Assembly (NCBI GenBank): GCA_025370845.1
Contig: JAMXFF010000013.1
Location: 1-64,000 of the forward strand
Reading direction: 5' to 3'
Source of the DNA: Laspinema palackyanum D2a
Lineage (GTDB): Bacteria; Cyanobacteriota; Cyanobacteriia; Cyanobacteriales; Laspinemataceae
DNA length: 64,000 nt
Under the pieces are notes generated by a model. It did no database searches and had not been told where the DNA came from. It saw only the letters and a program-made list of their open reading frames with translations. Below, in pieces: positions 1 through 64,000 of this stretch (the stretch's first letter is position 1; each line of letters starts with the position of its first letter). A program made the position numbers and the translations under genes.

Positions 1-207
1 GTGGGGTTCTTCCCAACATATCACGCTACTCCGGTCCCCTCCCCTTAGCAAGGGGAGGGCTAGGGTGGGGTTCTTCCCAACATATCGCGCTACTCCGGTC
101 CCCTCCCCTTAGCAAGGGGAGGGCTAGGGTGGGGTTCTTCCCAACATATCACGCTACTCCGGTCCCCTCCCCTTAGCAAGGGGAGGGCTAGGGTGGGGTT
201 CTTCCAA
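1..207. repeat. 64-bp tandem repeat containing a G/C-rich hairpin
   Basis: A 64-bp unit starting GTGGGGTTCTTCCC is repeated head to tail, with unit starts at about 1, 65 and 129 and a partial fourth unit from 193 to about 207. Copies are nearly identical; one base, an A/G after CATATC, differs in the second. Each unit contains the inverted repeat CTCCCCTT-AGC-AAGGGGAG. The array may extend left of the window. It is noncoding. Confidence 0.9.
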
Positions 208-245
208 GAGTATGAGGGAGAAATTATATTTCACCCCTGCCGGAA

Positions 246-304
246 ATAACGACTGAAGTCGTTACTACAAACAGAAGAGAACCCCTTCAGGCGTTACTAC
301 GAAC
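246..304. repeat. Dispersed palindromic repeat, two copies (GACTGAAGTCGTTACTAC family)
   Basis: Two related short palindromes, ACGACTGAAGTCGTTACTAC and CCCCTTCAGGCGTTACTACG, lie just upstream of the dihydroorotate dehydrogenase-like gene. The same family recurs near 1.5, 5.7, 56.1 and 58.1 kb, always between genes. Confidence 0.8.
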
Positions 305-340
305 ATTTTCCCCTTTCTTATTACAGGAGAACATAACATA

Positions 341-1366
341 ATGGATCTGACTACAGAATATCTCGGCTTACAACTAAAATCTCCCTTAATGCCATCGGCT
401 GCCGCCCCCCTAACCGAAGACTTGGATAATATCAAACGGTTAGAAGATGCAGGCGCAGGGGCAATTGTGCTTCATAGTATTTTTGCCGAACAACTCAAAA
501 TCGAGCAACACGAACTCCATCATCACACCATCTCTCATACCGAAAGTTTTGCCGAAGCCCTCACTTATTTTCCGGACCCGGATACCTATCATGTGGGACC
601 GGAAACCTATCTCGAACATATCCGCCAAGCCAAAGAGAGTGTGGGAATTCCTATTATCGCCTCCTTGAATGGTTCTAGCTTGGGCGATTGGGTGGATTAT
701 TCTAAACAAATCCAGGAAGCTGGGGCGGATGCTTTGGAATTAAATATCTATAGTATCCCCACAGACTCTCACTTGACCGGGGCGCAAATTGAGGAAGATT
801 ATCTCTCCATTGTAGAAGCCGTTCGCGCCGATGTCACCATTCCTCTGGCAGTCAAACTGAGTCCATTTTTCACCAATTTAGGAAATATGGCGATGCGCCT
901 CGATAAAGCCGGTGCCAATGGGTTAATTTTGTTTAACCGCTTCATGCAGGCGGATATTTCCCCAGAGGAACTGGAAGTCTGGCCCCATTTGGTGTTGAGT
1001 CACCACCAGGAAGCCCTACTCCCCATGCGTTGGCTGGGGTTGCTCTATGGTCGCATTAATGCGGACCTTGCGGCAACCACGGGCATTCAAAAAGGCCGGG
1101 ATGCGGTGAAAATGTTGATGGTGGGGGCGAAAGTGACCCAAGTCTGTTCTCCCCTGTTGCGCCACGGCATCGGACATCTGCGGGAAATTGAACGGGAACT
1201 GGTGGAGTGGTTGGAGGAACATGAATATCACTCCGTCAAACAGGCGATCGGGACCATGAGTCAGATGAATGTGGCCGATCGCAGCGCCTATGAACGGGCA
1301 CAATACATGAAAGTGATTCAAAGTTTCGATTACGATCAGGCGGTGGTTACCGCTTCCACTGTCTAA
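341..1366 (+). CDS. Dihydroorotate dehydrogenase-like FMN protein
   Basis: The 341-aa protein has the pattern of the dihydroorotate dehydrogenase/PreA TIM-barrel family: an N-terminal core (LKSPLMPSAAA), a central strand GIPIIASLNGSS, a lysine on a barrel strand (IPLAVKLSPFF) and a C-terminal phosphate-binding part (GRDAVKMLMVGAKVTQVCS). The usual catalytic loop with the NxSCPN motif of class 1 enzymes is absent; the matching segment reads ELNIYSIPTD. It may therefore not oxidise dihydroorotate and could be a related FMN oxidoreductase. The start follows a good Shine-Dalgarno sequence (CAGGAGA). It stands alone, ahead of a strong terminator. Confidence 0.85.
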   Translation: MDLTTEYLGLQLKSPLMPSAAAPLTEDLDNIKRLEDAGAGAIVLHSIFAEQLKIEQHELHHHTISHTESFAEALTYFPDPDTYHVGPETYLEHIRQAKESVGIPIIASLNGSSLGDWVDYSKQIQEAGADALELNIYSIPTDSHLTGAQIEEDYLSIVEAVRADVTIPLAVKLSPFFTNLGNMAMRLDKAGANGLILFNRFMQADISPEELEVWPHLVLSHHQEALLPMRWLGLLYGRINADLAATTGIQKGRDAVKMLMVGAKVTQVCSPLLRHGIGHLREIERELVEWLEEHEYHSVKQAIGTMSQMNVADRSAYERAQYMKVIQSFDYDQAVVTASTV

Positions 1367-1416
1367 GCAATTTTCTCCCCTGACTTATTTTCCCCAATGT
1401 CAGGAAATCCCCATCT

Positions 1417-1439
1417 GGCGGCAATGCCGCCTTTTTTTT
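1417..1439 (+). terminator. Rho-independent terminator
   Basis: GGCGGC-AAT-GCCGCC hairpin (1417-1431) followed by eight T residues, 50 bp after the stop of the dihydroorotate dehydrogenase-like gene. Confidence 0.85.
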
Positions 1440-1490
1440 GTCCCTATTATCCGCATAAGCACCAAATCGGCACAGTTCAACGTTCTTGTT

Positions 1491-1546
1491 CAACGTCCCG
1501 ACTTCAGTCGTTATCCCTCTTGTTTGTAGTAACGACTTCAGTCGTT
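1491..1546. repeat. Dispersed palindromic repeat, two copies
   Basis: Two copies of the GACTTCAGTCGTTA palindrome family, here inverted relative to those at 246-304 (GTAGTAACGACTTCAGTCG). They occupy the spacer between the terminator at 1417 and the phosphofructokinase gene. The rest of the 357-bp spacer shows nothing recognisable. Confidence 0.75.
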
Positions 1547-1723
1547 TCTTCCCCACTTCTGCTCAATATCAGCCCATATTTATTAAAAAATATGAAAAAA
1601 TCATCACCAAACCCCCGGCCCCACCAAACTAAAAAAGGCAGTTAAATTTTAAAATGCAAGATAAAGTTCTGGAATCTTGCCGGTTCAAGTTCATCGAGTC
1701 CACCCTAATTTAAGGAGAAGTTC

Positions 1724-4003
1724 ATGCATCAGAAAAAAAGACTAGGCGTATTAACCAGTGGGGGAGACTCGCCGGGAATGAATGCTGCGGTTAGGTCCGT
1801 GGTTCGGTCTGCGATCGCCCAAGGAATTGACGTATTTGCCATTTATGAAGGCTATCAGGGGATGGTGGAGGGGGGACAATGCGACCTAGAAAACCCGCGC
1901 CGTGTCGCCCCGAATGCGGAGGCTTGTATTCGCCAACTCCATTGGTATGACGTGGCGGGCATCTTACATAAAGGGGGGACAATTATCGGAACTGCGCGAT
2001 CGGCCCAATTTCGGACAAGGGAAGGACGGTTGCAGGCAGTTCGGAATTTGTTAGCCAATGATATCGATGGATTAGTGGCGATCGGGGGAGATGGCAGTCT
2101 CACCGGCGCTCACTTATTCCGCAGTGAATGGCCGGAATTAGTGAAGGAACTCTTAGAACGAGGTGAGATTGATGCCGAAGTTGCCGAACGTCACCGCCAC
2201 TTAACCATTGTTGGATTAGCGGCATCCATTGATAATGATATGTATGGCAGTGACATGACCATCGGGACGGATACCGCCCTCCATCGCTTAACGGAAGCGG
2301 TAGACTCGATTTCCTCTACTGCTGCCAGTCATCAGCGCACTTTTGTGGTGGAAGTGATGGGACGGCATTGCGGCTATCTCGCTTTAATGGGCGCATTAGC
2401 CACTGGCGCAGACTGGGTATTGATTCCCGAATGTCCTCCGGAGGGGGATTGCTGGGAGGAAAAAATGTGCCAAGTGCTCCAAGCGGGTCGCGAATCCGGG
2501 CGGCGTGATACCATTGTGATTGTCGCCGAAGGTGCGAAAGACCGTCTCGGTAACCCAATTTCCTGTGAATATGTGCGCCAAGTGCTAGAAGAAAAACTCG
2601 GGGAAGATGCCCGAGTCACGATTTTAGGCCATGTGCAACGAGGCGGGTCACCCACGGCATTTGACCGCAATTTAAGCACCTTGTTAGGTCATGCTGCGGT
2701 CCAGGCGTTCCAAACTGCCACCCCCGAGACTGAATCGGTCCTGATTGGAATGCGGGGAAACCGGGTTTATCAAGCGCCTCTGATGCATTGTGTGGAACAA
2801 ACCCATGCGGTGAGTCAGGCGATCGCTGATGGAGATTATGCCAAAGCGATGGATCTGCGGGGAGAGAACTTCAAAAATGCCTATCAAATCTTGCATACCC
2901 TGATGCAAGCCCAACCCAGTACCCCCGCCCATCATGACCTCAAACCCTTGAGATTCGCCATCCTCAACTGTGGCGCAACAGCGCCGGGAATGAATACCGC
3001 TGTGCGCGCCGCAGTCCGACTGGCGATCGACAAAGGACATACCATGTTAGGTGTTGAACATGGATTTCGTGGGTTAATTGAGGGTCACATTAAAGAATTA
3101 AACTGGTTAAGTGTGCGAGGATGGGCCACCACCGGCGGTTCTGAACTGGGGACGAGTCGTAAGATTCCCCACAACAAAGATTTTTATGCGATCGCCCGTC
3201 AAATCGAGCGGTATGATATTAATGGATTGCTGATTATTGGCGGATGGAGTGGCTATCAAGCCGCCTATCAACTCTACTCCCAATGTGAAACCTTCCCCGC
3301 CTTCAATATTCCGATTCTCTGCATCCCCGCCTCGATTAACAACAATCTCCCCGGCTGTGAATTGAGTATCGGGGCGGATACCGCCTTGAATAATATCATC
3401 GAAGCCGTGGATAAAATCAAGCAATCCGCTGTTGCCTCCAACCGCTGCTTTTTAGTTAAAGTTATGGGACGCTACTGCGGCTATTTAGCGGTGATGAGTG
3501 GCTTAGCAACTGGGGCGGAACGGGTGTATATTAACGAGGAAGGGGTTGCCCTCACCGACTTGCAACAAGACCTCTCCACCCTGATTGCTGGATTTAAACA
3601 AGGGAAACGAGTGGGTTTGATTATCTGTAATGAAAACGCTCATCCGGTGTATGATAGCGACTTTATCTGTGACTTATTTGCCGAAGAAGGCAAGGACGTA
3701 TTTCAAGTGAGGGAAGCTATTTTAGGCCATCTCCAACAAGGCGGCGACCCCACCCCGTTTGATCGCATCCAAGCCACCCGCTTCTCGGCGATCGGTTTAG
3801 ATTTTCTAATCGAACAAGCCAAAAGACCCTCACCCACAGGGGCTTTTATGGGAACTGAAGCCGGTAATGTGCGATTTATTGACCTAGGGATGATTCCGCG
3901 CATGGTAGACAAAGAACATCAACGCCCCAAAGAACAATGGTGGATGGAAACCGCTGCGATCGGCAAAATCCTCGCTCACACTGCACCCCCAACTCAAGGG
4001 TGA
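1724..4003 (+). CDS. Double-domain (eukaryotic PFK1-type) 6-phosphofructokinase
   Basis: At 759 aa it is twice the usual bacterial length (about 320-360 aa) and holds two complete PFK domains, about 1-395 and 408-759. The N-half has intact catalytic features: SGGDSPGMN near residue 12, ATP site GGDGS (121-125), catalytic SIDND (168-172, Asp170 the proton acceptor), MGRHCGYLAL and GHVQRGGSP. The C-half has SINNN (537-541) in place of SIDND and GGWSG in place of GGDGS, so it is probably noncatalytic, as in animal and fungal PFK1 where the C-half is regulatory. The match to animal PFK1 is close by eye, including the IPECPPEGD segment and a KEQWW motif near the C-terminus. It should phosphorylate fructose 6-phosphate with ATP. 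Start ATG follows AAGGAGAAG. Confidence 0.92.
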   Translation: MHQKKRLGVLTSGGDSPGMNAAVRSVVRSAIAQGIDVFAIYEGYQGMVEGGQCDLENPRRVAPNAEACIRQLHWYDVAGILHKGGTIIGTARSAQFRTREGRLQAVRNLLANDIDGLVAIGGDGSLTGAHLFRSEWPELVKELLERGEIDAEVAERHRHLTIVGLAASIDNDMYGSDMTIGTDTALHRLTEAVDSISSTAASHQRTFVVEVMGRHCGYLALMGALATGADWVLIPECPPEGDCWEEKMCQVLQAGRESGRRDTIVIVAEGAKDRLGNPISCEYVRQVLEEKLGEDARVTILGHVQRGGSPTAFDRNLSTLLGHAAVQAFQTATPETESVLIGMRGNRVYQAPLMHCVEQTHAVSQAIADGDYAKAMDLRGENFKNAYQILHTLMQAQPSTPAHHDLKPLRFAILNCGATAPGMNTAVRAAVRLAIDKGHTMLGVEHGFRGLIEGHIKELNWLSVRGWATTGGSELGTSRKIPHNKDFYAIARQIERYDINGLLIIGGWSGYQAAYQLYSQCETFPAFNIPILCIPASINNNLPGCELSIGADTALNNIIEAVDKIKQSAVASNRCFLVKVMGRYCGYLAVMSGLATGAERVYINEEGVALTDLQQDLSTLIAGFKQGKRVGLIICNENAHPVYDSDFICDLFAEEGKDVFQVREAILGHLQQGGDPTPFDRIQATRFSAIGLDFLIEQAKRPSPTGAFMGTEAGNVRFIDLGMIPRMVDKEHQRPKEQWWMETAAIGKILAHTAPPTQG

Positions 4004-4005
4004 AC

Positions 4006-4043
4006 CCCTCTAAGGACACGGCTTCTGCCGTGTCCTTAGAGGG
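4006..4043 (+). terminator. 16-bp perfect hairpin after phosphofructokinase
   Basis: CCCTCTAAGGACACGG and its exact complement flank a CTTCTG loop, starting 3 bp after the stop codon. There is no T-run, so it could be a weak terminator or an mRNA 3'-end stabiliser. Nothing further is recognised up to the next gene at 4320. Confidence 0.55.
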
Positions 4044-4319
4044 AACAAGTAGGATATTATAACAATGGAAATTCAATTCGGGCCAGCTTTCAGAACAAAA
4101 TGTTACTCGGAGATTTTTTGATCACTTTAGGCAACGAGTAGGATGCATCACTCTCATTTTATGATTGTTCAACCCCAGCGAATTTGTGATGTAATCCTCT
4201 GGACAGACTACCCTCTACATTTTTTTTAGAAAATTTACTCAAAACCCAATTCGTAGGTTAGCATACCCCTATAACTATCAAAAACCTGATTGAGACAGTA
4301 TTTGGAGGAATCATAAACT

Positions 4320-5660
4320 ATGTTATCTGAAATGACCCTATTTGATGAAGGGTTTTATTTGGCTAGAAATTCCGATGTAGCGGCAGCGGTTGCTAGTGGG
4401 GTATTCAGTAGTGGATCTCAGCACTTTTTTGCGTTTGGAGAGCAGGAAAACCGCGACCCGAGTGCCTTTTTTCAGACCGATTACTATCTCTCGCAAAACC
4501 CTGATGTAGAGGCTGCTATTTCCGAAAATCTGACTCCGTTTGACCATTTTATTAATGTGGGTTACCGGGAAGGGCGCAGTCCAACTCCCTTGTTTAATAC
4601 CAATTTTTACGCCCAAACCAATCCCGATGTAGCGGAGGCGGTTCGTCAAGACCCTCTGACGGGTTTCTTCGCTCACTTTATAACAGTTGGGGCGCAAGAA
4701 GGTCGCAGTCCTGTGGCATTTTTCGATCCGAATTTTTATTTGGAACAAAACCCTGATGTTGCTGAGGGTGTTTCCCGAGGAGAGACGACGGCGATCGCCC
4801 ATTTTGCTAACTTCGGTCAATCTGAAGGGCGTTTGCCTCGCCGCTTATTTAATGAGATGTATGTCTTCGGCGACAGTCTTTCTGATGATGGGAATTTGTT
4901 TGCCTTAACCCTGGGCATATTTCCTCCAGAACCCCTTTATGCCAATGGACGATTTAGTAATGGACCCGTCTGGTCAGAACTTCTTCCCCCTCGTTTGGGG
5001 TTAGATGTCAATCCTCAGACCAATATTGCCTTTGGAGGGGCTACGAGTTCGGCTGTGAATTCTGGCAACTTGGAAAATCCGCTGTTCCCTCCCTTGCCCG
5101 GGTTACAGACCCAAATTGATAGTTTTCTTGAACAAACTCCTTTCTCTAATCCCAATGGATTATACACCATCTGGGCCGGTTCTAATGATTACTTAAATGC
5201 TGGGATTACCGATGTGAATATTCCAGTGAATAATCTCGTGAATGCGGTGACTCAACTGGCGGACGATGGTGCTCGGAATTTTATGGTGATGAACCTACCG
5301 GACTTGAGGAACAGTCCAGGAGTCAGAGAGCGGGGACCCGAAGCACAGCAATTCCTCACCCAACTGTCTAATGCTCATAATACAGCTTTAGCCGCAGCGA
5401 TGGCTAATTTAGACCAAAACCCGAATATTAATATTATTCTGGTTGATATCAATGGATTGATTAATGATGTGTTCGCCAATCCGACTCAATACCAATTGAC
5501 AAATGTCACCGACCCCGCCCGAGAATTCCCCGGAAGTGACCCCAATACTTTCCTGTTTTGGGATGAGGTCCATCCCACCACAGCCAGTCATCAAATTATT
5601 GCCGATGCTGCCCTCAATACGGTGACTGACTTATCTCAATTGGTGAAGGTGATTCTCTAA
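4320..5660 (+). CDS. SGNH/GDSL hydrolase with four N-terminal repeats
   Basis: The 446-aa protein has two parts. Residues about 8-175 hold four repeats of about 40 residues built on FYLxxNPDVxxAV...HFxxxGxxEGRxP, a module found in many large bacterial surface or secreted proteins. Residues about 180-446 form a GDSL-family esterase/lipase: nucleophile block FGDSLSDDGN (Ser186), oxyanion block GGATS, block III GSNDY, and catalytic DEVH (Asp415, His418). No signal peptide is visible, so how it would reach the surface is unclear. Start ATG follows GGAGGA at a good distance. The substrate cannot be inferred; ester or lipid hydrolysis is expected from the family. Confidence 0.88.
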   Translation: MLSEMTLFDEGFYLARNSDVAAAVASGVFSSGSQHFFAFGEQENRDPSAFFQTDYYLSQNPDVEAAISENLTPFDHFINVGYREGRSPTPLFNTNFYAQTNPDVAEAVRQDPLTGFFAHFITVGAQEGRSPVAFFDPNFYLEQNPDVAEGVSRGETTAIAHFANFGQSEGRLPRRLFNEMYVFGDSLSDDGNLFALTLGIFPPEPLYANGRFSNGPVWSELLPPRLGLDVNPQTNIAFGGATSSAVNSGNLENPLFPPLPGLQTQIDSFLEQTPFSNPNGLYTIWAGSNDYLNAGITDVNIPVNNLVNAVTQLADDGARNFMVMNLPDLRNSPGVRERGPEAQQFLTQLSNAHNTALAAAMANLDQNPNINIILVDINGLINDVFANPTQYQLTNVTDPAREFPGSDPNTFLFWDEVHPTTASHQIIADAALNTVTDLSQLVKVIL

Positions 5661-5690
5661 GGGAACTCAAAAAAATAAACCCGTCAAATC

Positions 5691-5751
5691 GTTTGTAGTG
5701 ACTCCTTCAGGAGTCATCTTTAAAGAAACCCCTGAAGGGGTTACTACGAAC
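5691..5751. repeat. Dispersed palindromic repeat, two copies
   Basis: Two palindromes, GACTCCTTCAGGAGTC and CCCCTGAAGGGGTTACTACG, of the same family as at 246 and 1491, directly after the GDSL hydrolase gene. Confidence 0.7.
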
Positions 5752-5799
5752 ATTTGGATGATTTATTTTTTGCAATCCCTTAACTTCACAAACCCTTAG

Positions 5800-5839
5800 A
5801 AAATGCGGGCATCTCACTCGTGCAAGATACCCGCATTTT
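5800..5839. terminator. Bidirectional terminator between convergent genes
   Basis: Inverted repeat AAAATGCGGGCATCT ... AGATACCCGCATTTT between the GDSL hydrolase (plus strand) and ndhD (minus strand). The A/T tails serve as T-runs in either direction. Confidence 0.75.
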
Positions 5840-5880
5840 CATTATTTTACCCTAGGATTCTGAGCATTCTGCTCATCGGA

Positions 5881-7572
5881 TTACTCTGGACTGAATTCGG
5901 CGATTTTTGCCATTGGGGTGAGGCTAGGTGCTTTGAAACCGATGGTTTCGCCCGATCGCACCTGGGCATAAGCTTGGGTAGCTACGCTATTAATCGCTAC
6001 CGTCGTATTGTCATACACCTGCATAGCAATTTTGGGATAACAACCGATCGCCACGATCGCAACCAAAAAACTCAAGGCGATCGCTACTTCCCGAGGGCGA
6101 CTATCAATAAACGCCGCTTCTCCCGGTAGGATACAATTCGTCCCAAAACAAACTGCCGCTTGGTTCTCAATAAAGTCTTCCCGTAACTCCGGATCGGTGA
6201 TGTCACAAGCCGGAATTTCTTTCGACCCGTAGAAGGACCCGTGAAACACTTGACGCACCATCGACAGCAAATAAATCGGGGTTAAAATCACCCCAATTGC
6301 CGCCAGAAAGACCACGGCAATCCGGAAGGTCAGGCTATAAAAATCACTGGTAGCAATCCCAATAAAGACAGCCACTTCACTGGCAAATCCACTCATTCCC
6401 GGTAGGGCCAGAGATGCCATTGCACCCGCAGTATAGAGGGCAAAAACTTTGGGCATGAAAATCCCAATTCCCCCCATATCTTGCATGGTCATGGTATGGG
6501 TGCGGTCGTAGGTTACCCCGGTTAAGAAAAACAGCACCGAGGCAATTAATCCGTGGGAAATCATCTGCAACATTGCCCCATTAATCCCGAGGTCGGTGAA
6601 GGAGGCAATCCCAATTAACACAAATCCCATGTGGGAAACGGACGAATAGGCGAGTCGCCGTTTCATGTTGGTTTGGGCAAAAGAAGTTAATGCCCCGTAA
6701 ACAATATTAACGACTCCCAAAGTGACTAAAACTGGGGCAAAATAAACATGAGCATCGGGTAGTAATCCCATGTTCATTCGCATTAATCCATACGCACCCA
6801 TTTTTAATAACACCCCAGCCAAAATCATCGAAACTGGGGCGGATGCTTCGCCGTGGGCGTCGGGAAGCCAGGTATGGAAGGGGAAGGCGGCGAGTTTGAC
6901 GCCAAATGCAATTAATAAACCCGCATAGAGGGGCAGTTGCAGGGCCAAGGGGAACTCTTTTAAGGCGATGTCTGCAATATCAAAGGAAGCAGGGCCGGGT
7001 CCATACAAAGCTAAAGCGAGTCCGGCAATTAGAATAAAGATAGAGGCCGCAGCGGTGTAGAGTAGAAATTTGATAGCGGCATATTGTCGTTTCGGTCCGC
7101 CCCAGATACAGACGAGGAGATAGACGGGGACGAGTTCGATTTCCCACATGATGAAGAACAGCAGGAGGTCTTGGGCGATGAACACCCCCACCTGGGCTGC
7201 ATATAACACCAGCATTAGGAAGTAGAACATTCGCGGTTTGCGGTCTACTTGCCATGCGGATAGCAGGGCCATACTGGTGACGAATCCGGCGAGGAGGACC
7301 AAGGGCATGGAGATTCCATCCACGGAGACGGTCCAACTGATGCCGAGTTGGGGAATCCAGCTAAATTGTTCGACGAGTTGAAAGCCGGAAATCTGTGGAT
7401 CGTAATGTTGCCAGAAGAGGAGGCACATCAGGGCGAAGTCGGCGATCGCCACTCCGGTTGCATACCAGCGCAACACGTTTCCATCGCGATCGGGTATCAC
7501 CGGAACCAGTAAGGCCGCCACTAGGGGCAGAGCAAATATAGTAGTTAACCAAGGAAATGAATCAGCAAGCAT
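5881..7572 (-). CDS. ndhD: NAD(P)H-quinone oxidoreductase subunit 4 (NdhD)
   Basis: A 563-aa, highly hydrophobic protein of the proton-pumping NuoM/NdhD family with about 14 membrane helices. Diagnostic pieces are [12 protein letters not shown] (conserved Glu in helix 5), [21 protein letters not shown] (lysine and HTWLPDAH loop), and [15 protein letters not shown]. In cyanobacteria this thylakoid NDH-1 subunit pumps protons during respiration and cyclic electron flow around photosystem I. By eye it is closer to NdhD1/NdhD2 than to the CO2-uptake NdhD3/D4 forms. No ndhF neighbour is present, so the gene stands alone. Its 3' end faces the GDSL hydrolase gene across the terminator at 5800. Confidence 0.95.
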
Positions 7573-7703
7573 TGCAGTGATTTTTCTCTTTTTAAAGGGG
7601 CCAGGGCATTAATCGTGAACCTATTATCCCTGTTTATGTAACATTTCTTTAACTTTTAGGGAAGGGATTAAGAAAATTTTATATTCAAGTGAAGACAAAA
7701 CAA

Positions 7704-7776
7704 ACTTACGCCTAAACGCCTCAAGGTCGGGGCGATGCGCTGGGATGGCCCTCCACGGAGGTGTTTAGGCGTAAGT
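7704..7776. repeat. Inverted-repeat element with 19-bp arms
   Basis: ACTTACGCCTAAACGCCTC (7704-7722) and GAGGTGTTTAGGCGTAAGT (7758-7776) are inverted copies with one G-T mismatch, around a G/C-rich core. It lies upstream of ndhD and downstream of aroQ. Nothing else is recognised in the 7573-7916 spacer. A miniature mobile element or a long hairpin are both possible. Confidence 0.6.
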
Positions 7777-7916
7777 CCTGTCGTAGAATCTGCTGATTCA
7801 TAACTCCTGTAATCACCATAGATTTTTAACAGGGTCTGGTATCTTGAATGCTCTATATATTGTTATAAATGTTGGCAATCTGCAATTTATTGGTTAAATA
7901 AAAAGCAAAATAGATG

Positions 7917-7946
7917 AGAGGTGGGACTGAAGTGCCGCCCACCTCT
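7917..7946 (-). terminator. Terminator of aroQ
   Basis: AGAGGTGGG / CCCACCTCT stem; read on the minus strand it is followed by a T-rich tract. It sits 27 bp after the aroQ stop. A second small hairpin (CCCCC-ATGA-GGGGG, 7956-7969) lies between. Confidence 0.65.
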
Positions 7947-7972
7947 AGGAAGAAACCCCCATGAGGGGGAGA

Positions 7973-8425
7973 TTAACCGGATGGGTTGTTTTCTCGGAGA
8001 TGATGGACCAACGCCTGAAGTCCCAGACGATAACTATTGGGACCAAACCCGCTAATTTGCCCAACGGCGATCGCCGCAATGTAGGAGTGATGGCGAAATG
8101 GTTCACGGCGATAAATATTGCTCAAGTGAACTTCCACCGTGGGAATATTAACCCCTGCGATCGCATCACGGATGGCCACACTGGTATGAGTATAAGCCCC
8201 GGCATTAATCAAAAGTCCTGAGTGCTGGTCTCTGGCGGCATGGATAGCATCCACCAGTACCCCCTCATGATTGGATTGCAACGCAGACACCTTGACTTGC
8301 AAAGCCTGGGCCTCGGTTTCAAGCAAGCGATTAATATCTTCTAAGGTCGCGTTCCCATAGACTCCTGGCTCTCGCTGACCCAGGAGATTCAAGTTTGGCC
8401 CATGCAGTACCAATATATTCAGCAA
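7973..8425 (-). CDS. aroQ: 3-dehydroquinate dehydratase, type II
   Basis: The 150-aa protein is a type II dehydroquinase, the third enzyme of the shikimate pathway (3-dehydroquinate to 3-dehydroshikimate). Visible motifs are [16 protein letters not shown] with the catalytic Tyr, [16 protein letters not shown] with the substrate-binding Asn, and [14 protein letters not shown] with the catalytic His. The length is standard for this dodecameric family. The start is a TTG: an in-frame TAA lies seven codons upstream and no ATG or GTG is available at the right place for the family's N-terminus ([12 protein letters not shown]). The gene follows the 45-aa gene at 8458 by 32 bp on the same strand and is probably co-transcribed with it. 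Confidence 0.95.
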
Positions 8426-8457
8426 TCGCCGATGCCTATGCCTTTAACACTATAAAT

Positions 8458-8595
8458 TTACCGACGCCGACGGGGTTCGTTGACGGGAATAGGAATAGGT
8501 TCCGGTTCCGGTTCTGCCTCTGGACCGAGAAGGGCCTCAATAATTTTCCGGGCCCATTCTTTTAATTTGTCGATTAGGTTATCTATATAATCCAT
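8458..8595 (-). CDS. 45-aa conserved-type small protein upstream of aroQ
   Basis: A 45-codon ORF. The product begins MDYIDNLIDKLKEWARK, an amphipathic helix, continues with IIEALLG, then a Glu-Pro repeat (EPEPEPIPIP) and a basic C-terminus (EPRRRR). The composition is not that of a random ORF: an amphipathic helix, a rigid acidic Pro/Glu linker and an Arg cluster. The start ATG is preceded by AGGAGCTGTCTTTTC, a good ribosome binding site at moderate distance. It lies 32 bp upstream of aroQ on the same strand. No function is recognised; peripheral membrane or RNA/protein contact through the helix and Arg tail is only a guess. Confidence 0.7.
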   Translation of the reverse strand: MDYIDNLIDKLKEWARKIIEALLGPEAEPEPEPIPIPVNEPRRRR

Positions 8596-8848
8596 TGAAA
8601 AGACAGCTCCTTGAATCCAGGCTATCGCTCTACTACTTGACGGCAGTCACTGATTGCCGTTTGTAACAGAATTGGAATTACTCTGTTTCTTTGATCATAA
8701 CGAATCCTGAGAAATGAGCAAGTAGACTTAACCGGCTAAAACCGGCTTTTGGGGATCAGTCTCGGGGGCTTCACCCCTGCCACCCCCTGCATATAGCCAT
8801 AAATTAAAAAGTAAACACTACAGGTAGTGTTTTAGAGAAAATATTAAG

Positions 8849-8871
8849 AATGTTAAGCTATTCTTAACATT
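8849..8871 (-). terminator. Hairpin overlapping the cinA stop codon
   Basis: AATGTTAAG-CTATT-CTTAACATT stem-loop; the cinA stop codon (TAA, minus strand) lies inside the distal arm. Probable weak terminator. Confidence 0.45.
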
Positions 8872-10109
8872 TTTCTTCTGAGGCAGTCCAGAGCACCTTC
8901 GGCGCTGTAATGGCGAATCAAGTCCCTTTCTTGGAAAGCACTCAAGCGGAATTCAAAACTTTCAACTTCACGGTGGGGTCCAGCTAACCCGATATAAACT
9001 AATCCCACAGGCTTTGTCTCGCTGCCACCGCCAGGACCCGCAATTCCCGTCACGCTCAGACCCCAAGTCGCGCCTAATTTAGCGCGGACACCGAGGGCCA
9101 TTTGTTGAGCCACAATGTTGCTAACTGCACCTTCCCGGGCTAAATCTGCTGAGTTGACATCCAGAAGGCCAATTTTTACCGAATTGTCATAAGCAATCAC
9201 CCCGCCTAAGAAATAGCGAGAACTGCCGGAAATGGCGGTGAGGAGACTGCCGATACTTCCCCCGGTGCAGGATTCGGCCACGGCGAGGGTTTCACCGCGT
9301 TGGAGGAGTAACTCTCCCACCACGGAAGCGAGGGTATCTTGGTCGCACCCAAAATAGTCAAAGCCTGCAATTTCTTGAATCTGTTGCTGTACTGGGGCGA
9401 TCGCCGCTTGTGCTGTGGTTTCATTGGAGGCGCGGGCGGAAACCCGGAGTTTGACCTCGCCATTGAGGGCATAAGGAGCCACCGTTGGATTGGTCAAATC
9501 CAGTAACGGAGCCACTTTTTCTGCCAATACCGACTCAGCAATTCCCCAAAATTTCAACATCCGACTATAGATAATATTCTGACCCCAGCCTTGGGCTTTG
9601 AGGTAGGGGATGGCAGTTTCTTCCCACATTCGGTACATTTCCTTGGGAACTCCAGGAAAGGTCAGAATCGTCAAATTAGGACGAGGTTGCCAGATGATGC
9701 CCGGGGCGGTGCCTAGGGGATTGGGTAAAATCTCGGCACCGGCAGGAATTGAGGCTTGTTTGCGATTACTGACGGCCATTGGCCGACCGCGAGAGGCATA
9801 TTTTTGGATGAGGTCTTCGAGAATGTCCGTTCTCTCGACCATTTCCACCCCAAAACAAGCAGCGAGGGTTTCGTGGGTAAGGTCATCGGGGGTGGGGCCG
9901 AGACCGCCGGTAAAGATGAGAACTTGGGCAGAACGCTCGACGGCGATCGCCACCACCTGTTTAATTCGTTCGGGATTGTCCCCGACTACGGTTTGAAAAT
10001 AATGAGGGATACCCAGTTCAGCCAGTTGTTGGGCTAAAAACTGAGAGTTGCTGTTAAGAATATCTCCCAACAGCAATTCTGTGCCAACACAAATAATCTC
10101 AGCACTCAT
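8853..10109 (-). CDS. cinA: CinA-like protein (nicotinamide-nucleotide amidohydrolase/ADP-ribose pyrophosphatase family)
   Basis: The 418-aa protein has the usual two-part CinA layout: an N-terminal MoCF-like domain (AEIICVGTELLLGDILNSNS; GGLGPTPDDLTHE) and a C-terminal PncC/CinA domain (LAVAESCTGGSIGSLLTAI; SVTGIAGPGGG). In other bacteria the C-domain deamidates nicotinamide mononucleotide in pyridine nucleotide salvage, and the N-domain can hydrolyse ADP-ribose; CinA has also been tied to competence. The length is normal. The next gene upstream on the same strand, the WecA/MraY-type transferase, ends 62 bp away, so the two may be co-transcribed. Confidence 0.93.
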   Translation of the reverse strand: MSAEIICVGTELLLGDILNSNSQFLAQQLAELGIPHYFQTVVGDNPERIKQVVAIAVERSAQVLIFTGGLGPTPDDLTHETLAACFGVEMVERTDILEDLIQKYASRGRPMAVSNRKQASIPAGAEILPNPLGTAPGIIWQPRPNLTILTFPGVPKEMYRMWEETAIPYLKAQGWGQNIIYSRMLKFWGIAESVLAEKVAPLLDLTNPTVAPYALNGEVKLRVSARASNETTAQAAIAPVQQQIQEIAGFDYFGCDQDTLASVVGELLLQRGETLAVAESCTGGSIGSLLTAISGSSRYFLGGVIAYDNSVKIGLLDVNSADLAREGAVSNIVAQQMALGVRAKLGATWGLSVTGIAGPGGGSETKPVGLVYIGLAGPHREVESFEFRLSAFQERDLIRHYSAEGALDCLRRKMLRIA

Positions 10110-10171
10110 GAATTTTTGATTTTAGAGTTTAGATAGGATAGGCACCAGAGATAGGTGTTTACTGAGCCGGG

Positions 10172-11218
10172 TTATAACCTCGCGTGTTTCTTCACTTTCC
10201 AACTGGCATAGCTGAGTAAAGCCGTTGCCGCAAAAGCGTAGGCGACGCCGCTGGGAATCCCGGCAAAGGCTAGGGCGATACTGCCGACCCAAATGGTCAG
10301 GGCGTAAATAAACAGAACGGTTAACCGATGGGAGAGTCCAGCTTCGAGGAGACGGTGGTGCAGATGACGCTTATCGGCGGTAAAGGGAGATTTGCCATTG
10401 CGAATGCGATCGACAATCACCGCTGACATATCCAAAATCGGCACTGCTAGAATGATATAAGGCAGAACCACCGCAGTAACAGCCGTAGTTTTGACCAAAC
10501 CCACCACACCGACCCCAGCCAGGGTGAAGCCGATAAAATAGGAGCCACCATCCCCCATGAAAATTTGGGCTGGATTAAAGTTGTACCGGAGGAAGCCCAA
10601 AGTTGCACCGGCTAAGGCCGCCGCAATCAACGCAGCAGCGGGTTGATGCATAAACAGGCTCACCATCAGCATAACTAAGGCGGCAATGCCGGAAACACCT
10701 GCCGCCAGACCATCTAATCCATCGATCCAGTTAATGGCATTGGTCATGCCAACTAGCCAGATCACGGTGATGGGATAGCTAATCAAGTCAGGGAATTTCA
10801 CGAGTCCCAGAAAGGGAATAGTTAAAAATTCAATTTGAACACCGACGGCCCAAGCGCCACTGGCACAGACGGTTTGTAACAGGAGTCGCAAGAACGGAGA
10901 GAGTCCGTATAAATCGTCAGCGAGTCCGATCGCAAAGAAGGCAAGGCCGCCGAGGGTGAGGCCCCAAATTTCGTACTCTTTCGGAGTGGGCAAGAAGCCA
11001 AATCCACCCATCCACCAGACGATTAATAGGGCAGTCGTGGTCCCTAGGAAGATGGATACGCCTCCCAAGCGCACCATTGGCTGGCGGTGTACCTTGCGTT
11101 CTCCGGGAAGATCAACTCGGCCACTTTTAATCCCAATTTTTTTGACGACCGGCGTCGTTGCAAGGACAACAAGGGCGGCGACGATAAAAGCAACCACATG
11201 GTAGAGCTGGTAAGGCAT
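10172..11218 (-). CDS. Undecaprenyl-phosphate sugar-1-phosphate transferase (WecA/MraY family)
   Basis: A 348-aa polytopic membrane protein of the PNPT family, with about 10-11 helices. Family signatures are FAIGLADDLYGLSP (DD pair for Mg), NAINWIDGLDGLAAG, RYNFNPAQIFMGDGGSYFIGF and the cytosolic DKRHLHHRLLEAG histidine loop. The HHR-type loop and overall size favour WecA-like enzymes, which load GlcNAc-1-phosphate or a related sugar on a lipid carrier to start O-antigen or exopolysaccharide synthesis, over MraY. It lies directly upstream of cinA on the same strand. Confidence 0.9.
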   Translation of the reverse strand: MPYQLYHVVAFIVAALVVLATTPVVKKIGIKSGRVDLPGERKVHRQPMVRLGGVSIFLGTTTALLIVWWMGGFGFLPTPKEYEIWGLTLGGLAFFAIGLADDLYGLSPFLRLLLQTVCASGAWAVGVQIEFLTIPFLGLVKFPDLISYPITVIWLVGMTNAINWIDGLDGLAAGVSGIAALVMLMVSLFMHQPAAALIAAALAGATLGFLRYNFNPAQIFMGDGGSYFIGFTLAGVGVVGLVKTTAVTAVVLPYIILAVPILDMSAVIVDRIRNGKSPFTADKRHLHHRLLEAGLSHRLTVLFIYALTIWVGSIALAFAGIPSGVAYAFAATALLSYASWKVKKHARL

Positions 11219-12040
11219 CAGAATAAACTCAGTTGCAAGACAAAAAACATCTCAGGCAAATTCTACCTACATTTACTACATTTAACTGAACCAAGCTACG
11301 GATGAAAGTGGAAGATTTATTAAAATAAAGCCGTTAGGGTTTTCAAGAGTTTAGTAGGGGCGTTGCTACAGGGGGAGGTGGGTGACAACCCTCATGATTG
11401 AATGCCCCAGTCGCCCCTACGGTTATAACCCAAATAAGCCTAACCCTTTTTTAGCCCATTTCAGCATTGAGGAGTGGAGGGGATGCGATCGGGTGAAATA
11501 ATCTTTATAATAATCTCGGCAATGTCCGCTTTCCTCGTTTGGAGGGGAGGGGTCCGAGAATGACTCGGGCGATCGCTCCCTAGAGGAAACAGGGAGTTAA
11601 ATCTGCGGTTGCTGCATTTTTTCCGGGTTCTCCCCCCCTGATCGGATCAAGGAATCAATCCGGGTCTATTCGGTGCAATTATTCTGCCCTTGCATCGGGT
11701 CATCTCTAAATAGATGATTTACCCCACTACTCTAAACAGCCCCCAGTTAAATCTGGTCCCCCTTAAGAAGTGGCACAGTTCCTCATCAAGGGTTCCCCAA
11801 CCGTAGGAAACTTGAAAAAGAAGAGCGAACTCCAGGAATTACAGTTTTGTTCACTCAGGTTAGAGGGAACAGTCCTGAATCAATTGCTGACTTCATGGTG
11901 AAGAGTTCCTTCTCAATGCTAAAAAAAAAGGGGGGAGTTTTGGACGGTTGCCCGAGGTTTCATCGGGCGAAAAAATTTATTTAAGAAAGGGTCTAAACCC
12001 ATTCAGTATAAACATCTGGGATAATCGAGGAGAAGAGGAA
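11219..12040. other. Intergenic region without a recognised gene
   Basis: About 820 bp between two divergent transcription units. Six-frame reading shows only short ORFs without convincing composition. It must carry the promoters for the transferase gene (minus) and for the 72-aa gene (plus), but no clear promoter box or structured RNA could be assigned. Confidence 0.5.
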
Positions 12041-12259
12041 ATGGAAGTGACAACGGTCACCCAAAAATTGCGGCAAAATCCTTATGAGGTTTATCGAGAC
12101 CCACTCACGGGGAAATGGATGGTGATCAAAAATCCAAAACTACATGGCGATCGCCATGTTAATCCTTCTAAGCCTTTATCAAACCTATTTCAATCCCTGA
12201 AACCAGGAGAGGGTCAGGAATTGCGATCAGAGTGTGGGGAATTGCCCCTCAAAGAATAA
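12041..12259 (+). CDS. Hypothetical 72-aa protein
   Basis: The ATG at 12041 follows a strong purine-rich ribosome binding site (GAGGAGAAGAGGAA), which makes it preferable to an in-frame ATG 93 bp upstream. The product contains PYEVYRDPLTGKWMVIKNP, a compact charged and aromatic segment, then a Lys/Pro-rich tail. No family is recognised and no membrane segment or signal is visible. It is followed 54 bp later by an SDR gene on the same strand, which may be in the same transcript. Confidence 0.6.
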   Translation: MEVTTVTQKLRQNPYEVYRDPLTGKWMVIKNPKLHGDRHVNPSKPLSNLFQSLKPGEGQELRSECGELPLKE

Positions 12260-12313
12260 ATAAAATTGATTTAGAATAGGGAGCGAAGGATTTAGGGTGA
12301 GTAAATTACCAAC

Positions 12314-12973
12314 ATGGCAACTTATTTAGTAACAGGAACTGCCCGTGGCATTGGGTTAGCATTGTGCCAGCAGTTACAGGAACGGGGGGATACGGCGATC
12401 GCAGTTTGCCGTCAGTCCTCCCCGGAGTTAGATGCATTAGGGATTCGAGTCGAAACCGGAATTGATATCACTTCGAGTCAGACCCTAAAAGAACTGGTGC
12501 AGCGATTGCAGGGGATATCCTTAGATGTGTTGGTCAATAATGCGGGCATTTTAGAAGAAGATAGCCTTGATCGCCTGGATTTTGACAGCATTCAACGCCA
12601 GTTTGAGGTGAATGCTTTGGGAACATTGCGAGTGACTCAGGCACTGCTACCGTTTCTCAGGGAAGGGTCTAAGATTGGGATTGTCACCAGTCGCATGGGT
12701 TCTATTGAGGATAATAGTTCCGGAGGTTATTATGGGTATCGGATGTCCAAAGTCGCCGTCAGTATGGCAGGCAAATCCCTGGCGATCGATTTGAAACCGC
12801 GCAAAATCGCTGTGGGGATTGTACATCCTGGATTAGTTCAGACCCGAATGACGGATTTTAGTGGAATTTCTACCCCCGAAGCAGCGCATGGTATCATTCA
12901 GCGACTGGATAATCTCACTCTGGACAATTCTGGTACGTTTTGGCACGCCAATGGCGAAGTCTTACCGTGGTAG
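12314..12973 (+). CDS. Short-chain dehydrogenase/reductase
   Basis: The 219-aa protein is a classical SDR: N-terminal cofactor motif TGTARGIG (residues about 7-14), NNAG motif (LDVLVNNAGIL), and active site YGYRMSK with catalytic Tyr and Lys, preceded by the Ser-rich VTSRMGS strand. The short length and HPGLVQTRM segment resemble the C-factor-like SDR branch. The family reduces or oxidises small carbonyl/alcohol substrates with NAD(P); the substrate here is unknown. Confidence 0.88.
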   Translation: MATYLVTGTARGIGLALCQQLQERGDTAIAVCRQSSPELDALGIRVETGIDITSSQTLKELVQRLQGISLDVLVNNAGILEEDSLDRLDFDSIQRQFEVNALGTLRVTQALLPFLREGSKIGIVTSRMGSIEDNSSGGYYGYRMSKVAVSMAGKSLAIDLKPRKIAVGIVHPGLVQTRMTDFSGISTPEAAHGIIQRLDNLTLDNSGTFWHANGEVLPW

Positions 12974-13155
12974 AAGAGGGGAAGAACTGATTATATGATG
13001 ATAAATTAGTCCGGTTGGAGTGTAACGGATTCCTCTATGGGAAGATGTTCCCAACCTGTAGGGGGTAAAACCTGACTTGATGTTGCACTCCAGTCGGAAG
13101 AATACCAAATCTGCTCAATTCTGAACAGGGGAGGGGGGAGGAGTGAATCATGCAT

Positions 13156-13494
13156 TCACTTCCCCATTTGACCGCATATTTCTTTATAAATTTCGTTCAT
13201 TTTTTGGATGACTTCCTGAGCTTTTTTTTGCTGTTCGGGATTATCATAAAATAAATCAGGATGCCATTTTTTTACTAAAGTTCGATAAGCTTGTTTCACC
13301 TCTTTCAGGGAAGCATTAGAGTTCAATCCGAGGATTTTGTAAAACCGAGCAATTTTATCGCTAACAGGTAGCGGGGGTGCTTGCGGACGGTGAGTGATCG
13401 CATCGGGAAGCGATCGCCAGTTCCTCTGTTTCAGTTTGGCTAATTCTGCATCCATTTCCAATGCCTGAAATTTGGCTTCCAACGGGTCAATCAT
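13156..13494 (-). CDS. Small J-domain protein
   Basis: The 112-aa protein ends in a J domain (about residues 48-110): FYKILGLNSNASLKEVKQAYRTLVKKWHPDLF with the HPD tripeptide needed to stimulate Hsp70 ATPase. There is no Gly/Phe region, zinc finger or client-binding C-domain, so it is a class III J protein; the N-terminal 45 residues are helical and charged. ATG at 13494 is preferred over an upstream TTG because of its spacing from AGGAG. It is the last gene of the dynamin-like operon (73-80 bp after the third GTPase, same strand), which suggests it brings DnaK to that system, perhaps to disassemble GTPase polymers. That role is inference. Confidence 0.85.
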   Translation of the reverse strand: MIDPLEAKFQALEMDAELAKLKQRNWRSLPDAITHRPQAPPLPVSDKIARFYKILGLNSNASLKEVKQAYRTLVKKWHPDLFYDNPEQQKKAQEVIQKMNEIYKEICGQMGK

Positions 13495-13573
13495 TCCCAA
13501 AATCTCCTGAGTTCAACTTCCCCCAAGGGGGTTAGCACATATCCAAACAGCACTCCCTCAACACCAAGTCGAT

Positions 13574-15244
13574 TCACTTCTCCTTCAAAGACTGTAAATC
13601 CTGAGTTAACGCCTCCAATACATTTTGTAAAAACTGGATTTGATGGCGCTTCGTGAGCATCTCCGATGAGGGCTTTTGGGGTTGAAATCGCATCACAGGC
13701 ATGGCGATTTCTTCATAGTCGCGCAGGGTCAAAAAAGCCCCTTCACTGAACCGCTTCAGATAGTCCTCCGCCGCTTTTTTATAGAGCGTTTGTAAATCAG
13801 GAGAGTTCACAGGAGTGGCAGGAGTGGCGGGGGTGGACGAATTGGGTTCAATAATTCGATTCAGGATATAATAAGCACTGCGAGCAACCGTATTGCCTAC
13901 AGGACTTTCTAATAGCCAATCCAAAGGAGTGTCCCCTGAGATAGCGGTGGGACGTTTTGGCGACTTAGGGGCAGAGGGAGTTTGAGGAACGGTGACAGAG
14001 GGAGGGTCAGGAAATTTTAGGGTTAATCTTCCCGGGTGGGGGTGGTTGAAAAACTCACAAGCTTTATTTACCCAACTGGTAATTTCTTGCTGATATTGAA
14101 CCATCGCCGGTTGAAAAGATTGGGTTTCCCAGGTGCGAAATTGCCCCTGTTGGAGTGCCGCGATCGCCTCCAGTTCATACCGCTTTAACAGATTTGGTAA
14201 ATACAGTTTACTTTGTAAATCAGAAACGCTCCCCTCAAAACCTTGTTTAATCAGTTTTTCTGCTTTTTGTTGCAACTGAATTTTATTCGCCTGTTTTTCT
14301 TCAGCAACGGCTAAATCAGTGTTCAACCCTTGAATTTTTGCCGTTAAAGACTGGCAGATTTGAGTGGCGATCGCCTCTAAGCGTGGCAACCAATTAGTAG
14401 TTTTTTCTTGATGAAATGCCACAATACTTTGCAGCGCCGATTCAAACATCGGCAGTCCCGTAGTCTGTGCTGCTGCCGCATCCCCTTTCAGTCTTGCTCT
14501 GAGGGCCGGTAAAGCATCAACCCGATACAAATTACTAATCCCCGGAGGCAAATTGGACCGAAAACTTTCCGCCACAAACCGCATTCGACTGGACACTTCT
14601 TTTTGGTCGTCCGGGTCCATTAAATTCATGAAATTGACCGCAAAAACCACCGTTTCAATCCCGCGATCGAGCAGCCAATCCCGGAGATTTTCCCGTTCTC
14701 CCAGGGTCATCAACTTACGAGCATCGAGTACCTGCACCACCAAATCTGCCGTTAACAGTTGATTTCTGACTAGATTATCCTGTTCTTCCCGGTCATTGGT
14801 TCCGGGCAAATCTAAAAATTCTACCCCAATTTGCAGGAAAGAATGAGGACAAAACACCTCAACCGCAGCAACATCATTTCGCATCCGCCGGTCCTGGTCT
14901 AAAATAGCATATTGCTTGAGGATAGCCGTCCCGAGATCGCTCATCACCTGTCCATCATTTAAGGTAATTTTAGCGCTCAATTCTTCCCCATATTTAACAT
15001 GAATTGCCGCCCCTGTCGTGGGAATCAAATCAATCGGTAAAGTCCGCTGTCCCAGCAAAGCATTGAGTAAAGTAGATTTGCCATAATTAAAAGGACCAAA
15101 AACCGCAATCCGAAAGACGGGATGTTCCAACGCTTCGCAAATTGTCAGGCTATCTTGATACAGGGGTAAACTTTTATCCAGTTCTAATGCCCCTAATGCT
15201 GCCCTGATATTCCTGACTACGTTTTGATAAACTTCCTGCTGCAT
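13574..15244 (-). CDS. Dynamin-like GTPase, short divergent type
   Basis: A GTPase of 556 aa from the ATG at 15244, which has GAGG seven bases before it; a TTG 21 bp upstream is possible but lacks that support. Motifs: P-loop GPFNYGKS, G2 Thr in IPTTGAA, G3 DLPGTND, and a degenerate G4 (VNFMNLMD instead of N/TKxD). Long helical stretches follow. Unlike the next two genes it has no long hydrophobic segment; near residue 440 a Pro/Thr-rich linker (TPATPATP) precedes the last helices. It is probably a soluble or peripheral partner of the two membrane-inserting GTPases upstream in the operon. Confidence 0.85.
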   Translation of the reverse strand: MQQEVYQNVVRNIRAALGALELDKSLPLYQDSLTICEALEHPVFRIAVFGPFNYGKSTLLNALLGQRTLPIDLIPTTGAAIHVKYGEELSAKITLNDGQVMSDLGTAILKQYAILDQDRRMRNDVAAVEVFCPHSFLQIGVEFLDLPGTNDREEQDNLVRNQLLTADLVVQVLDARKLMTLGERENLRDWLLDRGIETVVFAVNFMNLMDPDDQKEVSSRMRFVAESFRSNLPPGISNLYRVDALPALRARLKGDAAAAQTTGLPMFESALQSIVAFHQEKTTNWLPRLEAIATQICQSLTAKIQGLNTDLAVAEEKQANKIQLQQKAEKLIKQGFEGSVSDLQSKLYLPNLLKRYELEAIAALQQGQFRTWETQSFQPAMVQYQQEITSWVNKACEFFNHPHPGRLTLKFPDPPSVTVPQTPSAPKSPKRPTAISGDTPLDWLLESPVGNTVARSAYYILNRIIEPNSSTPATPATPVNSPDLQTLYKKAAEDYLKRFSEGAFLTLRDYEEIAMPVMRFQPQKPSSEMLTKRHQIQFLQNVLEALTQDLQSLKEK

Positions 15245-15340
15245 TTTTCTGCCTCGGGTTAACAATTTTAAGGAAATCTCTTGATTCCGGAGGGAGCTCT
15301 CCCCGGCCCTCTTAGGGAAGGGGCCGGGGTGTTAGATCTC

Positions 15341-17419
15341 TCAACCTACAGCAATCAGTAAATCCTGATATTCGGTCTCAATATTTCGCGCCTCCAAACT
15401 GACATCAGATTCTAACTTTCTGAGTCGTTCTAATTCACTACTCCGATTAATTTCATGGGATTGCTTTTGTGCCAGCAAATTATCTAATTCCGCTTGACGG
15501 GATTTGATATCATCATCAATGCGTTGAGTCACCTCACGGTCATAAGCATCAAAACACTCTTTAACCGCATCGTGAATCGGCTGCCACTGTTGATCAGCGA
15601 CTTGGGGCAGATATTTGACCAGTTCTTTTTTAGTCACTTTGACCACTTCTATGCGAGCGCGATCGGCCTGAAACAACCCCACGCCTAATCCCACCAGTGC
15701 TAAAGTAATTGGCCCTAAAATAATCCCAAACACGGTGGAAATTGCCGCACTAATTCCAATCACGGCTACCATATTTAACAGGATATTTTTCCAGTCGAAA
15801 CCGGCGCCCATGAGGGCGGCTCCTGCTAGATTGCCCGTGGCTAATGAAACTAATCCCATTGCCCAATTTGCCCAGGCGGGAGAGCTATCTTCCGGTAAAC
15901 TATTGCTACCGGCCTGGATTTTTTGTCCGGTGAGTTTTTCGGTAATTTTAGTGGTGACTTTGGTGTAGTCGGACCCGTACTGTGAGGCACTTTTGGCTAA
16001 TTGAATGAACGCCCCATTCATCTCTTGTTCGGCGGTGAGGCTCCAAGCGGATAATTTATCATTAATGTACTGCTCAAATGCCTGCCGGAATCGGGCTTCA
16101 AAGTTTTCTCGTTTGCCTTTGTCGATGAAGTCTCCAAATTTAATATCCGGTTGATAGGTTAAGAAATCACTTTCAAAGGTATTGCCTAAGTTGAGGACAT
16201 AAGTGCGGAATGAATGTGCGATCGCCCGCGCTTTGCTATCCCGAACCTGTTTGATTTCATCCTTGAAGCGATCGCGAATATTTGTTAAAGCCTTAAACTC
16301 CGGTTCAACGGAACTAATCCGCTGCTTCAACTCATTCACATCCCCATCCAGTAACGGAATCCGGCGGGCGATCGCCTCCCGCACTCGGGTGGAGGTTTGA
16401 CGCGCTAAAGTTCGCGCCTGCCGCAATTCAGAAACCGCTCGTTCCTGGGTTAAAAACGTATTCAGCGCCCCCAAAAAGTTGGAAAATCCCGTTCCCTCCA
16501 ACGAGGCGACTGCATCCTTAATCCGTCGTCTCAACGCTTGAATTGCTGAAATTTCAAACACCCGCTCCTCATAAATATCATGTCCATCTACCACACAATA
16601 TTCCGCTAAATTCGCCTTAAAAACTTGCCGCAATCGCGTCTCGGAATCCTGCAATTCTTCCTCATCATCCGGATCGATTAAACTCTCCCGCACCTGATCC
16701 CAAGCATTAATCAGAAAGAACACACTCAATCCCCGCCCCTTAATATAATTCTCCAGATAGCGGCGTTCTCCCAGGGTGCAAGGTTGTGATGCTCTCATCA
16801 CAAACAAAATCGCATGGCAATTGTTAATATACCCCAGCGACAATTCATTTCGAGATTCCGTATCATTCAGCCCTGGACTATCAACAATTTCTACCCCTTT
16901 TTGCAGTAGCGATAGCGGGTACTCTAACACCGCATAGTCTACATCGGGGAACGCTTGTTGCTGGTTCTGTTCCAGTTGTTTCGCTTCCGAGGGAGGGATA
17001 GTGTAGTTCTGTTTAAAACTCTTAAAATCTAGCTCTTGGGGACTTTTGCCATCCTTAAAATAGACCGTTACTTTCTTTTCCGGTCCGTAGCGCAACACGG
17101 TCAGCAGGGCAGTACAAGGGTTGACATCACTGGGTAAAATATTCTCTCCAATTAACGCATTGAGAAAGGTGCTTTTACCCCGCTTCATATCTCCCAAAAC
17201 CAGCAGCCGAAAGACCCCATGCCGTAAATTTTGACTGGCTTTTTGCGTATCTTCGATTTCTCGATCTAAGCCCAATTGCCCAGATTTTTTCGCCCCTGCT
17301 GTTTCAGATTCTTGCAAAATTTCGGCTATCTTGCTGAACGCATTAGCCACATCTGCTCGCACTTCGGCGACCCGCTCTAAATTAGTCAAAAAACTTTTGG
17401 TTTCCATTTTATAGCTCAT
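15341..17419 (-). CDS. Bacterial dynamin-like GTPase (membrane-associated), copy 2
   Basis: A 692-aa bacterial dynamin-like protein. GTPase motifs: P-loop GDMKRGKS (76-83), G2 NPCTALLT, G3 DSPG (180-183), G4 NAWD (238-241). Long helical stalk regions flank a hydrophobic segment at about 521-584 (starting MGLVSLATGN) that could act as the membrane-inserting paddle seen in bacterial dynamins. It ends in a charged coiled coil. It is very similar along its length to the 694-aa neighbour at 17535, including the first residues M-S/V-YKME, which supports the chosen starts. Members of this family bend, fuse or repair membranes, often as pairs that assemble together. It is 115 bp downstream of its paralogue, same strand. 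Confidence 0.92.
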   Translation of the reverse strand: MSYKMETKSFLTNLERVAEVRADVANAFSKIAEILQESETAGAKKSGQLGLDREIEDTQKASQNLRHGVFRLLVLGDMKRGKSTFLNALIGENILPSDVNPCTALLTVLRYGPEKKVTVYFKDGKSPQELDFKSFKQNYTIPPSEAKQLEQNQQQAFPDVDYAVLEYPLSLLQKGVEIVDSPGLNDTESRNELSLGYINNCHAILFVMRASQPCTLGERRYLENYIKGRGLSVFFLINAWDQVRESLIDPDDEEELQDSETRLRQVFKANLAEYCVVDGHDIYEERVFEISAIQALRRRIKDAVASLEGTGFSNFLGALNTFLTQERAVSELRQARTLARQTSTRVREAIARRIPLLDGDVNELKQRISSVEPEFKALTNIRDRFKDEIKQVRDSKARAIAHSFRTYVLNLGNTFESDFLTYQPDIKFGDFIDKGKRENFEARFRQAFEQYINDKLSAWSLTAEQEMNGAFIQLAKSASQYGSDYTKVTTKITEKLTGQKIQAGSNSLPEDSSPAWANWAMGLVSLATGNLAGAALMGAGFDWKNILLNMVAVIGISAAISTVFGIILGPITLALVGLGVGLFQADRARIEVVKVTKKELVKYLPQVADQQWQPIHDAVKECFDAYDREVTQRIDDDIKSRQAELDNLLAQKQSHEINRSSELERLRKLESDVSLEARNIETEYQDLLIAVG

Positions 17420-17534
17420 GCTGATTTAGGGTAATATCCATCAATAAAGTTGACCCAATTGTACTTCTGTTGTTTCCGGTTCGGGCCTGCAAACCAGACC
17501 CGGACAAAAAACGCGCAACCAATCCGATGCCATT

Positions 17535-19619
17535 TCAGGCATTGTATGAGATTAAGGACTCATAAACCCGGTTAACCGTCCGGCATTCTGAGATAAAGTC
17601 TGCCTCTAGTTTTTGCAGACGCTTTAACTCACTGTCTCGATTAATTTCTCGGGATTGCTTTTGTTGGAGCAAATTATCTAATTCCATCCGACGGGATTTG
17701 ATGTCATCATTCAGCCGGTTCATCACTTCACGCTCATAAGTATCAAAACACTCAGTAATCGCTTTATGAATGACTTTACCCTGTTCTTCCGCGATTTGAG
17801 GCAGATATTTAATCAGCTCTTTTTTCGTTGCCTTAATCAATTCTTTGCGACCTTGTTCTGCTTGCAATGCACCCACTCCTAATCCCACGAGCAGGATGCC
17901 TAGGGGCCCCGTCAACAGAACCGGAATGGAAAAAATGGCTAAAAAGCTATAGATACCAATCACCGATAGAGAGTTAACGAGAATGTTTTTCCAGTCGAAT
18001 CCCGCACTTGCTAAAAAGACGCCTGCGATGTTACCCGTTGCCAGGGAAACTAATCCCATTGCCCAACTCGCCCAGGTAGGAGAATTGTCTTCTGAATTAA
18101 AATCACTGCGGGTATAAATTTGTTGCCCGATTAATTTGTCAGTCATCGCCTGGGTGATGCGACTATAGGCTGAACCATACTCGGATGCTCGCTTGGCAAG
18201 TTGGGTAAAAGCCTCCTGCATTTCTTGGTTTGCAGTTTTTTCCCATGCGGTTATTTTATCATTAAGGTATTGTTCAAATGCCTGTTTGAAGGCGGCATTA
18301 AACGCTTCTCGTTTTCCTTGGTTTAAGGAGTCAAAAAAGCCTAAATCCGGTTGATACCGGGAAAAATCGGTGTCAAAGGTACTGCCCAGATTGAGAATGT
18401 AGGCGCGCAAGGACTCGGAAATCCCCCGCGCTTTCTGATCCCGGACGCTTCTAATTTCATCGGAGAAGCGATCGCGGATGTCATTGAGTTTCTCGAATTC
18501 CGGTTCTACGGAAGAAATCCGCGCTTTCAATTCGTTGACATCGCGATCAAGTAAAGGAATCCGACGGGCGATCGCCTCCCGAACGCGATCGGTACTCTGC
18601 CGCGCTAAAGTTCGCGCTTGCCGCATTTGAGCTACCGCTCTTTCTTCCGTCAAAAACTGATTAATCGCCCCCATAAACTCCGGAAATCCCGTCCCTTCTA
18701 AGGATTGCTCCGGGTCTTTCACTCGTCGCCGCAATGCCTGGAGTGAAGAAATTTCAAACACTCGTTCAGGATACAGATCATAGCCATCCACCTGGCAATA
18801 GTCGGCCAAATTGCTATGAAATACCTGCCGCAGTTTTTCCTCCGCTTCTTGGAGTTCCTCTCTATCCTCCGGGTCGATCAGTCCTTTTTTAATTTCATCC
18901 CAAGCATTAATCAGGAAGAAAACCGTTAATCCGCGCCCTTTGATATAATTATCCAAATAGCGGCGCTCCTCCAAAGTCACCGGCTGACCCGCACGGAGGA
19001 CAAACAAAATTCCATGACAGTTGTTGATATAATTCAGGGACATTTCATTCCGAGCTTCCGTATCATTCAGCCCCGGACTGTCTACAATTTCAATGCCCTT
19101 TTCCAGTAATGCTAAGGGATATTCAACCACGGCATAGTTCACATCAGGAAAGGCTAACTTTTTTTCCTGCTCTAGGGTCTTGGCTTCTTCTGGGTCAATG
19201 GTATAACGCTGCTTGAAGGTAGGAAAATCTAACCGTTCCGGGGGTTTGCCCTCTTTGAAGTAAACCGTCACCGTTTTCTGTTTTCCGTAGCGTAACACCG
19301 TGAGCAAGGCTGTACAGGGATTCACATCTGCCGGTAATAGGTTCTCTCCAATTAAGGCATTCAAGAAAGTGCTTTTCCCCCGCTTCATGTCCCCCAAAAC
19401 CAGCAGTCTAAACACCCCCTGCCGTAAATTCTTTGTGCCGAGGGTCAGATCCGCGATGTTGCTTTTTAATCCCAGTTTTCCCGAGGTTTCCTCCCCCTGG
19501 GATTCGTCAGTTTCTAACAAGTCAACCATCCGATCCAGACAGGCAGCTACCTCAAATCGGACTTGAGCCACACGCTCCAAATTGTTAAGAAAACTTGCGG
19601 CTTCCATTTTATAAACCAT
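17535..19619 (-). CDS. Bacterial dynamin-like GTPase (membrane-associated), copy 1
   Basis: A 694-aa paralogue of the gene at 15341, with the same architecture: P-loop GDMKRGKS (76-83), G2 NPCTALLT, G3 DSPGLND, G4 NAWD, helical stalk, hydrophobic paddle-like region (starting MGLVSLATGN, about 522-587) and charged C-terminal coiled coil. The start ATG has GAGG eight bases before it. It lies 11 bp downstream of the small coiled-coil membrane protein gene, so the two are almost certainly co-transcribed. Tandem duplication followed by divergence is likely and would fit a hetero-oligomeric GTPase. Confidence 0.92.
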   Translation of the reverse strand: MVYKMEAASFLNNLERVAQVRFEVAACLDRMVDLLETDESQGEETSGKLGLKSNIADLTLGTKNLRQGVFRLLVLGDMKRGKSTFLNALIGENLLPADVNPCTALLTVLRYGKQKTVTVYFKEGKPPERLDFPTFKQRYTIDPEEAKTLEQEKKLAFPDVNYAVVEYPLALLEKGIEIVDSPGLNDTEARNEMSLNYINNCHGILFVLRAGQPVTLEERRYLDNYIKGRGLTVFFLINAWDEIKKGLIDPEDREELQEAEEKLRQVFHSNLADYCQVDGYDLYPERVFEISSLQALRRRVKDPEQSLEGTGFPEFMGAINQFLTEERAVAQMRQARTLARQSTDRVREAIARRIPLLDRDVNELKARISSVEPEFEKLNDIRDRFSDEIRSVRDQKARGISESLRAYILNLGSTFDTDFSRYQPDLGFFDSLNQGKREAFNAAFKQAFEQYLNDKITAWEKTANQEMQEAFTQLAKRASEYGSAYSRITQAMTDKLIGQQIYTRSDFNSEDNSPTWASWAMGLVSLATGNIAGVFLASAGFDWKNILVNSLSVIGIYSFLAIFSIPVLLTGPLGILLVGLGVGALQAEQGRKELIKATKKELIKYLPQIAEEQGKVIHKAITECFDTYEREVMNRLNDDIKSRRMELDNLLQQKQSREINRDSELKRLQKLEADFISECRTVNRVYESLISYNA

Positions 19620-19630
19620 TGGTGTTGCCT

Positions 19631-19981
19631 CTATTTATTGGGTTTATCTGAACTAAAAAAAAGTTTGTAGCCGACCCAAGCGATCGCCCCAACAATTACC
19701 GCACTCGCCAGCATCGTTCCCACCCGAACAGCAGCGAAAACGACAACCACAACCAGGGCATACTTTCCTACCCGCTTGAGTTGTCTTCCCCAGCGTTGCA
19801 GCTTGGATTCAACAGGTTCCTCTTTAATGGTTTGATACAGCGGAGCTTCTGCTTTGTATAGGTCCATCTCCATTTCCCGCAGTCGTAGCGATCGCTCTCG
19901 CTCCGCAATTTCTCGTTCTCGCTCTGCGAGTTCCTTTTGCGGATTTTGTTTTTCTGAGTCTGGGTTGCGTTTGTCATTCAT
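19631..19981 (-). CDS. Small coiled-coil protein with two C-terminal membrane helices
   Basis: The 116-aa protein has a very charged N-half (ELAEREREIAERERSLRLRE, a likely coiled coil, about residues 17-45) and two closely spaced hydrophobic segments, YALVVVVVFAAVRVG and ASAVIVGAIAWVGYKLFF (about 74-108), ending in a short polar tail. No known family is recognised. It is the first gene of the dynamin-like operon, 11 bp before the first GTPase. It is a plausible membrane anchor or adaptor for the GTPases; this is inferred from position and structure only. The start has a GAAGAGAG ribosome binding site. Confidence 0.8.
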   Translation of the reverse strand: MNDKRNPDSEKQNPQKELAEREREIAERERSLRLREMEMDLYKAEAPLYQTIKEEPVESKLQRWGRQLKRVGKYALVVVVVFAAVRVGTMLASAVIVGAIAWVGYKLFFSSDKPNK

Positions 19982-20767
19982 CTCTCTTCACCCTTTCTAT
20001 ACAATAAGTTCTCACCCTTGGTTGAAAAAGTTTACTCCCAATTAGGCCACTTTTTCCGCTTCTATTGTACGCCTGACTCCTCACTTCTGGCAAGTTAATT
20101 CCAATCATAAAGGGGATATAGCCTGAAAACATTTAACTCACTTACCTCCTTCAATTTCGATTAAACATTTTACCCCATTTTTAGGATCTTATCTTACAAT
20201 AAAACCATTGTAAAATAATTTGAAAAATTAACCAATTGGCCCTTTTTATGATTTCCCTAACCAGAGAGTAGGCGTTATTTGATATTTTCTGGTCTAAGTT
20301 TGCGAAGTTTTATTGACAACACCTCTTTTGATTTGAGCTTTAGTTAAAATTTAACATCATCCGGATCGGGGTCTGTGATTTCAATCACAAAACCGGGCTT
20401 TCCTCCGCATTTGGTCAGTGTATTGTCACCGGGGTCAACCCCTGTACGATTTAGGGAATCGGACCGGACCGATTCTGCGAAAGATAATCCCTGCTATTGA
20501 TTCACCCCAGCTGAGAAAATGCCCGCCTTGCGATCGCCCAATAACAGGATTGTCTAATTGAAAAGAGGCCATCTCATCCCAGCGATCGCCTAGAACGGCA
20601 GTACCTGATTCCATGCCAGGACAAAAAACCAGGTTTCTGCCCCAGAATTGCTGCTAATTGCTACAGATTTGGTGAAGAAACCCGGTTTCTAAGCAATACT
20701 GGGGTGGGAGGACAAGGGAGTGCCTTGTCCCTATAGTCACGATGGAAGGGAGGGAGCGCGAAGCATC
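19982..20767. other. Intergenic region with repeat and possible coding remnant
   Basis: About 790 bp. It contains the promoter side of the dynamin-like operon, a palindrome AGAAACCCGGTTTCT at 20676-20690 (also at 53.8 kb), and between about 20347 and 20500 on the minus strand an open frame of about 50 codons with acidic composition (ITDPDPDDVKF at its end) but no start codon. No complete gene is supported. Confidence 0.5.
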
Positions 20768-22018
20768 CTATTTCATCGGGATTTCAATAATAAATTCGGC
20801 TCCCTGTCCTGGCGCACTCACACAACGTAATTGTCCCCCATGATTATCGGCGATAATTTGATGACTGATATATAATCCTAAGCCGGTGCCGGTACCAACG
20901 GGTTTGGTGGTATATAAGTATTCAAAAACTCGGGCCATTACTTCCTCACTCATCCCCGGACCGTTATCAGCAATCGAAATCGCCACCTGCTCGCCCTCAA
21001 TCGGGTAAGTGCGAATGCTGATAATATTGGGCTGGTTCTTCATCATTTCGGCCCAATCCCGTCCGACGCTGGCCTCATCTAGGGCATCAATAGCATTGGC
21101 AATTAAATTCATAAACACCTGATTCAGTTGTCCCGGATAGCAAATCACCGGCGACAATTCTGCATAGTCTTTTTTTACTTCAATAGAGGGTCTGACTTCA
21201 CTGGATTTTAATCGATGTTTTAAAATTAACAGAGTGCTATCGATGCCATCATGAATATTAAAGGGAATTTTCGTGGTCGTATCGGACCGGGAAAAGGTGC
21301 GTAATGAATTACTCAAATAACAGATGCGCTCACTGCCTTCTTTCATAGAGGCAATCACTTCGGGAACATCATTCACAATATATTCTAAGTCGATTTCGTG
21401 AATTTTCTCAGCAATATCTTCTCCGGGTTCGGGAAACTTGCCCTGATAAGACTGGATCAGTTCGATGAGTCCGTTCATGTAATCTTCGGCAATTTCAATA
21501 TTGCTCGCAATAAAACCCACGGGGTTATTAATTTCATGGGCTACCCCTGCCACTAATTGACCCAAGGCGGTCATTTTTTCATTTTGGATCATTTGAGTTT
21601 GAGCATCCAATAGTTTTTTCCGGTCTTCCCTGAGTTTTTGGACTTCACTTAAGGCTCGGTTGATGGTAATTTCTAAGTCTTCAAAATCAATGGGTTTAGT
21701 CAGGAAGTCAAAAGCCCCCCGATTCATGGCGGTTCTAATATTTTTCATATCGCTGTAGGCGGACACGACCACAGTTTCAATGCTAGAATCGAGTTCGCGG
21801 ATTTTTTCCAGTAAGGTTAGGCCATTCATTTGGGGCATATTAATATCGGTGATGGTCACCCGAATTTCGCCATCTGATTGTAAGGCTTCCAGGGCTTCTA
21901 CCCCATTTCCGGCAAAGATAAATTCATATTGTTCTGACCGAATCTGCTTGCGAAATTGCCTTCTAATTAATTTTTCAAAGGAAGGTTCATCATCTACAAA
22001 TAAAATTTTGAGTGGCAT
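20768..22018 (-). CDS. Hybrid receiver-histidine kinase
   Basis: The 416-aa protein has an N-terminal receiver domain (ILFVDDEP; phosphoacceptor Asp58 in TDINMPQ; Lys in FLTKPID), a short coiled coil, and a C-terminal histidine kinase: HisKA H-box GVAHEINNP (His161), N-box FMNLIANAIDAL, G1 DNGPGMSEE and G2 GTGTGLGLY. There is no membrane segment, so it is cytosolic. With the receiver ahead of the kinase it likely relays a signal from another kinase; the CHASE2 kinase gene ends 43 bp upstream on the same strand and is the obvious partner. No DNA-binding output is encoded here. Confidence 0.92.
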   Translation of the reverse strand: MPLKILFVDDEPSFEKLIRRQFRKQIRSEQYEFIFAGNGVEALEALQSDGEIRVTITDINMPQMNGLTLLEKIRELDSSIETVVVSAYSDMKNIRTAMNRGAFDFLTKPIDFEDLEITINRALSEVQKLREDRKKLLDAQTQMIQNEKMTALGQLVAGVAHEINNPVGFIASNIEIAEDYMNGLIELIQSYQGKFPEPGEDIAEKIHEIDLEYIVNDVPEVIASMKEGSERICYLSNSLRTFSRSDTTTKIPFNIHDGIDSTLLILKHRLKSSEVRPSIEVKKDYAELSPVICYPGQLNQVFMNLIANAIDALDEASVGRDWAEMMKNQPNIISIRTYPIEGEQVAISIADNGPGMSEEVMARVFEYLYTTKPVGTGTGLGLYISHQIIADNHGGQLRCVSAPGQGAEFIIEIPMK

Positions 22019-22060
22019 AGCTTACTCCGATTATAGGGGTTATAGGGGGAATTGAAGGGG

Positions 22061-24247
22061 TTAGTTAGAGGGGTTGGTTTGGGGTAAGATGATCATAAAT
22101 TCAGTATGTTCTCCGAGGTGGCTATTGACCTCTAGCTGTCCGCCATGCTGTCCCACGATGGTTTCATAAGTTAGAGATAAACCCAAACCGGTGCCTTCTC
22201 CCGTAGGTTTGGTGGTAAAAAAGGGATTAAAAATTTGATCCAGGATGTCCTCGGGAATCCCAGGACCATTATCTCGGATCCGGATTTCTACCCAGGGATC
22301 CCTGGCCGATTCGGTGGGGCGATCGCTGCTTGTACGGGTTTTTACTGTGAGGGTAGGACGATATCCATCGGGATCAGCTTGGTATTTCTCATACAGGGCG
22401 TAACAGGCGTTATTGACGAGATTCAGAAAGGCACGGCTCATATCCTGGGGTACAATATAGATCTCACTGATTGCTTCATCATAATCGGTTTCGATCGCAA
22501 TCGAAAAATTGGTGTCTTTATTCTGGTAACTGTGGTAGGCTAACTCAATGGCCTCACTTAAGATCGCATGAAGATTGACCCGCGATCGCTGACCTCGTTC
22601 GGCCTGAGAGAGCAGCAGCATTCCCTCAACAATTTTTTCTATTCTTTCTCCATGCTGTTTGATATCCACCACGCTATCTTTTAAGTCGGTCAAGGTCTCA
22701 TTCAGGTATTCTACATCTAAGTCTTCTAAATTCTCCCGAGGATTATCCAGTTCTTCTATCAGTTCTTCGGTTAAATCCACGGAAATCGAAGCAAAGTTAT
22801 TGACGAAATTGAGGGGATTTCTAATTTCATGAGCAATGCCTGCGGCCAGGGATCCCAAAGAAGCCAGTTTTTCCTGGGCAATCATTTGTTTTTGAGCCGC
22901 TTTTAACTGTTTGAGGGTGAGTTTAAGCTGTTGATTTTTATCTCGTAACTCCACTGTTCGCTGTTCGACTTTCACCTCTAAGGTGCGGGAATACTCTTCA
23001 ATTTGTTTATAGGACAACTGGAGGTTTTCCAAAAGCGTATAACCAATTGTGGCGATCGCTGACCCGATTAACGCTAACAACGGCGGAACCAGGGGAATCC
23101 ACCAACAGAGCCTAAACGCACTATAAACCGTCACGATTAACACCAAACTGGCCAAGGAAATCATCACCCCAGTCCGGGGAAAAGAGATATAGGGTAACCC
23201 TTTAATATCTCGCCACTGACAGGTAAATCCAGCCCCAACGACCCCCCACAGAAAAATCCACAGCCATTCTACCCCCTCGGAGGCGGTATGAAGCGCCAAT
23301 TCACCCTCTAGGGCCGCTGTAATCAGATGACTGGTCAGATTGGCATGAATTTCTATCCCCGCCATCGATTCGGGAATGCCCGATAAAGTATTACTATAAG
23401 GCGTTAAGGAAAAATCTTTCAGACTAATGGCCGTCGAACCAATTAACACGAGGCGATCGCGCATTAAATCCGGGGGAATTCGATTTTCTAACACATCCAT
23501 CAAAGAGATACTTTCAAAACTCCCCTGGGGTCCGCGATAATTTAACAAAATTTGATAGCCTTCATCGGATGCACGGACGTAACCCCCATCATAAGCACTA
23601 AAGGGGGAAAATACTGCTTTTCCTAATTCAATGCGAACCTCGTCCTTCATCTGGGGAGCAATCCCTTCTCCCTCCAGATAAATCATCGCCAACTTAAATG
23701 CCAAGCTAAAGACGAGTGTTCCCTCTTCATCGTTCAAATATAAAAACCCACGACGAATTTTATTATCCATATCCCAGGGAAAATCATTCGCCCCCACCTG
23801 ATCAAGGCCATTAAGAATGGGGGAGGGTGCAATTTCTGCTTGTTGTTGATTCCCCACCACTTTGCGAATTCCAATTAAATTCGGTGTCGTCTCAAACACC
23901 CTTTTTAATTCTTCATTGCCCGTTCCTACCGGCAAATCTCGATAGATATCTAAGCCGATCGCTTTCGGTTCCTGGGCCTTAATTTTCTCTAGTAATTCCG
24001 CTAAAACCTGATCCGGGATCGGCCAGGTTCCCAAAGTAGTCAAATCATTTTCATTAATTCCAATAATCAAAATCCGGGGGTCTGGGGGCTGCAGAGGCCG
24101 AAGTTGAAATAATAAATCCAGGGTTGATAATTCCAGTGCCTGTAATAACCCACTCATTCGCAGCAAAATCGTCAATCCCGCTACCGTCGGTGCGAGGATT
24201 GACACTCTGCGCCATTCCCAAATTTTTAGCTTAACCTTGGCCCACAT
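22061..24247 (-). CDS. CHASE2-domain sensor histidine kinase
   Basis: The 728-aa membrane sensor has an N-terminal membrane helix, an extracytoplasmic CHASE2 domain (typical pieces PPDPRILIIGINENDL and LIGSTAISLKD) up to about residue 310, three closely spaced helices (about 325-405), a coiled coil, and a histidine kinase: H-box GIAHEIRNPLNF, N-box LNLVNNACYAL, G1 DNGPGIPED and FFTTKPTGEGTGLGLS. CHASE2 is an extracellular sensor domain of unknown ligand, common in cyanobacteria. The gene lies between the CHAT exoprotein gene upstream and the receiver-kinase gene downstream, all minus strand. Confidence 0.93.
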   Translation of the reverse strand: MWAKVKLKIWEWRRVSILAPTVAGLTILLRMSGLLQALELSTLDLLFQLRPLQPPDPRILIIGINENDLTTLGTWPIPDQVLAELLEKIKAQEPKAIGLDIYRDLPVGTGNEELKRVFETTPNLIGIRKVVGNQQQAEIAPSPILNGLDQVGANDFPWDMDNKIRRGFLYLNDEEGTLVFSLAFKLAMIYLEGEGIAPQMKDEVRIELGKAVFSPFSAYDGGYVRASDEGYQILLNYRGPQGSFESISLMDVLENRIPPDLMRDRLVLIGSTAISLKDFSLTPYSNTLSGIPESMAGIEIHANLTSHLITAALEGELALHTASEGVEWLWIFLWGVVGAGFTCQWRDIKGLPYISFPRTGVMISLASLVLIVTVYSAFRLCWWIPLVPPLLALIGSAIATIGYTLLENLQLSYKQIEEYSRTLEVKVEQRTVELRDKNQQLKLTLKQLKAAQKQMIAQEKLASLGSLAAGIAHEIRNPLNFVNNFASISVDLTEELIEELDNPRENLEDLDVEYLNETLTDLKDSVVDIKQHGERIEKIVEGMLLLSQAERGQRSRVNLHAILSEAIELAYHSYQNKDTNFSIAIETDYDEAISEIYIVPQDMSRAFLNLVNNACYALYEKYQADPDGYRPTLTVKTRTSSDRPTESARDPWVEIRIRDNGPGIPEDILDQIFNPFFTTKPTGEGTGLGLSLTYETIVGQHGGQLEVNSHLGEHTEFMIILPQTNPSN

Positions 24248-24248
24248 A

Positions 24249-24285
24249 GAATTAAGAATTAAGAATTAAGAATTAAGAATTAAGA
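24249..24285. repeat. Heptanucleotide tandem repeat (GAATTAA)
   Basis: Five copies of GAATTAA in a row just before the CHASE2 kinase start codon (minus strand), with a related inverted stretch CCTAATTCTTAATTA near 24308. A variable-length tract this close to a start could influence expression. Confidence 0.8.
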
Positions 24286-24325
24286 CCGCCGAGAAGTTTA
24301 ATCCTCAATTCCTAATTCTTAATTA

Positions 24326-27300
24326 CTACCAGGGACTGCCAATCATGGTAAAGCCAGCCCAATAATAGGGGTGTCTTAACTCGCGATTCCCGAGGCGCGA
24401 AAGCTCCGGTGGGAGTTCTACGTTTCCGAAGGACCCGACCAAGGCCCCATTTTCCAGATGCACGGTCCCGCCAATCATGGCGATTTGTGCTCTCCTCAAT
24501 GCCTCTGCCTTAATCGGGGCCGATCGCAAGTTTTGGTAAAACTCGCTCATCAGTCCCAAGGTCCCCGCATCATTGGCGTACCAAAGACTCGCGACGGCTG
24601 ATTTAACCCCGGCTTGCACGGCTAATCCAGCAAAGCCAAATTCGGCCTCTAAATCTCCGATCGCCGTGCGACAGGCGGACAGCACTAACAATTCTACGGG
24701 CGGATCGTTCCATTGTAACTGCTGCATCCGATCTAGGCGTAATTTTTCCCCCCATAACTGGAGGTAGGAGTTATCTCTTGCTCCTGAGTTAAATTGACCG
24801 TGGGTCGCTAGGTGAATGATCCCGAAGGGTTCTTGTCGGCGCAGCTCTTGCAATTTATCCAGGGTGACAGCTTCGTTTAAGAAGGCTGCACCGGGCCATA
24901 ATTGATTAACAATGGTGTCAATTTCCACCGGCACTGCCGGTAACGGATATTGGTCAGAAAATTCTGACAATCCCATTGCTAAGACTTCGGTACTTTTCCA
25001 GTTGCTATAACGAGCATCGGTTAAATACAGACTGGGAATTAAGGTGATGCTGTATTTTTCAACTAAAAACTGCTCCCCATCATGTAATGCGGCAATGGGC
25101 AGCATCCGCAATCCCGCATCCATACTAAAAATAGTCGTCTCAATTCCCAACCGTTTGAGGTCCGGTTCTAAGGGGGCAATGATCCATTGATAGAGTTGCT
25201 GGGCCGGGGCTAAATAACTGGTGGTGCGCCGCCTGGATACATTACCAATTTCTCCCTGCAAACGCTGCACTTCCTGCAACAAAACGGCTTGGTTGGCTTC
25301 AGGAACACTTTTGTAAATCGGTTTGCCGACGGGAGGGATTAAGACTAAATCTAATTGCTCATTTCGAGAAAAAACATAAATCAGACCGGCATTTTTACCC
25401 GTCAGGGTTTCCATATCCCGAAGTTTGTTCTGGATGGTCTCAAAGGATAAATAAGGCAGATTAATAGTCTGCCCTAAATATTCCTCAAAGTCCTCACTAA
25501 ACACGCGATCGCCCATTTCAATCGCCTGTTCTATTTGACCCGAATCTAGCAGGCTATCGAGGTCACTGCGATTGTTCAACTGGAGAATGGGCGGTTCACT
25601 CAAAACATCGGAAACAGCCTGTTCATTTCTTTGTTCGAGTCCCGGGGACCCCATAAACCGATCGCCCAGGGAGGGGGTCCAAGGATAGCCCGTTTCGGTC
25701 AAGGAGGGAACATTCATGAGCGCGGGCTCTGCCGGAACTGGAGTGGCGATCTCCGGTACAGGTAAGCCCGACCCACCCTGAATCCCCGGTCCTACCACCA
25801 TAGGAATCTGCGCGGGTTCCACCACGGGGGCCGGTTCTGACACCGGAATGGGGGCCGGTTCTGCTACAGGAATTGGGGCTGGTTCTGCTACAGGACTGGG
25901 GGCCGGTTCTGCTACAGGACTGGGGGCCGGTTCTGCTACAGGAATTGGGGCTGGTTCTGCTACAGGAATTGGGGCTGGTTCTGCTACAGGACTGGGGGCC
26001 GGTTCTGCTACAGGAATTGGGGCTGGTTCTGCTACCGGACTGGGCTCAGTGATGTCAGGTTCGGGAGAGGGCGGCTCACTTGCCTCACCCGTCTCGGGTT
26101 CTGGTGTACTCTGTGCCGAAGGCGGTAGTGGCAGGGGGTCAATTTTCGGGGCGGGTTTGATCACTGGAGTAAACAAGTTTTCCCCCTCTTCCGGGGATGG
26201 AGTGGGTTCAGGTTCTTCCGTCTCCGGCAGGGTCACATCTTCGATGTTAAAAGCACCGCTCGTCGTTCCCGTGGCGTTGGGGAGCTCAACGGTAACTTCC
26301 CCGGTATAATTGGAATAATCCAGGCGATCGCTCCCGGCTGCTCCATCAATGCGGCCAAACTGCGCCCCATCGAGAAACGCGAAGGTATCACTGGCACTGC
26401 CTCCGGTCAAGTTTTCAATATTTTCAAACCTCATGCCGTTGGGATAGCCGCTAAGAGTGCCTCGGCCAGGGCCGGTGAGAGTCCAGGTGGTATCTTGGTT
26501 CGGACCCGTGAGCGTCTGTCCACCGGCGATCGTCACCGGCGCATTAAAGTCAAATCCATTATATAAGGTTACATTTCCCGTACTATCGGATCTACCAATG
26601 ATAATCGAGCCAAAGCCATTTGTGAGGGCATTCAGCAGATTATCCCCTAATATCAAGGTGTCATTGGGTAAATTATTGTCCGTCGGTGCGATCGCCACAT
26701 TTCTACCTGCCGAACCCGGTTCTATGACCAATCGCCCGCGCCCGGTTGCGGAACTGTTGCCGGTTGCCTCAATTGCATCGGCTCTCACATTCAGATTATT
26801 GGTGTTGATGTTGCCTCGCAAGCGCAAGGTTCCCGTGCTGGCATCCAGGTTGATGGTTCCAGGGGTCGCATTAGAGTTCGTGGACAGGTCCTGGGTTGTG
26901 ATATCTCCACCCTCGGTATTCAGTTCGATTATCCCCCCATCTCCGGATCCGGAAGAGGCATCGATGGTCGCATTTCCCGTTTGGATAATGATGTTGCCAT
27001 CCCCGCCTGTGTTCAGACTAATCTCTCCCCCGGTTCCCTCCCCCTCGGAGTTAGCCAGGATCGTGCGGGTGGTAATATTCCCGGTTTCAGTGGTTAGGGT
27101 AATGTTTCCCCCATCCCCAGATACGGAAGAGGCATCTAAAATCCCGTTTCCTGTACCGATATCGATCGCCCCGGTCCCTCCCGCACTCAGGATAATATCC
27201 CCAGCCGTTCCTCCCCCATCAGATTTGGAGATCATCTCTCCCGTGGTAATATCCCCGGTTTGAGTCGTTAGGGTGATGGTTCCCCCATCTCCAGATGCCG

Positions 27301-29131
27301 AAGACGCATCTAAACTCCCGTTGCCGGTTTGGATAGTGATCGCCCCGGTTCCTCCCGCACTCAGGGTAATATCTCCCCCCGTCCCCGCACCTGTAGACTG
27401 GGAAATTAGCTGACGCGCTTCAATATTGCCATTGCTACTGGTGAGGGAGATATTTCCCCCATTCCCTTCTGCGGAGGTATCGATGGTGGTAACCGTGATA
27501 TTCGCTCCGAAAATATTAATCTCTCGCCCTTGAGCCAGGATCTGGCTGGATGCATTCATCAAAAAAGCGCCGGTTCCTTCGTTATCCGCATCCGCCCGAA
27601 ATACAATGGCTTCCCCGGGGACAAATTCGAGGGAAACACCATTGGCAATCTCAATATTATTAGTCGCTTCTAGGATGATATTGCCGATTTGATTTTGAAG
27701 CGTTTGGGCCGAAATTGTAATAGGTTCCCCGGCAAATTCATCGGATAAAATATTCGGCAGAAACTCCGCGATATTGGGTGGATTATCCTCATCATTAGAA
27801 ATGATAATATTCAAGGGGTCGAGGAGCAGGGTTCCGGAATTTCCGTGGGTGGCACTGACATCAACGATGCCTTCAAAAATCAGGTGTTCTTTGCCTGAAA
27901 CTTCTACAAATCCGCCATTTTGGGAGGGAGCAAAGGGGGTGGAACCTCCCCGGGCGCTAATGTTGCCATAGAATCCGGTGACGCGATCGCTCCAGACAAT
28001 GGCGCGTCCCCCATTCCCGGTACTCAGGGCATCCACTCGGATGGTGGAATCGGGACTGATTAAGGTGCGATCGGCAGTGGGCAATCGAGTCCCGCCTTGG
28101 AAATCCCCACCCAGATAGACTTCGCCTCCGCCATTGCCCCCAGAAGCATCAAGGGTTGAGGCGATCGCCCCAATTTTTTCCCCTAAAATCGTGACGGTCC
28201 CCCCAGTTTCCACCCCATCGGCAACGGAAATCTCACCGCTGACAAGGGTGGTTCCCGGATCGGGGGACCAGGATAAATTGGAACCGCTGAGGGTAATTGT
28301 TCCATCGGGATTCACTGCCGCACCTCGGGCGTGTCCCTGAGTGAGATTTCCTTCTGTGAGCAGTTGGGGTAATTGTAAGGCAGAAATTCCCGTTTCGGTG
28401 TTTGGGGCGATCGCCTGGAATTCCAGACTTAGCAGCATTCCTTCCTGAGACAACCGGACGCGATGGGGTCCGGGGACACTGGCGATGGTGATGTTGCCCC
28501 CTGGGGCGGTTAAGGTTCCCGTATTGAGGACGCTGCCCCCCATCAGGGTAATATTTTCCCCAAACTCGACGGTCAAATCTCCGGCATTGACAATACTCCC
28601 GGCCTGAGATTGAGTAAAATCAAACTGATTGGGGGACCCGGTGAGGCTGTGATAGGAAGAGGTCCCCAATACATCAAAACTCGCTCCTGAGTTAAATCCG
28701 AGCGAGTTTGCAGTGGTAGCAAAAAAGGACCCCGTGAGGTTTAACTGAGCGGTAGGACCGAACAGGATGCCTGCGGGGTTGATTAAATATAGATTGGAGT
28801 GGCTGCCGCTGACTTGCAGCAGACCCTGAATTAGAGAAGGGTTGCCCCCGACAACCCGAGTGAAGATATTCTGGATGTCGGGATTTGCCAGAAAGTTAGC
28901 AGTTTGACCCGCTTCTAAACCAAAGCGATCGAAACTGTGGAAGAGATTGGAGCCATCACCGGAGGGACTGCCCCCCTGGATATCAAAGCGATCGCCATCA
29001 TGGGTAACTTGGGTCCCGGTTCCATCCACAGCGGGAATCATCGATTGAGTTCGTCCCGCTTCTAGGAAAATGCCCCACCAACAAACTGCGGCCAATAGGG
29101 TACTTGGGCCAATTACCCATGATGACTTCAT
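24326..29131 (-). CDS. Secreted haemagglutinin-type exoprotein with C-terminal CHAT protease domain
   Basis: A 1601-aa protein from the ATG at 29131, seven bases after AGGAG and just past the upstream stop; an in-frame ATG 30 bp earlier lies inside the previous gene without such a site. Order: signal peptide; TPS/filamentous haemagglutinin secretion domain (VVGGNPSLIQGLLQVSG, LYLINPAGILFGP, about 30-300); long Gly/Thr/Asn-rich beta-helix with several 58-residue repeats (about 540-790); Pro-rich linker with eight AEPAP-I/S-PV octads (about 1070-1150); C-terminal CHAT caspase-like domain (about 1270-1601) with catalytic His in HLATHGQ (about 1444) and Cys in LSACRTA (about 1487). A secreted caspase-fold peptidase is expected; substrate unknown. 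No TpsB transporter is encoded in the window. Confidence 0.92.
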   Translation of the reverse strand: MKSSWVIGPSTLLAAVCWWGIFLEAGRTQSMIPAVDGTGTQVTHDGDRFDIQGGSPSGDGSNLFHSFDRFGLEAGQTANFLANPDIQNIFTRVVGGNPSLIQGLLQVSGSHSNLYLINPAGILFGPTAQLNLTGSFFATTANSLGFNSGASFDVLGTSSYHSLTGSPNQFDFTQSQAGSIVNAGDLTVEFGENITLMGGSVLNTGTLTAPGGNITIASVPGPHRVRLSQEGMLLSLEFQAIAPNTETGISALQLPQLLTEGNLTQGHARGAAVNPDGTITLSGSNLSWSPDPGTTLVSGEISVADGVETGGTVTILGEKIGAIASTLDASGGNGGGEVYLGGDFQGGTRLPTADRTLISPDSTIRVDALSTGNGGRAIVWSDRVTGFYGNISARGGSTPFAPSQNGGFVEVSGKEHLIFEGIVDVSATHGNSGTLLLDPLNIIISNDEDNPPNIAEFLPNILSDEFAGEPITISAQTLQNQIGNIILEATNNIEIANGVSLEFVPGEAIVFRADADNEGTGAFLMNASSQILAQGREINIFGANITVTTIDTSAEGNGGNISLTSSNGNIEARQLISQSTGAGTGGDITLSAGGTGAITIQTGNGSLDASSASGDGGTITLTTQTGDITTGEMISKSDGGGTAGDIILSAGGTGAIDIGTGNGILDASSVSGDGGNITLTTETGNITTRTILANSEGEGTGGEISLNTGGDGNIIIQTGNATIDASSGSGDGGIIELNTEGGDITTQDLSTNSNATPGTINLDASTGTLRLRGNINTNNLNVRADAIEATGNSSATGRGRLVIEPGSAGRNVAIAPTDNNLPNDTLILGDNLLNALTNGFGSIIIGRSDSTGNVTLYNGFDFNAPVTIAGGQTLTGPNQDTTWTLTGPGRGTLSGYPNGMRFENIENLTGGSASDTFAFLDGAQFGRIDGAAGSDRLDYSNYTGEVTVELPNATGTTSGAFNIEDVTLPETEEPEPTPSPEEGENLFTPVIKPAPKIDPLPLPPSAQSTPEPETGEASEPPSPEPDITEPSPVAEPAPIPVAEPAPSPVAEPAPIPVAEPAPIPVAEPAPSPVAEPAPSPVAEPAPIPVAEPAPIPVSEPAPVVEPAQIPMVVGPGIQGGSGLPVPEIATPVPAEPALMNVPSLTETGYPWTPSLGDRFMGSPGLEQRNEQAVSDVLSEPPILQLNNRSDLDSLLDSGQIEQAIEMGDRVFSEDFEEYLGQTINLPYLSFETIQNKLRDMETLTGKNAGLIYVFSRNEQLDLVLIPPVGKPIYKSVPEANQAVLLQEVQRLQGEIGNVSRRRTTSYLAPAQQLYQWIIAPLEPDLKRLGIETTIFSMDAGLRMLPIAALHDGEQFLVEKYSITLIPSLYLTDARYSNWKSTEVLAMGLSEFSDQYPLPAVPVEIDTIVNQLWPGAAFLNEAVTLDKLQELRRQEPFGIIHLATHGQFNSGARDNSYLQLWGEKLRLDRMQQLQWNDPPVELLVLSACRTAIGDLEAEFGFAGLAVQAGVKSAVASLWYANDAGTLGLMSEFYQNLRSAPIKAEALRRAQIAMIGGTVHLENGALVGSFGNVELPPELSRLGNRELRHPYYWAGFTMIGSPW
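25828..26045 (-). repeat. 24-bp coding tandem repeat (AEPAPIPV octads)
   Basis: About eight to nine copies of a 24-bp unit encode the Pro-rich spacer of the CHAT exoprotein, in two alternating versions (IPV and SPV). The near-identity of units at DNA level implies recent expansion or slippage. The length stays a multiple of three. Confidence 0.85.
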
Positions 29132-29135
29132 GCCC

Positions 29136-29930
29136 TTACTCCTGACTGATTTGAGTCGCATCTACAAGGGGTTCTGTTGCGAAGTCCCCCAATTCTACAG
29201 AATTAAGAAACTGTTGCCACCGGGCAAACAGGACGGTATCCTGGGGATTATCCCGGCGCATTTGAGCCAGAATGCTCAGAGCATCATGCCAAATCCCTTC
29301 CCGAGCATAGATGGAAACCCGGTTACTTGGGGTTGTGGCATTTTTGAGTTCTAAGGCGATGGTTTCATCCGGTTCCACTCGTTCGATCCAACCATCGACG
29401 ACAATATCTCCGGTGCGATCGTTCGCATCGCAGACCATTTTTAAGTACCAATGATAACTTTTCCCTGGATCCAGGGTAGTCGCATCATTCACAGGTAAAC
29501 TGTGACTAATAATCCCCCCTTGGGGAATTTGGATTTTGGCTTGGTAAACCACATTCTCCTCATTATCTCCCTCGACCAATTCAAACTCTAAGGTTTGGGG
29601 GCCTGATGTGGGGACATACCAGTACAACGTGGGATGCTCGGCCAAAGTCAAGGGCATGGCATCACCCGGAGTTAATGCGGTCAAAGGTTTTTGGCCCGCT
29701 TGATAGGTTCCACAGCCTCTGGTGCCGCCTTCTGCGGTCCGTTGGGGCGCACCGCGATCGGGAGGATTGAAAGATTGACTGAGTAACCAGGGACCAGCAG
29801 TCGCTGTAGAGAGGGAATCGGGTTCAGTTTGAGCCTTCGCCTGCAAATTCAGGCCCGGACCCATCACCAGTCCCAAACATACCGCCACTGAAAATGTGGT
29901 AACTTGTTTTAACGATTTGTTCCAAAGCAT
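29136..29930 (-). CDS. DUF928-family exported protein
   Basis: The 264-aa protein begins with a signal peptide (TTFSVAVCLGLVMGPGLNLQAKAQ) and carries the DUF928 pattern: FNPPDRGAPQRTAEGGTRGC near residue 55, LTALTPG, TLYWYVPTSG, EFELVEGD and DPGKSYHWYLKMVCD. Mature protein therefore lies outside the cytoplasmic membrane. DUF928 has no known biochemical role but is found in cyanobacteria beside CHAT/haemagglutinin and CHASE2 genes, as here: the CHAT exoprotein start codon lies 4 bp after this stop codon. Co-expression and perhaps translational coupling are very likely. Confidence 0.9.
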   Translation of the reverse strand: MLWNKSLKQVTTFSVAVCLGLVMGPGLNLQAKAQTEPDSLSTATAGPWLLSQSFNPPDRGAPQRTAEGGTRGCGTYQAGQKPLTALTPGDAMPLTLAEHPTLYWYVPTSGPQTLEFELVEGDNEENVVYQAKIQIPQGGIISHSLPVNDATTLDPGKSYHWYLKMVCDANDRTGDIVVDGWIERVEPDETIALELKNATTPSNRVSIYAREGIWHDALSILAQMRRDNPQDTVLFARWQQFLNSVELGDFATEPLVDATQISQE

Positions 29931-30241
29931 AATACGGAAGCTCCCTTCATCTAATCAAATAATCGCGATCGCCCCTAACACCCACTTCCCCTAGGGGAAG
30001 ATTGTCCAGCCTACTTTAATACGGGTAATAAAACCTAACCTCTCTTTTATGCCAATAATTATTGGGATCGTCAATACGAAATTTAGAATTTACAACTCAA
30101 GATATAGCTAGACTCTGCCCTTTTAACCTAACTGCGGTGTAGATATCCTCCTTCTAGGGGTGCCAATTCTCCCATAACCCCTATCTGATGCTGTTGCGGT
30201 TTGAAGTTTTGGCAGAACTTTCAATCCCGTGGTGAAAAACT

Positions 30242-30436
30242 TCATCGAGTCAGGGCCCATTCGCCATCCTGGGGATCCGGATTAGCGGATCCTGTGAAAG
30301 TAGAGGGTATCCCTTCTAGTATGAACCCTCCTGCCCTCACTTGTGTATCAACAAAGTGACGAATTCTGTAAATGATTTGAGACCCACCCCCCAGAGACTC
30401 AAGGATAATTTCAACCCTATAACCCTCCACCTTCAT
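30242..30436 (-). CDS. Hypothetical 64-aa ORF
   Basis: A possible small gene starting MKVEGYRVEIILESLGGG and ending PDPQDGEWALTR. A longer TTG start exists 18 bp upstream. Hydrophobic and charged residues alternate as in beta structure, but no family, signal or strong ribosome binding site is seen. It lies alone between the DUF928 gene and the RNA-like region at 30.8 kb. It could be a remnant. Confidence 0.3.
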   Translation of the reverse strand: MKVEGYRVEIILESLGGGSQIIYRIRHFVDTQVRAGGFILEGIPSTFTGSANPDPQDGEWALTR

Positions 30437-30786
30437 TCTAAAGGGCTGAATCAACTACTGGCTTCAGTATTTTTACGGATCTAGGGCCTTTCTAGGTGGA
30501 GGTTTAAGTTGAAAACCTCGCCCCATCAATTCCATCCCGGTTTAATTGAAAAAAACACTAAAATTTTAATAACTTTTGCCCACAATATGTTATAATGTGT
30601 CGAGTAAATTACGCCATGCTGACCCCCCACACAACAGCGAAGAAAGCGGGTTTTTACCCAAACCCTTGCCTCACCACCCCGATTTAATGAACTATACCTT
30701 CACGAAAAAAAACCGAAAAAAAAGAGGAACAATGTAGTACAACTTGTGGTAAAGTACCACTACATTTGCTCCAGCCCTGAATGTCC

Positions 30787-30960
30787 CTTGATATATGTCG
30801 GAGGCTAGATAAAAGTTTCCGAGCATTTCAGCGGTTGGTCCCACAGCCTCCAAGACTGGGGGGATGAGCCCTTGTAATCAAGGCACAGACACCTCGCTTT
30901 ACTCGGTCGAGGAGTATGGATCAATTAAAAAAGGCGATCGCAACCGATCGCCCTTTTTTT
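30787..30960 (+). ncRNA. Candidate structured RNA, 6S-like
   Basis: A noncoding stretch with a rod-like folding pattern: ends TTGAT/ATCAA close it; AAAG/CTTT and CGAG/CTCG form an inner stem; a large central bubble follows; its 3' strand has a small hairpin CCTTG-TAAT-CAAGG; the apex is a CCTCC/GGGGG stem-loop. A closing stem, a bubble with a small 3'-side hairpin, and an apical stem are the hallmarks of 6S RNA, which binds RNA polymerase by mimicking an open promoter. A GGTTGGT segment also recalls 6S sequences. A strong terminator ends at 30960. The fold to ATCAA is about 138 nt, 174 nt with the terminator; typical 6S is about 180 nt. Upstream lies a palindrome GTGGTA-AAG-TACCAC (30744-30758) that could be a promoter or operator. 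Confidence 0.45.
30933..30960. terminator. Strong bidirectional terminator
   Basis: GGCGATCG-CAAC-CGATCGCC hairpin flanked by an A-run on the left and a T7 run on the right. It can end both the plus-strand RNA candidate and the minus-strand gap gene, whose stop is 31 bp away. The stem contains the HIP1 core CGATCG. Confidence 0.85.
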
Positions 30961-30991
30961 AATCAAAACACCGAATCAACCGGCTATCGAC

Positions 30992-32020
<1,029 letters not shown>

Positions 32021-32255
32021 CTACATTCCTCTGTAAACAAACAACTTGTACTTTAGCAGCAATCTCCCCTAGTTCGTGTTATTGCAGCGACATATCGTCA
32101 AGCTTTTAAGACTTTTGAGAGAGATTGTATTTCTTTAGAAAGATTTTAGGAATCGAGCAGATCCCCAGAAGAGTGACCCCGACCGCCAGATGAAACGTGA
32201 GGAGTTATCCAGGAGGACTGCCCGAATCAATGGGTGAGAAGTGTTATATGCAGTT

Positions 32256-32306
32256 AGAGAATCAGGACATGAAGTCCATTGATATTCCTGATATCCTGGA
32301 TTCTCT
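32256..32306 (-). terminator. Hairpin downstream of pckA
   Basis: AGAGAATCAGGA pairs with TCCTGGATTCTCT with one bulged base; the inner part (ATATCAGGAATATC) can extend it. It lies 15 bp after the pckA stop on the minus strand. There is no long T-run, so termination is only likely. Confidence 0.5.
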
Positions 32307-32320
32307 AGTTTCCGGTTGAG

Positions 32321-34078
32321 TTATTCAAAGCTAGGACCGGCGTCGATAATCTCCTGACTGGCGGTGGTAAAGCGTTTGAAGTTATCCACAAACCGTCGGG
32401 CTAGTTCTTTAGCTTGGCGATCGTAAGCCTCTTTATCCGCCCAGGTATTGCGCGGATCGAGAATCTCACTGGGTACGCCGGAAACGGCTTCGGGAATCAA
32501 CAGTTTGAAGATGGGATCGGGATGACAGGTGACGTGATCGAGTTCGCCACTCAGGGCTGCTGATACCATTGCCCGGGTATATTTAATCTTAATCCGGCTG
32601 CCCACGCCATAAGGACCGCCAGACCATCCGGTATTGACGAGATATACGGAGGCGGTAGAATTATGTTTCCGTAGGCGTTCACCGAGCATTTCTGCATACA
32701 CGGTAGCGGACAGTGGCAGGAAGGGTTTTCCGAAACAGGCGGAGAAGGTGGCTTCGGGTTCGGTAATTCCGCGTTCTGTTCCGGCGAGTTTGCTGGTATA
32801 GCCGGACATGAAGTAATACATCGCCTGCCGGTTTGTCAGTTTGGCGATCGGAGGTAAGACACCAAAGGCATCTGCTGAAAGGAAAATCACCGCTGTTGGA
32901 TGCCCGCCGACGCTGGGAAGGACTACATTGGGAATATAGTCAATGGGATAGGCAACCCGGGTATTTTCGGTCAAACGACCATCATTATAGTCGGGATGAC
33001 GAGTGACGGGATCGAGGACGACGTTTTCCATCAAGGCACCAAAGCGGATCGCATCCCAGATTTGCGGTTCGTTTTCTTTGGACAAGGCGATCGTTTTTGC
33101 ATAACATCCGCCTTCAAAGTTAAAAACGCCGTCTTCTGACCAACCATGTTCATCATCGCCAATTAACCGACGGGTTGGATCGGCGGAAATGGTGGTTTTA
33201 CCTGTACCGGAGAGTCCGAAGAATAAGGCGGTATTACCCTTGTCATCCATGTTCGCCGAACAGTGCATTGGCAGGACGTTCCGCTTGGTCATAAAGTAGT
33301 TCATCAAGGAGAACACGGATTTTTTGATCTCCCCGGAATATTTAGAACCGCCGATAATGACGATTTTTTGCGAAAAGTTGACGACGATAAAGGCTTCGGA
33401 GTTGATGCCGTTGATTTCCGGGTCACCTTGCAAACCGGGAACCGCGATCACGGTGAAATCAGCTTGATGGTTGGCGAGTTCTTCGTCTGTTGCCCGAATA
33501 AAGAGTTGATGGGCGAATAAATTCTGTGAGGCATATTGGTTGATGATTCTCACGCCGACTCGGTAGTTCGGGTCGCACCCGACATACCCATCAAACAGAT
33601 AAAGATCTCGACCCTGGACGTAGGAGAGCACTTGGCGATAGAGGCGTTTGAAGTTTTGTTCGGAAATGGGAACGTTGAGTTTGTTCCAGTGGATTTCGTC
33701 CCGGCTGTTCGGTTCATCTACGATAAATTTATCGTTGGGAGACCGTCCGGTATATTTTCCGGTATTAATACAAAGTGCGCCATTGTCGGCGAGGATTGCT
33801 TCTGCCCGGGCTAAGGCGTGTTCGACCAAGATGGGAATGGAGAGGTTGCGATAGACATGGCCGAGGTTTTTCATCCCTAGGGCTTCTAGTCCGTAAGTTT
33901 TGGGGGTTTGGTCATGTTCTAAGGTTAGGGTTTCTTTCATGGTGGTGAGGGCTTGGTTATATGCCAAGGTATTCTTAATGGTTTTAAATGCGGCTACGTC
34001 TTGATAAGTATTGCGGCTGGACCGGGTTGCTTCTTCCATATTGGGTTTTGGGGATGTGTTGTAGTTTTGAACGCTCAT
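32321..34078 (-). CDS. pckA: Phosphoenolpyruvate carboxykinase (ATP)
   Basis: The 585-aa enzyme interconverts oxaloacetate + ATP and PEP + CO2 + ADP. ATP-type signatures are clear: TGKYTGRSPNDKFIV, MHCSANMDDKGNTALFFGLSGTGKTT (kinase-1a P-loop), RRLIGDDEHGW (metal-binding kinase-2), TENTRVAYPI, and LAGTERGITEP. An N-terminal extension of about 45 residues precedes the core compared with the 540-aa E. coli enzyme; the start ATG has GAGGA at proper distance. In cyanobacteria it could serve gluconeogenesis or, in reverse, CO2 fixation by PEP with ATP gain. It is next to gap1 and near the pfl genes. Confidence 0.95.
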   Translation of the reverse strand: MSVQNYNTSPKPNMEEATRSSRNTYQDVAAFKTIKNTLAYNQALTTMKETLTLEHDQTPKTYGLEALGMKNLGHVYRNLSIPILVEHALARAEAILADNGALCINTGKYTGRSPNDKFIVDEPNSRDEIHWNKLNVPISEQNFKRLYRQVLSYVQGRDLYLFDGYVGCDPNYRVGVRIINQYASQNLFAHQLFIRATDEELANHQADFTVIAVPGLQGDPEINGINSEAFIVVNFSQKIVIIGGSKYSGEIKKSVFSLMNYFMTKRNVLPMHCSANMDDKGNTALFFGLSGTGKTTISADPTRRLIGDDEHGWSEDGVFNFEGGCYAKTIALSKENEPQIWDAIRFGALMENVVLDPVTRHPDYNDGRLTENTRVAYPIDYIPNVVLPSVGGHPTAVIFLSADAFGVLPPIAKLTNRQAMYYFMSGYTSKLAGTERGITEPEATFSACFGKPFLPLSATVYAEMLGERLRKHNSTASVYLVNTGWSGGPYGVGSRIKIKYTRAMVSAALSGELDHVTCHPDPIFKLLIPEAVSGVPSEILDPRNTWADKEAYDRQAKELARRFVDNFKRFTTASQEIIDAGPSFE

Positions 34079-34987
34079 TTGTTGGTCCTCGTTCTTTCTC
34101 TGGCAATAAATTGTGTTGTCGTGACTGGAGTTGCGTTTAGGTTGTGTGCTAACCGGGTTACATTAGCAACGATGGGGTTGGTAAACTTTTTGAGTTGTCG
34201 GCGTTGAGAAAATCTACCGATATATTCTGATCCGGATGTTAAGCCTGTGCTTCTGGCCCTAACAGATTAGGGAGGTGAACGGATCTCTTAACACTGTATT
34301 GTTCGGTCTGTTTGCGGGGAGTCTCATCCCAAGAGGGTGACCTCGCTGAAAGCTTCTACACCCTGGGCTTAATGTAGTTCCCCCTTTCTGATTGATGGGG
34401 GGTGGGATTGAGGCAGATTCCGACGTTCTACAGTTTAGGAGATTACCGGCTCTGCGGTTTAAGTTTCAGGGTTTTGGCGGAGGTCTTCAACTTTATCATA
34501 AGCGAATTAATGGCTTAAAACAATTACAAAATATTACGAAATTGCGGTTTAGTTTAGGCCCTCGGTTCCCTTACAACCGTCCGGACTTTCTTCTGGGTTT
34601 TTCCCAAGGCGATTCAATGGCAATACTCATCTGCTATGTAGCTACTATTGGGCGGAAAATTTTGCAAGGTTTCTCACGGAATCTCTCGGCGAAATAACAA
34701 GAACGAATAACATTTGTTACATAAATTCATCAAAAAAGTTGTGCGTGACCCCGTTTTTTGCTAAACTTAGCAAAGGCATCTCTTTGTGTGAAAAAAGAGT
34801 TCCTTTTGAAAAAAGAGTCTATTCAGGCCGGAAGGTCAGGCAGGATTGGCTGGTAGGGGGAAGTAACCACCAGGCGATCGCCTCACACCGCCCATTTTTA
34901 AGGTAGGATAAAAACAAGGGAACAGGTCAGGTCAGTATAGAAGGGAGTCAGAAATTCCCAGAAGTGGTAGCATAGAGTTCAATATAG

Positions 34988-35443
34988 ATCCCGTGTCAAT
35001 TACGAGCGTCGTACCCCACCCTTATGGGAGAGCCGGAACCGAACCCGATGTTAATGGACGGTCCCGCCAGCATCAATGCTGCTGTCGCGATCGCTGGCCG
35101 CACCCAAATCGGTCACGGGACCTCTGTCCTTGAGAGTCCAGAGGTGGTGAATCTTGTGTTAGAGCGCGGCATGGTCCTAGAAATGTGTCCCACCTCTAAT
35201 CAACCTCTGGGCAACGTCTCATCCTATCAAAATCACCGGATTCTCGCCCTAGATGAGGCAGGGGGGAAGGTAACGGTCAATTCTGACGATCCCACCGGGT
35301 TGGGGCTGAATTTAACCCAAGAGATGCAACGGTTAGTCAGCGATCGCCGCTTATCCCGGGACTGTATTGCCCGATGGACTTGCAATGCTTTTAAAGTTGC
35401 GATCGCAAATGAGGCGATGCGATCGCAATTTTTCACCAACTAG
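34988..35443 (+). pseudogene. C-terminal remnant of adenosine deaminase
   Basis: About 150 codons match only the C-terminal third of adenosine deaminase: GPASINAAVAIAG, RTQIGHGTSVLESP, LEMCPTSNQPLG and VNSDDPTGLGLNLTQEM. These correspond to the zinc/substrate loops GHG, CPTSN and DDP of the family. The usual N-terminal part with the HxH zinc motif and the catalytic HAGE segment (about 190 residues) is absent; an in-frame stop (TAG, 34985) precedes the remnant and no N-terminal fragment was seen in other frames. The normally conserved HP after CPTSN reads HR. The best start is an ATG at 35024, which gives a 139-aa product that cannot be an active deaminase. Confidence 0.85.
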
Positions 35444-35754
35444 AAACCGGGCAGCAAACTCACTGTCCCTCGGGGGAATCTCCGGGTGGATGAAAACCTT
35501 AAACCCGTGGTTTTGTGATTATACCTTAATCTTCCCCAAAAAGCAATGTTCAAACGCCATAATTTTTGCCCCCCCCCTATAAATCTTAAACAATTCCAAA
35601 GAAAATCTATAGATATTTCAACAGCTCCTTGACAAGTCTGGCAGCATCGGCAGTCGCCGGGTTACACCCAGCCCCCAGCAAAGATTCCAGCTCATCGCCC
35701 CCCATCCTGCCCCCAGGGGATTTCTTTATTTTTTATAAAAAAAATTTCAAAACC

Positions 35755-35798
35755 GAAAAGTGGATAGAATCGTGTGCTATATTAAAAAAGTGGATAGA
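35755..35798 (+). promoter_or_regulatory. Direct repeat upstream of pyruvate formate-lyase
   Basis: AAAAGTGGATAGAA occurs twice, 30 bp apart (35757-35770 and 35787-35800), starting about 85 and 55 bp before the pflB start, in an A/T-rich stretch. Spacing of about three helical turns would fit an activator binding as a dimer on one face of the DNA. No regulator is known for these sequences. Confidence 0.35.
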
Positions 35799-35839
35799 AA
35801 ACAAGCAAAACGGTTTACCGATTCGAGGTAATATAACTT

Positions 35840-38128
35840 ATGGTTTCCACTTCAGTAAAATCTCCCCAACCGACCGAATTAACAGGCCAACAAAACGTCA
35901 TTAGCGAGGGATGGCAAGGCTTCGTGACTGGCAAATGGGGTAAAGAAATTGACGTCCGGGATTTTATCCAAAAAAATTACAACCCTTATCAGGGAGATGA
36001 GACCTTCTTAGCCGAGGCGACAGAACGCACCACAACCCTCTGGAAGAAAGTCACCGAACTGATGAAAGAAGAACGGAGCAAGGGTGTATTAGATGCGGAA
36101 ACCAAGATTCCGGCATCGATTACAGCCTACGGTCCGGGTTACATCGATCGCGACTTAGAACGGATCGTCGGACTACAAACCGATAAACCCCTGAAACGGG
36201 CGATCATGCCTTACGGCGGAATTCGCATCGTCAAAGCTGGGTTGGAAGCTTACGGGTATAAACTCGACCCGGAAACCGAAAAAATCTTCACCCAGTATCG
36301 TAAAACACATAACGACGGCGTATTTGATGGCTATACCCGGGAAATGCGGGCGGCCCGACATTCCGGGATCATCACCGGATTGCCCGATGCTTATGGACGG
36401 GGACGAATTATTGGAGACTATCGGCGCGTCGCACTTTATGGCGTCAATCGCCTGATTGCGGACAAGAAACATCAACTTGAATCCTTAGAGTTTGATGCGA
36501 TCACTGAACCCGTCATCCAATTGCGCGAAGAAGTCAACGAACAAATTCGCGCCTTGCAAGAACTCAAAGAAATGGGTGCAGGGTATGGATTTGACCTGGG
36601 ACGACCCGCCAACACCGCCCAAGAAGCCGTCCAATGGACATACTTAGGCTATTTGGCTGCCGTTAAAGAACAGAATGGTGCTGCCATGTCCCTGGGACGG
36701 GTGTCTACCTTCCTAGACATCTACTTTGAGCGCGACTTGAAAAACGGGACCCTCACCGAAACCGACGCCCAAGAAATCATCGATGATTTCGTCATGAAAC
36801 TGCGGATGGTGCGCTTCCTGCGGACCCCGGATTACAACCAACTGTTTTCTGGCGACCCCACTTGGGTGACTGAATGTATCGGAGGGATGAGTGAAGATGG
36901 ACGTCCTTTGGTCACTCGCACGAGCTTCCGCTTCCTGCATACCTTATATAACCTCGGCGCAGCGCCAGAACCCAACTTAACCATTCTCTGGTCCGAACGG
37001 TTACCGGAAAACTTCAAACGCTATTGTGCGAAAGTTTCCATCGATACCTGTTCCACCCAGTATGAAAACGATGACTTAATGCGGCCCACTTATGGCGACG
37101 ATTACGGCATTGCCTGCTGCGTCAGCGCCATGCGAATTGGGAAGCAAATGCAGTTCTTCGGGGCACGGGCGAACCTGGCCAAAGCCTTACTGTATGCCAT
37201 CAATGGGGGTAAAGACGAGACCTCGGGAGAACAAATTGGACCCGAATTTGCCCCAGTGATGGGAGACGATTTGGATTACGAGGATGTGGTGGCGAAATTC
37301 GATCGCTTCATGGATTGGTTGGCGAAACTGTACGTCAACACCTTGAATGTGATCCATTATATGCATGATAAATATTGCTATGAGCGGATTGAAGCCGCCT
37401 TGCACGATCGCGATATTTATCGGACCCTAGCTTGTGGTGTTGCTGGACTCTCCGTGGTGGCAGACTCCCTGGCGGCGATTAAATATGCCAAAGTCAAAGC
37501 CATCCGCAATGCTCAAGGCTTAATTGTGGATTATCAGATTGAAGGTGACTATCCCAAATATGGGAACAACGACGATCGCGTAGACGAAATTGCTGCTGAT
37601 CTCGTTGAAAACTTCATGAACAAGATCCGCAAGCATAAAACCTATCGGAATGCGGTGCCAACGCAATCTGTCCTCACCATTACCTCCAATGTGGTTTATG
37701 GCAAAAAAACCGGGAATACCCCCGATGGACGGAAAGCAGGTGAACCCTTTGCACCGGGTGCGAACCCGATGCATGGACGGGATACCAAAGGGGCGATCGC
37801 AGCCTTATCTTCCGTAGCGAAACTGCCTTATGAACACGCCCAAGATGGGATTTCCTACACCTTCTCCATCGTTCCGAAAGCATTAGGAAAAACCGAAGGC
37901 GATCGGCTCACCAACCTAGTGGGAATTTTAGATGGATACTTCCACGATCAAGGTCATCACATTAACATCAACGTTCTCGATCGCGAAACCTTGATTGATG
38001 CGATGGATCACCCGGAAAAATATCCGCAACTCACCATTCGGGTCTCCGGTTATGCCGTCAACTTCATTAAACTAACCCGCGAACAACAGTTAGACGTGAT
38101 TAACCGAACCTTCCACGAACGCATCTAA
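35840..38128 (+). CDS. pflB: Pyruvate formate-lyase
   Basis: The 762-aa glycyl-radical enzyme cleaves pyruvate with CoA into acetyl-CoA and formate under anoxia. The active-site cysteine pair is at 426-427 ([15 protein letters not shown]) and the radical-bearing glycine at 737 ([10 protein letters not shown]), so both essential sites are intact. Length is close to the E. coli enzyme (760 aa). Its activating enzyme follows 100 bp downstream. Few cyanobacteria carry PFL; here it joins an ADP-forming acyl-CoA synthetase gene to give formate and acetate fermentation. Start ATG follows CGAGGTAATATAACTT. No Calvin-cycle relation is implied. Confidence 0.97.
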
Positions 38129-38139
38129 TCATTTCTAAA

Positions 38140-38175
38140 ACTACAAAGGTGGGCCTTTTAGCTCACCTTTGTAGT
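38140..38175 (+). terminator. 15-bp hairpin between pflB and pflA
   Basis: ACTACAAAGGTGGGC pairs with GCTCACCTTTGTAGT (one G-U pair) around a CTTTTA loop, starting 11 bp after the pflB stop. There is no long T-run. It may act as a partial terminator or protect the pflB mRNA end so that less activase than lyase is made. Confidence 0.6.
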
Positions 38176-38228
38176 TTGTAGGATGTTAAGATGAATATTC
38201 AGCCTTCCCTTTATTTTCCCCCTTAACA

Positions 38229-39011
38229 ATGCTAGAGAGAACAGCCAATCCCACCGCGACCCCTCCCGCCGTTCGAGCCTTTCAATCCGTCGGCGCCATC
38301 CATTCCGTCGAAAGTTGTGGGACCGTCGATGGTCCGGGAATTCGGTTTGTAATTTTCACTCAAGGCTGTCCCCTGCGCTGTCTGTACTGCCATAATCCCG
38401 ATTGCCGACATATTGAAGAGGGGAAAGTCGTCAGCGTGGATGAACTGATTGAAGAGGTGCAAAAATATCGCTCCTATATGCGCTTTTCCGGAGGAGGAGT
38501 GACAGTGACGGGGGGCGAACCGTTGATGCAGCCAGAATTCGTGCGAGAAATCTTCCGTCGCTGTAAAGAATTAGACATTCATACGGTCCTGGATACCTCG
38601 GGTTATGTCCAATTAAATGCCGCCAAACCCGTGTTGGACTATGTAGATTTAGTGCTGCTGGATATTAAATCCTATAATCGGGCGCTGTATGAAAAAGTGA
38701 CCAAGGTTTCCCTAGAACCCACCCTGAAATTTGCGGAATATCTTAAGGAGATTAATAAACCGGCTTGGATTCGGTTTGTTTTAGTGCCCCACCTCACGGA
38801 TAACCGGGAGAATGTGGAAGGACTCGCCCAGTTTGTGTCCACCTTAACCAACGTGGAAAAAGTGGAAGTGTTGCCCTTTCATCAAATGGGAGAATACAAG
38901 TGGGAGCAGTTGGGGTATGAGTATGAACTGAAAAATACCGAGCCCCCCACAGCGGAACAAATTGAAACGGTGATGGAAATTTTTAGAAGTTATGGATTGC
39001 CGGTGCAGTAA
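38229..39011 (+). CDS. pflA: Pyruvate formate-lyase activating enzyme
   Basis: The 260-aa radical SAM protein has the CxxxCxxC cluster motif CPLRCLYC (Cys47, 51, 54), the VDGPGIRFVIF segment before it, and GGGVTVTGGEP for SAM binding. It abstracts a hydrogen from the glycine of PflB to switch the lyase on in the absence of oxygen. Length is typical (246 in E. coli, with a short N-terminal extension here). It directly follows pflB and must be part of the same functional unit. Confidence 0.95.
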   Translation: MLERTANPTATPPAVRAFQSVGAIHSVESCGTVDGPGIRFVIFTQGCPLRCLYCHNPDCRHIEEGKVVSVDELIEEVQKYRSYMRFSGGGVTVTGGEPLMQPEFVREIFRRCKELDIHTVLDTSGYVQLNAAKPVLDYVDLVLLDIKSYNRALYEKVTKVSLEPTLKFAEYLKEINKPAWIRFVLVPHLTDNRENVEGLAQFVSTLTNVEKVEVLPFHQMGEYKWEQLGYEYELKNTEPPTAEQIETVMEIFRSYGLPVQ

Positions 39012-39621
39012 ACGGCAAGGAGGCTGGTGGGTACAGCAGAGATGAGATGCCGGGGTTCTGAGCAAAATTTAGGGCAATCAGCAGCAAGGTAAATCGAGTG
39101 CTGTGCTGATGCCCTAGGACGCCGGTACAGTCAGGGGGAGACCCCCTCAGTTTTTGACAACCTATTGCCCTGTAGACACCCCATAAAGCGGCAAAAACTG
39201 GTTTTCTTGTCCGAGGGATGGAAAACGGTATTCATGCCCTAGTCGGGATAAAATTAGCGTGGATAACAGGCGATCGCCTGAAGATTCAAGGTTTCCTGGC
39301 AAAAACGGGCAGTCTCACTTGGGAGCGTCCCCCGGTTGCTGACAGCAGGCGAAGTTAAGAGGCGATCGCCCAGTAGCGTATCCCAACTCACCGACAAGCA
39401 TCAGTCAATTTCGTTAAGGTGGACAAGATGGGACTCTATGCCTGACGCAATTGAGAAAGAGGTGACTGCACAATTCTAAAAGGATTGTTACTTTTTCCCG
39501 GAATAGCGCACAGGAGTGGGTAGGCTAGGCTTAAGTAACTCTAAGCTTTTTTACTCAGAAAGATAGGGTCGCGTCTGGAATAATGTCCATTTAGAAGATT
39601 ATATTTAAGGAAAATCCAGCG
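39012..39621. other. Intergenic region without a recognised gene
   Basis: About 610 bp with several HIP1-like GGCGATCGCC octamers but no convincing ORF or RNA. It should contain the promoter of the following acyl-CoA synthetase gene. Confidence 0.5.
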
Positions 39622-42378
39622 ATGCAAAAGCCAATCGCAAGCAACCCCGACCAAAAAGAGCGCAGCATCTCCAACCAGGACGTCCTGCGGTATGAACGGC
39701 AAACCCTTGATGCCATTTTTAAACCCAAAAATGTTGCCGTCATCGGTGCAACCGATCGCCTCGGGAGTGTCGGACGAACCATTTTATCTAATTTAATTGC
39801 CAGTCCCTTTGGTGGGGCAGTCTTTCCCGTCAATCCCAAACGGGACAACGTTTTGGGGATCAAAGCCTATCCCAGTATTGCCGCCGTACCCGACCCCGTA
39901 GACTTGGCAATCATCGTCACCCCCGCCCCCACAGTGCCGGGGATCATCCGCGAATGCGTTGCGGTGGGCATTCCTGGGGCGATTATCATCTCTGCGGGGT
40001 TCAAAGAAATCGGCCCTGCCGGAATCGAACTAGAACGGCAAATCCTCGCCGAAGCCCGTCGGGGTAAAATGCAGATTATCGGACCCAACTGCCTCGGAGT
40101 GATGAGTCCCCTCACCGGACTCAATGCCACCTTTGCCACCAAAATGGCCAAACCCGGGAATGTCGGCTTTATCAGCCAAAGTGGGGCACTCTGTACCGCC
40201 ATTCTGGATTGGAGTTTGCGGGAAAACGTCGGCTTTAGTGCCTTTATGTCCATTGGTTCCATGCTGGATGTGGGTTGGGGGGATTTAATTTATTACCTCG
40301 GTGACGACCCCAACACCCAAAGCATCGTCATCTACATGGAATCCATCGGCAACGCGCGATCGTTCCTCTCTGCTGCCCGGGAAGTCGCCCTCACCAAACC
40401 GATTATTGTCATCAAAGTTGGACATACCGAAGCTGCTGCTAAAGCTGCCGCCTCCCATACCGGCACCTTAACCGGCAGTGACGAAGTGCTCGATGCCGCC
40501 TTCCGACGGACGGGAGTCTTGCGCGTCAACAATATTTCCTACGTCTTCTATATGTCCGAGGTCCTCGCCAAACAACCGCGCCCCAAAGGACCCCATTTAA
40601 CCATTCTCACCAATGCCGGAGGTCCCGGGGTGATTGCCACCGACGCCCTGATTACCGAAGGGGGAAAACTCACCGAGCTCTCAGAAGAAACGATTTCAGA
40701 ACTGGATGAATTTTTACCCACCCATTGGAGTCGTAGCAACCCGATCGACATCTTAGGCGATGCGGAACCCAGCCGCTATGCTCAAACCCTAGAGAAAGCC
40801 GCGAAAGACCCGAATAGTGATGGATTGTTGGTGATTTTAACCCCGCAAGCCATGACGGACCCCACGGAAACGGCTAAACAACTGGAACCTTATGCCAAAA
40901 TCAAAGATAAACCGATTTTGGCAAGTTGGATGGGAGGGGAAGATGTCAGAGAAGGGGCCAACTTCCTGAATCAAGCGAATATTCCCACCTTTCCCTATCC
41001 GGATACAGCGGCGCGGTTGTTTAATTATATGTGGCGCTACACTTACAACTTGCGCGCCTTGTACGAGACGCCGGTCCTGCCCAAAGATGATGACCAAAAT
41101 ACACCCGATCGCGCTTTAGTTGAAAAAATTATTACTCAGGCGCGGAAAGAGGGACGCAACCTGTTGACGGAGTTTGAATCGAAACAGGTATTCGCCGCTT
41201 ATGGCATTCCCACGGTGGAAACTCACATTGCGGTCAGCGAATCAGAAGCAGTTGCATACGCCAATCAAATCGGCTATCCTATCGTGCTCAAACTGTATTC
41301 TGAAACGATTACCCATAAAACCGATGTTGGCGGGGTGAAGCTCAATTTAGGCAGTCCTGAAGCGGTGGGAAATGCTTATCGGGCGATCGAAACCTCGGTA
41401 ACTGCAAAAGCGGGTGCAGAATATTTCCAAGGGGTTACTGTCCAACCCATGATTAAGTTAGACGGGTATGAGTTAATTGTCGGCAGCAGTATCGACCCGC
41501 AATTTGGCCCGGTTTTACTCTTTGGTACCGGGGGACAGTTGGTGGAAGTGTTTAAAGACCGAGCCCTGGGGTTACCGCCCTTGAATACCACCCTCGCAAG
41601 GCGGATGATGGAACAGACGAAAATATACAAAGCCTTGCAGGGGATTCGGGGACGGGACCCGGTGGATATTGGGGCGATCGAGCAATTGATGGTGAGATTT
41701 AGCCAGTTAATCGTCGAACAACCTTGGATTAAAGAGACGGATATTAATCCACTGCTGGTATCTCCCGAACAGATTATCGCCTTGGATGCCAGGGTGGTCC
41801 TGCACGAGCCTGATAGCAATCCCGATGAGTTACCTCGTCCAGCGATTCGGCCTTATCCGACCCAGTATATTACAATGTGGTCGATGAAGAATGGCACGCC
41901 GGTGAGAATTCGTCCGATTCGTCCGGAAGATGAACCGTTGGTGGTTAAGTTTCATGAGTCTTTGAGCGATCGCTCAGTCTATTTCCGCTACTTCCACCTC
42001 CTGAAACTGAGTCGCCGGATTTCTCACGAACGGTTAGCGCGAATTTGCTTTATCGATTACGATCGCGAAATGGCATTAGTGGCGGATTACCGAGATCCCG
42101 CAACGGGAGAACATCAAATCCTCGGATTCGGTCGTCTCAGCAAGTTGCACGGTTCCGATGAAGGGGAATTTGGATTACTGATTGCCGACCCGTATCAAGG
42201 GTTAGGGTTAGGAACGAAGCTGTTGCAACAGTTGGTTGAAGTGGGACGAAGTGAGAAGCTAGTGCGAATTACCGCAGATATTCTGCCGGATAATGGTGCT
42301 ATGCAACACCTGTCTCAGAAAGTGGGTTTCCACTTGAAACGGCATGAAGATGTGATTCGCGCTGAGATTGATTTGTAG
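39622..42378 (+). CDS. ADP-forming acyl-CoA (acetate-CoA) synthetase fused to a GNAT domain
   Basis: The 918-aa protein combines three parts: CoA-binding and ligase (alpha) domains, about 25-480; an ATP-grasp (beta) domain, about 500-720 ([25 protein letters not shown]); and a C-terminal GNAT acetyltransferase, about 755-918 (acetyl-CoA loop [13 protein letters not shown]). This is the architecture of Pat/YfiQ protein acetyltransferases. In those the ligase phospho-histidine is lost, whereas here SHTG (His279) is intact, so the ligase part may work: acetyl-CoA + ADP + Pi to acetate + ATP. Next to pflBA this would complete a formate/acetate fermentation with substrate-level ATP. The GNAT part may acetylate proteins in response to acetyl-CoA. 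Confidence 0.9.
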
Positions 42379-42421
42379 TCAAGGGGAGTGGGTGCGATCG
42401 GGAAACTGAGCGTACCCGTTC

Positions 42422-42859
42422 TCACGCTTCTGGGGCGATCGTCCAATCTTCCCACAGCAACCCCGGGATCTGTTCAAAGTGCCGACGGTTGCGAGTGACT
42501 AGAACTGCATTGCGGGAGAGGGCGATCGCCCCAATTTTCAAATCTTGCGTCCCAATCCGGCGGAGTCCTTGCTGCTGTATCAACCCTTGGTATTGAGTCA
42601 ACGCAGGGAGATCGAAATCGAGGAGAGTGACCTGGTTAAAATATTCAACAGTTTGTCGCAATCCTTGGTAAGCCCATATTATCCGCTCCTTCTGGGAATT
42701 TGCCCGGATCGCCTTGAGCCATCCGCGCATTTGTTCTTCCACGGTAATCACAGTCACCGCAAGTTCTTGGGGGTTAATTTGATTAATTCGTTGTTTTAAC
42801 CACGGATGCGATTGTTGAAACAGTGACACACAATCTGTATCCAATATCCATAGAGTCAT
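42422..42859 (-). CDS. PIN-domain toxin (VapC-like)
   Basis: The 145-aa protein has PIN-domain acidic residues spaced as in VapC: LDTD near the N-terminus (Asp7), VEEQM (Glu about 42), GTQDLKIGAIAL (Asp about 104) and the C-terminal TRNRRHFEQIPGL. VapC toxins are Mg-dependent RNases that cut tRNA or rRNA. The start overlaps the stop of the upstream gene by 4 bp (ATGA), the typical coupling of toxin-antitoxin pairs with antitoxin first. Confidence 0.88.
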   Translation of the reverse strand: MTLWILDTDCVSLFQQSHPWLKQRINQINPQELAVTVITVEEQMRGWLKAIRANSQKERIIWAYQGLRQTVEYFNQVTLLDFDLPALTQYQGLIQQQGLRRIGTQDLKIGAIALSRNAVLVTRNRRHFEQIPGLLWEDWTIAPEA

Positions 42860-43377
42860 GCCATGTAATCCTCATCGACTTGATGCTCATAGGCTTCATC
42901 AAATTGGGCTTCATCCTCTTCATCAAATTGATGAGCATAGTCTTCATAAATTGGGGCTCCGTCCTCCTCATCGAATTGATGAGACAAAGATGCGTCCATC
43001 TCCTCATCGAGTTGCTGATAATAATCTTCCATTTCTATATCAAGTTGTTGACGATCAGATTCTATAAACGCTAAAACTTCCTCAAAAAGGGGGTTTTCTT
43101 CATGCATTCCAGCAAACTTCATCCAAGGATGCTGCGCGTTGGAATTGACAATTTTCAAAGAAGCAATTTCCGTGGTTTCTAGGCGAGTGTTAATCGCTTG
43201 ATTGAGATTGGCGATCGCCTCTTCTTTAGTCACCCCAGACCCTTGGCAATCGGACCACCCCAACACCGTTGCTTGATATCCTACTGCTGACTGTTCTGAA
43301 ATTAGCACAGTCAAAGTAAATGTATTCCAATTCGTTTCCGTGGTTTTTTTAACCTGGATATTCAGCAGATTTGTCAT
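42856..43377 (-). CDS. HicB-like antitoxin with acidic repeat tail
   Basis: The 173-aa product overlaps the PIN toxin gene by 4 bp. Residues about 30-70 (GYQATVLGWSDCQGSGVTKEEAIANLNQAI) resemble the HicB antitoxin fold rather than usual VapB proteins. The C-terminus after about residue 115 is very acidic: two 16-residue repeats start HQFDEED and a shorter third starts HQVDED, after a related QQLDEEMD. The matching DNA has a 48-bp imperfect tandem repeat. The acidic tail may bind the toxin or mimic RNA. No DNA-binding domain is obvious. Confidence 0.75.
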   Translation of the reverse strand: MTNLLNIQVKKTTETNWNTFTLTVLISEQSAVGYQATVLGWSDCQGSGVTKEEAIANLNQAINTRLETTEIASLKIVNSNAQHPWMKFAGMHEENPLFEEVLAFIESDRQQLDIEMEDYYQQLDEEMDASLSHQFDEEDGAPIYEDYAHQFDEEDEAQFDEAYEHQVDEDYMA

Positions 43378-43510
43378 GGTTTTATCCTCCGGTTTGATTG
43401 GCCTGATTAATCTCTAACTCATCTTGATTGGCCTGATTCCTGGTAACTTTATCCTCCCTCTACGGCTGACTCTCTGGAGTCTTATCAGAATTCGGTAAGT
43501 CTTGGATGAC

Positions 43511-44305
43511 TTACTGAACTTGCTCAATGTCTAATTTTAAGGCGAAAGCAATGTTTTGTCCAGTCAACCCCATTTCCAAAAGGCTAGGGACCGATTCGAG
43601 CTTGCCTTCGAGCTTGCCTTTTTCCTCCGCTTTCGCCGCGACTTCTTGGAAATACCGCGTCTGTTTTAACTCCTCTAATCCAAACATGGCTTCAATCTCC
43701 TGAGTTGTTAAATCCGTGAGCTTATAGACCATGATGGTCTCTATTAATCCTACAACTTTTTGCTTGAGTCCTTCATCCACAAGCTGCTGCTTTGCCTGGT
43801 TGATTAGTTGGTGTGCTTTGTCGATCGCCCGTTGGCGTTCCTCCACCACCAAGGTGACCATTCCCAATCCCAAGGAGGGAGTCGGAGGGTCCTCTAATTC
43901 ATCCAGATACAGTTGGACCAACAGGGGGTTCTCTTCCGGGGAGTCGCCTCTGAGAAATCGTTGATATTGGCGAGGGGCTCCGGGGTCGCAACTGCGGGAT
44001 GCAAAGATTGCCACCGCTTGAAAATCTTGCAGCGGTTGATATTGACTCAAATAAACAAAAATTTCCCCGAAAAACCGCCAGTAAAAATCATCTTTCTTTT
44101 GAAACTGCACCTCCAGAAAATAAATCAATCGTTCATTTTCTCCCTCTGGGGGTAACAACACCCCATCGAATCGACGGGCTAATTCTTTGACTTCCCGGGA
44201 TGTAAACTCGTATCCTTGAGCTTTTTCTCCCGCTTCCCCCATCAGTTCAAAGACTAGACTGGGAAAGGTCTGGAAAAGTTGGTAAAAAATTGTGTCTGTT
44301 TTCAC
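43511..44305 (-). CDS. DUF2887/Rpn-family nuclease-like protein
   Basis: The 264-aa protein begins MKTDTIFYQLFQTFPSLVFEL, the typical start of DUF2887 proteins related to the Rpn/PD-(D/E)XK transposase-like nucleases. Candidate catalytic residues are Asp in RRFDGVLLPP and the E-x-Q pair in YFLEVQFQKKDDFYWR. The C-terminal part is helical with a short Glu/Lys tract (EEKGKLEGKLES). These proteins are abundant in filamentous cyanobacteria, and Rpn relatives promote recombination or act in defence. No second nuclease or transposon ends are seen, so mobility is not supported. Confidence 0.8.
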   Translation of the reverse strand: MKTDTIFYQLFQTFPSLVFELMGEAGEKAQGYEFTSREVKELARRFDGVLLPPEGENERLIYFLEVQFQKKDDFYWRFFGEIFVYLSQYQPLQDFQAVAIFASRSCDPGAPRQYQRFLRGDSPEENPLLVQLYLDELEDPPTPSLGLGMVTLVVEERQRAIDKAHQLINQAKQQLVDEGLKQKVVGLIETIMVYKLTDLTTQEIEAMFGLEELKQTRYFQEVAAKAEEKGKLEGKLESVPSLLEMGLTGQNIAFALKLDIEQVQ

Positions 44306-44769
44306 GGTTCGATATTTTGACCATAACCGGCTTTGCTTTTATTGTAAGATATTTCCCAAGACGAATCAAGAACTTTGAATCAACATAAATAAATTAAATC
44401 TAATTTTGAAAAGCTTTTATTTTTCAATTTTTTTATAATGTTATACAGCAAAAATAACGATTTTTACTAGGGCTAATCGGTAAAAAATGCTATAGCAGCC
44501 TAGTTTTTGTAAAAACAACCAAATTTAAACGACAACTTGTCAAATTTCCACCCAAATTATCGATAAGGTAGAGGCAACTTTAGGGAAATCATCGGGAATT
44601 GTCATCAATTGTCAACCGTCGTGGGGAAAGAGTGACGATCGCCAGGGCATGAATCTGGTACTGTTTTAGGACAAGCAATCCCATGAGGGTGCTGGGGTCT
44701 GAATCCCTCAGACAACAACCCCAAGCCAAACCATAAGAGAGAACGAAACAATCAGGAGAAAGGAGAACT
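44306..44769. other. Intergenic region, A/T-rich
   Basis: 464 bp between divergent genes, unusually A/T-rich at about 44390-44480. It should carry the argF promoter; no box, operator or RNA structure can be assigned with confidence. Confidence 0.5.
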
Positions 44770-45690
44770 ATGGCGACATTAACAGGACGAGATCTACTCA
44801 GCGTTGCTGATCTCAGCGTTGAAGAACTGCATCAACTGCTGGATCTCGCGACGCAGATGAAAGCCGGAACCCTCACCCCCCGATGTGAAAAAGTGCTGGG
44901 GTTGCTCTTTTCCAAAGCCTCAACCCGGACTCGGGTCAGCTTTACTGTAGCCATGTACCAACTGGGGGGCCAAGTGATTGACTTAAATCCCAATGTCACC
45001 CAGGTGAGTCGGGGGGAACCCTTACCGGACACAGCGCGGGTGTTAGACCGATATTTGGATGTTGTCGCAATTCGGACCTTTGATCAGGCGGACCTAGAAA
45101 CCTTTGCCCACTATGCCGAAATGCCGGTGATTAATGCCTTGAGCGATCGCGAACATCCCTGTCAAGCCTTAGCTGATATCATGACCGTTGGTGAATGTTT
45201 TGGACAACTCGAAGATGTCACCCTCACCTATCTAGGCGATGGCAATAATGTCGCCCACTCCCTCCTCCTGGCAGGGGCAATGGTAGGTATGAATATCCGC
45301 ATCGCTACCCCGGCACAATTTGAACCGGCTGCTGAGATTGTCGAACAAGCCAAGAAAATCGCCCAGGGCAAAAGTGAAATCTTAATCACCCATGACCCCA
45401 TCGAGGCGGTGAAAGGTGCACAAGTGCTCTATACCGACGTTTGGGCGAGTATGGGACAAGAGGAAGAAGCCAGAACCCGCATCCCTCTATTTCAGCCGTA
45501 CCAGGTGAATGAAGATTTATTTAATCATGCCGATGGAAGTGCTATTATTTTGCACTGCTTACCGGCTCATCGCGGTGAAGAAATTACCGATGGGGCGATC
45601 GAAGGGGCGGCATCCCGAGTTTGGGACCAAGCCGAAAATCGAATGCACGCCCAAAAAGCGCTGTTGGCAAGCGTACTCGGGGCAATTTAG
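44770..45690 (+). CDS. argF: Ornithine carbamoyltransferase
   Basis: The 306-aa enzyme makes citrulline from ornithine and carbamoyl phosphate in arginine synthesis. Motifs: carbamoyl-phosphate site SKASTRTR (S-T-R-T-R at 51-55), HPCQALAD, and the ornithine-site HCLPAHRGEEI, which separates it from aspartate carbamoyltransferase. The start has a tandem AGGAGAAAGGAGA ribosome binding site. It stands alone; a hairpin follows 45 bp after the stop. Confidence 0.97.
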   Translation: MATLTGRDLLSVADLSVEELHQLLDLATQMKAGTLTPRCEKVLGLLFSKASTRTRVSFTVAMYQLGGQVIDLNPNVTQVSRGEPLPDTARVLDRYLDVVAIRTFDQADLETFAHYAEMPVINALSDREHPCQALADIMTVGECFGQLEDVTLTYLGDGNNVAHSLLLAGAMVGMNIRIATPAQFEPAAEIVEQAKKIAQGKSEILITHDPIEAVKGAQVLYTDVWASMGQEEEARTRIPLFQPYQVNEDLFNHADGSAIILHCLPAHRGEEITDGAIEGAASRVWDQAENRMHAQKALLASVLGAI

Positions 45691-45735
45691 GGTGGAAAAA
45701 GCCCGACACTCTCAAGGGTGCGGCTATAGGGACTA

Positions 45736-45752
45736 AGCCCGCCTGCGCGGGC
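45736..45752 (+). terminator. Hairpin AGCCCGC/GCGGGCT downstream of argF
   Basis: AGCCCGC-CTGC-GCGGGCT-type stem without a T-run. The same module (GCCCGCCTGCGCGGGCTAAG) occurs at 51533, and a variant at 58229, so it may be a dispersed repeat used as a terminator. Confidence 0.5.
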
Positions 45753-45854
45753 TAAGAGAATGCTGAATTGATTCGGGGACGGAATGCGATCGCCCTTTTG
45801 GATTGGGAAGATGCAGCACGTTAAGATTGGCGATTAGGTTTTGATAAGTAAAGA

Positions 45855-47654
45855 ATGACACTAATAGACTGGTTAATTGTCTTGTTTTATCTCGTTGCCA
45901 CAATGGGAGTGGGGTTATATCTCTCCCGCAAAGGCTCCAAGAATCTGGCAGAATTCTTTGTATCCGGGCGATCGCTACCTTGGTGGTTAGCGGGGACCAG
46001 TATGGCTGCCACCACCTTCTCCATTGATACCCCTCTCTACATTACCGGCATCGTGGGTAACCGAGGTATTGCGGGAAACTGGGAATGGTGGACCTTTGGC
46101 ATTTCCCATATCATCATGGTGTACATCTTTGCCCGGATGTGGCGGCGATCGGAAGTCATCACCGATGCAGAACTGACCGAAATCCGCTATGGCGGCAATA
46201 TGGCAGCAATTTTGCGCGGTGTCAAAGCCTTTATCTTTGCCGTTCCTATGAACTGCATCGGCATCGGCTATGCCATGCTGGCAATGGTAAAAGTGGTGGA
46301 TGCCTTGGGAATTTGGCAAAGTCTCGGCATTGATGCCGGAGAAAATACCCTCAAACTCATTAGCGTAATTGGCGTTAGCATCTTTGTGTTAATCTACGCC
46401 GGATTAGCGGGATTGTGGGGCGTCGTTGCCACGGACTTCTTCCAATTTTTCCTCGCCTTATTTGGGGCGATCGTGGTGGCATTTTTTGCTGTAAATAGCG
46501 TTGGTGGCATTCACGAACTGGTCCGGCAAGTCCCTCTCTCCTCTGACAAAGATATTTTATCCCTCTTACCCCTAACCTTTGGTGGGGAAGGCAATCCCTT
46601 CATTCAATTCAGCCAAACCGCAGGGATTACCGCCAGTACCTTTCTGGCTTATATTGCGATTCAATGGTGGTCCTGGAGACGGAGTGATGGAGGCGGGGAA
46701 TTTGTTCAGCGCTTTGCGGCGGCGAAAAACGAAACAGAGGCAGAAAAAGCTGCATGGTTGTTCAATATCATGCACTATGTGATTCGGACTTGGCCTTGGA
46801 TTTTAGTGGCATTAGCTGCCCTCGTGCTGTATCCCGATTTACAGGATAAAGAATTAGGCTATCCGAAATTAATGTTAGACTTCCTGCCGCCTGCGATGCT
46901 GGGGTTAGTGGTGGCATCGTTGATTGCAGCGTTTATGAGTACGGTGTCTACCTCCATTAACTGGGGGGCTTCATTTGTCACCAATGACCTGTATTTACGT
47001 TTTATCAAACCCTCAGCAACTCAAACCGAATTAGTATTCATTGGGCGGTTATCGTCGGTATTGGTAACCGCAATTGGCGCGATCGCCGCCTTTCTTGCCT
47101 CTGACGTTGCCACCGTCTTTCGTCTGGTGATTGCGATCGGCACCGGCTCAGGTTTAATCTTAGTCTTACGCTGGTTCTGGTGGCGCGTGAATGCGGCTGC
47201 GGAACTCACCGCCATTATCGGCAGTTTTGTCATCGGTTCTGTTACCAGTTTGGTCCCGGCGTTAACTATTGCTGACTTCGGGTTACGCCTGATGTTCATC
47301 ACTGCCAGCGTTACCCTCTTGTGGGTGATTGCCTTATTTGCCACCAAACCGGAAACCGAAGCAACCCTGAATGAATTCTACCGGCGAGTTCGTCCCGGGG
47401 GACCCGGTTGGACAAAGCAACGCGCCAGTACCGGATTAGAACCCGCCCAGAATTTGAGTCTGGATTTACAGCGAGTAGCAGCAGGGATTTTACTGCTGTT
47501 TGGGTTTTTGTTAACGACTGGAGGGTTCTTACTCTTACAACCGACGATCGGGTGGATTGCTCTGATTGTCGGGGTTGGCGGATGGATGTGGTTGCGACAA
47601 CTGAATAAGTCGAATGCCTTACTGATGCCTCGACCCGGAAGCGATCTGGATTAG
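45855..47654 (+). CDS. Sodium:solute symporter family protein
   Basis: The 599-aa protein has about 13-14 hydrophobic helices with the SSS-family pattern: WLIVLFYLVATMGVGLYLSR, EFFVSGRSLPWWLAGTSMAA, and the helix LGLVVASLIAAFMSTVSTSINWGASFVTND with the conserved Ser/Thr sodium site. The family imports sugars, amino acids, or similar solutes with sodium. The substrate cannot be read from the sequence. The C-terminus has an extra segment (from about residue 500) with two more helices. It follows argF by 164 bp on the same strand, though a hairpin intervenes. Confidence 0.9.
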   Translation: MTLIDWLIVLFYLVATMGVGLYLSRKGSKNLAEFFVSGRSLPWWLAGTSMAATTFSIDTPLYITGIVGNRGIAGNWEWWTFGISHIIMVYIFARMWRRSEVITDAELTEIRYGGNMAAILRGVKAFIFAVPMNCIGIGYAMLAMVKVVDALGIWQSLGIDAGENTLKLISVIGVSIFVLIYAGLAGLWGVVATDFFQFFLALFGAIVVAFFAVNSVGGIHELVRQVPLSSDKDILSLLPLTFGGEGNPFIQFSQTAGITASTFLAYIAIQWWSWRRSDGGGEFVQRFAAAKNETEAEKAAWLFNIMHYVIRTWPWILVALAALVLYPDLQDKELGYPKLMLDFLPPAMLGLVVASLIAAFMSTVSTSINWGASFVTNDLYLRFIKPSATQTELVFIGRLSSVLVTAIGAIAAFLASDVATVFRLVIAIGTGSGLILVLRWFWWRVNAAAELTAIIGSFVIGSVTSLVPALTIADFGLRLMFITASVTLLWVIALFATKPETEATLNEFYRRVRPGGPGWTKQRASTGLEPAQNLSLDLQRVAAGILLLFGFLLTTGGFLLLQPTIGWIALIVGVGGWMWLRQLNKSNALLMPRPGSDLD

Positions 47655-47660
47655 TCCTCA

Positions 47661-47693
47661 ACAAAGGGTGAGGATTCCCACCCCACCCTTTGT
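47661..47693 (+). terminator. Hairpin downstream of the symporter gene
   Basis: ACAAAGGGTG / CACCCTTTGT stem 7 bp after the symporter stop codon, no T-run. Probable terminator or mRNA end. Confidence 0.55.
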
Positions 47694-47808
47694 CTGGCAA
47701 TCTCCTAGCAAATCGTGAGATAATCATTAAAAGTTACCCCTGAGTCAAATGGGGTGCAGCCTGCTCAACTCTCATCCTCCCAGTTACACCCTCCTACCTT
47801 CTACCGCA

Positions 47809-48063
47809 ATGATGTCAATCATCCGATCGCAAATTCTGCCCTTCTTCATTTTCCTAGTCTTTTTAGTGGCATTAGTCGCCGTGAGTGCGCGGATTTTCTT
47901 ACCTGCCGATATGATGGCCCCTGCACCGATAGAAGAACAAGTGCAACCTGCCGATCGCCTCTCCAGCATCTCCTTCCCCAACGTTGCCGAACTGCCTCCC
48001 TCTCTGTCCCATTTAATTAAAGGGTTACCGGAAGATACGCTGTTTTTCAATCAAGAGAGTTAG
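47809..48063 (+). CDS. Small single-pass membrane protein
   Basis: From the ATG pair at 47809/47812 the product is 83-84 aa: a basic start, a membrane helix (ILPFFIFLVFLVALVAVSARIFL, read in parts), then a polar, Pro-rich C-terminal part. A longer ATG at 47749 would add 20 residues of uncharacteristic composition. No family is recognised. The GNAT gene begins 7 bp after its stop, so both are likely on one transcript. Confidence 0.6.
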   Translation: MMSIIRSQILPFFIFLVFLVALVAVSARIFLPADMMAPAPIEEQVQPADRLSSISFPNVAELPPSLSHLIKGLPEDTLFFNQES

Positions 48064-48069
48064 GGGAAT

Positions 48070-48552
48070 TTGCACATTAAAGCACCAACGCTTGAACTGA
48101 TTCCGGGATATCATCTGCGGGTGGGTTCATCCCGCGATCGCTACTTATTGGTAAAGTTCTTGAAGTTAACCTATCAGGAACTTTACCCAGGCCAAGACTT
48201 TTCCCATTTAACCACAACTGTTGACCAATATTTTGCAGAGGAAACGCCGTTATGGTGGATGGAATCGGCTGATAATTCTGAACCTGTGGGTTGTTTGTGG
48301 TTAGGAAATGCAGTGGATCAGGTTAAAGGCGATCGGCACGCTCATATTTTTGTCCTCTATGTCGCACCAGAACACCGTCGCCGAGGACTGGGTTCAGCAT
48401 TAATGGAATATGCTGAAAATTGGGCCAGAGAACGAGGCGATCGGCAGATGGGTTTACAAGTCTTCCTCAATAATCCCCCCGCCTTAAATCTCTATCAAAA
48501 ATTAGGCTATCAAAGTCATTCCGTCTGGATGCTTAAATCTTTAGAATCATGA
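48070..48552 (+). CDS. GNAT-family N-acetyltransferase
   Basis: The 160-aa protein has the acetyl-CoA binding motif RRRGLGSALMEYAENWAR after the strand HIFVLYVAPEHR, and the C-terminal LQVFLNNPPALNLYQKLGY. It should transfer an acetyl group to an amine of a small molecule or protein. The start is probably TTG at 48070, four bases after GGGGAA and just past the stop of the small membrane protein, which argues for translational coupling. Confidence 0.88.
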   Translation: MHIKAPTLELIPGYHLRVGSSRDRYLLVKFLKLTYQELYPGQDFSHLTTTVDQYFAEETPLWWMESADNSEPVGCLWLGNAVDQVKGDRHAHIFVLYVAPEHRRRGLGSALMEYAENWARERGDRQMGLQVFLNNPPALNLYQKLGYQSHSVWMLKSLES

Positions 48553-48573
48553 AAGCGCTCAAATCAACCAAAA

Positions 48574-49368
48574 TCAATCCGGTTTTAATCCGGGATGATT
48601 CATTGTTATTCCCAAGCGATTTAAGCCGATTTCTACATACTCATATTCCCGCTCAATACTAATTGATTTTCGCTCTAATCGCTGAGAAACGGCTGCGGTG
48701 GTAAAGGTTCCAGCAAATAAATCTAATACCACATCCCCGGGATTGCTACTGGCTTTGATAATTCGTTCGAGTAGTGCTTCCGGCTTTTGCGTCGGATGTT
48801 TTCTATATTCCGGCATTTTATATCTCACTCGCGGAATATACCACACATTCCCTGGAATTTTTGTCGTACAATAAGGAGCCGGTTCGCTTTTTCGATAATC
48901 AATCAGTTTGCGGACTGCACCTGTTTTTGCTTCAACTCGAATTTCATCCGCATTAAATGTATAATTCTGAGGGTTTTTGACCGCAAATAAAATGGGTTCA
49001 TACAATGAACCAAAGTATTTCTTCGCTTGCATTCCTGAACTATCATAATGCCAAACAATTCGAGATAAAATAGTTAATCTTTTTTGCAAATAAATATCCA
49101 GATGAGGCATATATTGTGTGGCAGACATCAAATATAATGTCCCGGTGGTTGTGAGCTTACGAAGACATAATTCTAGCCATTGATAGCACCAGTCTAAATA
49201 AGCATCATCACCTTTCCACTGTTCTTTTTTGCCATTAAAAATTTTGCCGATATTATAGGGAGGATCGGCAAAAATTAAATGAATGCTGTTATCTTCAATT
49301 CCTGTTTCTAAAGCATCGATAACATCTCCCCAAATGACTTGATGTCCGGGGATTTCAAATACTTTCAT
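48574..49368 (-). CDS. Orphan DNA adenine methyltransferase, YhdJ-like
   Basis: The 264-aa protein is a beta-type N6-adenine/N4-cytosine methyltransferase: motif IV DPPY (IHLIFADPPYNIGK) comes first, and the SAM motif DLFAGTFTTAAV lies near the C-terminus. Similarity to E. coli YhdJ is strong by eye across the target-recognition region (RIVWHYDSSGMQAKK, YEPILFAVK, VPGNVW-like PGNVWYIPRVRY, HPTQKPEALLERII). YhdJ methylates the second A of ATGCAT, so that site is the best guess. No restriction enzyme is encoded beside it. Confidence 0.88.
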   Translation of the reverse strand: MKVFEIPGHQVIWGDVIDALETGIEDNSIHLIFADPPYNIGKIFNGKKEQWKGDDAYLDWCYQWLELCLRKLTTTGTLYLMSATQYMPHLDIYLQKRLTILSRIVWHYDSSGMQAKKYFGSLYEPILFAVKNPQNYTFNADEIRVEAKTGAVRKLIDYRKSEPAPYCTTKIPGNVWYIPRVRYKMPEYRKHPTQKPEALLERIIKASSNPGDVVLDLFAGTFTTAAVSQRLERKSISIEREYEYVEIGLNRLGITMNHPGLKPD

Positions 49369-49426
49369 TCAAGTTTTATCATAAAATTTGAAGCATAGAG
49401 AAACGGCATCGCATTGTCCTCCCCAC

Positions 49427-50746
49427 TTATTCTAATTTTCTATACCAGGCTTGCAATCCCTGGCGATGAACTTCTTGCCAGGGGATATCCTGCGATCGCG
49501 CAATGTTAGCGCAATCCTCATACTCCGGTTGCACATTGGTAATGGTTCCTTGACTATCCGTGGCAACCTTCACCCGCACGTCCCCGAATGGGGTGGAAAC
49601 GGTATGGAGTTCCCGATGCAAAATCGATCGCTGTTGGGTCGAAATCCGAATCCCCAAGGTAGGCGTTTCTCGAAATATTACCGCTTCACAGGCTTTTTGT
49701 TGTTCCGGATGACAAATCACCGTCAGCAAGATGCCAGTTCGGGATTTTTTCATAGAAATTGCCTCGGTAAAGGCATCTAAGGCACCGGCGGCAAATAATC
49801 GCTCTAAGGTATAGGCGATCGCCTGGGGATTGGCATCATCAATTTGAGTTTCTAAGACTGAAATGGTTTCCGTCACCGTGGATTCTAGCTGATTGTCCGT
49901 CAATTCCCCCACCCACAGGCGCAGGATATTGGGAATCGGCAAATCCCGAGAACCTGCACCTAATCCGATGGCACGAATTGTCATCGGAGGCGGATTCCCA
50001 AAGGCAGTGGCGAGGGTCACGGCGATCGCCGCGCCGGTTGGGGTGACTAATTCTTTCTCAATCCCATTACTATAAACCGGCACCTGTCCCGATTGGAATA
50101 ACGAAAGGACCGCAGGCACCGGCACCGGCAATCTGCCATGTGCTGCCCATACTGTACCCCCTCCCGTAGGCAAGGGTGAACAATACAATTCCTCAATTCC
50201 TAACCAATCTAAACCCAAACAAGTCCCGACAATATCCACGATCGCATCCGTTGCACCCACTTCATGAAAATGCACCTGTTCCGGCGCAATCCCATGAACC
50301 GCCCCTTCAGCAATGGCTAAGGTCCGAAATACTTGCAAACTCCACGTTTCAGCCTGTTTCGGTAACTGCGCCCCTTGAATCAGCGCCTCAATTTCCGGTA
50401 AGTGGCGCGTCGGGTGATGACTGTGAGGGGTGTGATGATGATGTTCATGCTCATGATGATGATGCTCATGTTCATGATGATGATGCTCATGTTCGTGATG
50501 ATGGTGGCGATCGCCCGAATCTGGATTAGACTGAGCAACAGTCTCTACCAGGTCAACATGAATTTTCATCCCCTGCTGGGTGTTGCGGTGCACCCATTCT
50601 TGCCTGAGTTGGTATTCCGGACCAATACCGAGGCAGTCGAGTTGCTCCCTGAGATAATCAAATGGAACCCCCGCGCTCACCAATGCGCCGAGGAACATAT
50701 CACCAGCAATGCCGGTGGGACATTGAAGATAGGCAATTTTTTTCAT
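49427..50746 (-). CDS. larC: LarC-type nickel pincer cofactor synthesis protein
   Basis: The 439-aa protein (DUF111/LarC family) begins KKIAYLQCPTGIAGDMFLGAL and contains HFHEVGATDAIVDIVGT and SPLPTGGGTV, standard for the family. LarC inserts nickel into the pyridinium dithiocarboxylate cofactor of lactate racemase and relatives. A His/Glu tract at about residues 80-112, made of repeated HHHHEHE units, would bind metal. LarA, LarB and LarE are not in the window, as is common in cyanobacteria, so the cofactor or its user may be encoded elsewhere. Start at the ATG 50746 is preferred over the adjacent TTG. Confidence 0.92.
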   Translation of the reverse strand: MKKIAYLQCPTGIAGDMFLGALVSAGVPFDYLREQLDCLGIGPEYQLRQEWVHRNTQQGMKIHVDLVETVAQSNPDSGDRHHHHEHEHHHHEHEHHHHEHEHHHHTPHSHHPTRHLPEIEALIQGAQLPKQAETWSLQVFRTLAIAEGAVHGIAPEQVHFHEVGATDAIVDIVGTCLGLDWLGIEELYCSPLPTGGGTVWAAHGRLPVPVPAVLSLFQSGQVPVYSNGIEKELVTPTGAAIAVTLATAFGNPPPMTIRAIGLGAGSRDLPIPNILRLWVGELTDNQLESTVTETISVLETQIDDANPQAIAYTLERLFAAGALDAFTEAISMKKSRTGILLTVICHPEQQKACEAVIFRETPTLGIRISTQQRSILHRELHTVSTPFGDVRVKVATDSQGTITNVQPEYEDCANIARSQDIPWQEVHRQGLQAWYRKLE

Positions 50747-50828
50747 CAATCCGCAGAATAAAAAGTCAAGACCCTAGATTCACGGGCAATCCAGTCCAAG
50801 TTAATTGTCACATTTCAATTCACCGATT

Positions 50829-51464
50829 ATGGCAACTCTATACGAAATTCATCCGGAAACCCCCCAAGTTCGCAAAATTGAAGAAGTGGTGGATGCACTG
50901 CAAAAAGGTGCAGTTATGCTCTACCCCACGGACACGGTTTATGCAATCGGCTGTGACATTACCGTTAAGGGTGCGATCGAACGAGTTAGGCAGATCAAGC
51001 GACTCTCCAATGATAAGCCCTTAACCTTTCTGTGTCCTTCATTATCCAATATTGCTGCCTACGCCACGGTTACCGATTCAGCTTATCGGATTATTAAGCG
51101 TCTGATTCCAGGACCCTACACTTTTTTGCTTCCGGCAACGAAGCTGGTGCCGAAGCTGGTGATGGACCCCAAACGGAAAACCACGGGTATCCGGGTTCCA
51201 GATAGTCGGGTGTGCTTAGATTTACTTGAGGCACTGGGAAATCCGATTATTTCGACTTCAGCGCCTCTACCCAGTTATTTAGAACACAATGGTTTCATCG
51301 GTAAGGCGGAGTTGTTTGACGAAGTGGAAAAGCTGGTGGATGTGATTATTGATACCGGGGAAGAGCCAGGATATCAAGTCTCGACCATTCTCGATTTAAC
51401 CGACAACGAACCGGCGATCGTGCGGGAGGGGTTAGGGGCTGAATTGGTTGCTAGTGTGATTTGA
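50829..51464 (+). CDS. YrdC/Sua5/YciO-family protein
   Basis: The 211-aa protein starts at ATG 50829, matching the family N-terminus (ATLYEIHPETPQ). It has the Sua5/YrdC pattern: YPTDTVYAIGCD, RIKRLSNDKPLTFLC (read in parts), PGPYTFLLPAT, and a C-terminal STILDLTDNEPAIVREG. The family makes threonylcarbamoyl-AMP for the t6A37 modification of ANN-decoding tRNAs; the YciO-type branch, which this resembles in length and sequence, is less well defined. It is divergent from larC with only about 80 bp between starts. Confidence 0.9.
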   Translation: MATLYEIHPETPQVRKIEEVVDALQKGAVMLYPTDTVYAIGCDITVKGAIERVRQIKRLSNDKPLTFLCPSLSNIAAYATVTDSAYRIIKRLIPGPYTFLLPATKLVPKLVMDPKRKTTGIRVPDSRVCLDLLEALGNPIISTSAPLPSYLEHNGFIGKAELFDEVEKLVDVIIDTGEEPGYQVSTILDLTDNEPAIVREGLGAELVASVI

Positions 51465-51532
51465 ATAAGAGCCTCGCACCCCTGAAGGGTTGAGCTATAA
51501 GGACACTAGCGGAGCCATGCCCCTTGGGCTAT

Positions 51533-51550
51533 AGCCCGCCTGCGCGGGCT
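51533..51550 (+). terminator. Hairpin AGCCCGC/GCGGGCT
   Basis: Same stem-loop module as at 45736 (GCCCGCCTGCGCGGGCTAAG), 69 bp after the YrdC-family gene. A second, stronger terminator follows at 51571. Confidence 0.55.
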
Positions 51551-51570
51551 AAGAAAACTTGAATTCTGAA

Positions 51571-51600
51571 CCTGTCTGCGATCGCAGGCGGGTTTTTTTT
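51571..51600 (+). terminator. Rho-independent terminator
   Basis: CCTGTCTGCGATCGCAGGCGGG stem followed by eight T residues; the stem contains a HIP1 octamer. It probably ends the YrdC-family transcript. Confidence 0.8.
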
Positions 51601-52141
51601 AGCACCCTACAACGAACGCTCTCAACCTTGTTGGAGGATAGGCGATCGCAACTCTAGCCAACCCCACAGTTTTTAAAAGCAATTCACTCTTTTAGCAGAG
51701 GCCCTATATCCCCCCACCCCTAACCATCCCGAGGGGTGATCTTTTAAACATTGCCCACCATTGGATCCGGATGAACCGCGTTCCCAAACGAAGAGGATCA
51801 CGGAGATTTGATATCCAAGTTTTAAATGATACCCATGTGCCAGTTGTCAATGCGGAGTGGGTGGAATCAACCACTTTCTCGACCGTCCACCCGTAAAACC
51901 TTAGCCATTGGCCGATCGCAACCGGAAAAGAACAGACAGTGGTGCATCCTGTCCCGTTACAGCAGTATGCCGGTTTAGAAAGAGGGATCTACTGACCACC
52001 AAAGTCCGCTCAATCTTGGGACAGTCTAAATGTAGACAGCGCAGGGAGCAAAGCAAGAGGCTCAACCGACAAGCGACCCTCTCCTCCTCTCCCCCAATGT
52101 CTGCGGTTCTTTAGTCCGGTGCGTTACCCGAGGCAAAACTC
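51601..52141. other. Intergenic region upstream of the HetZ-like gene
   Basis: About 540 bp. A 41-codon ORF at 51771-51896 (starts MNRVPKRRGSRRFD) is basic but lacks a ribosome binding site and known relatives, so it is not called. The region is expected to carry the promoter and a long leader of the HetZ-like gene. Confidence 0.4.
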
Positions 52142-53416
52142 ATGAATGTTAAACTAGCCAACTCGTCCAATTCCCGGAAAAACGATGCTCAAGTTCCTGC
52201 TACTCCGCAAATGACCGCAGGCACTCCTCAAGTGGAGAGCCAACCTGGAGACCCCACCGAAGAACCCATCTTCATACTGGGAATGGACACGGAACAGTTG
52301 AGTGAGCAAATTCTTGATGAACTTAGCCAAAAGCTGAAAAGCGGCTCGAAAAGCGCCCAAGAGGTGGCCCTACGGATTGCCAAAGAAGTGGAGCGGATTT
52401 GCCGGAAAAGCAATCGGATTCAAAATTCCGGTGAAGTTCGCTCCTGGCAAATTACTCTCGCTCGTCACCGCTTACAAAAGTCTCTCCATTACTACAAGCT
52501 CGGTTCTCGGCAAGGTCGGGTGGACCTCCATGCTCAACTCAGCTCGATGGTTTACCGTCATGTGGCTCACCTGCACTCTCGTTTGAGCTTCCAAGCACGA
52601 TACACCTTAATCGAAGATTTCTTGCAAGGGTTCTATATCGAGGTGCTGCGTGCCTTCCGTCGGGAACATGAAATGCCCCTAACCTACACCCCTCGGACTC
52701 AGTTAGAACTGGCAGAGTATATGGCCTTTACGGAACATTATGCCAAGCGTCGGATTACCCTCCCGGGTCGCTACAATCAACAACTGATTGTGTTGCGTGC
52801 TCAAGGGTTCGCCCAAGGTCAACCCCCGGAAACTTTGGTGGATATCGAACAGGCGATCGAGTTTCCCAAGGGTGAAGATGCGGAAGTTCAAAGTCGCTCT
52901 TATGCAGCGCAGCAGGTTCGGGAAAAAATGATTGCCGAGATGGTGGACCCAGCGGAAGCAGTGTTGCGCGATCGCGTGATTGCTGAGTTGATTCAATATC
53001 TGGAGTCTCAAGGTCAATCCGACTGTATCGATTACTTGGTGCTGAAACTCCAAGATTTAGCCGCCCCGGAAATCGACGAAATCCTCGGTCTGAGCGCACG
53101 TCAGCGGGATTACCTACAACAACGGTTCAAATACCACGTCGAAAAGTTCGCTCGCTCTGGACATTGGAAACTGGTCCATCAATGGCTCGGTGCCGACTTG
53201 GATCAAAATCTGGGAATGCCTTTGCAGCAGTGGGATAATTTCCTCGGAGACCTTTCTGAAGAACAGCAACAGCTTTTAAAATTGAAACGCTCTGGGGCCA
53301 GTGATGCCGAAATCGCCCAAGAGATTAAATGCACTCCCAAACAGGTCCAAAAGCGTTGGTCGGCACTTCTGGAAAAAGCGTGGCAATCTCGTAATACTGA
53401 ATCTCAGGAGAAGTAA
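52142..53416 (+). CDS. HetZ-like / sigma-factor-like regulatory protein
   Basis: The 424-aa protein resembles, from memory, the cyanobacterial HetZ family: SGEVRSWQITLARHRLQKSL, LEDFLQGFYIEVLRAFRREH-like helices (IEDFLQGFYIEVL), TPRTQLELAEYMAFTEHYAKRRI, LPGRYNQQLIVLRAQ, and a C-terminal helix-turn-helix-like part (SDAEIAQEIKCTPKQVQKRW) recalling sigma region 4. HetZ is a DNA-binding regulator of early heterocyst commitment in Anabaena and is also present in filamentous strains that form no heterocysts. The first 45 residues are a polar extension. Assignment to HetZ proper rather than to a related sigma-like family is uncertain. ATG follows GAGG at eight bases. Confidence 0.6.
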   Translation: MNVKLANSSNSRKNDAQVPATPQMTAGTPQVESQPGDPTEEPIFILGMDTEQLSEQILDELSQKLKSGSKSAQEVALRIAKEVERICRKSNRIQNSGEVRSWQITLARHRLQKSLHYYKLGSRQGRVDLHAQLSSMVYRHVAHLHSRLSFQARYTLIEDFLQGFYIEVLRAFRREHEMPLTYTPRTQLELAEYMAFTEHYAKRRITLPGRYNQQLIVLRAQGFAQGQPPETLVDIEQAIEFPKGEDAEVQSRSYAAQQVREKMIAEMVDPAEAVLRDRVIAELIQYLESQGQSDCIDYLVLKLQDLAAPEIDEILGLSARQRDYLQQRFKYHVEKFARSGHWKLVHQWLGADLDQNLGMPLQQWDNFLGDLSEEQQQLLKLKRSGASDAEIAQEIKCTPKQVQKRWSALLEKAWQSRNTESQEK

Positions 53417-53608
53417 TTCCCTGTGCTAATTACTACTAGGTTCCCGAATCATCGGTCTGTGTTCACGAGCGATCGCTCAATCCACAGGTGGGGGACCGGC
53501 AGACACCCTCCGACTGCCGCCTCTGTTTCCCCCCCCTTCCCAATTTCTCAGCCCCATTTTAGGTTCAATCGGGAGCCGGTCCCTCGACTCCCCGAGCATA
53601 TTCCCTGG

Positions 53609-53637
53609 ATAACCAAGCCCCTAGCTTGGTTATTTTT
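53609..53637 (+). terminator. Rho-independent terminator
   Basis: ATAACCAAG-CCCCTAG-CTTGGTTAT stem followed by TTTTT, about 190 bp after the HetZ-like gene. Confidence 0.75.
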
Positions 53638-53770
53638 GTGGAGTTTCTCCGGTTTAGGTCATCCCAAATTCCCTTGTCAAAACCTAGTTTTCTCTTGAGC
53701 CCGCGCTTCTGGGGCTTCATCTGCAAACGCCCCACCCTTGAGGGTGCGGGTTTTTACGAAGAATATCGGT

Positions 53771-53838
53771 TAGAAACCCGGTTTTTTGAGAAAAGTTAGG
53801 CCAATTTGCCACAAATTAGGGCCAGAAACCCGGTTTCT
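53771..53838. repeat. Palindrome AGAAACCCGGTTTCT, two copies
   Basis: AGAAACCCGGTTTT (from 53772) and AGAAACCCGGTTTCT (53824-53838) flank a 40-bp spacer; the same palindrome with similar flanks occurs at 20676. Rest of 53417-54232 shows a small hairpin CACCCTTGAGGGTG but no gene. Confidence 0.65.
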
Positions 53839-54232
53839 TGTCCCCTGAATTTATACCTATTGGACCGTTCTAACCCCAGGGATTTGGCTTGAATGTTTGA
53901 GGTTTAATCAATCACCCCTTGTTAATTGTCGATTGATAATTCTGGCTTTTCCCCGGCATAGTTAATAATTTTTTAATTTTTTGGTGAGCACTTGATTCGG
54001 ACTGTTAAAATATGTAAAGAAAATTCTCGCGCTCGTCAAGATCGACTTCTAAATTCTAAACGTTCGTTGCGAGTGCTACGGGTTCAGGACTATATCGCCC
54101 TTCCCTTCCGATCGCCGACCCTGGATGCCGACGTCGAGATGAACTGCCGAAGGTGACGTTTTGCCGTCAACCCTCGCCTTTTCAGGGTGTGTTGATGTTC
54201 AACCCGAACACTCCCCAATTTATGAGGTAGTT

Positions 54233-54976
54233 ATGACGCTCTTAGTCTCTCAACAGTCTATTTCAACTCAACCCACCGCCCAGAATAAAGCGGTGCTAGG
54301 TCGCGTGTTTCAGGCGATCAACCCTGATAGTTGCCCGACTAATTATAATTTTCATCTCCATACCGTCTGTTCCGATGGCAAGTTACGCCCGGAAGAAGTG
54401 ATGGAACAAGCTATCTGCATTGGTCTCAAAGGGCTGGCAATTACGGATCATCACAGTGTCAAAGGCTACTATGCCGCTCAACGCTGGTTAGATGAATGGT
54501 GGATCGACCACTCCCGGGTCTATCAAAGTGACAGAACCGTTGCGGAACTGCCTCAACCCCCCCAACTCTGGACTGGGGTCGAAATTAATGCGGGTCTCCT
54601 GGATACGGAGGTTCATATTCTGGGATATGCCTTCAATCCAGAACATCCTCGGATGCAACCTTATCTGGAAGGTCACACGGTCAAGGGTCCCCATTATCAA
54701 GCCTCCCAGGTAATTCATGCCATTCAAGCAGCCGGTGGATTGGCAGTTTTGGCTCACCCGGCGCGGTATGCCAAGCGATCGCCTGCGGACCTGATTCCCG
54801 AAGCCGCCAATTTGGGCATTGATGGCATCGAAACCTATTATGCCTACAAAAACCCCAACCCCTGGAAACCCAGTCCCAAGCAAACCGCCAAAGTTTATGA
54901 ATTAGGTGCCACCTACGGATTATTCCATACCTGTGGCACCGATACCCACGGCTCTAATATGCTCTTACGTCTGTGA
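54233..54976 (+). CDS. PHP-domain metal-dependent phosphoesterase
   Basis: The 247-aa protein has the four PHP motifs: FHLHTVCSDG (HxH), AITDHHSVKG, AVLAHPARYAK, and GTDTHGSN near the C-terminus. The family binds two or three metals and hydrolyses phosphoesters such as nucleoside 3',5'-bisphosphate or short oligonucleotides; the substrate here is unknown. ATG at 54233 has GAGG five bases upstream and matches the family length better than an upstream TTG at 54161. Confidence 0.9.
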   Translation: MTLLVSQQSISTQPTAQNKAVLGRVFQAINPDSCPTNYNFHLHTVCSDGKLRPEEVMEQAICIGLKGLAITDHHSVKGYYAAQRWLDEWWIDHSRVYQSDRTVAELPQPPQLWTGVEINAGLLDTEVHILGYAFNPEHPRMQPYLEGHTVKGPHYQASQVIHAIQAAGGLAVLAHPARYAKRSPADLIPEAANLGIDGIETYYAYKNPNPWKPSPKQTAKVYELGATYGLFHTCGTDTHGSNMLLRL

Positions 54977-55023
54977 TCCAATCAAGAGAAGCACCCAGGC
55001 AGAGAACCCTCCTGTTCTCTGCC

Positions 55024-55137
55024 TCAAAATCCACCGGCCAAAACGACAACGGCCATTGTCCCCAAACTCATCAAAATCATTAACGCTGCCATCATTAAGA
55101 CTTGTCCCAAAGGTGAGGAAATTTTTGCAACTCTCAT
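55024..55137 (-). CDS. 37-aa hydrophobic membrane peptide
   Basis: An uninterrupted 37-codon ORF encodes MRVAKISSPLGQVL followed by a Met/Leu/Val-rich membrane helix ending VVVLAGGF. A short basic N-terminus and one helix are the pattern of small thylakoid or inner-membrane subunits, but it does not match photosystem, cytochrome b6f or NDH small subunits that I recognise. No strong ribosome binding site is seen. It is downstream of, and convergent with, the PHP gene. Confidence 0.5.
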   Translation of the reverse strand: MRVAKISSPLGQVLMMAALMILMSLGTMAVVVLAGGF

Positions 55138-55319
55138 AAGTTTTAGGTCTTTTTTCTTATTGTTTGTTCAAGTAATGGGTCAAACGTTAGCAAAAATTTT
55201 CTCCAAAATGAGAAAATATGACCAATTTTTAAAGAAATGTAACTTTTCTTAATCATTTGCCGATCGCAGAGGGTGATTCAACAGGTTGAAGTCAATCACC
55301 CGCCATGAGCGATCGGCCC

Positions 55320-56003
55320 TTATTCTGTAAGACCATGTTCCAAAGCATACCGCACTAACTCCGTTCGGCTGTTGGTGCCGGTTTTGCTAAATAAGCGGCT
55401 GACATATTTTTCAACATTGCGAACACTGGTATCGAGATTGCGGGCGATTTCTTTGTTCATCAGTCCCTTGGCGACTAAATCCAAGACACTTTGTTCGCGA
55501 GGGGTGAGGTCAATTTTGATGGGGGGTGGGGTTTGAGCGATGGAATGCCGTCCCGATAACATGGACTTAATTTCCCCAATTTCCCGCGCTAAGGAGGCTA
55601 AATCTGGGGCTTCTCCGTCCCCACTGGCAGCGGCGCGACGATCTAAGAGGTTGCGGACGATCGCCACTAATTCATCGGGGTCAAAGGGTTTGGAGAGGTA
55701 GGCATCACAACCGGCTTGATAGCCTTGAATGCGATCGCCTGTCATCCCTCTGGCGGTTAAAAAGATTACCGGCATCACTTTAAACCGGGGGTCTTCTCTC
55801 ATCCGTTTGAGAAATTCAAATCCATCGACTTGAGGCATCATCAAGTCTGTAATCACTAAATCGGGATGTTGCTGTTGCAGCAAATCCCATCCATCATTGG
55901 CATTACTCGCCACCTGCACGGAAAATCCTTCATCTTCCAGATAGGCTTGCACTGCTTCCCGTAATCCGGGTTCATCATCGACAAGGAGGAGTTGAGCTGA
56001 CAT
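55320..56003 (-). CDS. NarL/LuxR-type response regulator
   Basis: The 227-aa protein has an N-terminal receiver (LLLVDDEP; Asp53 in ITDLMMPQ; Lys in YLSKPFDPDE), a linker, and a C-terminal LuxR-type helix-turn-helix (LTPREQSVLDLVAKGLMNKEIARNL, read in parts, then SVRNVEKYVSRLFSKTGTNSRTELV). It resembles the conserved Ycf29-like regulators of cyanobacteria and red-algal plastids. No kinase gene is adjacent; cognate kinase and targets are unknown. Confidence 0.92.
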   Translation of the reverse strand: MSAQLLLVDDEPGLREAVQAYLEDEGFSVQVASNANDGWDLLQQQHPDLVITDLMMPQVDGFEFLKRMREDPRFKVMPVIFLTARGMTGDRIQGYQAGCDAYLSKPFDPDELVAIVRNLLDRRAAASGDGEAPDLASLAREIGEIKSMLSGRHSIAQTPPPIKIDLTPREQSVLDLVAKGLMNKEIARNLDTSVRNVEKYVSRLFSKTGTNSRTELVRYALEHGLTE

Positions 56004-56119
56004 CCTGAAATCTCCTAAAGAGGTTACTGCTTTTAACTTTAACGAAATTTGGGGGCAGATTGACGGTTAGGGTTGGGATTGTGGGGTTTTAGAGGGTGGG
56101 GATGGGGTTTGGGAGGGGA

Positions 56120-56243
56120 TAACGACTGAAGTCGTTACTACTAACTAAGAGAACGCCTGAAGGCGTTACTACGAACTAAGACAAGAGAACGACTGAAGTC
56201 GTTACTACGAACTAAGAGAACGCCTGAAGGCGTTACTACGAAC
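56120..56243. repeat. Dispersed palindromic repeat, four alternating copies
   Basis: Four copies in a row: ACGACTGAAGTCGTTACTAC, ACGCCTGAAGGCGTTACTACG, then both again, separated by AACTAAGAGA-type spacers. The two palindromes differ by compensatory changes in both arms (GACTGAAGTC and GCCTGAAGGC), which keeps the hairpin. Spacer before the FAD oxidoreductase gene. Confidence 0.9.
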
Positions 56244-56364
56244 AAAAGAGGGATTTTCTTTGGGTTCTATGCCTCCGGATGAATGGCGTGAGCAAAGGTA
56301 TAGGGAATAATCTCTGTCGGGTTGTACCGGCATTTACCACTTTTTGCGATCGAGAGCGCACATT

Positions 56365-57927
56365 ATGAATAAAGCAGAACGGTATTACGATATCATCGGA
56401 TTTGGGGATGAAGTACCCGGCGTTTTAGCGATGGTAGCGGCAGCGAGAGAGTATCGCCGTCAGACAAAAAAGTATCCCAAGATGCTGTTAATGTCTAAGG
56501 CAAATGCTGGCGAAGGCATTGGCGGTCATTTGATTCGAGGGAAATTATCTTATCTCGATCGCACTCAAATTGATCGACAGCTACAAACCTCCCTGAATCT
56601 GGATACATTTGGTGCGCCTTCTGCCCTGTATCAGGAGTTTTTAAAACGGGCGGGGGTGGTGCAAATTGCTCTTGACCCTGAAAAGGGCGATCGGGCTTTG
56701 AAAGAGATGCTCCAAGAAGCAGGGGTGGCGATTCTCAGCGAGGTTAAAATCGCCTCGGTGGTTAAATCGGGGCCCAATTTGACCAGTATTCTCACCAGTC
56801 GCGGTGAAACCTATACAGCAAAACAATTTATAGATTCTACCGTGAATGCGGAACTCGCACAAGCGGCAGGGGCGAAAAAGTCTCAAGGATTTGGAACTTT
56901 TGGCTTACCGGATTCTGAACTGCCGGTGACGTTGGTGTTTGAAACCGAAGGGTTGAGTATTCAACGCCTCAAAGAGATAGAATTAATCTATCTGAAACGG
57001 TTTATAAATTTAGCAGATACGGAAGCCCAGAATTTCCTCAAGTCTGCGGCAGGATTTGATGAGCGCAAAGCTGAATCACTTCGGCAGGAGTTGGTGGATT
57101 CCCACGGGAATTTAAAAACCTTGTGGGCGGGGAAAGATTATATTGATATTCGCTGTAATGCGTTATCCATCGCCTATCATTCGTTCCGAGGTAAAAAGTT
57201 GTCTCTGTATGACAGTGGGGCAATTTTAGACCGAGGAAATGTGGCGATTTTATCGGGCGATCGCCTCTCTTGGAATGCGTTGATGATTGCGGTTACCGGC
57301 AGCGAAGCGGAGACTCTGGCAAACAATGGCGGGAAACCGACTCCGGCAATGTTGGAGGAGATGAAATTTGTTGAGCAATGGTTTAAGAGTATTGGGGCGA
57401 AAAAGGTAACCCCTGCCTCGGAATTGTACATCCGACACGCGGGAAATATCACCGAGGCGATCGAGCCTTTAAGTGGTGCGAAAATGTTAGCCGGTGGCGT
57501 TTCAAAACAGGAGGCATTAGCAACCTTTGCTTACCATTTTGATGTACGCGGAGGCATTCCTGGCATTGGCGATAAAGCCCTCGCCAATGGGTTTGTTAGT
57601 ACAATGTTTAGTAAGCCAACTTTTAATGTCGGCATCCGTCACGCGCAGTTGAAATCTGTCCGGAATTTAGCGGTTGTCAGTCCCGCTTCTGGTTTTGAGG
57701 GATTTGCTTCGGCAGCGGGCCGAATTGTGGAATACAATGCGGCAGTGGGTCATGGATTAGGGATTGCGGCAACCCTGGCACTGTTAAGTAATCGAACCCT
57801 CGCGGATATTTCTAATCAAGAGGTGCGGGAGGTTCTGGTTAAGGTGGGGGAATTACCACTAATTTTCGGAAAAACCTCGGCCCCAGATATTGCTCAATTA
57901 CAACAATTTGAATCAGCGATCGCCTAA
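56365..57927 (+). CDS. FAD-dependent oxidoreductase
   Basis: The 520-aa protein from ATG 56365 has an N-terminal dinucleotide-binding fold (YYDIIGFGDEVPGVLAMVAAA) of the FAD-dependent oxidoreductase type, a second segment typical for FAD binding (SRGETYTAKQFIDSTVNAELA, read in parts) and a C-terminal FAD-contact region near GLGIAATLALLSNRTL. The fingerprint GFGDEVPG is a variant of GxGxxG. A TTG at 56344 would add seven residues. Substrate is unknown. The gene is followed by a strong terminator and stands alone. Confidence 0.8.
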   Translation: MNKAERYYDIIGFGDEVPGVLAMVAAAREYRRQTKKYPKMLLMSKANAGEGIGGHLIRGKLSYLDRTQIDRQLQTSLNLDTFGAPSALYQEFLKRAGVVQIALDPEKGDRALKEMLQEAGVAILSEVKIASVVKSGPNLTSILTSRGETYTAKQFIDSTVNAELAQAAGAKKSQGFGTFGLPDSELPVTLVFETEGLSIQRLKEIELIYLKRFINLADTEAQNFLKSAAGFDERKAESLRQELVDSHGNLKTLWAGKDYIDIRCNALSIAYHSFRGKKLSLYDSGAILDRGNVAILSGDRLSWNALMIAVTGSEAETLANNGGKPTPAMLEEMKFVEQWFKSIGAKKVTPASELYIRHAGNITEAIEPLSGAKMLAGGVSKQEALATFAYHFDVRGGIPGIGDKALANGFVSTMFSKPTFNVGIRHAQLKSVRNLAVVSPASGFEGFASAAGRIVEYNAAVGHGLGIAATLALLSNRTLADISNQEVREVLVKVGELPLIFGKTSAPDIAQLQQFESAIA

Positions 57928-57952
57928 TCAAATGAACGGCTGATTACGATTC

Positions 57953-57982
57953 AGGACAGGGCAGGGCCTTGTCCTTTTTTTT
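57953..57982 (+). terminator. Rho-independent terminator
   Basis: AGGACAGGGC-AGG-GCCTTGTCCT stem (one G-U pair) followed by a T8 run, 25 bp after the FAD oxidoreductase stop. Confidence 0.9.
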
Positions 57983-58122
57983 GACAAAAATTAACCTGTG
58001 GCATCTAGCAAAGTCTGCTATAATCGCAGCAAAAGACCTGATTTATAGGGTGCGATGAAGCCCAGCCTTCACTTAAAATTCGTGACCCTCCCTGTGCGTC
58101 AGTCCTGTTGGATCTACTGAAT

Positions 58123-58200
58123 CCGTTACTACGAACTGGGGGGGATAACGCCTGAAGGCGTTACTACGAACGATGAGGAATAACGACTGAAGTCGGGACG
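58123..58200. repeat. Dispersed palindromic repeat, partial and complete copies
   Basis: A partial CCGTTACTACGAAC, a complete ACGCCTGAAGGCGTTACTACG, and an ACGACTGAAGTCG half of the same family as at 56120. Confidence 0.8.
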
Positions 58201-58221
58201 TTGAACTACCGATAATTTGAT

Positions 58222-58246
58222 AAAAATTAGCCCGCCTAAGCGGGCT
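58222..58246 (-). terminator. Terminator of the ABC1 kinase gene
   Basis: AGCCCGC-CTAA-GCGGGCT stem; on the minus strand it is followed by AATTTTTATC. It lies 43 bp beyond the stop of the UbiB-type gene. Confidence 0.75.
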
Positions 58247-58288
58247 TGATTTGTAAGTTTTACCCTGCATAAGTGAGGGGGTTATAGG

Positions 58289-60397
58289 CTATTTTTTCAC
58301 CGTTACATTGGGATAAGTAATGACTTTGCCATTGGTGCGGGAGGGGGGTAATTGTTGTTGGGGACGGTTGGGATAGGATGTTTTGCCATTGCCATTGGTA
58401 GATTCTTCTTTGAGGAGAACTTCCCGAATCAGGCGGGCTAACATTCTTTGTGCTAAATCCCCGGCTATTTTTTGACCCATGCGTTGGGTTTCGGGTTTGA
58501 TGAGGAAGGGGGCTAGTTTTTGGACGAATTCGGTGGCATTGAATCCTTGGGTTTCTTGTAAAATTCCCCAAATTCGTTTAATGCGCTCCATTTTCTCTTG
58601 GTCACCACTGGTGAGGGCTGGGGTGGGTTTATTTCCTTTCCAGCCGACCCATTCTCGGAGGGCGGAGGTGGCATTGGTGAAGGCATCCCGGGAGAGATGA
58701 TCGAGGCTTTTGACTAATTCTTCCACGAGGCGATCGCGAATAAATTCACCCCGTTCTGAAAACAGAAATTCTAAGGCTTGATTTAATCCCTGAGACAGGT
58801 CATAATCATCACTCTCTTTGGCATTTCTCAATAGGTTTTCTAATCGGTTCCACCGAAAGTCCCCATCTTTAAACAGCAAGTCTCTCAATGACCCGCGCAA
58901 TTCTGGAGAGGGGTCGGTTAATAGGCGTTTAGCTACATAAGGATAGGCTTTACTCAGAACTTTAAAATTCGGATCAACATTAATCGCAATCCCTTCTAAG
59001 GTGACTAAGGAGCGAATAATTAAGGCATAATAGGCGGGGACCCGGAAGGGGTACTCGTACATGATTTCCGACAGTTGGTCGGTAATGCTCTTAAAGTTGA
59101 GTTCGGCGACGCTGGCACCGAGGGCGTTATTAAAGACGTTGGCGAGGGCCGGGATAATCGGGGTGAGGTCGGTTTCTGGGGTGAGAAATTCGAGTTTGAC
59201 GTAATCTTTGGCGAGTCCTTCAAAGTCGCGATTGACGAGATGGACGACAGCTTGAATGAGTCCATATCGTTGATAGGGTTTGACCTCACTCATCATGCCG
59301 AAATCCAGATAGGCGAGTTTCCCATCTTGGGTGGCGAGGAGGTTGCCGGGGTGGGGGTCAGCATGGAAAAATCCATGTTCGAGCAATTGGCGCAGGGAAC
59401 ATTGAACGCCGACTTCGATTAGGTATTTGGCGTCGATGCCTTGGGCGGTGAGGGCGGGGATTTGGGTGAGTTTTGTGCCGTTGATCCACTCCATTGTGAG
59501 AACTCGACGTCCGGTATATTCCCAGTAAATTTTGGGGACGTAGATATCTTTGAGATGGCCGTAGAGTTGGGCAAAGCGTTCGGCGTTTTCTCCTTCTTTG
59601 TTGTAGTCCATTTCTTCATAGATGCGAGTGCCGAACTCGTCCATGATGGCGACTAGATCGCTGCGAACTTGTTTCACATTTTTTTGCACCCAGATTGCCA
59701 GTTGCCGTAAGACATAGACATCGAGTCCCATGCTTTCGGCGAGTCCAGGGCGTTGGACTTTGATGGCGACGGTTTCGCCGGTTTTGAGTTTACCTTTGTA
59801 AACTTGGCCGAGGGACGCGGCAGCTACGGGGTCTGGGGTGATTTCGGCATAGATGGCGGAGGGTTGATCGCCCAGTTCTTCTTCGATAAATTGGTAGGCG
59901 AGTTCGTTGGGAAAGGGGGGTAGCTGGTCCTGGAGTTTGGCGAGTTCTTCTAAATATAGGGGCGGCACTAGGTCGGGGCGCGTGGAAAGGGCCTGTCCGA
60001 CTTTAATGAATGCGGGCCCTAACTTCGTCAGGGTGACTCGCAGTTTTACGGCGCGTTTGCGTTCGTTTTGTTTGACGCGACCCCATTTTTTATCCCGCCA
60101 AATGCCAAAGGCGAGGGTGAGCAGGGGCCACAAAATGGCAAATCTGCGCCCCCAGACTAGAAAGGGCCGATCGCGATAGAGTTCGGTAATGGCAACGGGG
60201 TCGTACAACAGCGCATTGCTGTCCGAGTACGGTGCGCCGGATCTGAGGGGGACCCGTTCGGTGGAGGCGGAATCGATATCCACGGTGACTGGGAGATTGT
60301 TGACCCGTTCAGGAAAGGGGGATAAACCGGGAGATTGTTCCAAAACGGTATCGGGCTGAAATTTGACGGAGGGAGGAGAAACGGTCTTTGTATCCAT
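58289..60397 (-). CDS. ABC1/UbiB-family atypical kinase
   Basis: The 702-aa protein is an ABC1 (AarF/UbiB/ADCK) kinase: KxGQ motif in GPAFIKVGQALSTRPDL (read in parts), invariant Lys in ETVAIKVQRPG, EEMDYNKEGENAERF, HGFFHADPHPGNLL catalytic loop and LDFGMMSEV metal site. Two hydrophobic stretches occur near the N-terminus (FLVWGRRFAILWPLLTL). The first 60 residues are a disordered extension. In bacteria and plastids these proteins support quinone synthesis and other lipid functions. ATG at 60397 is chosen over a GTG at 60412; neither has a clear ribosome binding site. Confidence 0.92.
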   Translation of the reverse strand: MDTKTVSPPSVKFQPDTVLEQSPGLSPFPERVNNLPVTVDIDSASTERVPLRSGAPYSDSNALLYDPVAITELYRDRPFLVWGRRFAILWPLLTLAFGIWRDKKWGRVKQNERKRAVKLRVTLTKLGPAFIKVGQALSTRPDLVPPLYLEELAKLQDQLPPFPNELAYQFIEEELGDQPSAIYAEITPDPVAAASLGQVYKGKLKTGETVAIKVQRPGLAESMGLDVYVLRQLAIWVQKNVKQVRSDLVAIMDEFGTRIYEEMDYNKEGENAERFAQLYGHLKDIYVPKIYWEYTGRRVLTMEWINGTKLTQIPALTAQGIDAKYLIEVGVQCSLRQLLEHGFFHADPHPGNLLATQDGKLAYLDFGMMSEVKPYQRYGLIQAVVHLVNRDFEGLAKDYVKLEFLTPETDLTPIIPALANVFNNALGASVAELNFKSITDQLSEIMYEYPFRVPAYYALIIRSLVTLEGIAINVDPNFKVLSKAYPYVAKRLLTDPSPELRGSLRDLLFKDGDFRWNRLENLLRNAKESDDYDLSQGLNQALEFLFSERGEFIRDRLVEELVKSLDHLSRDAFTNATSALREWVGWKGNKPTPALTSGDQEKMERIKRIWGILQETQGFNATEFVQKLAPFLIKPETQRMGQKIAGDLAQRMLARLIREVLLKEESTNGNGKTSYPNRPQQQLPPSRTNGKVITYPNVTVKK

Positions 60398-60667
60398 GTA
60401 TTCGAGACCCACTTACGGAACCATGTTAACTATTGTAACAATTCCGTCGCGGTCTGCTCAGAACTGCCTCGGGATCTAAGTCTCAGGGATGAGGAAGTTC
60501 AGGTTGCAGTCGCCTGAAATCTTTCGCGGGTATAACGACGGAACGAAACGGGAAATTCAAGAACGCACTGCACGGTTGTAGAGCATCCGATGGCAAGAAC
60601 GCTCATCCCTATTCCGTCGAAACCCACTAATTCAAAAACAGGATGCCATTGTTTGGTTGTTTTGCTG

Positions 60668-61510
60668 CTAATGTTCCGCCAGTTCCCAAGATTTCTTAGC
60701 AACCCAGGACCCATCCCACTCTTCTGTAGGGGGTTCTTTGAGCAATCGCTGACAGCGCTTTAGGTGCAACCGCGCCGCGCGATCGTGGCTATTGATTTCC
60801 AAGACGGTGGCAAATTCTCCCATTGCGATCGCAAACTTACGACTGAGATAATATTGCCGTCCAAGGTCATAGTGTTCCATCACCTTTTTACTCTCATCGG
60901 AAATCGTTTCTCCCTTGAGTCCCAGATATTGATAGAGGGCGACGGGAGGATAATTCGATCGCATCCGAATCCGGTCCAGTTCTCGGGCCCAAATTCGCTC
61001 CTCGCAGGCTCGATAAGTGTTTTCCCCCAAGACAATATTGCAGCCATACTGATTGCTAACCCCTTGAAGGAGATTGCCTAAGTTCACACCATCGCCCACG
61101 GCGCTAAATTGCAAGGACTTGTTTTCCGCAATATTATTGCTAATAGTCCAATCGGAATTAATCCCAATCCCCATCTGAATCACGGGTTGATTTTTCTCTT
61201 GGCGATGATGATTAAATTCATCGAGTTTTTTGTGCATGGCGATCGCCGTTTGCAATGCCATCCACCCATGATTTTCTAAGAACTCGGGGGCACCAAAGAC
61301 GACAATCAGTCCATTGCCAATACAAGCCACTTCTATTTGCTGCTCGTGATTCTGCCTGTACTGATTTACAGCCTCCAGCATTGACTCAAAATAGTCTTGA
61401 AGCAGACGGGCGACCTCGGAGGCTTCTAAATTTTCCGTCAAGCTACTATAGCCGGAAATTTCAGAGAATAAGACTGAAACTTCTTGGCGATCGCCGCTAG
61501 AATTTACCAT
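60668..61510 (-). CDS. Degenerate class III cyclase homology-domain protein
   Basis: The 280-aa protein is a short paralogue of the next gene, with only the cyclase homology domain and the same C-terminal tail (GRQYYLSRKFA, ending EEWDGSW). Catalytic residues of the active relative are changed: first metal Asp to Glu (LFSEISGYSS), second metal Asp to Asn (CIGNGLIVVFG), and the transition-state Arg lost (GVNLGNLLQG versus GVNLGSRLEG). Binding of nucleotide with catalysis is therefore unlikely. It may dimerise with the full cyclase as a regulator. It is 121 bp downstream of it, same strand. Confidence 0.85.
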   Translation of the reverse strand: MVNSSGDRQEVSVLFSEISGYSSLTENLEASEVARLLQDYFESMLEAVNQYRQNHEQQIEVACIGNGLIVVFGAPEFLENHGWMALQTAIAMHKKLDEFNHHRQEKNQPVIQMGIGINSDWTISNNIAENKSLQFSAVGDGVNLGNLLQGVSNQYGCNIVLGENTYRACEERIWARELDRIRMRSNYPPVALYQYLGLKGETISDESKKVMEHYDLGRQYYLSRKFAIAMGEFATVLEINSHDRAARLHLKRCQRLLKEPPTEEWDGSWVAKKSWELAEH

Positions 61511-61631
61511 ATTCCATACACATTGTCAACTACCGATTCACTCTTTCTTCAAGCAATCAGGAGTAAGAACGATGCCAAAGCAGAATTCTGACTCCTGAAT
61601 TTTAGGTTGTACCCTTGCTCTGTTTAGGATA

Positions 61632-64000
61632 CTACTTTTCGGTGAGCCTCCAGACCCCATCCCAGTCATCCGGTGGGGGTTCCACCACAAAATGTTGACA
61701 GCGATCCATCTGTAAGGATGCCGCCTTATTATTCTTATCAAGTTCCAACACTTTACCAAACTCTTGGAGAGCTTTAGCAAATTGCCGAGACAGATAAAAC
61801 TTCCGTCCCTTCGTGTAGGATTCGATAATTTGCATATTGTGGTCAGAAATTGGGTCCGATCGCAATCCGACCAATTCATAAATTTTGACGGGTTCGCTTT
61901 TCCCTTTTACGGTAATAAAGTCCAACTCCCGAACATAAACCTTGTCTGCACAAGGACTGTATGTTTTTTCACTGATCACGATATCAGTCCCATACATTTT
62001 ACTCGTGCCTTCTAAGCGAGACCCGAGGTTGACCCCATCTCCAATGGAAGTCAATTCCATCCGTTTGCTGGACCCAATATTCCCGCTGACCACTTCATCC
62101 GAGTGGATCCCAATCCCAATTTTCAGGATTTGCTTACCGGCAGCGGTGCGATGGTTGTTAAACTCAATCAAGCGCCGCCGCATTTCTATCGCCGTTTGGA
62201 CCGCACACCAGGCATGGTCCTTGAGGGGGAGAGGAGACCCAAACACGGCCATGATCGCATCCCCGATATATTTATCGAGGGTCCCCTTGTACTGGAATAC
62301 CGCATCGACCATCGACTCAAAATATTCATTGAGCATGATCACCACATCTTCCGCTTCCATGCCTTCGGTGAGGGTGGTGTAGCTGCGGATATCCGAGAAC
62401 AAGACCGAGACTTCCTTGCGCTTGCCGCCTAACCCGGTGTCCCCAGAGGCCAGTAACTGTTCAGCCACTTCTTGGGTCATGTAGCGATACATGGTGCTCT
62501 TGAGTCGTTTCTCATCGCTGATATCTTCCATGACCACCAGGGCACCATAAACATTGGTACGGTCCGAGGCATCGGCAATGGAGTTAATCGACAAGTTAAT
62601 GCTGTGTTGCTCTTTGTCGTCTTTGGCAACCAGGGTTTGGTCGGGATAATACTGCTGACGAGATTTATCATCTTTGGCCGTCAATGCCGCATCAAACCAC
62701 TTAGAAAAGTCCCCATCTTTAATTTGGATCAAGTCTCGAACGGATTTGCCTTCGATGCGATCGCTCGGTTCCAGACCCAGCAATTGACGGGCACTATCAT
62801 TAGCGGCGATCGCATTTCCGGCCTTATCCGTGGAAATCACCCCATTGCTCAAGCTTCGCAAAATATCCCGTTGCATCTGCTCTTGCTGCTTGACCGTGGC
62901 AAAGAGTTTGGCATTTTGCAACGCCACTCCCGCTTGGGTATTAAACGCCTGCATAAATTCCTGATCGGAGCGATTGAAACTGGCTTTCCAGCAATCAGGG
63001 GCTTCCGGCCATTCGGTCGGTTCATAAGGGGGATGTTCCCCTTGTTTTTTCTTGTTCACCAACTGGGTCACCCCAATCAGTTCGCCATCGGCATTGAACA
63101 CCGGCATACACAATAAACTGCAAGTCCGATACCCGCTTTGTTGATCCACCCGCTTACTGGTTTCACAACCGGGATGATCGTACAAATCAAAGGGAATATT
63201 CAGGGGTTCTCCGGTTTTCCCGACGGTCCCGGCATAGCCGACCCCCATTGGAATGCGGATTTCCTTTAACTCGCCTCTTGGACCGATCGGGATCTTGGTC
63301 CACAGGTCATTTTTATCGCGATCGATCAGCCATAGGGTGCTGCGATCGGCGTTCATCAGTTGTTTCGCCTCATCCATCACCTTTTTCAAGGTTTCTTCCA
63401 GATCGAGACTACTCTTGCTCAAAGATTGGGTCGCTGCCATGAGCGCTGCTGCGGCACGTTGCCGCTGAGTTGCTTTATAGAAAGACTTTGAGGATTCGAG
63501 AATCAGGCGAATTGAGGGAGCAAACTCTTCAAATACCCGCTCATCTTCTTCCGTAAAGCCCTTGGCATTAATCCGTTCGGACAATTCCGCGTCCGCATCA
63601 TGGATTTTTTTTAACTTATTGAGTAACTGAACCACCGCAACTAATGCCCCTTGTTCATTTAACAGCGGCAGACAGAGCATGGTATAGGTGCGATAGCCCG
63701 TTTTTTTGAACTGTTCCTTGGCTGCACCGGAACGGGAATCGTCAAAGAAATCAAAGGGAATATTAACGACTTTCTTAAACGTAGCGACTTCCCCAGCAAT
63801 TCCCTTATCTGCTGGAATCCTAATCTCTAACGCCTTACCCCCTGCACCTTTGGCTATGATGGACCAGAGTTCGTTCTTTTCTTCATCTAATAAAAATATC
63901 GTGGTGCGGTCCGCGCCGAGGAGTTCCCCGGTTTTTAGGGTGATGGAACGCAACATTTCATCGAGAATCGAGTCAAACCCTTGGGAATCGAGGAGGCTGT
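61632..64000 (-). CDS. GAF-GAF-PAS adenylate/guanylate cyclase, partial
   Basis: The protein (789 codons visible) continues past the window edge; the reading frame stays open upstream of the first ATG. Domains in order: a GAF domain (GADRTTIFLLDEEKNELW), a second GAF domain (NADRSTLWLIDRDKNDLW), a PAS domain (ANDSARQLLGLEPSD), then a class III cyclase catalytic domain with both metal aspartates (FSDIRSYTTL; YIGDAIMAVFG), the base-contact region SIGDGVNLGSRLEG with Asn and Arg, and a tail (GRKFYLSRQFAKAL). It should make cAMP or cGMP from ATP or GTP. GAF domains of this type bind cyclic nucleotides in cyanobacterial CyaB-like enzymes, suggesting product feedback. Confidence 0.92.
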   Translation of the reverse strand, partial: SLLDSQGFDSILDEMLRSITLKTGELLGADRTTIFLLDEEKNELWSIIAKGAGGKALEIRIPADKGIAGEVATFKKVVNIPFDFFDDSRSGAAKEQFKKTGYRTYTMLCLPLLNEQGALVAVVQLLNKLKKIHDADAELSERINAKGFTEEDERVFEEFAPSIRLILESSKSFYKATQRQRAAAALMAATQSLSKSSLDLEETLKKVMDEAKQLMNADRSTLWLIDRDKNDLWTKIPIGPRGELKEIRIPMGVGYAGTVGKTGEPLNIPFDLYDHPGCETSKRVDQQSGYRTCSLLCMPVFNADGELIGVTQLVNKKKQGEHPPYEPTEWPEAPDCWKASFNRSDQEFMQAFNTQAGVALQNAKLFATVKQQEQMQRDILRSLSNGVISTDKAGNAIAANDSARQLLGLEPSDRIEGKSVRDLIQIKDGDFSKWFDAALTAKDDKSRQQYYPDQTLVAKDDKEQHSINLSINSIADASDRTNVYGALVVMEDISDEKRLKSTMYRYMTQEVAEQLLASGDTGLGGKRKEVSVLFSDIRSYTTLTEGMEAEDVVIMLNEYFESMVDAVFQYKGTLDKYIGDAIMAVFGSPLPLKDHAWCAVQTAIEMRRRLIEFNNHRTAAGKQILKIGIGIHSDEVVSGNIGSSKRMELTSIGDGVNLGSRLEGTSKMYGTDIVISEKTYSPCADKVYVRELDFITVKGKSEPVKIYELVGLRSDPISDHNMQIIESYTKGRKFYLSRQFAKALQEFGKVLELDKNNKAASLQMDRCQHFVVEPPPDDWDGVWRLTEK

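Follow-up and report, generated by a model that had tools for sequence, protein, structure and literature searches.

A five-gene cluster of Laspinema palackyanum combines BDLP-family dynamins with a divergent dynamin and a J-domain protein

Five neighboring genes in the window, the whole 64,000-nucleotide stretch of Laspinema palackyanum D2a DNA (contig JAMXFF010000013.1) that was analyzed, are proposed to represent the most complete form of a BDLP system by which filamentous cyanobacteria would remodel membranes. In this system a divergent dynamin-like protein (DLPc) would be the hetero-partner of BDLP and a J-domain protein (J) would bring Hsp70. A probability of about one half (0.5) is given to this reading as a whole. 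It is very probable that DLPc works with BDLP, an action of J on DLPc can be called probable, and Hsp70-driven disassembly or recycling has slightly less than an even chance.

Results

Organization of the Gene Cluster

In the open reading frame listing five ORFs were found head to tail on the minus strand (13156-19981), in the order TM, DLPa, DLPb, DLPc and J. They are separated by gaps of 11 nt (TM/DLPa), 115 nt (DLPa/DLPb), 75 nt (DLPb/DLPc) and 73 nt (DLPc/J), in agreement with a preliminary description of this DNA that had spoken of five same-strand genes with short gaps. The features are as follows:

TM, 19631..19981, minus strand: small membrane protein of 116 aa (ORF, Pfam, hydropathy)
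DLPa, 17535..19619, minus strand: BDLP-family dynamin of 694 aa with Dynamin_N, PF21808, hydrophobic paddle region and the G4 motif NAWD
DLPb, 15341..17419, minus strand: second BDLP-family dynamin, 692 aa
DLPc, 13574..15265, minus strand: divergent dynamin-like protein of 563 aa, likely true start ATG 15244
G4 position of DLPc, 14624..14635, minus strand: NFMN, residues 211-214, Asp replaced by Asn (alignment)
DLPc residues 450-468, WLLESPVGNTVARSAYYIL, 13862..13918, minus strand: degraded hydrophobic Gly-rich segment
J, 13156..13500, minus strand: stand-alone J-domain protein of 114 aa (TTG start) or 112 aa (ATG 13494)
N-terminal helical motif of J, EAKFQALEMDAELAKLK, residues 8-24, 13429..13479, minus strand
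HPD tripeptide of J, residues 80-82, 13255..13263, minus strand

The listed TTG starts of DLPc and of J are probably too long; ATG 15244 and ATG 13494, respectively, fit the orthologues better. The dN/dS values were 0.05-0.20 for TM, DLPa, DLPb and DLPc (two comparisons per gene), with the strongest purifying selection among the five genes on DLPb (0.05). The two comparisons for J yielded 0.25 and 0.54, selection being weak in the latter. Promoter-like and terminator-like sites were no more common than in shuffled sequences (13 vs. 10.7 ± 3.2 and 11 vs. 9.9 ± 3.0, respectively), and therefore a single transcript is not claimed. The sole Rfam match in the window, a CRISPR repeat exactly at the gathering score, was taken as chance, and no array was found in 45000-46600.

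DLPa and DLPb Are BDLP-Family Dynamins

As judged from their sequences, DLPa and DLPb are assigned to the founding family of bacterial dynamins, that of BDLP of Nostoc punctiforme (PDB 2j68). In Pfam they matched PF21808 (Dynamin-like_hel_bact) with 594 and 614 bits (cut-off 28.3; E 2e-178 and 2e-184) and Dynamin_N with 108 and 118 bits (cut-off 27), respectively. Both are full-length homologues of the solved BDLP (987 and 1047 bits), and their GTP motifs GKST, D.PGLND and NAWD are intact. The two proteins are 66% identical, and their best 19-residue hydropathy means are 2.31 (DLPa) and 2.42 (DLPb), which bears out the earlier view of two closely related, membrane-inserting dynamins. At least two BDLP ORFs were present at 12 loci, including one where a broken gene was counted twice (L154).

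DLPc Is a Divergent Dynamin With an Altered G4 Motif

DLPc represents a dynamin family separate from BDLP. It matched Dynamin_N in Pfam (E 7e-25), and PF21808, the helical domain characteristic of the BDLP family, gave no Pfam match up to E 0.1. DLPc could be aligned to DLPa and DLPb in the GTPase region only, with 31-32% identity, and a Foldseek search with its structural model ranked BDLP first (E 2e-17).

The alignment revealed that the G4 motif is NxxN, with Asn in the place of Asp, in all 106 distinct DLPc sequences (106/106) versus none of 95 BDLP sequences, and the N/TxxD motif of a canonical GTP-specific dynamin is absent from DLPc. Further changes in this region are an aromatic residue behind the first Asn, a five-residue gap after the motif relative to BDLP and a different G5. 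The phmmer alignment sets a gap instead of an Asn at the Asp column, and either way no Asp is located there. An alternative placement of G4 as N214-x-x-D/E217 was rejected in favor of NFxN, as residue 217 is acidic in just 93 of the 106 sequences and N211 and N214 are invariant. NxxE-type motifs are known from ATP-using relatives. The motif suggests that the nucleotide specificity of DLPc may be altered. A more far-reaching version, regarded as doubtful, is that DLPc has a rewritten guanine-specificity site and departs from the usual mode of GTP recognition (it would be nucleotide-locked, relaxed or differently specific), that it forms an obligate hetero-assembly with BDLP in which BDLP alone hydrolyses GTP, and that release is powered by ATP via the Hsp70 recruited by J.

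At the position where its orthologues are hydrophobic, DLPc of the window has a 19-residue hydropathy mean of 0.45. Its segment WLLESPVGNTVARSAYYIL is a degraded counterpart of the GWLLGGPVGAAVVGG-type hydrophobic Gly-rich segment that most orthologues have kept. Among the 105 distinct DLPc sequences long enough for scoring, 90 reached at least 1.3 and 15 were lower; nine of the latter had values below 0.8, including every distinct sequence of the window's genus. The preliminary description of a third GTPase without a hydrophobic segment was thus correct for DLPc of the window, but not for its family.

BDLP and DLPc Occur Together

The distribution of the two dynamins was determined in 120 genomes of the order. 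BDLP was present in 42 and DLPc in 41 of them; 41 genomes had both, 78 had neither, and none had DLPc alone. The thresholds were more than 300 bits for BDLP (42 of 45 genomes with any match; G002, G025 and G041, with 76-80 bits, were left out) and E below 1e-90 for DLPc (41 of the 60 genomes that gave a match at all; those with lower scores were assigned to other dynamins). The sole BDLP genome without DLPc, G066, is 71% complete. Fisher's test yielded a p of 2e-31 for the pairing, with each of the 120 genomes counted as independent of kinship. BDLP as well as DLPc was found in 25 of 69 genera. A reading by hand revealed at least eight families in which some genomes have the pair and others lack it (f1, f2, f5, f11, f14, f19, f31 and f33), and both genes were present or absent together in the genomes that could be read in this way. 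The genes need not be linked: in the one-contig genome G016, DLPc lies at 1.79 Mb and BDLP at 3.60 Mb. As a control, the KGK family (PF08872) was counted by hand in 38 of the 42 BDLP genomes and in 57 of the 78 others, and because this distribution differs, the 41/42 pairing is not a general property of dynamin-linked families.

Conservation of the Gene Order

Of 228 relatives 80 were kept, and the context was counted at 58 of these 80 named loci; at the other 22 the available sequence fell short of 8 kb on the upstream or 1 kb on the downstream side. BDLP was found at 46 of the 58 loci, at 41 it was on the strand of DLPc and no more than 1.2 kb upstream, and TM was found at 37. The complete five-gene set was present in the window, at six of the 80 named loci and in one further genome (L034) only; the profiles used to recognize the five-gene set and the fusions had been built from members of the same set, and those members match by construction. 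At L034 and L035, both from the window's genus, an extra same-strand gene is located between DLPb and DLPc. The exact five-gene set is thus confined to a few lineages, and the BDLP-DLPc core is wider. Conservation of the order across cyanobacteria, which had been put forward as a check, therefore holds for the core, but not for the full set, in view of its rarity, the extra gene at L034 and L035 and the many loci without J (see below).

An adjacency of unrelated genes by chance would fit with the dispensability of J and TM and with the extra genes between members in relatives. Nevertheless, it is hardly credible in view of the 41/42 co-occurrence, which includes unlinked cases, the 41 of 58 loci with BDLP close upstream, and the fusion of the DLPc and J genes.

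The flanking genes are the same at four loci of family f2 (L044, L048, L049 and L054; clusters c12 to c15) and differ between other lineages. The shared flanks of the f2 loci, though not the differing flanks elsewhere, are unlike a shifting defense island and bear on the possibility that the gene set serves defense against phages or membrane damage, of the type represented by Leo or DynA. The distribution of the pair is patchy, as such a function might predict, the PADLOC models LeoA, LeoB and LeoC matched weakly (up to 57 bits, in a library that gives no cut-off), and phage defense by B. subtilis DynA is cited in the paper on SynDLP (PMC10104851). In contrast, NCBIfam LeoA scored 14.7 bits with DLPa and 23.9 bits with DLPb, compared to a cut-off of 325, and DLPc was not listed. 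In a PHROG comparison of the four proteins other than DLPb, TM, DLPa and DLPc matched no family, and J matched four via its J domain. A defense role is thus considered distinctly improbable, and an assignment as LeoABC was rejected on account of these far-below-cut-off and weak scores.

The Small Membrane Protein TM

TM has a charged N-terminal helical region with RER/RLRE motifs, followed by about 40 hydrophobic residues (best 19-residue mean 2.27), which possibly form a two-helix hairpin. No Pfam family was found for it above cut-off. Of the 32 matches with at least 64 bits, 25 were on the strand of a BDLP gene and at most about 1 kb upstream of it; nine further matches of at most 42 bits, out of 41, were left out. 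With a threshold of more than 100 bits (27 genomes; weaker matches exist, e.g., in G018 and G068), TM was missing from 17 of the 42 BDLP genomes and present in two genomes without BDLP.

The J Protein and Its Fusion to DLPc

J, described earlier as a stand-alone J-domain protein, is confirmed as such by its DnaJ domain (E 7e-14, the sole Pfam family above cut-off) and its intact HPD tripeptide, and is predicted to stimulate Hsp70. All 26 named J sequences above 60 bits have the HPD.

At 19 of 21 Nostocales loci DLPc and J are encoded by one fused gene, and the other two loci are at contig ends. On a quick tree the fusion represents a single change with a branch support of 100 (19 named loci); 12 of the 81 rows had no J state, and the state of L138 and L163 was set to unknown, as the ORF runs up to the contig end or stops about 110 nt short of it. 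The N-terminal motif EAKFQALEMDAELAKLK is common to stand-alone J and the J part of the fusions in the alignments. In the predicted structure of a fusion the dynamin is followed by a low-confidence linker, the motif helix and the J domain. This fusion, found in one clade, argues most strongly for a joint action of J and DLPc.

J was absent from 32 of the 58 well-covered DLPc loci, and thus recruitment of Hsp70 through this J would be optional at best. With a threshold of more than 185 bits J was present in seven genomes, out of 69 with any match to its profile. J proteins with the same N-terminal motif also occur in the absence of DLPc, in the genome G014 and, beside a shortened c3 membrane gene, in G045.

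The fusion and the HPD are also compatible with a role of J and Hsp70 in folding or loading of the large dynamins (DLPc or BDLP), without assemblies being taken apart, and Hsp70 also aids the assembly of IM30 oligomers (PMC6882379). However, the many loci without J argue that folding is not generally J-dependent, and the position of J on a long low-confidence linker suits action on neighbors as much as on the protein itself; this explanation is considered unlikely. Quite unlikely is a J part that works as an assembly or dimerization domain and couples DLPc to BDLP without Hsp70. Liu et al. (2018) offered this option for the Nostoc protein by analogy with the assembly domain of Cj-DLP1 (PMC6104087), and the conserved N-terminal motif is a candidate docking helix. 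Yet pure docking would not need the HPD, which all 26 sequences have kept, and many lineages keep the BDLP/DLPc pair without any J.

Discussion

Under the preferred reading, a membrane-remodelling system with DLPc as hetero-partner and J as the link to Hsp70, DLPa and DLPb, as members of the tube-forming BDLP family, would be the dynamins that insert into the membrane. DLPc would physically bind to them; it probably becomes part of the BDLP assembly or caps it, and regulates its nucleotide cycle. For BDLP alone an assembly-stimulated GTPase was not detected (PMC2862293), which leaves room for a partner. J, fused in Nostocales and separate here, would bring Hsp70 (DnaK) and ATP to the assembly, and Hsp70 would most likely take it apart or reset it, as HSP70-CDJ2-CGE1 with ATP does with VIPP1/IM30 rods, a reaction in which E. 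coli DnaK can replace HSP70 (PMC6882379). TM accompanies BDLP and probably serves to anchor it in the membrane or to mark its site.

Since 2006, BDLP of Nostoc has served as a structural model for how dynamins act. Its cellular role is open (PMC2862293; PMC5827413), and the cluster points to a partner that may have been missing from in vitro work with this best-studied bacterial dynamin. If DLPc is a near-obligate partner of BDLP, the missing GTPase activity could be sought directly in a mixture of two or three proteins. The invariant NxxN would make such a dynamin a probe of how far the G-domain can drift from GTP, and a gene that joins a dynamin to a J-domain would offer a simple example, in bacteria, of a dynamin coat on which Hsp70 acts.

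Comparison With Known Systems

The claim that no system with this set had been described was too strong, as related neighbors were noted by Liu et al. (2018; PMC6104087) and Jilly et al. (2018; PMC5827413), and a DLP-DnaJ neighborhood is already part of the literature. As far as the literature searches go, the near-perfect co-occurrence, the split and fused forms of J, the TM protein and the invariant Asp-to-Asn change of DLPc appear to be new.

Among the closest known systems is BDLP of Nostoc punctiforme (BDLP1, NosDLP; 2j68, 2j69, 2w6d), to which DLPa and DLPb correspond in full-length homology, G motifs, PF21808 and the hydrophobic paddle region; the window differs in having two BDLP genes in a row and a separate J. 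In one sentence of their Discussion, Liu, Noel and Low mention a dynamin adjacent to BDLP1 with a DnaJ-like C-terminus (B2IZD2), and the portion of the Discussion considered contains no data on its conservation, co-occurrence, G4 or TM (PMC6104087). By position and architecture, B2IZD2 would be the fused form of DLPc plus J, which the window has split into two genes. N. punctiforme is outside the named loci; the same architecture is found at Nostoc loci, including L144, where the order is TM-BDLP-DLPc+J and BDLP is near-identical to 2j68 (1484 bits).

Jilly et al. described tandem cyanobacterial dynamins, in which NosDLP is Tandem B with a neighboring Tandem A dynamin, as well as another dynamin group next to DnaK (PMC5827413). 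DLPc may be Tandem A. Their chaperone group is, in the part of the paper considered, a separate clade beside a DnaK-domain protein, unlike J here. The term "J-domain" is absent from the main text, and "DnaJ" together with "dynamin-like" and "cyanobacteria" was not found in that paper.

In the heterotypic pair Cj-DLP1/DLP2 of Campylobacter jejuni (5owv, 5oxf) two different dynamins are likewise encoded side by side. The DLPc model matched these chains with E 1e-13 to 3e-9 (Foldseek), and sequence matches were restricted to GTPase-domain regions. J and TM are extra in the window, and the heterotypic pairing here is a genetic one, based on gene order and co-occurrence. With HSP70-CDJ2-CGE1 and VIPP1/IM30 (PMC6882379) the system would share a J protein that brings Hsp70 to a membrane-remodelling polymer; that polymer is ESCRT-III-like and not a dynamin, whereas here a dynamin is the neighbor or fusion partner of J.

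Gene content of the operon and its surroundings

The preliminary description of five open reading frames agreed with the gene content found on the minus strand. In transcriptional order, the operon encodes a small membrane protein (TM), two BDLP-family dynamins (DLPa, DLPb), a divergent dynamin-like protein (DLPc) and a stand-alone J-domain protein (J). Pfam analysis revealed Dynamin_N and PF21808, the helical-domain family of the solved Nostoc punctiforme dynamin BDLP, in DLPa and DLPb, Dynamin_N without PF21808 in DLPc, and a DnaJ domain in J; no Pfam family was above cut-off for TM. BDLP was the nearest solved structure for DLPa and DLPb (987 and 1047 bits). The genome has 7.4 Mb in 116 contigs. 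The closest named relatives of its DLPc came from strains listed under the names Oscillatoria sp. and Laspinema, which makes Laspinema or a neighbouring genus the probable source of the window. The operon and further features of the window are:

13156-19981, minus strand: operon TM-DLPa-DLPb-DLPc-J
20768-24247, minus strand: response-regulator/histidine-kinase hybrid and CHASE2 histidine kinase, encoded on the operon's strand and 786 nt upstream of it; in a comparison of 41 fetched stretches this pair adjoins the operon in the window's genus only
24326-29161, minus strand: 1611-aa protein with a TPS secretion domain and a C-terminal CHAT domain, separated by a repeated VAEPAPIP stretch
45731-45754: lone Rfam CRISPR-DR28 match of 35 bits, exactly the gathering score; a repeat array is absent nearby, and the match is probably due to chance

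BDLP and DLPc occur together

In 120 genomes of the order, BDLP was called by PF21808 scores over 300 bits, and a DLPc search yielded 41 strong orthologues (E below 1e-90). BDLP was present in 42 genomes and DLPc in 41; both were found in 41, BDLP alone in one (G066, which is 71% complete), DLPc alone in none and neither in 78. The Fisher p value was 2e-31, which ignores genome relatedness. Each protein occurred in 25 of 69 genera, and at least eight families, judged by hand reading of family codes, mixed genomes with and without the pair. Within those genomes that could be read, BDLP and DLPc varied together; the single exception belongs to family f16. The pair was retained also when unlinked, as in the one-contig genome G016 (DLPc at 1.79 Mb, BDLP at 3.60 Mb). 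KGK, taken as a control family, was present in 38 of the 42 genomes with BDLP, but 57 of the 78 without it had KGK as well. Among 194 genomes drawn more widely from the phylum, 16 had DLPc at E up to 1e-60; 15 of these belong to the same order (the window's own counted) and one to the same class. Because of the near-perfect co-occurrence, DLPc is likely a partner of BDLP.

Conservation of the gene order

Stretches around 40 DLPc orthologues besides the window were fetched and annotated with profiles. In a separate scan of genomes of named species, the best 80 of 228 relatives were kept and annotated, and gene context was counted in the 58 loci with at least 8 kb upstream and at least 1 kb downstream. 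BDLP was present in 46 of these, in 41 of the 58 at most 1.2 kb upstream of DLPc on the same strand. At least two BDLP reading frames were found in 12 loci, one of which is a broken gene counted twice. TM occurred in 37 loci, every time with BDLP. J was fused to DLPc in 19 loci, a separate gene in seven and absent from 32. The full TM-BDLP-BDLP-DLPc-J set was found in the window, in L034 from the window's genus and in six named loci, i.e., L084, L085, L086, L087, L089 (Oscillatoria sp. PCC 10802) and L090 (O. princeps). A Chlorogloea locus (L147) had the order BDLP-DLPc-J, with DLPc and J overlapping by four bases, and in L034 and L035, both from the window's genus, an additional same-strand gene separates DLPb from DLPc. 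Taken together, the five-gene set is real, conserved at its core and partly described already.

In three related genomes (L039:2929-8712, L040 and L042) tandem leucine-rich-repeat genes of the NQISDLKPLSSLTNLT type, probably secreted, lie between BDLP and DLPc.

TM scored over 100 bits in 27 of the 120 genomes, 25 of them with BDLP, and 25 of 32 examined hits preceded a BDLP gene on the same strand by no more than about 1 kb. Strong homologues of 137-139 bits were also found in two genomes (G062 C1:78042-78359 and G118 C25:4256-4588) in which neither BDLP nor DLPc passed its threshold, according to which proteins of the TM family may also work with a different partner. Another membrane protein family, c3 (about 180 aa, several hydrophobic stretches), was encoded upstream of DLPc or BDLP in nine of 41 loci (L037:7333-7872, L038:10616-11164, L051:6739-7302 and others). 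It was present in 16 of the 120 genomes, 14 of them with DLPc (hand count), and the genome of the window gave no hit; one member had no Pfam match. It is possibly an alternative membrane component.

Nucleotide site and membrane segment of DLPc

A joint alignment revealed that the G1 and G3 motifs of DLPc are intact. The G4 position reads NFxN in 106 of 106 distinct sequences, one of them NWMN, in contrast to NxxD in 95 of 95 distinct BDLP sequences. In aligned examples DLPc lacks five residues behind G4 compared with BDLP, and its G5 region reads DALPALR versus SS(I/L)QALR or similar in BDLP. Engineered G4 Asp-to-Asn exchanges in Ras, EF-Tu and FtsY led to preference of xanthine over guanine nucleotides (PMC3466195; also PMC7952092), and in EngA the same shift occurred in the first of two GTPase domains, not in the second (PMC3466195). 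A natural example is SpoIVA, in which altered G4 and G5 motifs accompany ATP use (PMC7952092). By analogy to these cases, the motif changes suggest that the base specificity of DLPc is probably changed or relaxed.

The phmmer alignment of DLPc with BDLP covered residues 38-305, essentially the GTPase region. An AlphaFold model of DLPc (mean pLDDT 78, pTM 0.59) was compared with the PDB using Foldseek; BDLP ranked first (E 2e-17), ahead of IniA, the Cj-DLP pair and mitofusins. The model places DLPc in the dynamin superfamily, and the claim goes no further because the TM-scores were only about 0.2-0.5.

DLPc had been described as devoid of the hydrophobic segment. This holds for the window copy, but not for the family: 90 of 105 distinct sequences that were long enough for scoring kept a segment near residues 435-475 (19-residue mean of at least 1.3), mostly of the Gly-rich GWLLGGPVGAAVVGG type. 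Of the remaining 15, six scored between 1.0 and 1.3 and nine, including the window's genus, under 0.8; the absence is therefore a lineage-specific loss. This genus combines the loss with a stand-alone J gene and two copies of BDLP. Oscillatoria sp. PCC 10802 and O. princeps have the same arrangement, yet kept the segment, and thus a causal link is not claimed.

The J protein and its fusion to DLPc

Seven of the 120 genomes gave J-profile scores over 185 bits; each of them has DLPc, and in three J is fused to it. The remaining matches (E up to 1e-14) reached 106 bits or less. Two of these weaker matches are J proteins from genomes without DLPc: a 109-aa protein with the same N-terminal helical motif in G014 (L172:9531-9860), and one with this motif doubled, adjoining a shortened c3 gene, in G045 (L173:8835-9811). 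Both are evidence against exclusivity of J to DLPc, and the G045 locus looks like a remnant of a BDLP-DLPc-J system. The window genome contains seven further matches to J (E up to 0.01).

In Nostocales the fusion was found in 19 of 21 loci; in L138 and L163 the reading frames end at or near the contig end. On a rapidly built DLPc tree with 81 rows, which does not distinguish gain from loss, a single change accounts for the fused state (branch support 100), two changes for the separate state and three for all three J states. The N-terminal motif is common to separate and fused J, and the HPD tripeptide was present in 26 of 26 named J sequences over 60 bits. In an AlphaFold model of one fusion (mean pLDDT 73, pTM 0.45), a very-low-confidence stretch separates the dynamin part from the motif helix (629-652), and another low-confidence stretch lies between this helix and the J domain (677-744); in this model the fused J appears to sit on a flexible tether.

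Comparison with known systems and proposed mechanism

Liu, Noel and Low (2018) noted that B2IZD2, encoded next to BDLP1, has a DnaJ-like C-terminus, which may bind DnaK and may also aid dimerisation with BDLP1 (PMC6104087). Among the open-licence papers searched, no other mentioned the accession B2IZD2. Jilly et al. (2018) described dynamins arranged in tandem and, besides these, a DnaK-linked chaperone group (PMC5827413). Nothing further was recognised as this set among the open-licence papers listed on bacterial dynamins with J-domain, DnaJ or Hsp70, including papers since 2019, as represented mostly by titles and the start of abstracts, and by passages for PMC6104087, PMC7281324 and PMC10104851. 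Based on these papers and negative searches, the kind of system is known; what is new, within the reach of the searches, is this variant together with the quantitative links.

J domains recruit Hsp70 via the HPD tripeptide. In lineages that keep J, Hsp70 would thereby drive the release or resetting of a BDLP-DLPc assembly; J-less lineages would either have no Hsp70 step through J or use a different J protein. BDLP with GDP bound liposomes inefficiently, which has been taken to mean that hydrolysis releases it; an assembly-stimulated GTPase was not detected for BDLP alone (PMC2862293). The release or resetting by Hsp70 is favoured on the basis of HPD-mediated recruitment and of a documented parallel, the ATP-dependent disassembly of VIPP1/IM30 rods by HSP70-CDJ2-CGE1 (PMC6882379).
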